DNA of 40,441 nucleotides from Mariprofundus sp. (GTDB lineage: Bacteria > Pseudomonadota > Zetaproteobacteria > Mariprofundales > Mariprofundaceae). Positions within the stretch are counted from its first letter, which is position 1, and each line of letters opens with the position of its first letter. The notes beneath the pieces were generated by a model. That model saw only the letters and a program-made list of their open reading frames with translations. It ran no database searches and was not told where the DNA came from. The stretch spans positions 1 to 40,441 of the forward strand of contig JAJFLH010000014.1 in the NCBI GenBank assembly GCA_021772775.1, given 5' to 3'. Positions 1 through 40,441 of the stretch are shown here, one piece after another. Position numbers and translations under genes: made by a program.

Positions 1-305
1 TAACGGTTTGGAATTTTCAGGGCATCAGAAAGTGGCTAGGCAACTCAAGGCTGATATTTATTTCGCGCACCCATATGCATCATGGGAAAGAGGTTTGAAT
101 GAAAACACCAATGGCTTGGTGCGGCAATACATTCCCAAGAACCGAAGGTTCAATTCGGTCACTGATGAGGAGGTTGACTTCATCATGCACAGGCTAAATC
201 ATCGACCAAGAAAGACGCTGGGCTACAGAACACCCCACGAAGTGTTTTTCAATACCAAAACTCAACTCACTGGAGTTGCACTTGGGAATTGAATCCGCGA
301 GACCA
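1..305 (+). mobile_element. IS30-family element, right end
   Basis: This is the right-hand end of an IS30-type insertion sequence, with most of the element outside the window. In this family the terminal inverted repeat overlaps or directly follows the transposase stop codon. The stretch at about 271-300, around the stop, is the likely right repeat, but its partner is not in the window, so the boundary is approximate. The next gene, an IS1182-type transposase on the opposite strand, lacks the left inverted repeat seen in its sister copy. The simplest reading is that this IS30 element landed in the non-coding tail of that IS1182 element. Confidence 0.55.
2..292 (+). CDS. IS30-family transposase, C-terminal part (5' end outside window)
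   Basis: This is the C-terminal part of a DDE transposase. The frame is open from the first bases and encodes N-G-L-E-F followed by S-G-H, which matches the IS30-family motif around the second catalytic Asp (D-N-G-x-E-F), so the Asp codon lies just outside the window. The third catalytic residue is the Glu in the A-S-W-E-R-G-L-N-E-N-T-N-G block, a recognisable IS30 signature. The end of the protein (H-R-P-R-K-T-L-G-Y-R-T-P-H-E-V) is also typical. A TTG at position 8 is in frame but is not a real start, because the motif continues upstream of it. The family assignment comes from these motifs. Whether the missing N-terminal part is intact cannot be seen. Confidence 0.85.
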   Translation, partial: NGLEFSGHQKVARQLKADIYFAHPYASWERGLNENTNGLVRQYIPKNRRFNSVTDEEVDFIMHRLNHRPRKTLGYRTPHEVFFNTKTQLTGVALGN

Positions 306-1937
306 AGATAGAGTCGTTTTTTGTGTTTACTGATTCATATCGACCAGAAGAGGGATATGGGACTTTCGATGCTCGATTAAGGCGGATTCCGGCAGATATA
401 ATAGGAGCTGAGAAGAGGCTCAGGCGCGGATCGCCTGTACCAGCCCCCTGACGCCCATCATGTTGATGACCCGTTTCAAATTATAAGCGAGCACATGCAT
501 GCTCATTTCCGTGCTGACCCGATCCATCGTTCTGGTCAGGAAGTGAGTTGCCCCCATCCATGCCTTGATCGTTCCAAAGGGGTGTTCAACCGTTTGCCTT
601 CGTATGCGCATGGCATCTACTTTTAACTTAAGCCTGAGCTTCATTGCTTCCAGAATCGTCTCATGCTCCCAACGCCGGATTCTGCGCTCAGGGCTGGGAG
701 AACACTGTTCTTTGATTGCGCAGCTTCGGCAGGCAGCGCGATTCCAGTATACACGCAAAAACCTTCCGCTTTCTTTGGTTGTGAAATGCCAATACAGACG
801 CTCACCAGATGGGCATAGGTACTCATCAGTCTCAGGTAAATAACGGAAATCTTGCTTGGTAAACTTTCCGGCCTTTCGACCTCGCGATGTAATTGCTTCA
901 GGGAGATACGTTATGATGCCGGCATCGTCGCATGCCTTGATCTCCTCACTCTTGAAGTAGCCACGATCCGCAACGACCTCCAACTTCTCCTGTCCTATGC
1001 TCTGACGAGCTTTCTTTGCCATGCTGGATAGTTGCCCTCGATCGCTGCCATTGTTCGTAACCTCATGCTCCACAATCAGGTGGTTCTTAACATCAACTGC
1101 TGTCTGGACGTTGTAGCCAACAATGCCGTTGCCTCTGGTTTTCATGGAACGGGCATCGGGATCAGTTAGAGATATTTGTTTATCTGGCTGTTTCAGCATC
1201 TCGGCATTCAGTTTCTTCAGCCGTTTCATCTCGTCTTTCAGCTTGGCAATCTTATCTTTCAGTCTGCCTGTATCGGCTTGCCGTATCCGTTCTTCCTGTC
1301 GATCTGCCGTATCAAGCTGACGCATATATTCGTCGATGCTTTTATCAATATCATCCATCCGACGTTTCATTTTGGCTTGGGTAAAGTTCTTGTCTCTGGC
1401 ATTCACTGCTTTGAATTTACTGCCATCGATGGCAACCATCGATTCAGAGAGAAGCTTCAGTTTCCGGCATAACCCCACGAACTCGCGGCATACGTTTTGT
1501 ATCGCCTTACCATTATCTTTGCGGAAGTCTGCTATCGTTTTGAAGTCCGGCATCAGCCGACCGGTCAGCCACATCACCTCAACATTGCGCTGACTTTCGC
1601 GCTCAAGGCGACGGCTTGATTGGATTCGGTTTAGGTATCCGTACACATAAAGCTTCAACAACATCGCAGGATGATATGCGGGGCGGCCTGTTGCTTGCGG
1701 GTCCACTCTACTGAAACCCAGTTCACGCATGTCCAGCTCGTCGACAAAAACATCAATCACGCGAACTGGATTGTCTTCAGCCACATAATCATCCAGCAGC
1801 TCAGGAAACAGCGTGCTTTGGCTGCGGCTTTCTCCAATAACAAATCGTTTCATGAAAATACCCCACAAGATGTTGTGAGATAATTATACCATTATTGATC
1901 AGCGTTTTCACACACTCTGGGCCAGAACCGGACGTTC
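306..1937 (-). mobile_element. IS1182-family element, copy 1, apparently lacking its left end
   Basis: The right terminal repeat is clear at 1904-1923 (gttttcacacactctgggcc) and continues outward to about 1937. It matches the right end of the copy at 5519-7226. In that copy the left repeat lies about 180 bp beyond the transposase stop. Here the stop at 420 is followed by only about 115 bp before the IS30 end, and no ggcccag...gtgtgaaaac repeat is present. The left end was therefore either displaced by the IS30 insertion, and lies outside the window, or deleted. The left limit given is approximate. Confidence 0.65.
420..1853 (-). CDS. IS1182-family transposase (copy 1)
   Basis: Full-length DDE transposase of 477 residues. 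Starting at the ATG at 1853 gives the same length and the same MKRF N-terminus as the second copy at 5713-7146. A 5-codon longer start at 1868 is possible but not shared. The N-terminal domain carries the family-typical Y-H-P-A-M-L-L-K-L-Y and R-I-Q-S-S-R-R-L-E-R-E blocks. The putative catalytic triad is D143 (A-I-D-G-S-K-F), D296 (A-D-R-G-Y-F) and E423 (V-E-H-P-F-G). A coiled-coil-like stretch lies at about 165-220, and a Cys cluster (C375, C378, C384) lies before the last catalytic residue. The frame is uninterrupted, so the enzyme may be active. The IS1182 family is inferred from the motif order and length. Confidence 0.9.
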   Translation of the reverse strand: MKRFVIGESRSQSTLFPELLDDYVAEDNPVRVIDVFVDELDMRELGFSRVDPQATGRPAYHPAMLLKLYVYGYLNRIQSSRRLERESQRNVEVMWLTGRLMPDFKTIADFRKDNGKAIQNVCREFVGLCRKLKLLSESMVAIDGSKFKAVNARDKNFTQAKMKRRMDDIDKSIDEYMRQLDTADRQEERIRQADTGRLKDKIAKLKDEMKRLKKLNAEMLKQPDKQISLTDPDARSMKTRGNGIVGYNVQTAVDVKNHLIVEHEVTNNGSDRGQLSSMAKKARQSIGQEKLEVVADRGYFKSEEIKACDDAGIITYLPEAITSRGRKAGKFTKQDFRYLPETDEYLCPSGERLYWHFTTKESGRFLRVYWNRAACRSCAIKEQCSPSPERRIRRWEHETILEAMKLRLKLKVDAMRIRRQTVEHPFGTIKAWMGATHFLTRTMDRVSTEMSMHVLAYNLKRVINMMGVRGLVQAIRA

Positions 1938-2039
1938 AGCAGTGTGTTGAGAGCCACGCATTTAGACGCTGATCAATTTTAAGACCCCATCATAGGGCAA
2001 TCTCTGCCGAAACCATGAAAACCTGCTACAATCAGATTT

Positions 2040-2077
2040 GAAGCGTCGGGCTAAGTTCTATGGGAGCCTGGCGCTTC
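2040..2077 (+). terminator. 13-bp stem-loop, possible terminator, between IS1182 copy 1 and MITE
   Basis: The arms at 2040-2052 and 2065-2077 pair over 13 positions (two G-T wobbles) around a 12-nt loop. A short T-rich stretch (ttcttt) follows. The T-tract is weak, so this could be an intrinsic terminator on the plus strand or another structured element. Confidence 0.4.
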
Positions 2078-2089
2078 TTCTTTCAGTAA

Positions 2090-2290
2090 CGACTGCTTAC
2101 GGCCCAGGCTGTGTGAAAAGGCAAAATATTTCAGGTTGGTGGGAGCTCGGCCCTAAATAGGTGTAATATCACAGACATGAGGTAAGACAGGGTTCATTTC
2201 TGGGCGCGATTGGCCGACAAACCCTATAATTTGCCACTTTTAAAAACGGCTTTTAGTTTTCACACAGTCTGGGCCAGCTTCGGACAGTCG
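2090..2290. mobile_element. MITE-like element with IS1182-type terminal inverted repeats
   Basis: A 0.2-kb non-coding segment is bounded by inverted repeats. The left repeat includes ggcccaggctgtgtgaaaag (2101-2120). The right repeat includes gttttcacacagtctgggcc (2256-2275) and extends outward to cggacagtcg (2281-2290). Inverted, the right repeat nearly matches the left end of the full IS1182 copy at 5519, including the outer cgactgtccg. The interior has no ORF and no transposase similarity. It is therefore likely a miniature non-autonomous element that the neighbouring IS1182 transposases could mobilise. No clear target duplication is visible. Confidence 0.65.
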
Positions 2291-2381
2291 GGGAATATCC
2301 AAATATGAAGTCTAATTCCGCTTTGACCGTTAGAAAATAAAGTGACAAATATTTTCTTTGAAGCTATCTTAATTCTATGCA

Positions 2382-2457
2382 CGCAGGGGATAGGAGGAAT
2401 TTGATTTCACAATGTATATTGCTTTAGAGTATTTTAATTTCCTCCCTGTGTTTTTTC
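2382..2457 (+). promoter_or_regulatory. Stem-loop with T-tract in the leader of the NYN gene
   Basis: GGAGGAA at 2393-2399 pairs with TTCCTCC at 2439-2445, with a possible outer CAG/CTG extension and a 39-nt AT-rich loop. Six T residues follow at 2451-2456. The structure ends about 25 nt before the NYN start codon. It could be a terminator or attenuator that limits read-through into the nuclease-NTPase operon. The long loop makes this uncertain. Confidence 0.35.
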
Positions 2458-2481
2458 AATTAATAAATGTAAGCAGATAGT

Positions 2482-3207
2482 ATGCTAAATAATTACACTG
2501 TCTCAGTTTTTATTGATTACGATAATCTCAGTCCTGTTCAGAAGCAGAGCGGTATTTTAGATGTTGTTAATAAGGTTTTATTACGAACACCGATAGAGTT
2601 AAATGTAACTCGTATTACATGCGATGTGCGAGTTTATGGTGGTTGGTATGAAGATAATGAGATGACGCAAAAAGCACAAAGTGTTGCAGTTGAAATTCAA
2701 GGTGATTTTCCTGTGATTATAAAACTACCAGCGGAAGCTGGAGACTTTGTGCAGGTAAGGGCGAATGCTGAACTTGCTTTAGCTATGCTTGAAGAGCCAT
2801 CACATCATTTGTTTGATACGTTCAGGCGCAAGGGAAAGCCAACGAATATTCGTTTGAAAACTCCCTTAGATGTGGGCTGTACTGACCAATCATGTGCAAT
2901 TCCCCAAATGAAAAAAATGTTAAAAAAGGGCAGATGTCCAAAGGCTGGGTGTACTAGTTCAACGGAAAGTATTGTATACAGAATTGAACAAAAACTTGTA
3001 GATACAATGCTAACTTGTGATTTGATTTATGCACCTGCCGTTGGTTATAACAATATCATCATAGTAAGTGGTGATGATGACTTTTTACCTCCCTTACGAA
3101 CTCTTTCATTACGAGGGACCTCAGCTATTAGGTTTCTTCCAAGACATAGCAGTCAACGATTAGATTCTCCTAATGCTGACGCTCAGTTAATCGAAATGGA
3201 GCTTTAA
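2482..3207 (+). CDS. NYN (PIN-like) domain putative ribonuclease with Cys4 insertion
   Basis: This 241-residue protein has the layout of an NYN-domain, PIN-like metal-dependent nuclease. An N-terminal strand ends in F-I-D-Y-D-N-L (D12, N15). A conserved helix carries D174 and D180 (V-D-T-M-L-T-C-D-L-I). A strand then ends in V-S-G-D-D-D-F (D198-D200), where PIN-like enzymes place their acidic active-site residues. Between the first and second parts sits an insertion with four cysteines, C133-x4-C138-x13-C152-x4-C157, a plausible zinc-binding knuckle. NYN nucleases of known function cleave RNA; the substrate here is unknown. The stop codon is 2 nt from the start of the NACHT-like gene, so the two are almost certainly co-translated. 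The pair is AT-rich and sits between IS elements. I infer a nuclease effector controlled by the NTPase. Confidence 0.8.
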   Translation: MLNNYTVSVFIDYDNLSPVQKQSGILDVVNKVLLRTPIELNVTRITCDVRVYGGWYEDNEMTQKAQSVAVEIQGDFPVIIKLPAEAGDFVQVRANAELALAMLEEPSHHLFDTFRRKGKPTNIRLKTPLDVGCTDQSCAIPQMKKMLKKGRCPKAGCTSSTESIVYRIEQKLVDTMLTCDLIYAPAVGYNNIIIVSGDDDFLPPLRTLSLRGTSAIRFLPRHSSQRLDSPNADAQLIEMEL

Positions 3208-3209
3208 CT

Positions 3210-5477
3210 ATGCAGATTAAAGACTTTAGAGATATTGTATCAACATTTTCTGATCCCGGAGAGGAGCTTTTATTTCAAAAAAACCATGTTTTAATTTCAG
3301 TGAATGGTGATTTGATAGAGGCTAAGCTTAGCGATAAATCAGGTGATATTTATGTAGATGAAGGCTGCGGCGAAATGCCGGCTAGTCAGTGGATTGTTAC
3401 CCGGTTAGCTCGCCTTGAGCTACTTGCATCACGACTTAAAGAAACGACTGAGAAAACAAAACATTTCGTTTCACCATCAGCAACACTTTGTTCAACACTT
3501 GAGGAAGACACAAGAAATGGCGAACGTCATACTAATGATGCGCTAAAAGCGACACTAGAGGAAGTTGATGATCGAAGCCCTCTAGAAACGAAGGTTCTTT
3601 ATATCACCAGTGATGCAGGGGAAGGTAAGACGTCCCTAATCAACGAGATGGCTCAGGCTCAGGCTCAGAGGTTTAGCAATAGTGGATCTGATTGGCTGTT
3701 GGTTCCAATACAGCTTGGAGGTAGACACTTCTTGAGGTTTGATGATATCACAATTGGTGCCCTTCAAAATCGTTATAGATTCCCATTTCTCTATTACAAA
3801 TCATTTATTGCGCTGGTGAAGATGGGAATAATTGTACCAGCATTTGATGGTTTTGAAGAGATGTTTGTGGAAAGTAGCTCAGGTGAAGCTCTATCGGCAA
3901 TGGGAGTTCTAGTGGGGTCACTTGAATCTCAGGGAACAATAGTGGTTGCTGCTAGAAAAGCTTACTTTGAGTTTGAAAACATTCGTTCCCAAGAGAAATT
4001 GTTTGATTCGATCAGAACTTTATCAGTTAGTTTCGGAAAGCTTGAGCTGAATCGTTGGAATAAAAAACAGTTTATATCTTATTGTCTGAACAGGAATATC
4101 GATGACGCTGAAAGTTTATATAGTAGAATTATTCAACGGCTAGAACCCAGTCATGCTGTATTAACACGTGCCGTTCTTGTTAAGCGGTTAGTAGATGTTA
4201 TTCAGGAAAGTGACTCGATAGATGATTTTTTATATTCACTTCATAGTTCTGGAGCAGATTTCTTTGCAGTATTTGTTCGAGGATTGATAGCGCGTGAAGC
4301 AAATGAAAAATGGATCGATAGATCTGGCGAAAATGATGTTGGTACACCAATACTTAATATTAATGAGCACAACGAGCTTCTGACCTATGTGGCATTAGCT
4401 ATGTGGGAATCGAAGGTTAACTATTTAAAAGGTGATTATTTAGAATTTGTAGCAGATGATTTTTGTGAAACAATGGAAGCAAGTAGTAATCATTCGCAAC
4501 AAATTCGTGCGCGTATTGGTGGACATGCAATGCTTGTACCATCTTCAAATTCAGTCTCTGCTGTTGAGTTTGATCATGATGAATTTCGTTTATTTTATCT
4601 TGGTGAGGGGATAGCAAGGCTTTTGAAGCCACTAAATACTCGTTCCCAAGGTGATATTTTAACTGTTTTTCGTAAAGGAATGTTACCTAGTCCTGCACAT
4701 GATGCATTACTTAGAGCTATTAAAAGAGACGCGAGTGTTAATGTAGTTGAAGTAATTAACTTTCTCGTTGAAGTTAGCTCTATGGAGGCACATACATCAT
4801 ATAGCCATATGAATTGTAGCCATATAATTATTAACCTGCTTAGTGAAATAGAAGCTCTTGATTTAAACATAAAAAACATATCATTTGAAGCCAATTCACT
4901 AGGTGACAAGAAACTTTATGGAGTTACTTTCACTGATTGTTTTTTTGCAGAAACCAACTTGGAACTAACTGAGATTAAGGACTGTAAATTTGTAGATTGT
5001 AGATTTTCACAAATGCGAATATCCCCAAATACGAAAATTTCCAATGTTAACTTCGACGGCAGTGTAGTTGATGCTTTAGAGCTAAAGGCTGAGCACATAG
5101 AGAGTTGGAATCCAATCGAAATATGTGGGCTTCTGAAGAAGCGAGGGGTCATATTTGATGAGTCACATATTAATGAACTTGGGAGCTATCAAGAGGTTTC
5201 CCCTGATCATGAACTTATCGATTTAATGAAGCTTGTTCGCTACTTTATGAGGAGTACACATATAAGTGAAAGTGTCTTATTAATTAAGCTTGGGATAAGA
5301 GGTCGAGAGTTTGTAAGCCAAGCGGTTCCCGAATTAATTAAACATGGCATTCTTGAGGAAATAGAGGATCGGAGTGGGGGTAGACGTTTTCGACTTGGTA
5401 TTCCTGTAGAGCGTCTAAATTCTTCTATTTCATCAGCGAATGGGTCTTTTGAATATGTGCTAAATGCAAAACATTGA
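3210..5477 (+). CDS. NACHT-like STAND NTPase with pentapeptide-like and winged-helix C-terminus
   Basis: This 755-residue protein starts 2 nt after the NYN gene. Residues 1-125 form a region I do not recognise. Residues 128-260 are a NACHT-like P-loop NTPase. The Walker A is S-D-A-G-E-G-K-T at 134-141, with the first Gly replaced by Ser. The Walker B is G-I-I-V-P-A-F-D-G-F-E-E at 206-217, with the D-G-F-E-E pattern usual in NACHT proteins. A sensor strand ends in V-V-A-A-R-K at 245-250. A long helical region follows to about 550. Residues 570-616 contain degenerate pentapeptide-like repeats (V-T-F-T-D-C-F-F, C-K-F-V-D-C-R-F). Residues 666-735 look like a winged helix, ending G-G-R-R-F-R-L. 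Bacterial STAND/NACHT proteins commonly sense phage components and switch on an effector. No effector domain is evident in this protein, which fits the adjacent nuclease being the effector. The defence role is inferred. Confidence 0.75.
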   Translation: MQIKDFRDIVSTFSDPGEELLFQKNHVLISVNGDLIEAKLSDKSGDIYVDEGCGEMPASQWIVTRLARLELLASRLKETTEKTKHFVSPSATLCSTLEEDTRNGERHTNDALKATLEEVDDRSPLETKVLYITSDAGEGKTSLINEMAQAQAQRFSNSGSDWLLVPIQLGGRHFLRFDDITIGALQNRYRFPFLYYKSFIALVKMGIIVPAFDGFEEMFVESSSGEALSAMGVLVGSLESQGTIVVAARKAYFEFENIRSQEKLFDSIRTLSVSFGKLELNRWNKKQFISYCLNRNIDDAESLYSRIIQRLEPSHAVLTRAVLVKRLVDVIQESDSIDDFLYSLHSSGADFFAVFVRGLIAREANEKWIDRSGENDVGTPILNINEHNELLTYVALAMWESKVNYLKGDYLEFVADDFCETMEASSNHSQQIRARIGGHAMLVPSSNSVSAVEFDHDEFRLFYLGEGIARLLKPLNTRSQGDILTVFRKGMLPSPAHDALLRAIKRDASVNVVEVINFLVEVSSMEAHTSYSHMNCSHIIINLLSEIEALDLNIKNISFEANSLGDKKLYGVTFTDCFFAETNLELTEIKDCKFVDCRFSQMRISPNTKISNVNFDGSVVDALELKAEHIESWNPIEICGLLKKRGVIFDESHINELGSYQEVSPDHELIDLMKLVRYFMRSTHISESVLLIKLGIRGREFVSQAVPELIKHGILEEIEDRSGGRRFRLGIPVERLNSSISSANGSFEYVLNAKH

Positions 5478-5518
5478 ATTGAGCTTAGATCAGGCTTAAT
5501 CGATATTTTGATGTTTCT

Positions 5519-7226
5519 CGACTGTCCGGGTTTGGCCCAGACCGTGTGAAAACGTAAATCAAACAGTGATCTGTTGCGCTAATATTATTTAACTGCATTT
5601 TATGACCGTATTTGGCTTTGATTCAAGCAAAAGAAGGTCTTGGTCGGTTTATAAGGCCAGTATTAATCGGTATTCGACTGGAGAATGTAAAAATACCGGG
5701 CTAAAATCCATCCTATACCCGGATGGCTTCGATTAACGCCCCGATTCCCATGATATTCATGACACGTTTCAAATTATAGGCCAGCACATGCAAGCTCATT
5801 TCAGTGCTGACACGTTTAATTGTTTTGGTCAGAAAGTGTGTTGCTCCCATCCATGCCTTGATGGTTCCGAAAGGATGTTCAACAGTCTCTTTGCGAACCT
5901 GCATCGCATCAGGGTTTTGATTGAGTCTAAGTTGCATGGCATCAAGAACACCTTGGTGCTCCCAACGTTTGATTCGACGTTCCAGGCCAGTGGTACACTG
6001 CGAACTTATTGGGCACTCTCTGCAGGCAGCTCTATTCCAATAGCAGTGCATAGTCTTTCCCTGTTCCACTGTCGAAAAATGCCATGGCAATAGCTCTTTA
6101 GCTGGGCAAAGGTATTCATTGGTATCAGATAAATATTGAAAATCTTGCTTCGTAAACCGGCCATGTACCTTACTACTTGATGTCAGTGGCTCAGGCACAA
6201 AGACTGCAATACCAGCATTTTCACAGGCAAGAATTTCTTCGCCTTTGAAATATCCGCGATCAGCAAGTACCTCAAGATTCGTCTCTCCTATGCTATATCG
6301 AGCCTTCTTGGCCATGCTGAACAGTTGGTTTTTGTCATTGCCTTCATTGGTGACTTCATGCGTCACAATGAGATGATGCTTGGTATCAACGGCAGTCTGA
6401 ACATTGTAGCCAACAATCCCTTTGCCGCCTGTCATCATCGAGCGAGAATCTGGATCAGTCTGAGATATTTGTTTATCCGGTTGTGCCAGCATCTCGGCTT
6501 CTATTGCCTTTAAGCCTTGCATCGTCTCTTTCAGCTTGGCTATTTTATCCTGAAGCTGAGTCGCCGTATCCTTATGTTCAGATGATTGCTGACGATCAAT
6601 AGTATCGAGTTGTTTGAAATACCGATCAATGCTCTCTTCAACCTGTTTTAGGCGGCGCTTCATCTTTGCCTGGGTGAAATTCTTCTCACGTGCATTGACC
6701 GCTTTAAACTTGCTTCCATCAATAGCAACAACAGCGTAAGCAAACAGGTTTAGGGTTCGGCATAACACAACAAAATCACGGCATACGTTGCGGATCGCTT
6801 TGCCATTATCCTTGCGAAAATCTGCAATAGTTTTGAAATCCGGCATCAGGCGGCCCGTCAGCCACATCACTTCCACATTGCGCTGGCTTTCCCGTTCAAG
6901 GCGACGACTGGATTGGATGCGGTTCAGGTATCCGTAAATGTAGAGCTTCAACAAGATTGCAGGATGATAAGCGGGTCTGCCTGTTGCATGTGGTTCAACA
7001 CCACGAAAACCAAGACCACCCAGATCAAGTTCATCAACAAAGACATCAATCACTCGAACCGGATTATCCTCTTCAACATAGTCATCCAGTGATTCGGGAA
7101 ATAATGTGCTCTGGTTACGGCTTTCGCCTTCAATAAAACGCTTCATGAAAACACCCCACCAACGTTATGAGATAATCATACCATTAATGTTCAGCGTTTT
7201 CACACACTCTGGGCCGAACCCCGTCG
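5519..7226 (-). mobile_element. IS1182-family element, copy 2, complete
   Basis: Complete element of about 1.7 kb. The left terminal repeat has ggcccagaccgtgtgaaaac at 5534-5553, extending outward to cgactgtccg at about 5519. The right repeat is gttttcacacactctgggcc at 7196-7215, extending to about 7226 with a short deletion in the outer part. The outer edges are only approximate and no target duplication is obvious. The left edge is 42 bp after the NACHT-like gene stop codon. Confidence 0.8.
5713..7146 (-). CDS. IS1182-family transposase (copy 2)
   Basis: This 477-residue DDE transposase is collinear with copy 1 at 420-1853 but clearly diverged, most of all in the coiled-coil segment (about 165-225) and the region before the final catalytic Glu. 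It keeps the equivalents of D143 (A-I-D-G-S-K-F), D296 (A-D-R-G-Y-F) and E423 (V-E-H-P-F-G). The start at 7146 gives MKRF, the same N-terminus as copy 1. The frame is uninterrupted and both terminal repeats are present, so this element looks intact. It faces the same way as copy 1, but the divergence argues that the two arrived separately and do not form a recent composite transposon. Confidence 0.9.
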   Translation of the reverse strand: MKRFIEGESRNQSTLFPESLDDYVEEDNPVRVIDVFVDELDLGGLGFRGVEPHATGRPAYHPAILLKLYIYGYLNRIQSSRRLERESQRNVEVMWLTGRLMPDFKTIADFRKDNGKAIRNVCRDFVVLCRTLNLFAYAVVAIDGSKFKAVNAREKNFTQAKMKRRLKQVEESIDRYFKQLDTIDRQQSSEHKDTATQLQDKIAKLKETMQGLKAIEAEMLAQPDKQISQTDPDSRSMMTGGKGIVGYNVQTAVDTKHHLIVTHEVTNEGNDKNQLFSMAKKARYSIGETNLEVLADRGYFKGEEILACENAGIAVFVPEPLTSSSKVHGRFTKQDFQYLSDTNEYLCPAKELLPWHFSTVEQGKTMHCYWNRAACRECPISSQCTTGLERRIKRWEHQGVLDAMQLRLNQNPDAMQVRKETVEHPFGTIKAWMGATHFLTKTIKRVSTEMSLHVLAYNLKRVMNIMGIGALIEAIRV

Positions 7227-7684
7227 TTGGTGACTGACGTAAAGCGTTATAATACTGGGCCATAGTATTTAGAAAGAAAGCTGAGGGTGACATTGAATGG
7301 ATCCCTGCAAGAAGCAAAGCCCATGAGCTGATAGGTAATGGTAAGGTTTTGAGTTGTTCACGAGTAAGCGCGAGTAAGGGAAATCTTGTTGAGAAATGTT
7401 AAGGTTTCAATCTTCCAAGTTGTTAGGAAATGTTAGCATTCAAAGGCTTCTAGATTGGTATGCCATGGTAAGGTTACAAGGCCCATTTAGTGTCAAGTTT
7501 TGGCAAGGTATGAAGCCTCATGTTTGAATGAAAAAGGGCTGAATCAGGCGCATCACGACTGCTAAGGCACGCTAAGGTTGCAAGGCTATGTTTGAGTGAA
7601 AACTCCAATGTCTCTGAAGCTCGCTACTTATGGCGATGATGGATCTGGCGGTCACCAATCGTCACCTCTAGCGATGATAGCAGC
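7227..7684. repeat. Gene-free stretch with short degenerate repeats
   Basis: I see no convincing gene in these 458 bp. The stretch contains scattered copies of a short motif, G-N-TAAGGTT, at about 7341, 7398, 7467 and 7571, with a partial copy at 7561. There are also two longer imperfect direct repeats. One is gttgagaaatgtta (from about 7388) against gttaggaaatgtta (from about 7422). The other is an ATGTTTGA-x-TGAAAA block near 7520 and again near 7589. The repeats are irregularly spaced and could be remnants of integrase arm sites, replication iterons or decayed mobile DNA. No function is assigned. Confidence 0.5.
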
Positions 7685-7714
7685 TTGACCAAGAATAAAT
7701 TATAGGAGTATAAT
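7685..7714 (+). promoter_or_regulatory. Strong sigma-70 type promoter
   Basis: A -35 box TTGACC (7685-7690) and a perfect -10 box TATAAT (7709-7714) are separated by 18 bp. Transcription would begin near 7721, giving a leader of about 240 nt before the gene at 7964. Confidence 0.7.
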
Positions 7715-7720
7715 TCCACT

Positions 7721-7963
7721 CATGCGGCAATAGTCGCATCGGGTTTGGAAGCCTGAAGGAATCGTGCGACAAGTCCGCCGCACATGCAGTAGGGCTTTTT
7801 TTATGCCCGCTCCACAGTGTGTACCAGTTGGTGAGTCGGGTGTTTGGAGGCTTTTGCCTACTGGGTTTAACCACGGTTCCCCGGTCTTCCAACCAAGCAC
7901 TCGGCTTGCCTTTTTCGTTTGGAAGCGAAAAGACAGGTACATTAATAACCGGAGGGCATTATT
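7721..7963 (+). ncRNA. Structured leader with complementary blocks, possible regulatory RNA
   Basis: This is the 240-nt transcribed leader between a strong promoter and the small gene at 7964. It contains an ATGCG/CGCAT hairpin (7722-7740), and TTGGAAG or TTGGAGG blocks at 7745-7751, 7844-7850 and 7919-7925. A complementary CTTCCAA block lies at 7886-7892. The third TTGGAAG sits in the 8-nt loop of a TTTTCG/CGAAAA hairpin (7912-7931). A CAAGC/GCTTG stem (7894-7908) runs into five T residues. Multiple blocks competing for one complement resembles the RNA-based immunity and attenuation of P4-like satellites, but I cannot show homology. The leader also contains an open frame (7764-8012), which I do not call as a gene. 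Confidence 0.4.
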
Positions 7964-8260
7964 ATGCCTAATTCAACACAGGACCAATCCGTTCAACAAA
8001 CACAAAAACTGATCATTGAAGACGCAGTAATCTGGCTGGAACAAGGGATTGATACCCTCTCTCAGCTGGAAGCACTCTTTAACGCCATAGGAAAAGAATG
8101 CGGTGAGCATACAGAAATTCATAAGTTGGCAATGCTTGGCAAGCATGTTGCCTTTGATATAGGCAATGGCATTGATGTAGCTCGTGAAGACTTTGAAGGA
8201 AATAAACACCATTTAATGACTATGTGCCAACAGCCTGGTGACGAGGCGGTGCAATCATGA
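7964..8260 (+). CDS. Small island protein of unknown function (98 aa)
   Basis: I do not recognise this protein. It is 98 residues, acidic and probably all-helical, with no membrane segment and no catalytic motif that I can name. A good ribosome binding site, GGAGG at 7951-7955, lies 8 nt upstream of the ATG. Its stop codon overlaps the ATG of the next small gene (ATGA), so the two are translationally coupled. Its position, directly behind a strong promoter and a structured leader, is like that of the small regulatory or accessory genes of integrative elements. That is only context. Confidence 0.65.
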   Translation: MPNSTQDQSVQQTQKLIIEDAVIWLEQGIDTLSQLEALFNAIGKECGEHTEIHKLAMLGKHVAFDIGNGIDVAREDFEGNKHHLMTMCQQPGDEAVQS

Positions 8261-8427
8261 GCAATCAAAACAAGACCATCGACATAAATGCAATCATTTC
8301 TGATTCAGACATTCAAGTCGCTCTTCGTATTGGATTAACGCGGATGATTGATGATGCAAATAATGGAACTTGCGCAGGATCCAAGTCAAAATTTGCCAGA
8401 CTGAAAAGTGCGCTGGAGAGTCTCTAG
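8257..8427 (+). CDS. Small hypothetical protein (56 aa) coupled to the preceding gene
   Basis: A 56-residue open frame starts at the ATG that overlaps the previous stop codon (ATGA) and ends at TAG 8425-8427, just before a strong terminator. The product begins MSNQNKTIDINAII and has a basic C-terminal half (K-S-K-F-A-R-L-K). No family is recognised. The overlap with the previous gene and the terminator directly behind it argue that this is a real last gene of a two-gene operon. Confidence 0.55.
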   Translation: MSNQNKTIDINAIISDSDIQVALRIGLTRMIDDANNGTCAGSKSKFARLKSALESL

Positions 8428-8472
8428 CGTGCGCATTTGAGGTGAACGGCTAAGCAGTCACCAAGTTCAAAG

Positions 8473-8502
8473 AAGACCGTCCGTTGTGGCGGTCTTTTTT
8501 TA
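8473..8502 (+). terminator. Rho-independent terminator
   Basis: AAGACCG (8473-8479) pairs with CGGTCTT (8490-8496) around a 10-nt loop, and a run of seven T residues follows. It closes the two-gene operon that begins at 7964. Confidence 0.85.
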
Positions 8503-8544
8503 TTATTCATTGTATTTTCATGTGTGACCGTTAGATTATGACGC

Positions 8545-8862
8545 ATGGTGAGTAATGTTATCCAAATGCGAATCACTCCTGCTAATGCCAAAAAGCGCAT
8601 TGCAGAAGTCGCTAAGGACTCAGCAAAAGTTATTTTCACCAGGCATGCTAATGAACGAAGCAGCCAGAGAAGCATTACACGCAAACAAGTAATCAATTGT
8701 TTAACTCATGGGTGTTTTACCGAAGACCCATACTGGGATCAGATGAATGGTGGTTATAAATTTACCATGCAAACAGTTGATTCAGGAGAAAGAGTGAGTG
8801 TGGCAGCTGCTTTGTACAAGAACGATAACGGCGATTATGTTGTTGTTATCACCGTGTTTTAG
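8545..8862 (+). CDS. DUF4258 domain protein, putative toxin of a TA pair
   Basis: This 105-residue protein has the DUF4258 signature F-T-R-H-A-N-E-R-S-S-Q-R (31-42), followed by I-T-R-K-Q-V-I-N-C-L. It ends in alternating strands, as in small RelE/HigB-like folds. Proteins of this family are frequently encoded next to HTH antitoxins and are treated as putative toxins. The gene directly precedes an HTH gene, whose Shine-Dalgarno sequence overlaps this stop codon, so the pair is coupled. No clear ribosome binding site precedes the ATG at 8545; an internal ATG at 8566 is an alternative start. The toxin role is inferred from family and context. Confidence 0.7.
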   Translation: MVSNVIQMRITPANAKKRIAEVAKDSAKVIFTRHANERSSQRSITRKQVINCLTHGCFTEDPYWDQMNGGYKFTMQTVDSGERVSVAAALYKNDNGDYVVVITVF

Positions 8863-8872
8863 GAGGCATTGA

Positions 8873-9313
8873 ATGTATCATTATACTGACAGCGGGTTGG
8901 ACTATATCCATCTGGCGAATGGGTATGATGTTGTGGAAACCCCTTATGGTGAGGGTGTGGCCATACATGATCTTGAAGGATTACATGCCGTAATTGGGCG
9001 CTGTATTACTGATCGTCCAGTAATGAGTGGTGATGAATTTCGCTTTCTCAGAATTGAACTTGGACTGTCTCAGGTTGATGTTGCCAATCTTTTTGGTGTT
9101 GGTGAATCAGCGGTGCGCAACTGGGAGAAGGGTAGAACAAAGCATGCGCCTGATCCATCGGCAAACCTGATGCGTGGTTTGTACCTCGAAAGTATTAGTG
9201 AAGATAGTAAACTGGGCGAAATTCTAAAAAGGGTCAGTCAACTTAACCGTGATATTCATCATCTTGAGATAAATTTAGAAGAGACAGAGGATGGTTGGAA
9301 GCTAGCAGCCTGA
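8873..9313 (+). CDS. HTH (Xre-like) protein, putative antitoxin
   Basis: This 146-residue protein has a helix-turn-helix at about 54-90 (F-R-F-L-R-I-E-L-G-L-S-Q, then V-A-N-L-F-G-V, then V-R-N-W-E-K-G). This is the pattern of MqsA/HigA-type antitoxins with a C-terminal HTH. The N-terminal 50 residues are small and acidic and may bind the partner. A strong AGGAGG at 8861-8866 overlaps the stop of the DUF4258 gene. Such antitoxins usually repress their own operon. A terminator follows 20 nt after the stop. The pair probably stabilises the island or acts in defence, which is inferred. Confidence 0.75.
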   Translation: MYHYTDSGLDYIHLANGYDVVETPYGEGVAIHDLEGLHAVIGRCITDRPVMSGDEFRFLRIELGLSQVDVANLFGVGESAVRNWEKGRTKHAPDPSANLMRGLYLESISEDSKLGEILKRVSQLNRDIHHLEINLEETEDGWKLAA

Positions 9314-9334
9314 GTGTTGTCAGATCCAATTCAT

Positions 9335-9362
9335 AGCCCTGCCTAACGGTGGGGCTTTTTTA
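9335..9362 (+). terminator. Rho-independent terminator after the TA-like pair
   Basis: AGCCC (9335-9339) pairs with GGGCT (9352-9356), followed by a T run at 9356-9361. Confidence 0.7.
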
Positions 9363-9388
9363 TGCATTCCTTCTGTTATCGTCGACCA

Positions 9389-9520
9389 ATGAATATTGAA
9401 ACAATCTTCTTTATATTGGTGGCAACTTTAGCAATTGGTATTGCTCTAATTGCAGCTGTCCGTGCATATCAAATTCGCCAACGCGATAAGAGGGCTTTCG
9501 ATTATAACCCTTGGAGTTAA
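9389..9520 (+). CDS. Small single-pass membrane protein (43 aa)
   Basis: A short open frame encodes 43 residues. A hydrophobic segment at about 5-24 is followed by a basic cytoplasmic-type tail (R-A-Y-Q-I-R-Q-R-D-K-R) and ends N-P-W-S. An in-frame ATG at 9362 would add nine residues but lies inside the terminator T-run, so the ATG at 9389 is preferred. There is no clear ribosome binding site. The membrane-plus-basic-tail layout suggests a real small protein, but no family is recognised. Confidence 0.45.
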   Translation: MNIETIFFILVATLAIGIALIAAVRAYQIRQRDKRAFDYNPWS

Positions 9521-9580
9521 GTGCTCAGCGCCATCCTTTTTATCAATTTTATTCATATTTCCTAAAAAAAGTTGCATTTT

Positions 9581-9598
9581 ATCATCAATATTGATGAT
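9581..9598. promoter_or_regulatory. 18-bp perfect palindrome, operator-like
   Basis: ATCATCAATATTGATGAT is perfectly self-complementary and lies 46 bp upstream of the lipoprotein start. It could be an operator for a dimeric repressor such as the HTH protein encoded at 8873. It has no T-tract and no loop, so it is not a terminator. Confidence 0.45.
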
Positions 9599-9643
9599 GA
9601 ATGATCTACACTAAGGCGTAGGTTAGCTCGATTGGGAGAAATT

Positions 9644-10564
9644 ATGCATGGAAACAAATTAGAGTCTTCAATATCTACATATGGTCGGTTGGTTTTATTG
9701 TTTTTCTTTCTAAGTTTTTTAGGGGCGTGTGCTTTATCAGGGTATGACGATGAAGAGGAAGTATATTTCAATCCATTTAAAGGTTACTACAAAGCTGGCA
9801 TAACTCAGGATGAGCTTAATAAATACCCCATTTATATTCTGACAAAAGATCCCCCCAAAGTAATGAAAGGCTGTGATGATAAACATGATGCTCTCGCTAT
9901 GCATGAAAATGGATTTGTGATGATTGGCTATTCAAGCTTTAACGGGACCAGAGGAAGTGTATCGGATGCGGCGAATCAAGCTAAGAATGTTCATGCTGAG
10001 GTGGCTATTTATTGCTCTAAACACACTGAGACTATGTCAAGAATGCGTGCTGTCAGCTCTCCTGACATTAAATTTTCAACATCAAGTGGGCAAACTTTTG
10101 GTTCAGGTACCATTACAAATAGCTACGGGGATTCGTTTAATTATTCTGGCAGAAGCTCCGCCGGAGGAGGCACAACAACATTCGGTACAAAGACTACATA
10201 CGTACAAGATCGTGTGAGCCGTTATGACTTTTCTGCGACATATTGGGTGAAAACTTTGCCACCAATATTTGGAGCCTTTGCTGTCTCCCTTAAGCCCGAA
10301 GAAAGAAGGCTGTATCAAACAAACAAAGGGGCCAAAGTTCATATAACGATCATAGGTTCGCCTGCTTTTAATGCTGATATTTTTAGAGGGGATATAATCA
10401 AGAAGATTGGAAACTCTGAAGTTGTTGATGGAAGTTCATACGGTAACGCTGTAAAAGAAAATTCAGGCAGGAACGTGAAAATTTTAATCTTACGTGATAA
10501 AGAGTTAATAACTAAGGATGTATACATTGAAAAACTAGTTGTTGGATCAAATATTATTCAATGA
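9644..10564 (+). CDS. Lipoprotein with C-terminal PDZ-like domain
   Basis: The start at ATG 9644 is chosen because GGGAGAA lies just upstream; an in-frame TTG at 9632 would fall inside that ribosome binding site. The 306-residue product has a basic N-region, a hydrophobic core and the lipobox L-G-A-C ending at C29, so it is a predicted lipoprotein. After an acidic linker comes a region with two cysteines, then a Gly/Ser/Thr-rich stretch at about 145-185. A PDZ-like module follows at about 220-300 (G-S-P-A-F-N-A-D-I-F-R-G-D-I-I-K-K-I, the usual 'A-x-x-A-G-L-x-x-G-D-x-I' pattern). PDZ modules bind peptide ends in the envelope. The partner is unknown, and the gene sits between a TA-like pair and the TIR operon. 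Confidence 0.75.
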   Translation: MHGNKLESSISTYGRLVLLFFFLSFLGACALSGYDDEEEVYFNPFKGYYKAGITQDELNKYPIYILTKDPPKVMKGCDDKHDALAMHENGFVMIGYSSFNGTRGSVSDAANQAKNVHAEVAIYCSKHTETMSRMRAVSSPDIKFSTSSGQTFGSGTITNSYGDSFNYSGRSSAGGGTTTFGTKTTYVQDRVSRYDFSATYWVKTLPPIFGAFAVSLKPEERRLYQTNKGAKVHITIIGSPAFNADIFRGDIIKKIGNSEVVDGSSYGNAVKENSGRNVKILILRDKELITKDVYIEKLVVGSNIIQ

Positions 10565-10655
10565 AGTGACGTTAAACGTGCCCATATGACCAGTAGGGCT
10601 TAGATCAAGTGCTTTGTACTATAGTGGGATTGCTGAATAGAGGTAGAAGTGAGTA

Positions 10656-10961
10656 ATGGGGAAGCCAGTAATAAAAGTGTTTGCAGATTATAGCATGGGT
10701 GCGTGGCTCTGGGGGCCATATCCTGATGATCTTGATAATAGTCAATTGATGAAAGACGGAGAGGCATGGTCTTCTCGCTGGGAAAGTGCGGCAACACAGG
10801 CTATGAAGATAGCTGACGGAGAGGATTATGCTGAAGTAACACCACCTGGCTGGGATTGGGACGACTGGAATGCTGAAGGTGAAGTGTTGGCGCAGCGGGT
10901 TAGGGATGTTGTTGGTGGTGGTTACAAGGTGATCCACATCGAGCAGAGGGACTTCGTGTGA
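10656..10961 (+). CDS. Hypothetical protein, first gene of the TIR operon (101 aa)
   Basis: I do not recognise this family. The protein is 101 residues, acidic and rich in Trp (W-L-W-G-P-Y, P-P-G-W-D-W-D-D-W), with no signal peptide and no membrane segment. The Trp/Asp-rich centre could be a binding surface. Its stop codon overlaps the GTG start of the next gene (GTGA), which strongly supports both being real and translated together with the TIR gene downstream. A GAGGT sequence upstream may be the ribosome binding site. It may serve as sensor or regulator of the TIR effector, which is inference only. Confidence 0.65.
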   Translation: MGKPVIKVFADYSMGAWLWGPYPDDLDNSQLMKDGEAWSSRWESAATQAMKIADGEDYAEVTPPGWDWDDWNAEGEVLAQRVRDVVGGGYKVIHIEQRDFV

Positions 10962-11245
10962 TAAGAGACTGGTTCTATGACTTACTGGAAGTGATTAATT
11001 TTTCATCGAGATCTGCATGGATGTTTATTATTGGCATGGTGGGCTTCATGGGGATGATTCTTTTGGGAGAGCAGATAGTAACCAACCTTGAACTATCAGG
11101 AACAGTAAAACCGCTGGAGGATGGAATAAAGGAAAGGTTATTTCGTCACTATGATAAAGCTGCGTTAGTGATTCTTATTTCCTCATGGGTAGCTGCATAT
11201 AAGTTTTACAGGAAAGATAAAAAACGTTTGTTTGGAGATTACTAA
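10958..11245 (+). CDS. Two-pass membrane protein, second gene of the TIR operon (95 aa)
   Basis: The product is 95 residues, starting at a GTG that overlaps the preceding stop codon. It has two predicted membrane segments: about 19-38 (W-M-F-I-I-G-M-V-G-F-M-G-M-I-L-L-G) and about 68-82 (A-A-L-V-I-L-I-S-S-W-V-A-A-Y). A loop of about 30 residues lies between them, and the C-terminus is basic. No family is recognised. It ends 2 nt before the TIR gene. The TIR protein also has a membrane anchor, so the two may form a membrane complex; that is inferred from operon structure. Confidence 0.65.
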   Translation: MIRDWFYDLLEVINFSSRSAWMFIIGMVGFMGMILLGEQIVTNLELSGTVKPLEDGIKERLFRHYDKAALVILISSWVAAYKFYRKDKKRLFGDY

Positions 11246-11247
11246 AA

Positions 11248-11709
11248 ATGTCAGATGTATTCATTAGTTATTCAGTAGATGATGAGAAGAAGGCTAAGGA
11301 AGTACATAAACTACTTACATCTTATGGAATAAGTACTTTTCTGGCTGGGATATCGTTAGAGCCAGGGGATGATTGGAGCGACGAAATATTGGGAAATCTC
11401 AATACTTCAAAGTGGGTTCTTTTCTTTGCTTCTAAAGCCGCCTGCAAATCACCAGCTGTACAGCAAGAGCTTGGGATTGCATTGGGGACCGGGAAACAAA
11501 TTATTCCTGTAACTTGGGACATTAAGCCCGAGCAGTTGCCTGCGTGGATAAAAGGGAAGCAGGCAATTGATCTGACGAAGGGACGAATTGAAAACTTACG
11601 TCCAACTGCTGAAAAAATCGCAAAGCAATTAAAATCCGACAAGGTTACAACAGGTATCATCATTGCTCTTCTTGGTGTCGCATTTTTTTATGCATCGAAA
11701 GGTAAATAA
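11248..11709 (+). CDS. TIR domain protein with C-terminal membrane anchor
   Basis: This 153-residue protein is a clear TIR domain. The first strand is D-V-F-I-S-Y-S at 3-9. The BB-loop region contains F-L-A-G-I-S-L-E-P-G-D-D-W (31-43). The putative catalytic Glu is E74 in S-P-A-V-Q-Q-E-L, the position used by NAD-cleaving TIR enzymes. The strand I-I-P-V follows. Residues 132-149 are hydrophobic (I-I-I-A-L-L-G-V-A-F-F-Y-A), giving a C-terminal tail anchor. Bacterial TIR proteins in Thoeris, CBASS and related systems consume NAD or make signalling nucleotides on infection. Here the TIR gene is the third gene of an overlapping operon with a membrane protein and a soluble protein, a combination I do not recognise. 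An immune role is likely but inferred. Confidence 0.85.
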   Translation: MSDVFISYSVDDEKKAKEVHKLLTSYGISTFLAGISLEPGDDWSDEILGNLNTSKWVLFFASKAACKSPAVQQELGIALGTGKQIIPVTWDIKPEQLPAWIKGKQAIDLTKGRIENLRPTAEKIAKQLKSDKVTTGIIIALLGVAFFYASKGK

Positions 11710-11762
11710 TTAATAAGTGATATGTTGAACATCAGGCTGGAAAGAAGGAGATAATTAATAAG

Positions 11763-12545
11763 ATGGAAACAAAGAGAGTGTTGATACCAGATGATGGGTT
11801 TGAGGGTGTAGCTATTGGTTCATCTTTACAGTTAATTCTTGGAAGGATGACTGAAGGGAAAGGTATTAAAGATTGTATTATAATGGTTCCATCGAAAGGG
11901 CATTTACAGAACACGGTACTTTCCAAGGTTCTTCGGATGGCATTTAGAGATAAAGGTGCGCAAGCCTTGATCAAAGCGGGGCAACTATGCTTGCAAGAAG
12001 GCAAATTTCAAATTGAAACAGTAAGAACAATTAAAAGCTACAGTAGAGCAGATGCAATTATTGTAGTTTATGCCGACCAAGAAATGATGGATAAAGTGGA
12101 TTCAAACAAGAACTTCCAAATAGTGATAGCTATTCCATGCTTGGAAGAGTCCATAGCTGATTGGAAACGAACTTGGAGTCCATTAATGGTTGGAGAAAAA
12201 CAAGGGTCGCAAGCTTCTCTTATAAGCAATCCAGTTTTGGAAGAAGCTTTAGAAACTCTTACTTTTTTGGCAAATCTCTCAAACAGCGTGCTAACTTCAA
12301 CTGATAAAGATGCTACTATAGAAGTATTTAGAATACTCAGAGCCAATAACCAATCAGAAGAACTAAAAAATATTCGAGCCTGGTGTATTAAGAATGGCTG
12401 GAACTCTAAAGCTGCAGATGAAGTAGTTAAGCATGCGGCTAAGGCATTTGGATTAAAGTCAAAGCCTCAAAACAAAAGGTTGTTGGCACCAGATATTTAT
12501 CAGCAATGGGTGGATGCTTCTCGTAAAAGTAAGAAGGAAATGTAG
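11763..12545 (+). CDS. Hypothetical protein, alpha/beta N-terminal domain (260 aa)
   Basis: I do not recognise this family. The protein is 260 residues. The N-terminal 135 residues look like alternating strands and helices: R-V-L-I-P-D-D-G-F-E-G-V-A-I-G, then C-I-I-M-V-P-S, then A-I-I-V-V-Y-A-D, then Q-I-V-I-A-I-P. This suggests a nucleotide-binding-like alpha/beta fold, though no definite phosphate-binding loop is seen. The C-terminal half is helical and basic (K-P-Q-N-K-R-L-L-A-P). An AAGGAG ribosome binding site lies just upstream. The gene starts 53 nt after the TIR gene on the same strand and ends 5 nt before the next gene, so it may belong to the same transcription unit. Confidence 0.6.
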   Translation: METKRVLIPDDGFEGVAIGSSLQLILGRMTEGKGIKDCIIMVPSKGHLQNTVLSKVLRMAFRDKGAQALIKAGQLCLQEGKFQIETVRTIKSYSRADAIIVVYADQEMMDKVDSNKNFQIVIAIPCLEESIADWKRTWSPLMVGEKQGSQASLISNPVLEEALETLTFLANLSNSVLTSTDKDATIEVFRILRANNQSEELKNIRAWCIKNGWNSKAADEVVKHAAKAFGLKSKPQNKRLLAPDIYQQWVDASRKSKKEM

Positions 12546-12550
12546 ATAAT

Positions 12551-13291
12551 ATGAATTATTTTGAAGATGCAAAGCAGTTGGTTGAACACTCAATAGCTCA
12601 ACTTCCTTCCCTTAAAAATGAATTAGATATATACAAGGTCTCTGGGGGAATATCGACTAAGTTTAAGATATTAACTAAGGAAATCCTTGGTAATTTACAC
12701 TCTTCTTTGGACTACTGTGCATGTGGAATATACCAAGCAGTTAATGGTGACTTAGGCAAAGCAAGGCCACACTTTCCTATCGCAAATTTGGATGATGATT
12801 TGAGAAGTTTTTCACAGAAACTAAAGTCTGCTATTCCAAATGTAGAAGATAAACTTCCAATGGTTGCTAGCTACATAATTGGTTGTCAGTCATTTTCTGA
12901 AGCTCAAGGGAATTGGTTGACGGATTTAAAAAACTTGACTAATGACAACAAACATACAGCCATGACAGCAAATGATGGATATTCAGGAGTAGATTTAATT
13001 ATTCGAGGCAGAGATGGACAGAGTGTATTCACTGCAACATCGATAACGCTTGGAGAAGAGGCGAAAATTAAAGGGTATGGTGATCTTATCATACGTGGGC
13101 CACAGAAAATAGTGCCAGGTAAGCCTGTTATTTTTGAAGGTAATGGAGAAGTTTATGCGCAACTTCGAAGGGAAATATTTTTTACTCAGCCTAAGTCTAA
13201 AATTGTGGTGATGCCTTTTGTGGAAAATGTTAGTCAGGCTGTCGAAAAGACAGTTAAAGATATTTCGATAATGTCTAAGTTGAATGGTTAA
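12551..13291 (+). CDS. Hypothetical protein, last gene of the island (246 aa)
   Basis: The protein is 246 residues and no family is firmly recognised. The N-terminal half is helical with an L-H-S-S-L-D-Y motif (about 51-57), a P-H-F-P-I segment and N-D-N-K-H (about 131-135). The combination of L-H-S-x-L-D with a later N-x-x-K-H is seen in some uncharacterised helical proteins and might be HEPN-like, but I cannot confirm it. The C-terminal half is strand-rich. It follows the preceding gene by 5 nt and is the last gene before the tRNA-derived attachment site. Confidence 0.6.
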   Translation: MNYFEDAKQLVEHSIAQLPSLKNELDIYKVSGGISTKFKILTKEILGNLHSSLDYCACGIYQAVNGDLGKARPHFPIANLDDDLRSFSQKLKSAIPNVEDKLPMVASYIIGCQSFSEAQGNWLTDLKNLTNDNKHTAMTANDGYSGVDLIIRGRDGQSVFTATSITLGEEAKIKGYGDLIIRGPQKIVPGKPVIFEGNGEVYAQLRREIFFTQPKSKIVVMPFVENVSQAVEKTVKDISIMSKLNG

Positions 13292-13419
13292 TGATAATCA
13301 GTGTGCTGTACGAAGCTGCTAGGTGTTTTTAAAAATAGCGGTACAAAAAACGGTATAAGTAAGTTATTTAACACTTAATTGCATGTAAGTTGTTGATAAA
13401 AAAAGATATGTTAACTTAA

Positions 13420-13442
13420 TTCGAGTCCCTGAAGCGCCACCA
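13420..13442 (+). other. tRNA 3'-end remnant: putative island attachment site (att)
   Basis: The sequence reads as the last 23 nt of a tRNA: T-loop TTCGAGT, 3' T-stem CCCTG, 3' acceptor strand AAGCGCC, discriminator A and CCA. The 5' T-stem and all the rest of a tRNA are absent upstream, where the DNA is AT-rich. An integrase recombining at the 3' end of a tRNA gene leaves exactly this kind of partial copy at one end of the island. The acceptor predicts an intact tRNA beginning GGCGCTT elsewhere; it is not the tRNA-Lys in this window. Short repeats, GCGGTACA and ACGGTATA (about 13339-13357), lie upstream and may be integrase arm sites. Confidence 0.7.
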
Positions 13443-13446
13443 TTTC

Positions 13447-13474
13447 AAGCCCCTGTTAACGCAGGGGCTTTTTT
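13447..13474 (+). terminator. Rho-independent terminator of the target tRNA gene
   Basis: AAGCCCCTG (13447-13455) pairs perfectly with CAGGGGCTT (13462-13470), followed by six T residues. It sits 4 nt after the CCA of the tRNA remnant, as expected for the original tRNA terminator left on the chromosomal side of the junction. Confidence 0.9.
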
Positions 13475-13811
13475 ATTGCCTGCTACTCGCTTGTGAGCGA
13501 TTTTGGGCTGCTTCTGCCAAGCTTGGTGCGGTGGAGTCCTATTGACTTTGAATACTTCATCCAGACATAGAAGCGGCCATTGAAGTGTTTTTATCTCAAG
13601 TGTGGGGAGTTAGAAGTTTATCCCAACAGGAGCGGAATTTCATCAATTCACAAATTCTGTTTCACCTTGTTGGAATGATAGCTATCATTGTGATGAGCTT
13701 GTTTGCCGTAGTGATTAGGGCGATGCTGATCAGTTGGCAGCCCACCACGCAAAGATAAAAGAGTGATTTTGAAGAGGATAGAGACGATGGGATGGCAGGT
13801 TAATTTGCATA
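13475..13811 (+). other. Intergenic stretch with a possible small membrane ORF
   Basis: No confident gene is seen here. A frame beginning at GTG 13585 and ending at TAA 13756-13758 would encode 57 residues with one hydrophobic segment (L-V-G-M-I-A-I-I-V-M-S-L-F-A-V-V-I). It lacks a good ribosome binding site. It may be a small membrane protein or a decayed gene at the junction between island and chromosome. Confidence 0.3.
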
Positions 13812-15062
13812 ATGGGTGATTTCTCTCTTTTCGGTAGCGATAGCGGTGGTGAGGAGGAGATGTCCGCTAAGGAACGCCGTGAGAAAGCCAATCATGCACT
13901 GTTGGCTGGTAAACATGAGAAGGCGTTGAAGCTGTTTAAACAATGTCATGCGGAGTCTCCCGCTGATTTGCGTATTTATACTAAAGTTGCTGAATTAAAA
14001 GAGAAAACTGGTGATGTCCAGGGTGCTATTGCTGATTACACCAAAATATCTAAAGCCTATGCTGCCGATGGATATGAGGCGCAGGCCATTGCTGTTGAGA
14101 ATTTGATTTTACGTCTCGCCCCTGATCAGAAGAGCGTTCATGAAAACCTGAATGAGTTCAATGCGGATGACATTGATGCATTACATGCTGCTTCCACTCA
14201 GCGGCTATTTGCGCCAGCTTTTGTAGAGAAAATACGCACTGCTCTTTCCCGCATGCCATTGCTGTCAGATTTACCTGCTGATCATCTGGACTTTTTTATT
14301 GATGCCTTGCCATTGCACAGTTTTGAGGCTGGAGAGTATATTTATAGGGCGGCTAGCCAGGGTGAGCAGCTCTATTTGCTTGCGATAGGGCAAGTGCAAC
14401 TTCAGGTAACTGATGTGCAGGGAAATAAAAAGGTGTTTGCTGAGCTTAATGCAGGGAGCTTTTTTGGTGAGCGGGTATTTTTGTCTCACAATGCACATCA
14501 TAACGATGCTGTTGCCGCCGCAGAGTGCACTATCCTGGCCGTGGATAGAGAAACATTTGATCGCTGGGTTATGCAATCGCCTGAAATTCGTAATACAGTA
14601 GAGGCCTTTTACAGGCAACGTATTTTGCTGCGGCTGTTGGCGATGACTCCGGTCTTTGATGAGGCTGTGCATGAAGATGCACGCATCGCTCTAGCGGAAA
14701 AATTTACGCTACGAAACTTTGAAGATGGTGAGCTCATCCTGCGAGAAGGAGAGCGGGGTGAAACTTTCTATTTGATTCGATCCGGCAAAGTTGAGCTGAT
14801 TGTGCCCGGTCCAGATGGTGATCTCGATTTACATATTCACATGGGCGAAGGCGAATTTTTTGGTGAGGTTGCACTGCTTACTGGACGTCCCCGCACAGCA
14901 ACGATTCATGCCCGTGGTACTGTTGAACTGATGGAGCTCTCACGGGGGGACTTTAATCAGATTGCGGATAAATACCCCCATGTACGCGAGGTGGTAAAAG
15001 AGTACTTGCAGATGCGTGCCAAGGTTACTATTGATGCGCTGCGCCAACGCCGTATGGAGTGA
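13812..15062 (+). CDS. TPR protein with two cyclic-nucleotide-binding folds
   Basis: This 416-residue protein probably links helical protein-protein interaction repeats to ligand-sensing beta-barrels. Residues 18-110 are TPR-like helices (A-N-H-A-L-L-A-G-K-H-E-K-A-L-K-L-F). Residues 148-265 form a first cNMP-binding fold, with a phosphate cassette S-F-F-G-E-R-V-F-L but no cassette Arg (A-H-H-N-D-A-V). Residues 275-395 form a second, with the canonical cassette F-F-G-E-V-A-L-L-T-G-R-P-R-T-A-T (G351, E352, R361). So the second site could bind cAMP or cGMP, while the first looks degenerate. There is no DNA-binding or catalytic domain, so it is probably an adaptor. An internal ATG at 13860, directly behind GAGGAGGAG, is an alternative start. 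It is the first gene beyond the island boundary. Confidence 0.75.
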   Translation: MGDFSLFGSDSGGEEEMSAKERREKANHALLAGKHEKALKLFKQCHAESPADLRIYTKVAELKEKTGDVQGAIADYTKISKAYAADGYEAQAIAVENLILRLAPDQKSVHENLNEFNADDIDALHAASTQRLFAPAFVEKIRTALSRMPLLSDLPADHLDFFIDALPLHSFEAGEYIYRAASQGEQLYLLAIGQVQLQVTDVQGNKKVFAELNAGSFFGERVFLSHNAHHNDAVAAAECTILAVDRETFDRWVMQSPEIRNTVEAFYRQRILLRLLAMTPVFDEAVHEDARIALAEKFTLRNFEDGELILREGERGETFYLIRSGKVELIVPGPDGDLDLHIHMGEGEFFGEVALLTGRPRTATIHARGTVELMELSRGDFNQIADKYPHVREVVKEYLQMRAKVTIDALRQRRME

Positions 15063-15216
15063 TAGAAAGTATTTGGCACGGTGAAGCGAGGTGAAAATAG
15101 ATATCCAATACTTCAAGATGCTCACTCCGCTTTGAAGCTCTTTCCTCTGCAAGGCTGAATTATTGGATAATATCGGATAAGTAGATCACCGATGTAGGCA
15201 GTTTATTACTTAGCTG

Positions 15217-15687
15217 TTATTTATGGCTGCCAGTCATGAATGACATCATCTTGACCTGATCTTCGTTGCGTTGATGCACCATCTTAGACTGATATAACAG
15301 CATATAGGTAAACAGCGAAAAAACTGTTTCTGGGCTTGTCTGCATCAAGCGGCTGAAATCTTCACGTTTCAAGCGATAGAGGAGTGTGTCTGCTGCAGCT
15401 GTGGCTGTCGCTGTGGCTGCTTCGCCAGAGAGAAATGTGACTTCACCAATCATCGCAGCCTCACCGAGACCTGCAAGGTGTTGCTCTTGGCCATCCATAT
15501 GCTGAAAAATATCGACAGAACCGGATCTTACCAAGTAGAGGATGCCGCCTTTTTCGCCTTCTCGGACAAAGCTTTCCCCTTTAGCTACAGCAATGGCATC
15601 CACAGCATTCGTCCACTGTTTCTTCTGCTCATCAGAGAACTCTGTTTTGATAATATTCTGCTCTATCCAATCAATATCAATGTTCAT
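15217..15687 (-). CDS. Small cyclic-nucleotide-binding-fold protein
   Basis: The start at 15687 is chosen because GGAGA lies about 9 nt upstream; a longer start at 15714 is possible. The 156-residue product is a single cNMP-binding beta-barrel (F-V-R-E-G-E-K-G-G-I-L-Y-L-V-R-S-G-S-V). Its cassette reads M-I-G-E-V-T-F-L-S-G-E-A-A-T-A-T-A: the Gly-Glu pair is present, but the Arg that contacts the cyclic phosphate is missing. Canonical cAMP binding is therefore doubtful. No HTH follows the barrel, so it is not a CRP-type regulator. It lies back-to-back with the sensor kinase gene and next to the two-barrel protein, which suggests a shared signalling role. Confidence 0.7.
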   Translation of the reverse strand: MNIDIDWIEQNIIKTEFSDEQKKQWTNAVDAIAVAKGESFVREGEKGGILYLVRSGSVDIFQHMDGQEQHLAGLGEAAMIGEVTFLSGEAATATATAAADTLLYRLKREDFSRLMQTSPETVFSLFTYMLLYQSKMVHQRNEDQVKMMSFMTGSHK

Positions 15688-15777
15688 CACTCTTCTCCGA
15701 TCTGCTTCATGCATGAGAAATAAGCTTGCAGCGAATATTTTTCATGCTGGCGAACCATAGAGCATAAAATAGACAAA

Positions 15778-15797
15778 GATGTGATCTATATTACATA
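15778..15797. promoter_or_regulatory. CRP-like palindromic site
   Basis: TGTGA-N6-TTACA at 15780-15795 differs from the CRP half-site pattern TGTGA-N6-TCACA at one position. The flanking bases extend the dyad symmetry. The site sits between the divergent cNMP-fold gene (start 15687) and the sensor kinase gene (start 15926). No CRP homologue is in the window, so recognition is unproven. Confidence 0.4.
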
Positions 15798-15925
15798 TTG
15801 TAACAATGAGAGCGCCATTTCGGAGTTACTTTTGTTAGCCAAACCATTCTCTACTGGTCCCAGATAGTTAGTTAAAAGCTTAACTAGTAGCTGACGTTGA
15901 TATAGTAACGCCAAACAGGAGAACC

Positions 15926-18382
15926 GTGGAACGCTCTGTTGTCTTGACTAAATCGTGTTATAAGTTCATATTAATATGCTTAATTTGCTGTTGGGAGGCG
16001 ACTATCAAGCTCCAATACAAAGCGATGTTGACTATATTGCTGTTTAGCATTTCTCTGCTGATTATCATGGTTGGAGGTTTTAACTACTTTAATAATCGGG
16101 CAGCAGTACAGTCTGAGCTAAGTAGCCTTGAAACGTTTGCAAAAGAGCTCTCCTTGCATCTTGAGACTCACCTTATGGAGGCTTCAAATATAGCGATTAC
16201 ACTCTCCTCTGCACCGCTTATAAGACAATCCTTGATCAGCAGTAACGATGAATACGCTCAGCTATCTGAAACAGAGCGTCAGGATAAGATAGGCCAGCTT
16301 AACAAACGCTGGATGAGTTCTGTGGATCCATCCGATTCCTTTATTATCAGTCATCTGAGTAATCCGGTAGCCGCTTTTCTTCAACAACAGCAGAAACTGT
16401 TTCCTGGGATGTATGGAGAGATTTTTATTACCAATCGTTTTGGGCGGATGATCGCCTCGACTGGTAAGCTGACCACACTGGCGCATGCGAGTAAATATTG
16501 GTGGAAGGCAGCATTCAATCATGGCAGCGGCAAAGTATTTTTTGATGACCGTGGGTTCGATACCAGTGTCGGTGGTTATGTGCTGGGCGTAGTTGTGCCG
16601 ATTTACCAAGCTGGTGAAATTATCGGTTTGCTAAAAGCCAATACCAATATTCTTGGCCCCATCCGCAAACTTATCGATAATGTTAAGGTGAAATATGATA
16701 TTAGCGCCAAGCTGGTACGCTCCAACGGCTTGATTGTGTACGAAAAAGATATCGAACCACTAAGTAAGGAGATAAACCCAGCTTTCAAAGCTTGCGTTGC
16801 TAGCCATGTGACAGCCTCTCATCATGATTCCGATAACGGGTCGCTGGTAGCGTGCTCTCCAGTATTAGTTACGATTGAATCTGGAAAGTTCGGCTTTGGT
16901 GGTAAAGGCCAGTCGATTGATCAGTTGAAAGGGAATGTTGATGAAACCTGGTCGGTTCTGTTAAGTGAAAAAACGGAACTTGCATTGGCTATTGCTCATG
17001 AAACAGCAAAAGCATTGGTCATCATCGGTCTGTTGATTGTACTGTTTGCCGCAGCACTTGCTTGGTCACTTGGTCGAATTGCAGCAAGACCGATTGTCAT
17101 GCTTGCCGAGGTTGCCAGAGCGATTGGTAAAGGCTCACTCAATTCGAGAGCTCCCGAAGGGGCAAAGGATGAGATTGGCAAGCTTGCAAAATCGGTTAAC
17201 AGAATGGCTGAAAACCTTCAGGCAACTATGGCTTCTCGTGATGAGCTGAAACAAGAAATTGAACTACGAAAAAAAGCTGAAGAGAGTTTGCGGCTGCTCT
17301 CCTCTTCAGTGGAGCAGGCGCGCGAGGCAATTAGCATTACCGATAGCGCTGGAACGATTGAATATATCAACCCTGCATTCACTAAAGTTACTGGTTATTG
17401 CCCTGAAGAGGCTATCGGTAAAAATCACAATATCCTTAACAGTAGTGCCCAGAATGACTCTTTTTATAAGGAGATGTGGGCTACCATCAATAACGGCTCG
17501 GCCTGGCAAGGTCGAATTGTAGATAAGGCAAAGGATGGTTCGCTCTATCCTGCCATGATGACCATATCACCGATATTCAATGAAGCAGGCGAAATCACCC
17601 ACTTTGTTGGAATTCAGCAGAATTTGAAAGCGTATGAAGAGTTGGAGGCCCAGTTACACCAGTCGCAGAAGATGGAGGCACTAGGTATTTTGGTTGGTGG
17701 TATTGCGCATGATTTTAACAACAAACTGGCCGGTATCACAGGCAACCTCTTCTTGGCTAAAACTAAGGCAGTTCAGCTTCCCGACGTGCTAAGTAATCTG
17801 GCAACGGTGGAAGCACTTAGTTTCCAGATTGCAGAGATTATCAAGCGTTTGTTGGTTTTTTCCAGCAAAGATGTTGTCGCTATGGAGCCATGTGATTTGG
17901 TATCATTTATCAGAGAGATACTCGAAGCTTACAAGCTTGATAAGCCTGACAATATCAGTGTTTTTCATGATATTTGTACGCAGGAGTTGCTTATTAATGG
18001 TGAGCTTTTACAACTGAAACAGATGATCCTGAATCTGTTGATTAATGCAGTAGATGCGCTGGCTAAGGCTGAAGAACCGGAGATTAAAGTGAAGGTGGAG
18101 CCGTTCAGTGCAGATGCTGAATTTTCTAGCGAACATCCAGATCTGAAAGCAGTAGTTTTCGCCCATATCATGATCAGCGATAACGGTTGTGGTATGAGTG
18201 ACAACGTGAAGTCGCATCTTTTTGAACCGTTCTTTACCACTAAGGGTGTTGATACCGACAAAGGATTAGGTCTACCTATGGTTTACGGAGCAGTTCAATT
18301 GCATCAAGGGCTTATCAAAATGGAAAACAATACAGGCCCTGGGGTTTCGGTGCATATCTATTTGCCACTGCTTTGTGAGTAA
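15926..18382 (+). CDS. Membrane sensor histidine kinase (periplasmic sensor, HAMP, PAS, NtrB-like core)
   Basis: This 818-residue kinase starts at GTG with AGGAG just upstream. TM1 at about 34-52 and TM2 at about 363-381 enclose a 310-residue periplasmic region, probably a dCache-type sensor. HAMP is at 382-434, a short coiled coil follows, and PAS is at 461-568 (Y-I-N-P-A-F-T-K-V-T-G-Y, then V-G-I-Q-Q-N). The H-box is G-G-I-A-H-D-F-N-N with H595, of the NtrB-like (HPK4) type. The ATPase domain has the N-box L-N-L-L-I-N-A-V-D-A-L, then D-N-G-C-G-M, E-P-F-F-T-T-K and G-L-G-L. It has no receiver domain, and no response regulator gene lies nearby, so its partner is unknown. The signal may be a small extracellular molecule; the chemotaxis-like periplasmic fold is inferred. 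Confidence 0.88.
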   Translation: MERSVVLTKSCYKFILICLICCWEATIKLQYKAMLTILLFSISLLIIMVGGFNYFNNRAAVQSELSSLETFAKELSLHLETHLMEASNIAITLSSAPLIRQSLISSNDEYAQLSETERQDKIGQLNKRWMSSVDPSDSFIISHLSNPVAAFLQQQQKLFPGMYGEIFITNRFGRMIASTGKLTTLAHASKYWWKAAFNHGSGKVFFDDRGFDTSVGGYVLGVVVPIYQAGEIIGLLKANTNILGPIRKLIDNVKVKYDISAKLVRSNGLIVYEKDIEPLSKEINPAFKACVASHVTASHHDSDNGSLVACSPVLVTIESGKFGFGGKGQSIDQLKGNVDETWSVLLSEKTELALAIAHETAKALVIIGLLIVLFAAALAWSLGRIAARPIVMLAEVARAIGKGSLNSRAPEGAKDEIGKLAKSVNRMAENLQATMASRDELKQEIELRKKAEESLRLLSSSVEQAREAISITDSAGTIEYINPAFTKVTGYCPEEAIGKNHNILNSSAQNDSFYKEMWATINNGSAWQGRIVDKAKDGSLYPAMMTISPIFNEAGEITHFVGIQQNLKAYEELEAQLHQSQKMEALGILVGGIAHDFNNKLAGITGNLFLAKTKAVQLPDVLSNLATVEALSFQIAEIIKRLLVFSSKDVVAMEPCDLVSFIREILEAYKLDKPDNISVFHDICTQELLINGELLQLKQMILNLLINAVDALAKAEEPEIKVKVEPFSADAEFSSEHPDLKAVVFAHIMISDNGCGMSDNVKSHLFEPFFTTKGVDTDKGLGLPMVYGAVQLHQGLIKMENNTGPGVSVHIYLPLLCE

Positions 18383-18549
18383 GGCTAAGAAACGTAATGC
18401 TCTTGAAACTATGTAGTGCATGTTTATTCTGAATAGGGAATGTGCTGTTTTGAAAGAGAGCTTATAGAGGGCTCTAACTGCTGATTTCACCGTAGATTTA
18501 TTGCGTCTTCTGCTCTGGAAGCAGCTACCAATGAATAGGTAGAGGTGCC

Positions 18550-18586
18550 CAAAAAAAGAAAACCCCGCATTCGAAAATGCAGGGTT
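18550..18586 (-). terminator. Terminator of gltBD
   Basis: On the minus strand, AACCCTGCATT pairs with AATGCGGGGTT (one mismatch), followed by TTCTTTTTTT. It lies about 55 nt beyond the gltD stop codon. Confidence 0.85.
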
Positions 18587-18639
18587 TGTCAGTAGACTGA
18601 GGTCTGAGTGAGCCCTCTTCGATTATTCGGATGCTTTGT

Positions 18640-20076
18640 TTAGCGGGGTAGGTCGCTTGAGCCTGTCAGGTATTCATCAACAGCGCGAGCGCTTTGACGG
18701 CCTTCACGAATAGCCCAAACCACTAAGGACTGACCACGACGCATATCACCGGCAGCAAATACTTTATCGATGCTGGTAGCATAATCGGAATCATTGGCAG
18801 CCACGTTACCGCGACCATCTCTGTCCACGCCCAGATCTTCTAACATGCCTTCATGCACAGGATGCACAAAACCCATTGCTAATGTGATCAGTTGAGCAGG
18901 AAGTTCGAATTCAGAACCTTCGATTTCGTTCAGTTTCCACTGGCCGTTTTCCTGCTTCCATTCTACGCGTACGCATTCGATAGATTGAACATTGCCATCA
19001 TCATCACCAATAAAACGTTTGGTGGAGACTTCCCAATCACGTTCACAACCTTCATCTTGTGAAGTAGAGGTGCGCATTTTCATTGGCCAGTTTGGCCATG
19101 TGGTAAGCTTGTTTGGTTTATCTGCTGGCCTTGGCAGGATTTCCAGCTGGGTAACAGATAGGGCACCGTGACGGTTGGATGTGCCGATGCAATCGGAACC
19201 GGTATCACCACCACCAATCACAACCACATGTTTACCTTTGGCAGAGACGAACTCTTTTTCAGGAATATCATCACCCAAGACACGCTGGGTGTTCTTGGTC
19301 AGGAACTCCATGGCAAAGTGGACACCATTCAACTCACGACCAGGCACAGGCAGATCACGTGAATCTTCAGAACCACCGGTCAGAAGCACTGCATCAAAAT
19401 CGTTGAGCAGTTCCTGAGTAGAGATATCTTTGCCAACATGGGCATTCACACGGAACTCAACACCTTCGGCCTGCATCTGAGCCATACGGCGATCAATAAC
19501 AGACTTTTCGAACTTGAAGTTTGGAATGCCATAGCGCATCAAACCACCAATGCGGTTGTTCTTTTCAAATAGTACAACAGCGTGACCGACACGCGCTAAC
19601 TGCTGCGCAGCCGCCATACCTGCAGGTCCGGAACCAACAATCGCTACACGTTTACCTGTTTTAGTTTCAGCAATTTGTGGCGTGATCAGGCCTTCATCCC
19701 AACCTTTTTCGATGATGGATAGCTCGATGTTTTTAATCGAAACAGCATCGCCAATCAGGTTTACAGTACATGCTTCTTCACACGGGGCAGGGCAGATGCG
19801 GCCGGTAAATTCAGGAAAGTTATTGGTAGAGTGCAATACATCCAGTGCTTCAGCCCACTTGCCTTTATAAACCAGATCATTCCAATCCGGGATGATGTTG
19901 TTGATCGGGCAACCGTTGTGACAAAATGGAACACCGCAATCCATGCAGCGGGCTGCCTGGGTGTTCATCTCTTCAGGTAGTTTGGAGAACTCATTGAAAT
20001 GCACCAGACGTTCTGCAACAGGCGCATAGGATAGGTTTTCTCTGTTGAACTCTTTGAATCCTGTTGGCTTACCCAT
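18640..20076 (-). CDS. gltD: Glutamate synthase (NADPH) small subunit
   Basis: This 478-residue subunit takes electrons from NADPH through FAD and iron-sulfur clusters and passes them to GltB, which makes glutamate from 2-oxoglutarate and glutamine. The N-terminal cluster ligands are C44, C47, C52 and C56 ([15 protein letters not shown]), with a second group at C95, C99 and C103. The FAD site is [10 protein letters not shown] (about 147-156) and the NADPH site is [12 protein letters not shown]. The C-terminal V-F-A-A-G-D motif that completes the FAD site is present. Its start overlaps the end of gltB by 8 nt, so the subunits are translationally coupled. Length is usual for the family. Confidence 0.97.
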
Positions 20077-23000
20077 GAGTAGACTCCTTAGCTGCCTCTG
20101 CTTCTTTTATGACTTCGATCTCTCGTTCTGCCAGAGCGCGTTTGTAGTCGACAGGCATGACTTTCACAAACTTGGCTGCTGAGCTCTCCCAGTTGTCTAG
20201 GATCGCCTTACCACGAGCTGAATTGGTATAATGCACATGGCGCACAATCAGATCATGCAGGATACGTTGATCGTTCTGATTCAAGCTGTGTTTGATATCA
20301 ACGCGGCCATGTGTTTCCAGATCACCACCCTGATGATCGAGTTTTTCCAATGCGGTGTCTTCAGAGAGGATAGGCTCAAGTGCTACTTGCGCCATATTAC
20401 AACGATTCTCAAATGTGCTGGACTCATCGAGTACATAAGCCACGCCGCCAGACATACCAGCTGCGAAGTTACGTCCAGTTTCACCCAAGATTGCGATGGT
20501 GCCACCAGTCATGTATTCACAACCATGGTCACCAACACCTTCAACAACGGCGACTGCACCGGAGTTTCGTACTGCGAAACGTTCACCGGCAATACCGTTG
20601 AAATAGGCTTCGCCATCAACCGCACCAAACAGAACGGTATTACCAACAATGCTGTTCTCTTCTGCTTTGATCGGTGTGATTGCTGGTGGACGAATACTGA
20701 TGCGACCACCAGATAGGCCTTTACCAACATAATCGTTACCGATACCGACCAGATCAATGCTTACCCCACGTGCTAACCATGCACCGAGTGATTGACCCGC
20801 AGTACCGCGTGCTTTGATCGCAATACAATCTTCAGGCAGACCGGCGTGACCATAAGCTTTAGCCACTTTACCAGACAACATGGTGCCGAAACTGCGATCC
20901 ACATTGCAGATGTCTGTTTCAATGGTGACCGGAGTTTTATCAGCCAGAGCGGCTTCGGCCTGTGCGATTAATCTGTTATCAATCAGCGCATCCAGACCGT
21001 GATTCTGCGTGTCTGTATGGTTGAGTGTAGTGTTTTTGGCTTCGACCTGATGGAAGACAGGGGAGAGATCAATGCCCTGAGACTTCCAATGGCGAATAGC
21101 ATCATTGGTATCAAGCATATCAACATGACCGACCATTTCATCATAGGTTCTGAAACCTAATTCTGCCATGATTTCACGAGCTTCCTCGGCTACGTACAAG
21201 AAGTAGTTGACCACATCTTCAGGTTTGCCCACGAACTTCTTACGCAGTTCAGGGTCCTGAGTTGCTACACCAACCGGGCAGGTGTTGAGATGACATTTGC
21301 GCATCATGATACAACCTTCTGCAATCAGTGCGATGGTACCAAAAGCAATTTCATCAGCACCTAGCAGGGCTGCAATGACAACATCGCGGCCTGTACGCAT
21401 CTGGCCATCGGCCTGCAGACGAGTACGGCTACGCAGACGGTTGAGCAGAAGTGTCTGTTGCGTTTCAGCCAAACCAACTTCCCAGCAGCTACCTGCATGA
21501 CGGATAGAGGTGAGTGGCGATGCACCTGTACCACCATCGTGGCCGGCAATCACAACATGATCGGCGTGGGCTTTAACCACACCGGCAGCAACTGTGCCTA
21601 CACCAATTTCAGATACCAGTTTGACGGAGATATCGGCATCGGTGTTGGTGTTTTTCAGGTCAAAGATCAGCTGAGCCAGATCTTCAATTGAATAGATATC
21701 ATGATGTGGTGGTGGAGAGATCAGTCCAACACCAGGGGTGGAGTGACGCACTTTACCAATGCGCAGATCTACTTTATGACCTGGTAGTTGACCACCTTCA
21801 CCCGGTTTCGCGCCCTGAGCCATCTTAATCTGAATCTGATCGGCATTAGCCAGATATTCTGCAGTGACACCAAAACGTCCGGAAGCGACCTGTTTGATGG
21901 CAGAGCGCATTGAATCACCATTGGCCATAGGGGTGAAACGTGCAACCTCTTCACCACCTTCACCTGTATTGGACTTACCGCCCAAGCGGTTCATAGCAAT
22001 AGCCAGGGTGCTGTGTGCTTCATGAGAGATAGAACCAAAAGACATCGCACCTGTTGCGAAACGTTTCACAATATTGGTGGCTGGCTCTACTTCATCAATC
22101 GAGATAGGGGTGCCCTGTTTGAATTTAAACATACTACGCAAGGTTACCATACGACCAGTTTGATCATTGATGTGATCAGCATACTCTTTGTACATGGCAT
22201 AATTGCCGGTGCGGATCGCATGCTGCAGTTTGGCAATGGTTTCAGGGCCTAACAGATGCTCTTCACCACGTGCACGCCAGGCGTATTCACCACCAACATC
22301 AAGTGCGTTTTTGTAGATTTGAGCATTTCCGTAAGCTATCTGATGACGCATGGCAGCTTCTTCAGAGATTTCATTGATGCCAGCACCTTCAATCTGGGTG
22401 ACAGTGCCTGTGAAATATTTTTCGATGAATGCGGTTGATAGACCGAAGGCTTCAAAGATCTGAGCGCCACAGTAGGATTGATAGGTAGAAATACCCATTT
22501 TAGACATCACTTTGTAGAGGCCTTTACCGACTGCTTTAATGAAACGTGGTTCAATATCCGCAACATTAAGATCATCGGGTAGCTGGCCACAGTCATGCAT
22601 GTCCATCAATGTTTCAAATGCCAGATATGGATTGATCGCTTCAGCACCAAAACCGGCCAGCGTAGCAAAATGATGCACTTCACGCGCTGAACCTGTTTCA
22701 ATCACTAGGCCAGTCTCAACACGCAGGCCAGTGCGAATCAGGTGCTGATGAACTGCTGATGTAGCTAGCAGGGCAGGGATCGGGATCTGTTTTTCACTCA
22801 CATTTCGGTCAGAGAGGATAACAATATTATAATGCTCATTGACGGCTGCTTCAGCTTCCTGACACATGCGCTCAATGGCTGCTTCCATGCCAGCGGCACC
22901 CTGATCGGCGGCGTAACACATCGATAAGGTTTGGGTGCGGAAGCTATCACCTGTACATTTATCGATATTACGCAGTTTTTCCAGATCAGTATTGGTCAGG

Positions 23001-24736
23001 ATAGGTTGATGCACTTCCAGACGTGTATTCTGTGCATCATCATCAAGCCCTAGCAGGTTTGGATTAGGGCCAATCAGAGAAGTTAAACTCATCACCATCT
23101 CTTCACGGATCGGGTCAATCGGTGGATTGGTGACCTGTGCAAAGAGTTGACGGAAATAGTTATATAGAGGTTTAGCGCGATTGGACAACACAGCATGGGG
23201 AGAATCATTACCCATGGAACCGGTTGCCTCCTGTCCGGTAATGGCCATTGGCGCCATCAGGAATTTGAGGTTTTCCTGTGTGTAACCAAATACCTGCTGT
23301 TTGTTCAACAGTGCATCATGATCCGGTTGGCAAGTTTCAACTTCAATGTCGAGATCTTCAAGCTGGATCTGTGTCTCAGCCAGAATTTTGGCGTAGTCAC
23401 GTTCATTGGCCAGCTCATTCTTGATGTGTTCATCATCAATGATTTCACCTTTTTCAAGGTCAATCAGGAACATTTTACCGGGTTGCAGACGCCATTTTTT
23501 AATGATCTTCTCTTCAGGGATGTCCAAAACACCCATTTCAGAGGCCATGACAACGAGGTCATCATCAGTGATCAAATAACGGGCTGGGCGTAGACCGTTG
23601 CGATCCAGTGTTGCACCGATCTGACGACCATCGGTAAAGGCAACAGCTGCAGGGCCATCCCACGGCTCCATGAGAGCAGCATGATGTTCATAAAATGCTT
23701 TGCGCTTATCATCCATCAGGTTGTTGCCAGCCCACGCTTCAGGAATCAGCAACATCGCAGCATGGCTTAAGCTATAACCACCCATCATTAGCAGTTCGAG
23801 GGCATTATCAAAACAGGCTGTATCAGACTGATTCTCCGGAATGATAGGCCAGATTTTGTCCAGATCCTCACCAAGTACGCTCGATGTCATGGAGTGTCTG
23901 CGGGCATTCATCCAGTTGATGTTACCGCGAACAGTGTTGATCTCACCATTATGCGCCACCATGCGGAACGGGTGAGCCAATTCCCATGCTGGGAATGTAT
24001 TGGTGGAGAAACGCTGATGCACAAGTGCCAGAGCTGAAGTCATGCGGGCATCTTGTAGATCTTCGTAATAGGCACCGACCTGATGTGAAAGGAACATGCC
24101 TTTGTAGACGATGGTACGGCTGGACATTGATGCAAAGTAGAAGTTAGCCGGATCAGCTACGGCCATAGCCTGAACCTGATTGCTTACGGCTTTATGAATA
24201 ATAAACAGTTTACGTTCAAGGGCATCCTGATTAACGCAGTTTTCACCCTGAGCAATAAACACCTGGCGAATTACCGGCGCACAGCATGTTACACTTTCAG
24301 GTAGATCTGCGCGTACAAGATCAACAGGCACATCACGCCAACCTAAAAACTGCTGACCTTCCGCGACAATGGTGTCTTCAATGATTTTTTCACATTGAGC
24401 ACGGTGTGCATCAGCTTGAGGCAAGAAAACCATGCCTACACCATATTCACCTGCAGCTGGCAGGGTAATATTGGAATCAGAAGCGACAGCTTGAAAAAAG
24501 TCGTCTGGAATCTGGATCAGAATACCAGCGCCATCACCTTCACGCGGGTCTGCACCTGCAGCACCACGGTGGGTAAGGCGAAGCAAAATCTCCAGGCCTT
24601 TCTCAACGATATCATGGCTCTTCTGGTTCTTAATATGGGCAACAAAACCAACACCACATGCATCATGTTCATGCCTTGGGTCATACAAACCTTGTTTGGC
24701 TGGCTTGTGGTTTACATCTGAATGTGAATGACTCAT
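20069..24736 (-). CDS. gltB: Glutamate synthase (NADPH) large subunit
   Basis: This 1555-residue enzyme releases ammonia from glutamine, tunnels it to the FMN site and reductively aminates 2-oxoglutarate. The class II amidotransferase nucleophile is C27 (D-A-C-G-V-G-F), so a 26-residue propeptide is expected to be removed. The synthase domain includes H-D-G-G-T-G-A-S-P, and the 3Fe-4S ligands follow in C-x5-C-x4-C ([13 protein letters not shown]). The C-terminal domain is the Gly-rich beta-helix with G-x-G-x-x-x-G-G repeats. A GAGGT ribosome binding site lies upstream of the ATG. The 5' leader carries a long hairpin (24755-24793) that may control expression. Together with gltD this is the main nitrogen-assimilation route visible here. 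Confidence 0.97.
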
Positions 24737-24754
24737 TTAATTCTAACCTCATAG

Positions 24755-24793
24755 GTTCAAACACAGATGGGGTCTGACACTCTCTGTTTGAAC
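24755..24793 (-). promoter_or_regulatory. Leader hairpin 18 nt upstream of gltB
   Basis: GTTCAAACACAGA (24755-24767) pairs with TCTCTGTTTGAAC (24781-24793) over 12 of 13 positions around a 13-nt loop. The structure would form in the gltB mRNA leader just before the ribosome binding site. It lacks a T-tract. It could be a translational control hairpin or a protein-binding operator. Confidence 0.5.
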
Positions 24794-24931
24794 TCAGTTG
24801 CCTGATGGCTTAATACTATTTATCCCTCTCCCCAGAGCGAAATGGGGGCGCAGCCTAGCGAAAGTGGAGAGAATTCTCCACTGAAGATTGCAAAAATCTC
24901 TACGAGCTAAATTTATCCATGTTTGAATAAT

Positions 24932-25702
24932 TCAGGAGCGCATCTGTTTGGCCATGATACGCAGGCCAATGACCCTTGGGATCGTTTTTTGCATGGCGTA
25001 GAGAAGTTTATGGCGCCAGCCCGGAATGCAATAACCACCACCCTTTTTCAGTGTTCTCAGAGCTGCCTCAATGATAATGGCAATAGGTGTGCGAAAAAAA
25101 CTGCCTGTGCTGTGCGGCATGCCGGAGATTTCACGAAAACCAGTCGGTGATGGGCCGGGCGCTAGCGTGACAATCCTCAATTTTCCATCAAGTTCAATGC
25201 GTAGTGCCTCACTCCAGTAGGTTAAACCTGCTTTGGCTGCGGCATAAGTGCTCATATAAGGCAGGGGGTACTCTCCAGCCAGAGAGGAGACATTGATGAT
25301 GAATCCCTTGTTTCGTAACAGACCGGGCAGTAGTGCGTGAGTCAGGGCGATAGGGGCTTTGAGATCAGTTTTAATCACATCGATTTGAGGCACAACACCT
25401 GTTTGCAGAAAGCCACCCCAGATGCCAAAACCGGCATTGTTGACCAGTCCGATCAGGTTTTTCCCCTCAATAGCATGTAGTAGAGATGTAAGGCCGTGTT
25501 TGGCATTGAGGTCGGCCTGCACAATGCTATGGCGTTCCGGGTGTTTGAGTGTATTCATGGTCATTTGCAAACGCGCTTTGTCACGCCCATGTAATATTAG
25601 TGAGTAGTCTAAGAGTTCGAGCTGTTTGGCAAACTCCAGGCCGAAACCACCTGAGGCGCCTGTGATCAGTACTGTGTTCGCATTTGTCGACTGTTCAGGC
25701 AT
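24932..25702 (-). CDS. Short-chain dehydrogenase/reductase
   Basis: This 256-residue protein is a classical SDR: an NAD(P)-dependent oxidoreductase of unknown substrate. The cofactor loop is T14-G-A-S-G-G-F-G21. D64 stands in the A-D-L position, and N-N-A-G is at 88-91. The catalytic set is Ser 139/140, Y153 and K157 (Y-A-A-A-K). R40 after the second strand suggests preference for NADP(H). The C-terminal 40 residues are basic and hydrophobic (W-R-H-K-L-L-Y-A-M), as in SDRs that dock on membranes. The start overlaps the stop of the histidinol-phosphatase gene by 8 nt, so the two are an operon. Confidence 0.88.
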   Translation of the reverse strand: MPEQSTNANTVLITGASGGFGLEFAKQLELLDYSLILHGRDKARLQMTMNTLKHPERHSIVQADLNAKHGLTSLLHAIEGKNLIGLVNNAGFGIWGGFLQTGVVPQIDVIKTDLKAPIALTHALLPGLLRNKGFIINVSSLAGEYPLPYMSTYAAAKAGLTYWSEALRIELDGKLRIVTLAPGPSPTGFREISGMPHSTGSFFRTPIAIIIEAALRTLKKGGGYCIPGWRHKLLYAMQKTIPRVIGLRIMAKQMRS

Positions 25703-26519
25703 GAGTCAACGCAAGCATGGTCATATTTCGCTGTTTGAAGCTGGCGATCTCTTTCACGCCGAATGATTCAAGTATGTTTAAACATGTATCCATACCATAT
25801 CCTACCTCGACAGGTGAATGGGCATCGGAGCCAAAGGCAAACGGAATGCCCAGTTCTGCTGCACGCTGCACGATGCGATTGTGCGGATATATTTCTCCTA
25901 CCGGTTTACGCAAACCGGCCGAGCTGATCTCTAAGGCCGCACCAGATTTTAACACGGCTTGTAACATGCTCTCTTCGGATGATTTAATTCGACTGCTATG
26001 TTCATCGGCGCGATGACCAAACTTTTTAATCAGATCCGGGTGTCCAATGATATCAAACAGGCCGCTTTGAGCCGACTGCATGACCAGTTCAAAGTAGGCG
26101 CAATACGCATCGTCGTTCTTCCAATCATCCCATAAATGAATGCAATCAGGATTATCAAAACCCCAATCGCCTATATAATGTACTGAGCCGATGACATAAT
26201 CCCAATTGTGGGCTGCAATCATGGCCTCAACATAGGCTTCTGTACCGGGATGAAAGTCAGCCTCGAGTCCCACACGAACAGTGAGTTGATCAGATAGTGC
26301 ATCACGTGTCTGCTCAATTTCATTCAGATAAGCGTTTAACTCAGACCTATCCATGCGCCAGGCTTTATCAAAACCACCGGGCATAGGCGAGTGATCGGAC
26401 ATGCCAATCTCTTTAAGGCCGCAAGCAATGGCGGCATCAGCATAATCGCGCACACTGCCCGTCGCATGATTACAGCGAGGGGTGTGCATATGGTAGTCGG
26501 GGACGGGAGTAAAATTCAT
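25695..26519 (-). CDS. hisK: PHP-family histidinol-phosphatase
   Basis: This 274-residue metal-dependent phosphatase of the PHP superfamily likely removes phosphate from L-histidinol phosphate in histidine biosynthesis. Metal ligands visible are D-Y-H-M-H (H10, H12), H18, M-S-D-H-S, the Glu in G-L-E-A-D-F, the His in I-G-S-V-H-Y, G-H-P-D and the terminal G-S-D-A-H-S. Length matches HisK/HisJ-type enzymes. No clear ribosome binding site precedes the ATG. The next gene overlaps it by 8 nt. Other PHP phosphoesterases look similar, so the substrate is a family-based assignment and the hisK symbol is used loosely. Confidence 0.8.
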   Translation of the reverse strand: MNFTPVPDYHMHTPRCNHATGSVRDYADAAIACGLKEIGMSDHSPMPGGFDKAWRMDRSELNAYLNEIEQTRDALSDQLTVRVGLEADFHPGTEAYVEAMIAAHNWDYVIGSVHYIGDWGFDNPDCIHLWDDWKNDDAYCAYFELVMQSAQSGLFDIIGHPDLIKKFGHRADEHSSRIKSSEESMLQAVLKSGAALEISSAGLRKPVGEIYPHNRIVQRAAELGIPFAFGSDAHSPVEVGYGMDTCLNILESFGVKEIASFKQRNMTMLALTHA

Positions 26520-26602
26520 AAGCGCAAGTCTAGACCAGCAAGAAGTTGCTGCAATATTTTGAAAGAAAATATCCCCTCAAAAAAATAATTGAAGAAAAGC
26601 GG

Positions 26603-26630
26603 TTGACACTGCCTCCGAAATTTTGATACT
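26603..26630 (+). promoter_or_regulatory. Promoter of tRNA-Lys
   Basis: TTGACA (26603-26608) and GATACT (26625-26630) are separated by 16 bp. A GC-rich stretch (cgcgccgc) follows at the expected start site, a discriminator typical of stringently controlled stable-RNA promoters. Confidence 0.8.
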
Positions 26631-26667
26631 TCGCGCCGCAACGGAGAAGAGACGTCTCCTAGCACAT

Positions 26668-26743
26668 GCACCTATAGCTCAGTTGGTAGAGTAGCGGACT
26701 TTTAATCCGTGGGCCCTTGGTTCGAGTCCAAGTGGGTGCACCA
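26668..26743 (+). tRNA. tRNA-Lys (anticodon TTT)
   Basis: A 76-nt cloverleaf is visible. The acceptor GCACCTA pairs with TGGGTGC, the D-arm is GCTC...GAGT, and the anticodon stem GCGGA/TCCGT encloses the loop CTTTTAA with anticodon TTT (26701-26703). The T-arm is CTTGG-TTCGAGT-CCAAG, the discriminator is A, and CCA is encoded. It decodes AAA/AAG lysine codons. It stands alone, with its own promoter and terminator. Confidence 0.97.
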
Positions 26744-26750
26744 TAAACAA

Positions 26751-26785
26751 AAGGGTCAGACTTAACGGTCTGGCCCTTTTTTTTT
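26751..26785 (+). terminator. Terminator of tRNA-Lys
   Basis: AAGGGTCAGAC (26751-26761) pairs with GTCTGGCCCTT (26768-26778, one G-T wobble), followed by a run of nine T residues. The roughly 300 bp from here to the next gene are AT-rich, and I see nothing definite in them. Confidence 0.92.
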
Positions 26786-27081
26786 GTTGCCATTTTCATG
26801 TTGTCGAATAGGCAGCACAAGAATTAGTCTCGGATTCGAAAAATATAAATAGCTTATAAAGTACATTTAACCCGGTTAATTATTTAGTGCTTCATACCTA
26901 ACGTTATACATATCAATATACACTTATGTTTAACAGCTGTATTTAGGGTTATAATAAGGTGATGCTTGTTTGACGCTTTTAGGATTGCATCCTATGCTCA
27001 ATCTACTTAATGGGGGATTGTTTATGTGCTCAAAAAGATACTTCTACTTATTTATAAGTTAGCCATCACAAATAGGTAACT

Positions 27082-27849
27082 ATGGCCTCGAACAAAAAAG
27101 AACAGATATGTAAATTATTGAAAAGTATTGAAAGTGGTGACCCAGAGGCCATTTCAGTAGTCAATGAAGATAAATATATCCAGCACAACCCTCAAACACA
27201 CGAAGGCAGTGAAGGACTTGCTTCCTTGTTTGAGCGATTATCCAAAACATCTCCTCGAGTAAATATTGTTCGCGTTTTCGAGGATCATGATTTTGTCTTC
27301 GCACATACGGAATATGACTTTGCCAAAAGAAATATAGGCTTCGAAATTTTTCGCTTCCATGAAGGTCAAGCGATAGAGCATTGGGATAATATTCAAAAAA
27401 GAGAAGAGCCGAACATTTCTGGCCGCTCGATGGTTGATGGTGTAACTGAAGTTGCAGACCATGATAAGACTGAAATTAACCGTAAAGTGATTCAATCATT
27501 TGTAGAAGGCGTATTGATCAATAGCGACCAAGAAAAATTAGATGATTATATAAATCCAGAAACGTATATGGAACACAACCCGAAAATGGGCGATGACCTC
27601 GCAGGTTTGCGAACCATTCTGGCTAACGATGATATGGCCAACTCAGTTCCTGTGAACTACAGGAAGTGTCATCGAATATTGGCAGAAGGTAATTTTGTAC
27701 TTTCCGTATGCGAAGGTGATGCAAACGAGATGTATTCTTCCTTTTTTGATCTCTATCGTTTGGTAGCCGGTAAAATAGTTGAGCATTGGGATACAAGAGA
27801 AACTATTGCTCCGCGCAGCGAATGGAAAAACAATAATGGTAAATTCTAA
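27082..27849 (+). CDS. Tandem SnoaL/NTF2-like domain protein
   Basis: This 255-residue protein contains two copies of a cone-shaped SnoaL/NTF2-like fold. Each copy has the pattern Y-I-Q-H-N-P or Y-M-E-H-N-P, a later D-x-V-F-A-H or N-F-V-L-S-V strand, and a final I-E-H-W-D or V-E-H-W-D: copy 1 at about 8-105, copy 2 at about 135-245. The conserved E-H-W-D ends match the 'nuclear transport factor 2 family' ester/lactone-type proteins. The fold binds small hydrophobic ligands; the substrate is unknown. The gene stands alone. There is no signal peptide, so it is probably cytoplasmic. Confidence 0.78.
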   Translation: MASNKKEQICKLLKSIESGDPEAISVVNEDKYIQHNPQTHEGSEGLASLFERLSKTSPRVNIVRVFEDHDFVFAHTEYDFAKRNIGFEIFRFHEGQAIEHWDNIQKREEPNISGRSMVDGVTEVADHDKTEINRKVIQSFVEGVLINSDQEKLDDYINPETYMEHNPKMGDDLAGLRTILANDDMANSVPVNYRKCHRILAEGNFVLSVCEGDANEMYSSFFDLYRLVAGKIVEHWDTRETIAPRSEWKNNNGKF

Positions 27850-27914
27850 ATAGTTGTTCAGTCCGACAATAAGGATACTTGAAAGCTCGCGCTACTTGCG
27901 TAGGCGTTAGCCAA

Positions 27915-28021
27915 CAAGAATATAGAGCATGGCTCGTTCTTTTTCGAACTATCAGTGACCCCATTGCTCGCTCTTTTTGGACTATCGCGCAGCCCAGAGC
28001 AACCCCATTGCTCTGGGCTGC
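27915..28021. repeat. Repeated blocks and 14-bp perfect hairpin upstream of ppiD
   Basis: Two similar blocks follow each other (GCTCGTTCTTTTTCGAACTA near 27931 and GCTCGCTCTTTTTGGACTAT near 27966). ACCCCATTGCTC occurs twice (about 27958 and 28002). The second copy lies in a perfect stem: GCAGCCCAGAGCAA (27989-28002) pairs with TTGCTCTGGGCTGC (28008-28021) around CCCCA. There is no T-tract on either side. The region is probably an intergenic repeat element; no gene is seen from 27850 to 28112. Confidence 0.55.
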
Positions 28022-28112
28022 TTGCTTAGGTAGCGTGCCGAGTCCTTAAAAAATGGTGAATTGGCACTGCTTTATTATCTGTTCACCTGATTCTTTTAAC
28101 TGAGGTTTAATC

Positions 28113-30020
28113 ATGCTCGAAACAATGCGTAATCATGCGAAGTCCTGGGTCGCAAAAATCATCCTTGGTGGCATCGCGCTATCGTTTGTTTTATGGGGTG
28201 TCGGCGATTATTTTACAGGTGGTAACACTCAACCTGTTGCTATGATTAATGATAGTCCTGTTGGTAACGGTGAGTTCAATAATGCTTATAACCGTCAAGT
28301 GAATTACTATCGTTCAATGTTGGGGAAACAGTTCTCTAAGGATCTGCTTAAATCACTGAATGTGAAAGACAATACCTTACAAACGATTATTAATCGTAGA
28401 ATTATGTTGGACGTTGCGTCTGAAATGGGGCTGACGGCTCCGAACGCGGTAGTGATTGCCACGGTTACAAATAATCCTTCGTTCCAATCTGCAGGCTCAT
28501 TTGATCCTAAACGTTATCAGGTTCTGACACGTAATATGGGATTTGGATCAGAACAGGATTTCGAAAATGATGTGCGCCTTAATGTGATGGTTGATGCGTT
28601 GCAACAAGCAATCGTCGGATCTGTTCAAGTGAGTGATGCTGAAATTCGTGAGCGTTTTGATCGTGAATATGAGCAACGTGTCTTGGCTGCCGTTGTTGTT
28701 GACCCGGCTAGTTTGATGGATCAGGTGAGTGTGAATGACGCTGATGCAAAGGCTTGGTATGAAGGGCATACGGGCGATTACAAGTCACCGCTGCGCATTA
28801 AAGTAAATGTGGTGGAGATTAATCCAACTACTCTGGCTGCTGATATGAGTGTGGATGAAGCACAAGTTCTGGCGGCTTATGAAGCGCGCAAGGGTAATTT
28901 AACTGAAGTTGAACAACGTAAAGCAAGTCATATTTTGATTAAAACAAAACCAGAATCATCACAGGATGAGCGTGTAGCAGCGCGTAAGAAACTGCAAGCA
29001 GTGCAGGCACGCCTTAAAGCGGGTGAAACATTTGCTAAACTGGCCAAAGAAGTCTCTGAAGATGGTGCAGCACCAAAAGGTGGGGATCTTGGTTGGTTTA
29101 AATCAGGCGCAATGGTGAGTGCTTTTGATCAGGTCGTATTCGCAATGGATAAGGGCAGCGTCAGTGACATCGTAGAAACTCAGTTTGGTTATCACCTGAT
29201 TGAGTTGAATGATATTCGTCCGGGTGCTGAAAAAAGCTATGCAGATGTGAAGGATATGCTACGCACTGAGCTGGTTCAGGCGGCTGCTAGTGAAGAGGCT
29301 TATAACTTATCTCAGGATTTGGATAATGCACTGGGTATGGAAGATTCATTGAAAGCTGCTGCTGACTCTATGAATTTGAACGTAACTTCTACAGCTGCTG
29401 TGAGTATGCAGGAAGCAGAAACAATAGCGTCGCTAATCGATGCAGAAGTTCGTTCGAAGGCTTTTGCTACCTTGCCAGGTCAGCCGGTCGAAATTGTAGA
29501 GACTGATAGTGGCATGTTTGTGGCCTTTGAAGTGCTGGAACGTATTGAACCTGATGTTATGCCATATGAAGAGGTGGCGAAAAAAGCTAAGGCCCATGCC
29601 AAAGTCGAAGCGGCCAATAAGAAGGCTCGTGATATAGCGGATCAGATTCGTAACTCGACTGGAAAAACACTGGATCAATTGGCTCAGCAATATGGTCAAC
29701 CTAAATATATCTCTAAAGCTGTGCGTAGTAATGGCGTTGGTGACACGGCTTCATGGTTGAGCCGCAGCCTGCTTAATCGTGCTTTTAATACGGACTCTGG
29801 AGAGTGGGTGGCTGAGTCAATCAATGTGCCTCAGGGTTATGCGGCTGTGCGCGTAGAGAAAGCGGTTGCTCCATCAGATGAAGAGTTTAATGGTAAGAAA
29901 GATACGATCAGAAAAGAAGTTGTGAAAGCCAAGGGCGAAGTTCGTTTTACTCGCTGGATGACCTCAGTTCGTGATCGTTACGAAATTGTAACGAATGAAA
30001 AAGAGTTGGAGCGCTTCTAA
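28113..30020 (+). CDS. ppiD: PpiD-type periplasmic folding chaperone / peptidyl-prolyl isomerase
   Basis: This 635-residue membrane-anchored chaperone is expected to assist proteins leaving the Sec translocon on the periplasmic side. A short cytoplasmic N-terminus (M-L-E-T-M-R-N-H-A-K-S-W) leads into one membrane segment (13-30). A SurA-N-like helical domain follows (about 35-190, starting at the P-V-A-M-I-N-D strand). A parvulin domain is at about 270-370 (K-A-S-H-I-L-I, then G-G-D-L-G-W-F, then F-G-Y-H-L-I). The C-terminal part resembles the second half of PpiD. Length is close to the roughly 620 residues usual for PpiD. A terminator follows. It faces the convergent lpxK gene. Confidence 0.92.
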   Translation: MLETMRNHAKSWVAKIILGGIALSFVLWGVGDYFTGGNTQPVAMINDSPVGNGEFNNAYNRQVNYYRSMLGKQFSKDLLKSLNVKDNTLQTIINRRIMLDVASEMGLTAPNAVVIATVTNNPSFQSAGSFDPKRYQVLTRNMGFGSEQDFENDVRLNVMVDALQQAIVGSVQVSDAEIRERFDREYEQRVLAAVVVDPASLMDQVSVNDADAKAWYEGHTGDYKSPLRIKVNVVEINPTTLAADMSVDEAQVLAAYEARKGNLTEVEQRKASHILIKTKPESSQDERVAARKKLQAVQARLKAGETFAKLAKEVSEDGAAPKGGDLGWFKSGAMVSAFDQVVFAMDKGSVSDIVETQFGYHLIELNDIRPGAEKSYADVKDMLRTELVQAAASEEAYNLSQDLDNALGMEDSLKAAADSMNLNVTSTAAVSMQEAETIASLIDAEVRSKAFATLPGQPVEIVETDSGMFVAFEVLERIEPDVMPYEEVAKKAKAHAKVEAANKKARDIADQIRNSTGKTLDQLAQQYGQPKYISKAVRSNGVGDTASWLSRSLLNRAFNTDSGEWVAESINVPQGYAAVRVEKAVAPSDEEFNGKKDTIRKEVVKAKGEVRFTRWMTSVRDRYEIVTNEKELERF

Positions 30021-30049
30021 GCTTCCTCAAAATTGTTCAAATGTATTTA

Positions 30050-30076
30050 AACCCTGTCGCTTGCGGCGGGGTTTTT
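30050..30076 (+). terminator. Terminator of ppiD
   Basis: AACCCTGTCGC pairs with GCGGCGGGGTT (including wobbles), followed by five T residues. It overlaps the end of the convergent lpxK gene. Confidence 0.75.
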
Positions 30077-31085
30077 ACGTTGAGACTGGGAATGCCTTAT
30101 TCTGCGCCGAAGGCAGATAGTTTTGAATAGCAGCCAATAGATCGGGGGCAGCGCTGCCTTGTTGTTGCAGTAGCCATAAGGGTTGATCTTTTGGCCATAG
30201 CGCTTGCAGTTTAACCGCATCTTTGGCGGTGATGGCAATATCGCTATGTAAATTTAATATCTGTTTAACATCCTTAGCATTAAATGGATGATGATCTGGA
30301 TAGGCTTTGTCGCCGGCTAGAGTGAGGCCTGTGTCTATAAGGTCATCGAAGAAACGATGAGGCCGGGCAATGGCGGTGACGGCATAGACAGACTCCGGGA
30401 CGGCTGCGCCGCTGTGCATGATATCTATAATATCGACCGGTTTCGTCAGCCATTGCCATTCTGCTTTATCTGTTAAGGGCGGGTATGGTTTGTGTGTCGA
30501 ACTGCTAGCCGTGCGGATGATCATGTCGGCGCGTGAAAGTGATTCAACCGGTTCACGCAGAGGGCCAGCTGGAATTTGATGGCCATTACCAATGCCGATC
30601 TGAGGAATCAGTACGAGATCACAGCAGCGTCCCAGATGCCTGTATTGGAAGCCATCATCGAGAATGAGGACGTCACCAAGCTCTGCAGCCATGTGAGAGG
30701 CTGCAATGCGATCACTGGCTGCAATAACCGGGCAGCTGGATAGATCAGCCAGCATTTTTGCTTCATCACCAATGTCTTTTGCCAGATCATCAGAGCAGAC
30801 CTGTTTGGGTACTCTGTTTTTCCCGCCATCACCGCGACAGAGAATGACCGGGGCATGGCCCTGCTGTTTCAATTGATCTGCCAGCCATAATACAAAGGGG
30901 GTTTTTCCACTGCCGCCAGCCGTAATATTGCCAACGGAAATCATCGGGATAGGGGGGCATAACACGATGTTTGCACGTTTGTTCAAATGAATCTGGCTGA
31001 TGGTCGAATAGATCGGTTCAATGCAACGCAACCATAAGGGCGGTGGTGAGTGTCGCCACCACATTGTTTCAAACCAGTTATGCAT
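30075..31085 (-). CDS. lpxK: Tetraacyldisaccharide 4'-kinase
   Basis: This 336-residue inner-membrane kinase adds the 4'-phosphate to the lipid A disaccharide precursor, using ATP. The start at 31085 (M-H-N-W-F-E-T-M-W-W) gives the amphipathic N-terminus usual for LpxK. A longer frame beginning at 31178 would run into waaA and is rejected. The P-loop is G-N-I-T-A-G-G-S-G-K-T-P-F. The conserved L-D-D-G-F-Q-Y-R-H-L block and the R-P-H-R-F-F strand (A-I-A-R-P) are present. It begins 10 nt after the waaA stop codon, so the two lipid A/LPS inner-core genes form an operon. Confidence 0.95.
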   Translation of the reverse strand: MHNWFETMWWRHSPPPLWLRCIEPIYSTISQIHLNKRANIVLCPPIPMISVGNITAGGSGKTPFVLWLADQLKQQGHAPVILCRGDGGKNRVPKQVCSDDLAKDIGDEAKMLADLSSCPVIAASDRIAASHMAAELGDVLILDDGFQYRHLGRCCDLVLIPQIGIGNGHQIPAGPLREPVESLSRADMIIRTASSSTHKPYPPLTDKAEWQWLTKPVDIIDIMHSGAAVPESVYAVTAIARPHRFFDDLIDTGLTLAGDKAYPDHHPFNAKDVKQILNLHSDIAITAKDAVKLQALWPKDQPLWLLQQQGSAAPDLLAAIQNYLPSAQNKAFPVST

Positions 31086-31095
31086 GTTTAGTAAG

Positions 31096-32304
31096 TTATC
31101 TGTCACTGTTGTTGATGGTAGGTAACCATGTCTGGATCGCATCAAGCATGTGATCGAGTACATGAGAACGATCTTCAATGAACAGAGCAGCTGCCGCGTG
31201 TAACGCTTTGAGCTCTTGCGGGTGTGTCAGCAGGCGAGAAATAGCAGCTTCGATTTCCCGATCATCGTGGCAGATGATAGCCGCTTCTGCTTTTTGCATA
31301 TCGGCCATGATATCGCGGAAATTTTGCACATGCGGCCCACTGACAATGCCACGTCCACAAATGGCTGCTTCAAGCGGATTGTGGCCGCCAATGTTTTGCA
31401 GGCTGCCAGCAATAATGACGGCATCGGCGATACTGTAGAGCTCACTTAAAAGCCCCATGGCATCAAGTAACAGGATATCAGTGGTATTCATTTCAGTGTC
31501 GGGTCGTTGTTCTGACCAACGTGATAATGAATGCCCGCGCTCTCGGACCAGCTCAGCAACCTGATCAAAACGTTCAGGATGACGTGGCACTATAACAGTC
31601 AACAGCTCCGGACAGAGAGCATGCCAGGCAGGCCACATGTTGAGTAAACGGGCATCTTCACCCTCATGGGTGCTGGCGATCACCAGAATTGGACGTTTGC
31701 AACTTGTATCAAGTTTCTGTCGCAGAGCGTTGGCATCAACGTCAGGCCGGCGGACGGCATATTTCAGGTTACCAACGGTTTGAACTTTTGAGCTGCTTAT
31801 ACCCAAAGCTATTAATCGATCACGATCAATGTTGCTCTGTGCTAAAAACATGTGAACCGGTGATAGCCAGCGTTTCCATAACCAGCCAGTTGCTTGATAG
31901 CGGGGGAATGAACGGTCGGAAATGCGTGTGTTAATGCCTATGACCGGGATCTGTTGTCTGCGGCAGGCAGCTAACATGCCGGGCCAAAACTCAGTTTCGG
32001 CTAACAGCAGCAGAGCCGGCTTTAGCTGGCGAATCATGCGCGCCATGGCAGTGGGTAGATCCCAGGGTAAAAATGATAATGAAATATCGTCGCCGAGCAG
32101 TCGTTCAGCATGTTTAAAGCCGGTTGCAGTGACAACAGTAAGATGTATCTGTTGCCCTTGCTCCAGCAGAGCGCGAATCAGCGGTGCCACTGAGCTGACT
32201 TCACCGACTGAACAAGCATGCAGCCAAACAGATCCCGCCCTAGCTGGTGGAAGTTCAAGGGCAAATTGTTGACGCCATTTTATGGAGGGGGTCAGCTTAC
32301 TCAT
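31096..32304 (-). CDS. waaA: 3-deoxy-D-manno-octulosonic acid (Kdo) transferase
   Basis: This 402-residue glycosyltransferase transfers Kdo from CMP-Kdo to lipid IVA, linking lipid A to the core sugar. Family motifs are W-L-H-A-C-S-V-G-E (N-terminal domain), E-T-E-F-W-P, A-S-T-H-E-G-E, V-P-R-H-P-E-R-F and G-G-H-N-P-L-E-A. Compared with well-known WaaA proteins of about 425 residues, it lacks the N-terminal hydrophobic anchor. The open frame upstream offers no start that would restore it. The enzyme may therefore bind the membrane only peripherally, or the true start may be non-standard. It is cotranscribed with lpxK. Confidence 0.94.
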   Translation of the reverse strand: MSKLTPSIKWRQQFALELPPARAGSVWLHACSVGEVSSVAPLIRALLEQGQQIHLTVVTATGFKHAERLLGDDISLSFLPWDLPTAMARMIRQLKPALLLLAETEFWPGMLAACRRQQIPVIGINTRISDRSFPRYQATGWLWKRWLSPVHMFLAQSNIDRDRLIALGISSSKVQTVGNLKYAVRRPDVDANALRQKLDTSCKRPILVIASTHEGEDARLLNMWPAWHALCPELLTVIVPRHPERFDQVAELVRERGHSLSRWSEQRPDTEMNTTDILLLDAMGLLSELYSIADAVIIAGSLQNIGGHNPLEAAICGRGIVSGPHVQNFRDIMADMQKAEAAIICHDDREIEAAISRLLTHPQELKALHAAAALFIEDRSHVLDHMLDAIQTWLPTINNSDR

Positions 32305-32418
32305 CGGCGTATTGGAACAGGAAGGTGTGCTTTGTGCCAGTATCTAACGAAAAGATGAGTCTATTGTGGCCCTGTTTTTGCTTATACATCTGCATACTTG
32401 CTCAGAAGGGCTTCAATT

Positions 32419-33807
32419 ATGATTATTACTGTGCTTTCTATCGCTGCGATTCTTTATTTGGCTCTGCAATTGGAGGATAAGGTCAACCTTCCCTCACCGG
32501 TTGGGCTGATTGCTTTGTCTATTGGCTTTCACATGTTGTTTGGCGATCTTTTTATGCTTACTGGTGATGCAGAACATTTTGCTGCTTTGGTGATTTTACT
32601 GTTACCAATTCTACTGATTGCCGATTCTCTTGAGCTGAAATGGGATGAGCTCAAAGAGCATGGTCTAAGTCTTTTTTACCTGGCAGTAGTGGCTGTATCT
32701 CTTTCTGTGCTAACGGCTCTACTGGTTGGGGATACTCTGTTTGATCAGTATAACCTGTCGATGGCGGCTATTATATTACTCTTTGCTATGGTACTGGCAA
32801 CAGACCCGGTGTCGGTGGTTAGTATCTTTTCCAACTTTGAGTTGCCGCACAAGCTGAAGATTTTGTGTGAAGGTGAAAGCCTGTTTAATGATGCAACTGC
32901 GTTGATTGTGTTCGTGTTTATTGGCCTGTATGCGCTTGATGGTGGTGCTATTACGTTTGGCTATGTCGCAGAAACCAGTGTGGTTGTGGTGGTAGGTTCT
33001 GCTCTATTTGGTGCCTTTATTGGTTACCTGGGTTTAATTGCCATGAAAACAACAACGAATCGTATTGCTGAATTACTGGTGCTTATTTTGACTGGTTATG
33101 GTGCTTTTGAGCTGTCAGAACATTTTTATGTGTTGTTGAATTTGTTCGGTGCCCATTCGCATATGCATTTATCTGGCATTCTGGCCTGTATTTTTTCTAC
33201 AGTGACAGTTCATCATATGATGAGTAAGGCCATTGCTGATGATGATGCGGCGCTGGAAAGAGAAGAGGATGTGATTCAACGTGAATCATTGGCTGAAAAA
33301 AGTTCACGCAGCCTGATTCATCAAGCGATTGATAAAATTAAAGCCACCGTTGAAGAACGTGATCGCCATATGCGCACCAAAGAAGATATCCAGTTATTGG
33401 CTATTGTGGCTAATACTATGCTGTTTGTTGCAATGGCAGAGATCGTAGATCTTGAATTGTTATGGCAATATAAAACAGAAATTATGGTCATGTTTTTAGC
33501 TACCACAGTGATTCGTGCCGCGATGATGGCTAAATTTGCTTTCCTGACCAATCAGACCGATAAAATGAGCAATGTGAATTTTCGCTGGTGGGGTGTATTG
33601 ACCTTTGCCGGTATCAAAGGTGGTTTGTCCGTGGTGATGTTGATGATGATCCCTTCCACGTTTGAACATTTGGAGATGTTTAAAGCTATTGTGGTTGGTG
33701 TGATCATGCTCTCTACATTTATCTATTCGTTCATCCTGCTGGTGATTATTGGCAAGAACAAAGAGATATTTGCAAAAGAGTTAGAAGAAGAAGGTGGTCA
33801 TTACTGA
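32419..33807 (+). CDS. CPA1-family sodium/proton antiporter
   Basis: The start at ATG 32419 is chosen because AGAAGGG lies 8 nt upstream; an in-frame TTG at 32398 lacks this. The 462-residue protein has 10-12 predicted membrane helices and the CPA1 signatures A-T-D-P-V-S-V (T128, D129) and G-E-S-L-F-N-D-A-T-A-L (N157, D158). The N-D pair is typical of electroneutral NhaP/NHE-type exchangers. A charged cytoplasmic segment, D-D-D-A-A-L-E-R-E-E-D (about 274-285) with R-D-R-H-M, interrupts the helices. F-A-G-I-K-G-G-L-S follows. It exchanges Na+ or K+ for H+ across the inner membrane; ion choice is not readable from sequence. Confidence 0.9.
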   Translation: MIITVLSIAAILYLALQLEDKVNLPSPVGLIALSIGFHMLFGDLFMLTGDAEHFAALVILLLPILLIADSLELKWDELKEHGLSLFYLAVVAVSLSVLTALLVGDTLFDQYNLSMAAIILLFAMVLATDPVSVVSIFSNFELPHKLKILCEGESLFNDATALIVFVFIGLYALDGGAITFGYVAETSVVVVVGSALFGAFIGYLGLIAMKTTTNRIAELLVLILTGYGAFELSEHFYVLLNLFGAHSHMHLSGILACIFSTVTVHHMMSKAIADDDAALEREEDVIQRESLAEKSSRSLIHQAIDKIKATVEERDRHMRTKEDIQLLAIVANTMLFVAMAEIVDLELLWQYKTEIMVMFLATTVIRAAMMAKFAFLTNQTDKMSNVNFRWWGVLTFAGIKGGLSVVMLMMIPSTFEHLEMFKAIVVGVIMLSTFIYSFILLVIIGKNKEIFAKELEEEGGHY

Positions 33808-33859
33808 TTGATGAGGTGATTTGGAACTCCCCACTGATGAACTCTCATCAATCAGAATG

Positions 33860-33890
33860 AAAAAGGCCCTGCATCGCAGGGCCTTTTTTA
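33860..33890. terminator. Strong bidirectional terminator after the antiporter gene
   Basis: AAAAAGGCCCTGC pairs with GCAGGGCCTTTTTT around a 3-nt loop, with T-runs in both directions. It ends the antiporter transcript on the plus strand and could also stop pflA-side transcription on the minus strand. Confidence 0.92.
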
Positions 33891-33895
33891 AACGG

Positions 33896-33934
33896 TGTCT
33901 GATGCCAAGGGGAGGGAGGAGGAGGCACCAGACA
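33896..33934 (+). other. Stem-loop with purine-rich (G-run) loop
   Basis: TGTCTG-x-TGCC (33896-33906) pairs with GGCA-x-CAGACA (33924-33934) with one mismatch. The loop is all purine, with repeated GG/GGGG runs that could form a G-quadruplex. It lies just after the antiporter terminator, and no role is evident. The remaining 200 bp to pflA show nothing else. Confidence 0.4.
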
Positions 33935-34142
33935 GGCTGAACTATAGAGTCTGGGTATGATGAAGCTATGAATGTAAAATTAAGGAATATTTATGAGAAG
34001 TTATATCTGAATTCTCTCTTGATAGCATGATGGCCGCTAAAGCATGTCAATATTTGTATATAGATTGTTATTTTTCGATGAGTTTGATGTTCGGCAGTCT
34101 ATCCAACCCAATGATTGAACTCAGCGATAGAGCGCACAAGGC

Positions 34143-34937
34143 TTAGCAGGCAGTCAGACTACGGGCCTGAAATTGACCGATGACACGTTTTACCAGCTCG
34201 GGGGAGGGTGGTTGAACATCTTTCAGGTGGTATTTGTATCCCAATTCATCCCATTTGTTTTCACCCATCTTATGGAATGGTAGTACCTCTACACGTTCAA
34301 CTCCGTCCAGTGTCGAAACGAAGTCAGCCAGTTTCTCAACATCATCGAAATCATCGCTGTAACCGGGTAACAATACATATCGTACCCATACTTTTTTACC
34401 CATGTCTGAGAGGCGGCGCGCAAAATCTAACGTGGGTTGAAGGGGTTTCATGGTCAAAGCCAGGTGTTTGTCAGGATCAATATGTTTGATGTCGAGCAGA
34501 ACCAGATCGACATCATCGAACCACTCGTCTTCGAGTTGTCCAGCAAGAAATCCCTGAGTGTCTAGTGCTGTGTGCAGGTTATAATCGTGTTTTGCGAGAT
34601 AAAAAATCTCCTTCACAAAATCAGCCTGCAAGAGTGGTTCACCACCTGAGATGGTTAAGCCACCGGCAAAACGTAGGAAAGAGGCGTATTCAGCAATCTC
34701 TTCAATCACCTGATCGGCAGTCATTATTTTGCCATTACGTTTTTTGATAGTATCTGGATTGTGGCAGTAGAGGCAGCGAAACTGGCAACCGGAAACAAAC
34801 AGTACAAAACGCATGCCGGGTCCATCGACGGCACTGCTGGACTCTATAGAGTGTACAAAACCAGCTAACCGGCCTTGTTCATCGACACAGACAGGCTCAA
34901 TGCGCCCCGAGTTTTTACCTGTGTTGTCCTGACTCAT
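34143..34937 (-). CDS. pflA: Pyruvate formate-lyase activating enzyme
   Basis: The start at 34937 (M-S-Q-D-N-T-G) has AAAGGG 8 nt upstream; a longer start at 34979 adds 14 residues without a clear site. The 264-residue radical-SAM enzyme uses a 4Fe-4S cluster held by C51, C55 and C58 (G-C-Q-F-R-C-L-Y-C) to make the glycyl radical on PflB. The S-G-G-E-P-L-L motif (SAM binding) and the V-D-G-P-G-M-R N-terminal signature are present. It follows pflB on the same strand, about 165 bp away, with a hairpin in between that may lower its expression relative to pflB. Confidence 0.95.
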   Translation of the reverse strand: MSQDNTGKNSGRIEPVCVDEQGRLAGFVHSIESSSAVDGPGMRFVLFVSGCQFRCLYCHNPDTIKKRNGKIMTADQVIEEIAEYASFLRFAGGLTISGGEPLLQADFVKEIFYLAKHDYNLHTALDTQGFLAGQLEDEWFDDVDLVLLDIKHIDPDKHLALTMKPLQPTLDFARRLSDMGKKVWVRYVLLPGYSDDFDDVEKLADFVSTLDGVERVEVLPFHKMGENKWDELGYKYHLKDVQPPSPELVKRVIGQFQARSLTAC

Positions 34938-35107
34938 CAAACACCCTTTGTATAAATATTTCCACCATTGAGCAGGCAAAGAACGGTGTTACGCCATTCA
35001 TCGTTTGTAAGCCCAGACGCTTTTCAGCGCTCTATGAAGCGCGGCATAGTAACGGTATAAGCCGCTATCGGCTATGCTGTTTTAGGCAAATCCTGATAAT
35101 TTATATA

Positions 35108-35135
35108 AGCGACCTTGTACCATGACAAGGTCGCT
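35108..35135 (-). terminator. 11-bp perfect stem-loop between pflB and pflA
   Basis: AGCGACCTTGT pairs perfectly with ACAAGGTCGCT around a 6-nt loop, 10 nt after the pflB stop codon on the minus strand. It is followed by TATATAAATTA with no true T-run, so it may be a partial terminator or a processing and stability hairpin that sets unequal pflB/pflA levels. Confidence 0.6.
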
Positions 35136-35144
35136 GTTGAAGGC

Positions 35145-37397
35145 TTAAAAGCTAAGGTGAAAGGTACGGTTGATGACATCGAGTTGCTGTTCGCGCGTCA
35201 GTTTGATGAAATTCACCGCATAGCCTGAAACACGCAGTGTGAGCTGAGGATAATTTTCAGGGTGTTCCATGGCATCGAGCAGTGTGTCTCTGTCCAGCAT
35301 GTTCACATTGATGTGAAAACCTTTTGAATGACAGAACATATCAACACAGTTACTCAGATTATTGACCTGATCAGTCAGGGTGTGTCCGAAGGCGGTTGGA
35401 GAGCTTGTTGCAGTCCATGAGATGCCATCGAGTGCTGACTCATAGGGCAGTTTTGCAACGGATGCACCCGAAGCGATAAAGCCTTTTTTATCACGTCCGT
35501 TCATTGGGTTGGCACCGGGAGCAAATGGTTCACCTGCGCGGCGACCATCCGGTGTGTTGCCGGTCTTATTGCCGTATACAACATTGGAGGTGATGGTTAG
35601 CACAGACTGGGTTGGAACGCTGTTACGATAAGTTTTGTGTTTACGGATCTTCTGCATAAAGGTTTCAACCAGCCAGATAGCGATATCATCGACACGGTCA
35701 TCGTTATTACCATAAGCTGGGAATTCACCATTAATTTCGAAATCTGTGGCGATACCTTCATCATTACGGATAACACGGACTGTTGCATGTTTGATCGCGG
35801 AGAGTGAGTCGGCAGCCACTGAGAGGCCTGCAATACCACATGCCATGGTGCGCAGAATATCACGATCATGCAGCGCCATCTCAATGCGTTCATAGTGATA
35901 TTTATCATGCATAAAGTGAATAGCGTTGAGTGCTTTGATATAGGTGGTAGCAAGCCAATCCATCATGGTATCAAATTTTTCTACAACCTCATCATAATCA
36001 AGGTATTCGGATTCAATAGGATCAAAACCATCAACAACTTTGACGCCACTTTTTTCATCGATACCACCATTGATGGCATAGAGCATGGTTTTGGCCAGAT
36101 TACAGCGTGCCCCGAAGAACTGCATCTGTTTGCCGATTCGCATGGCTGAGACACAGCAGGCGATAGCATAATCATCCCCCCAATGTTCACGCATCAGATC
36201 ATCCGACTCATACTGGATGGCACTGGTCTCAATCGAAACACGGGAACAGAAATCCTTGAAACCTTTGGGCATGTTATTTGACCATAAAACAGTCAAGTTC
36301 GGTTCAGGGGCAGGGCCGAGATTGTAGAGAGAGTGAAGGAAGCGGAAGCTATTTCTGGTTACCAGGGTGCGCCCATCTTCACTCATGCCACCGATCGCCT
36401 CAGTGACCCAGACAGGATCGCCGGAGAATAGCATATCATATTCCGGTGTACGCAAGAAACGCACGATACGTAGTTTGATGATCAGATCATCAACCAGCTC
36501 CTGTGCTTCTGTTTCATTAAGACGACCTGCCTGAATATCGCGCTCAATATAGATATCCAAAAATGAAGAGATACGACCAATCGACATGGCTGCACCATTC
36601 TGTTCTTTAATGGCAGCCAGATAAGCAAAATAGGTCCATTGAACGGCTTCATATGCTGTGGTTGCTGCACTGCTGATGTCGACCCCATAACTGGCCGCCA
36701 TCTGCTTGAGTTCTTGCAGTGCTCTGATCTGTTCGGATAACTCTTCGCGACTGCGTAACACTTCTTCGCTGAAAACTTCGTTATCGAGCTCAGACTTTTC
36801 ACGTTTTTTATCTGCAATGAGGAAGTCGACCCCATAAAGTGCGGCACGGCGATAATCACCTACGATGCGACCGCGGCCATAAGCGTCAGGCAGACCTGTG
36901 ATAATACCGGATCTACGGCAGGCGAGGATATCCGGGCTATAGACATCAAATACACCTTGATTGTGGTCTTTGCGGTAGCGCCTAAATGCCTCTTTTACGG
37001 ATTCATCGAGTTCATAGCCATAAGCCTGGAGACCAGCTTCAACCATACGCAAGCCACCGTTTGGTACGATAGCGCGTTTGAGTGGTGCATCGGTTTGCAG
37101 ACCTACAATCAGTTCTAGCTGTTTATTGATGAAACCGGGTTTATGGGCTGTGATGGAGGAGCCAATATTGCTGGATACATCAAGCACACCTTTGAGTCGT
37201 TCCTGCTCAATCAAAGCCGAAACTTCCACCCACAGTTGTTTGGTACGGTCGGTGGCAGCTGCAAGGAAGCAGTCATCACCTGAATAGGGTGTGTAATTTT
37301 GTTGAATGAAATCACGCACATCAATGTTTTGTTGCCATTGATGACCTTTAAAGCCGGCCCAGGCTTGTAGATTTGATGTGTTGTCTGATGTGGTCAT
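35145..37397 (-). CDS. pflB: Formate C-acetyltransferase (pyruvate formate-lyase)
   Basis: This 750-residue glycyl-radical enzyme converts pyruvate and CoA into acetyl-CoA and formate without oxygen. The active-site cysteines are C414-C415 (I-A-C-C-V-S-A-M). The radical glycine is G725 in R-V-S-G-Y-A-V near the C-terminus. The length is close to the 760 residues of the well-studied enzyme. Its activase gene lies downstream on the same strand. A 445-bp region without genes precedes it, as expected for a gene with complex oxygen- and metabolite-dependent control, though I could not identify a convincing FNR or ArcA site. It provides fermentative or microaerobic carbon flow. Confidence 0.97.
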
Positions 37398-37842
37398 GAT
37401 AATACCTATATTGATGAATGAGTTTTAACTGCTATGGGCAGCCAACTGTTTGCTCGCATTGTTGCGAACAGATGTTAATGAAGGGTGAAGGGAGCCTATT
37501 TGGCTCCATCTGAAAAACAGGGATGAGCGGGACAGGACTCCAGAAAAAATGCTTCTACCAGTGCTCTTGGTGGACGCAGGGAAGAAGACCTTATTTTTAG
37601 ACTGATCGTTAAAAACTGATGGCGTATTTGTACGGAAGACATGTTTTTACTCTCTTATTTTATACCTGATAACTGGAAAGACATTCTATATTCGCTGGCC
37701 GAATTAACAACATCTAAATGGGTTGAAACCTGTATGTAGCGCTTGTATTCCTGAAGTCTGATTGTGACTGGCTAGCGATCAGTTTATGATCTTTAGCTCC
37801 GGGCTCCGAGACTTTCTAGGGCAGGCATGAATAGGGGAATAT
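37398..37842 (-). promoter_or_regulatory. Long pflB upstream region
   Basis: These 445 bp contain no gene I can support. A GGAGCC/GGCTCC hairpin (37491-37507, 5-nt loop) is enclosed by an outer AGATG/CATCT pairing (about 37471-37511). It would form in the pflB leader on the minus strand. No canonical FNR box (TTGAT-N4-ATCAA) was seen. The VOC gene is divergent, so the region probably serves both promoters. Confidence 0.4.
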
Positions 37843-38214
37843 ATGCATAAACATGAGAAGATGGATTACGTTGAGTTTCCTGCCAAGGATATTCAAGCAA
37901 CGAAAAGTTTTTTTTCACAAGTGTTTGCTTGGGCCTTTGAGGATTACGGGCCTGATTATGCGGCGTTTTCAGATCAAGGTTTAGACGGCGGTTTTTTTCG
38001 TTCTGAACTGAGTTCTACTACCAGTCATGGGGCGGCATTGATAGTATTCTATAGTCAGGATATCGAAGCCACTCAAGCTAAAGTCGAAGCTGCCAAGGGT
38101 GAAATTGTGAAAATGATCTTTTCCTTTCCCGGTGGACGGCGATTTCATTTTAGAGAACCAAGCGGCAATGAGTTTGCTGTTTGGACAGATGTGGATGTCG
38201 ACGCGAAGGTTTAG
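37843..38214 (+). CDS. VOC (glyoxalase/bleomycin-resistance fold) protein
   Basis: This 123-residue protein of the vicinal oxygen chelate superfamily begins with Y-V-E-F-P-A-K-D-I followed by F-F-S-Q-V-F-A-W. It ends with F-P-G-G-R-R-F-H-F-R-E-P-S-G-N-E-F-A-V-W, the usual layout of two beta-alpha-beta-beta-beta units. Such proteins bind a metal and small substrates or sequester antibiotics. Here the substrate is unknown, and the metal ligands (H/E) are only partly conserved. A good AGGGGA ribosome binding site precedes the ATG. It stands alone, divergent from pflB. Confidence 0.85.
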   Translation: MHKHEKMDYVEFPAKDIQATKSFFSQVFAWAFEDYGPDYAAFSDQGLDGGFFRSELSSTTSHGAALIVFYSQDIEATQAKVEAAKGEIVKMIFSFPGGRRFHFREPSGNEFAVWTDVDVDAKV

Positions 38215-38368
38215 GGCTACGGAAAGCAGAGAGTATTCAGCTTATGCCTAGGAATAAGTTTGGATTCAAGGCAGAGGGTCAGGCGCATAAGCAACCCCTG
38301 AATGGGCGCGATAGCCTGTGCCCCTTAGCTTCTGTCGGATGAGAGATGTGTTGCAGCTTAAAGAGCCG

Positions 38369-39865
38369 TCACGGTAATTTTTCTTTGGCAGCAATGACCC
38401 GGTATACCCGTGCATATTTATCGCCATAGACTTTTTGCATGCGGGCATTGCGTTCAGCTATGCGAATAAAAGCTTTGTGTTTGGTGTCGGTAAATACATA
38501 TTCACTGTCGAATTGATCACGGATCAAATCTTCAGGATGACGGATATTACCGCGTGAAATTAACTTCCAGATGTCGTATAAACCCTCATCTTTCAGACGC
38601 ATGTAATCGGGATCAAGACCAAGGGTATAGGTGTTGTGGCGGTTGTGGAAAAAAAGTAACGGAAAATCGTCCCAGTCAGTTTGAAATACCCGTGTTCCAG
38701 CCTTCGTGTGCGTGCTCAGCCATTCGTTTGCACCAGCATACGCTTCGACAGGCTGACGCTTCTGCAACCGCTCATATTCGCCGCCGAGTGTGTGATAAGC
38801 ACCAAGCAGAAGCAGAGCTACTGCTATACCGCCCGGAATCCATAATAACTTTTTTTTTATTAATTTACTCCACGATTGATTCAGCCATGGACGCAGTGCA
38901 AAGATCAAAAATAGCAGTGCAGCAGGAGGGAAAAACTCTATAAAGCGTCGGGACTTGAATAGCATCAGTAACCATAGTGTGGCCATTAGGAACCAGAACA
39001 GACGGGCTGGATCACGTCTCCAGTCATGGCGGTCAGTCAACAGTAACCCGAGCAGATAAGCAGCCAATGGAATGGCTGCATCCTTAAGCAGACTCAGTGT
39101 TGTGAGTGGATACCATTCATTGCCGACACTGGTTGCATAACCGTCGGATAGAATCTTCATGTGGATGGCATTCCATAAGAAAGAGATATTGTCAGGGAAA
39201 TAGGGGTTGACCACGAGTCCTACTGCAAAACCCGCCATAACAGCCAGCATTGGTTTGATATCGAATTGGCCTCGCTCAACCCAAATCACAAATGTTCCGA
39301 CCACTGCCATAGGCAATAGAATTGGAAATACTTTATAGGTCCAGACAAATAGACAGGCAACAATAGCCAGCATCAGATGTTTGCGCTGCATCAAGCAGTA
39401 GAAAGCTAACCAGGTGTAGATAAGGGCAAATACAGGAGGCCGTGACATCATCATGCGATACAAGAATGTTTCAGAGAGAATGAGCAGTAATAGTAGCCAC
39501 AATAGCGGGTATGGCACTTCATATCGTTGCAGCAGCCAGACAAATACGGTCGCAGCAGTAGCTAGGAAAAAAGCAGCGGAGAGACGAGCTGCATCATCTA
39601 ATGGCAGAAGAGCGGTGAATGGGGCTTGCAGAATGTGGAACAGCATATGCATGTCCACATAATGATCCTGATCAAGCAGGGTGAATTCTAGCCAGGGAAA
39701 TGTAAACGTTATCCCTTCATTCCAAATGATTGAAGCTATCGAAATATGGTAATAACCATCAATGCCAACAAGACCTGGGCTAGTGAAAAGCAATAGGCCT
39801 GAGATTACTGCCGTCAGGAGGAAGGCGGTTATCAAAACATGGTTAGCTTTTAAGAGCTTAAACAT
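38369..39865 (-). CDS. GT-C-like polytopic membrane protein
   Basis: This 498-residue integral membrane protein starts at ATG 39865; a GTG one codon upstream overlaps the ribosome binding site. It has about ten predicted membrane helices and a soluble C-terminal domain of about 125 residues. The first helix is followed by G-I-D-G-Y-Y-H, an Asp-containing first loop of the kind seen in GT-C glycosyltransferases such as the STT3/PMT type. The C-terminal domain includes V-F-Q-T-D-W-D-D-F-P and L-D-P-D-Y-M-R-L. A glycosyl or oligosaccharyl transfer role from a polyprenyl-phosphate donor is possible but not shown. There is no operon partner. Confidence 0.65.
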   Translation of the reverse strand: MFKLLKANHVLITAFLLTAVISGLLLFTSPGLVGIDGYYHISIASIIWNEGITFTFPWLEFTLLDQDHYVDMHMLFHILQAPFTALLPLDDAARLSAAFFLATAATVFVWLLQRYEVPYPLLWLLLLLILSETFLYRMMMSRPPVFALIYTWLAFYCLMQRKHLMLAIVACLFVWTYKVFPILLPMAVVGTFVIWVERGQFDIKPMLAVMAGFAVGLVVNPYFPDNISFLWNAIHMKILSDGYATSVGNEWYPLTTLSLLKDAAIPLAAYLLGLLLTDRHDWRRDPARLFWFLMATLWLLMLFKSRRFIEFFPPAALLFLIFALRPWLNQSWSKLIKKKLLWIPGGIAVALLLLGAYHTLGGEYERLQKRQPVEAYAGANEWLSTHTKAGTRVFQTDWDDFPLLFFHNRHNTYTLGLDPDYMRLKDEGLYDIWKLISRGNIRHPEDLIRDQFDSEYVFTDTKHKAFIRIAERNARMQKVYGDKYARVYRVIAAKEKLP

Positions 39866-40012
39866 CACCTTGTGAATTTAACAAGCTTCGTGCCACAGAT
39901 GCAAGTTGCTCCTTTGCTCCTTTGTTCTTTTATCTCATTTTATCTATGTGCACTTACCGTTGTATCTCCTGATATCCACAGCTTGCTCTATTTTTAACAT
40001 CCGGCCATCTAT

Positions 40013-40035
40013 TGTGGTGCCCCTAGAGGCACCAC
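40013..40035. terminator. Stem-loop between two minus-strand genes
   Basis: GTGGTGCC (40013-40020) pairs perfectly with GGCACCAC (40028-40035). It lies 10 nt beyond the stop of the secreted-protein gene on the minus strand. No T-run follows, so it is an atypical terminator or an mRNA 3'-end hairpin. Confidence 0.5.
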
Positions 40036-40044
40036 GTATCAGGA

Positions 40045-40441
40045 TTATTCAGCCCCGTGAATTGATCGCTGGGCTTTAGGCTGAGTAGTCGTTCCGGGAA
40101 ACAGCGTTCCTTGAGTTCCATCAGGGCAGGTGCAGCTATCACCACGGCTGTTTACAACACTGCAGTTGCAGGTCGAGGTAGTTGGGCAGGAGCCTTGAAA
40201 ATCACCGTGCGCCAGATGAGCTGGAACAGCTGCTGAGGCAATCTCAATCTCCTGAGGGTTCTGTGTATTACCAGGAGGGATGTGGCAGATGATTTCCTTA
40301 TTCGAGTTATTGTCATCATCGTTATTGGACTCGTTGTCGTTATTGGACTCGTTGTCGTTATTGGACTCGTTGTCGTTATTGGACTCGTTGTCGTTATTGG
40401 ACTCGTTGTCGTTATTGGACTCGTTGTCGTTATAGGACTCG
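40045..40441 (-). CDS. Secreted-type protein with hexapeptide repeats, C-terminal part (5' end outside window)
   Basis: The minus strand is open from the right edge of the window to TAA at 40045-40047, encoding 131 residues with no start codon inside. It begins with at least six copies of a D-N-E-S-N-N-type acidic/polar hexapeptide, then C-H-I-P-P-G-N-T and A-V-P-A-H-L-A-H-G-D. That C-H-x-P-P-G-N ... A-H-x-x-H-G-D pattern is a small domain common near the C-terminus of extracellular bacterial proteins. A Cys-rich tail follows (C-P-T-T-S-T-C-N-C, S-C-T-C-P-D-G). The repeats look like a flexible, possibly calcium-binding linker. The N-terminal part and thus the function are not visible. Confidence 0.75.
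   Translation of the reverse strand, partial: ESYNDNESNNDNESNNDNESNNDNESNNDNESNNDNESNNDDDNNSNKEIICHIPPGNTQNPQEIEIASAAVPAHLAHGDFQGSCPTTSTCNCSVVNSRGDSCTCPDGTQGTLFPGTTTQPKAQRSIHGAE
40321..40441. repeat. 18-bp tandem repeat inside the secreted-protein gene
   Basis: The unit gttattggactcgttgtc occurs six times without change from 40321 to 40428, then a partial seventh copy with one T-to-A change reaches the window edge. The 18-bp period keeps the reading frame, so copy-number change would lengthen or shorten the hexapeptide region without a frameshift. Confidence 0.95.

Follow-up and report, generated by a model that had tools for sequence, protein, structure and literature searches.

A tRNA-Met 3' end repeat as the right end of an integrase island and the probable internal junction of a rearranged tandem array in Mariprofundus sp.

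Results

The att repeat and the features of the window

The window is the entire contig C6 (40,441 nucleotides) of a 3.12 Mb draft assembly (G000), and it carries the T-loop-to-CCA end of a tRNA (TTCGAGTCCCTGAAGCGCCACCA) at positions 13420-13442. The features arranged around this repeat are as follows:

1-299, plus strand: 3' end of an IS30-type copy, which splits contig C8 from the window contig
300-13419, no strand: window part of the int1 island, whose tRNA and integrase side lies at C8:20337-38482
420-1868, minus strand: IS1182-type transposase (Pfam DUF772 and DDE_Tnp_1), with its other terminal repeat at the C8 end
2482-5477, plus strand: NYN-domain protein (Pfam NYN, 2.3e-7) and 755-aa protein, a candidate defence module
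10656-13291, plus strand: five-gene cargo set with a TIR-domain protein (Pfam TIR_2, 3.2e-21)
13350-13359, plus strand: candidate integrase arm site ACGGTATAAG, a 10-mer common to both island ends
13420-13442, plus strand: att repeat, the 23-nt tRNA-Met 3' end with CCA, with an exact second copy in the tRNA-Met of C8
13443-13504, minus strand: degenerate 3' tail of a tyrosine integrase gene of the Arm-DNA-bind_2 type (tblastn), the rest of the gene being absent
13447-13474, plus strand: termC, an intrinsic terminator by fold energy, of a type known from integrase-proximal ends of elements, with a near copy behind a tRNA-Met 3' fragment beside an integrase gene in G011
13812-15062, plus strand: TPR and double cNMP-binding protein (Pfam cNMP_binding, twice)
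18640-20076, minus strand: gltD, the first genus-core gene right of the att, present in 23 of 23 genus genomes at 81-100% identity

The window has a single copy of the repeat, against 0 expected from shuffles, and the whole genome has exactly two with up to two mismatches allowed, the other copy being the 3' end of the tRNA-Met(CAT) on C8. The two copies share 24 nt when the following T is included, beginning at the T-loop. A 14-nt core of the tRNA end has only three copies in the genome, the third at C8:14566. No other part of tRNA-Met was found in the window, and ARAGORN called no tRNA at 13420-13442. The stem of termC (13447-13456 paired with 13461-13470), followed by a T run, has a folding energy of -17.6 kcal/mol (z about -5). 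The initial annotation had described a 23-nt remnant of a tRNA with CCA and without the remaining tRNA, a strong terminator right behind it, and a genomic island ending at the remnant, all of which agree with these results. It had also predicted an intact tRNA starting GGCGCTT with the same 23-nt end and a tyrosine integrase at its side; both were found on C8, as the tRNA-Met(CAT) at C8:20260-20336, the genome's only tRNA matching the att repeat, and as a P4-type integrase gene at C8:20502-21833 (int1).

The int1 island and its probable joint between two contigs

The int1 integrase contains Arm-DNA-bind_3, Phage_int_M, and Phage_integrase domains and comes directly after the intact tRNA-Met; the order on C8 is tRNA-Met, a terminator, int1, a DUF1376/primosomal-like gene, a DnaB-like helicase gene, and the gene of a 2633-aa protein (L004:7585-15486). 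The C-terminal part of this protein matches DarB-like and other large phage proteins, and such a phage-like polyvalent protein suggests that the tRNA-proximal half of the island derives from a prophage or satellite. The 10-mer ACGGTATAAG lies twice upstream of int1 (C8:20463 and 20484) and recurs 70 bp left of the window att, with only two copies in each contig; these positions are those expected of integrase arm sites, for which the 10-mer is a candidate.

The right end of C8 and the left end of the window both lie inside an IS30-type element, which has 12 3' ends and 11 5' ends genome-wide, almost all of them where a contig stops. Only the C8 end and the C6 start have the 3-bp target duplication AGA in common, and throughout the genome 8 of 11 left ends of this element pair with a partner by their duplications, versus 0-5 in offset controls. 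An IS1182-type element appears divided between the contigs: its left terminal repeat lies beside the IS30-type element on C8, the window has its transposase and the right one of its terminal repeats, and the spacing of this split element agrees with that of a second IS1182 copy in the window. Furthermore, an uninterrupted IS1182 relative in G015 aligns with C8:38421-38481 and then directly with C6:300-367. Because the AGA duplication is unique, the IS1182 element is restored, and its G015 relative spans the joint, we strongly infer that the two contig ends are one stretch, split in the draft assembly by an IS30-type copy. Other IS30 duplications pair the C8 start with the C35 end, C25 with C29, C11 with C16, C10 with the C5 start, and C27 with C1, and such duplications provide a means of scaffolding this draft genome.

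The joined map reads tRNA-Met, int1, the rest of C8, the IS30-type copy, window 300-13419, and att, with the 24-nt exact repeat at the far end in the same orientation as the tRNA-Met. The island would comprise 31,266 bp of known sequence plus one IS30-type copy, about 32 kb in all. An intact tRNA, a direct repeat at the far end, and a recombinase beside the tRNA, by which tRNA-site genomic islands are recognized, are all present. Excision or transfer of the int1 island is a candidate property, as judged from sequence.

Cargo of the island

The cargo of the island is richer in AT and includes IS copies as well as candidate defence genes; the GC content left of the att is 0.418, or 0.399 when the two IS1182 copies are excluded. 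In the module at 2482-5477, the 755-aa protein shows a P-loop-like motif (DAGEGKTS) and a pentapeptide region (weak Pfam match to Pentapeptide_4); PADLOC gave no convincing match for this set and none for the 755-aa protein. In the five-gene set, the TIR protein (11248-11709) matches PADLOC TIR profiles up to 2e-9 and is the only protein of the set to do so, and the 260-aa and 246-aa proteins encoded at 11763-12545 and 12551-13291 have no Pfam or PADLOC match; the set is possibly an undescribed TIR defence set. On the joined map, both candidate sets lie between the C8 integrase and the remnant, inside the island as the initial annotation had placed them, and they are now assigned to a putatively mobile island whose insertion site and integrase are named. 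At 8545-9313, the gene of a DUF4258 protein precedes that of an HTH protein weakly similar to MqsA, and the two look like an island-borne toxin-antitoxin pair.

The DNA right of the att

Right of the att, no remnant of int1 was found. A tblastn search with the integrase tail of G011 against C6 and C8 gave a match with 51% identity over 37 aa (E 5.8e-5), about eight of the matching residues being the tRNA itself, and the integrase tail of G019, where the same integrase type ends into an att, matches 13443-13504 too. The translated tails read KIAHKRVAGNKKAPALTGA*NGGASGTR and QIGHKHTPETKKVPALTGTWNGGASGTR. At the DNA level, the stretch after 13442 aligns with the G011 region after a tRNA-Met 3' fragment with a local score of 51, versus at most 30 in shuffles. 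This G011 region makes up the last part of an integrase gene whose 3' end extends into the att, and the array there consists of att, integrase element, and att, adjoining a tRNA-Leu/1033-aa flank that follows tRNA-Met in G006. In the window, the att is followed over ~62 bp by what corresponds to the end of a second element (termC and integrase tail); given how short this stretch is, it lends moderate support to tandem accretion beside a decayed element. No far end of the second element was found, the third copy of the 14-nt core (C8:14566) adjoining another integrase. The DNA right of the att would then be the integrase-proximal stub of a second, decayed mobile element of a different integrase type. 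Because termC and the integrase tail match G011 and G019, and G011 offers the parent array, we take 13420 to be the point where the int1 island meets what is left of an older element.

The first 5.2 kb right of the att encode the TPR-cNMP protein, a cNMP protein, and a histidine kinase. The TPR-cNMP gene occurs in only 2 of 22 congeners (44-49% identity) and in most other genera of the family, and the genes at 13.8-18.4 kb are not conserved as neighbours across the genus; they could be chromosomal DNA lost in congeners, with the TPR gene kept outside the genus. A tRNA lost from beside the TPR gene is unlikely, since none lies near that gene in 17 relatives. The first genus-core gene is gltD, and the gene 3' of it varies among relatives. 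At the far right of the window (40045-40440), a repetitive Asn/Asp/Glu/Ser-rich reading frame runs off the contig end, and this repeat probably caused the contig break.

Housekeeping DNA had been said to begin at 13.44 kb; its edge is at gltD, ~18.6 kb, and the first 5.2 kb are not a genus-conserved neighbourhood. Likewise, the contrast between an AT-rich left side and the right side is borne out when the left (0.418) is compared with the DNA from 18640 onward (GC 0.465), but 13443-18600 is intermediate (0.447). The sharp boundary at 13442 stands as the right end of the island and fails as a border with the original flank of the tRNA.

The native flank of tRNA-Met

A single conserved terminator, ending GCGTTAG, stands behind tRNA-Met or behind a copy of the att in about 14 genus genomes. 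The native-type terminator of G000 lies inverted within C8:14517-14579, at 14517-14566, behind the 14-nt tRNA-end copy at C8:14566, and beside it is a Na+/H+ antiporter gene, the same antiporter that follows tRNA-Met in G009. At the empty sites of G009 and G014 the tRNA is joined to this native terminator, whereas G000 has it on C8 instead of at 13443. Thus, the remnant does not border the original flank of the tRNA, as the native terminator and antiporter sit inverted elsewhere in the genome, and the empty sites do not join the tRNA to the right flank seen in the window. The inverted 14-nt tRNA-Met end also lies beside a frame-broken integrase, int2, which is different from int1 (C8:14566-15909; L003:6567-7910). 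Four TGTTTCA repeats lie beside int2, and this locus suggests an additional element that carries its integrase distally.

The gltD-tRNA-Met distance is 213-234 kb in two complete congeners versus about 37 kb on the joined map; the hotspot has therefore been rearranged, for which two nested inversions would be enough. The tRNA-Leu-side flank of G006 and G011 maps to C29, as does the 5' neighbour of tRNA-Met in G014, and the two C29 stretches examined contain no tRNA and no convincing native terminator; hence, the neighbourhood of the tRNA varies between lineages. C8 also has an AsmA-like gene, but few genomes of the genus share it, and it does not settle the original order.

Discussion

Our preferred reading, with a probability of about 80%, is that 13420 is both the right end of a ~32 kb tRNA-Met integrase island and a junction within a tandem array that has since been rearranged. 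The genome carries the att repeat, the intact tRNA, the integrase, and a native terminator at another place, and the history that we propose is one of tandem accretion, decay, and inversion at tRNA-Met. The island would have inserted into the single tRNA-Met(CAT) gene at its 3' end, the integrase recombining the tRNA end carried by the element with that of the chromosome; the tRNA would thereby stay whole and a 3' copy would remain at the far end of the island. Integration would have taken place beside an older decayed element, whose stub was left past the att, and a later rearrangement would have moved the native terminator and antiporter, inverted, to the other side of the tRNA, possibly through recombination at inverted att copies. 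That integrase-mediated recombination between inverted att copies (C8:14566 with the tRNA or with 13420) flipped chromosomal DNA and so moved the native flank is a tentative and rather doubtful proposal; if true, island integrases reshape chromosome order beyond inserting DNA.

The sharp end of the repeat and the shift in composition would suit a simple right edge at 13442, with termC and the TPR gene as native flank and the C8 terminator derived from a second, lost tRNA-Met locus, and some congeners (G004, G018) do have two tRNA-Met genes. However, about 14 genomes have the native-type terminator behind tRNA-Met or an att, the antiporter of G000 is the one found in G009, and termC matches the end of an element, and we consider such a simple edge improbable. 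It is less probable still that the window and C8 are unrelated contigs and that the att remnant was left by a different, lost element: they are separate in the assembly and IS30 ends many contigs, but the target duplication, the continuity of IS1182, and the common candidate arm sites all indicate C8. As for chance or conserved tRNA-like debris with no link to mobile DNA, a 24-nt exact repeat, none being expected by chance, together with the finding that several congeners have integrases and more than one att copy at this tRNA, leaves it a negligible probability. The rearranged tandem array is the reading that we retain, and it implies that a tRNA 3' remnant alone is no proof of an edge between island and chromosome; comparing the native tRNA terminator across relatives distinguishes a genuine edge from a junction inside a tandem array.

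Comparison with known systems

The int1 island is of a known kind, that of tRNA-site islands with accretion and decay. As in other tRNA-site islands with a P4-type integrase, the integrase comes directly after an intact tRNA, a 3' repeat marks the far end, and the cargo is AT-richer with IS copies and candidate defence genes; here, however, the far end misses the native flank, and an IS splits the locus, which has also been rearranged. The accretion of incoming elements beside decayed ones (CIME) is well described (PMC5704250). The present locus shares with CIME tandem accretion an incoming element beside a decayed one that has lost its integrase and kept its att, as well as two integrases of different types, but the decayed partner amounts here to ~62 bp at the junction, its other end not having been found. 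The tRNA-Met arrays of G011, G012, G015, and G001 differ from that of G000 in their integrases, cargo, and terminators, and several of them end at the native terminator; nevertheless, they use the same tRNA, have integrases adjoining the tRNA or an att, and, in G001, G011, and G012, have att repeats that start at the same T-loop base as in G000.
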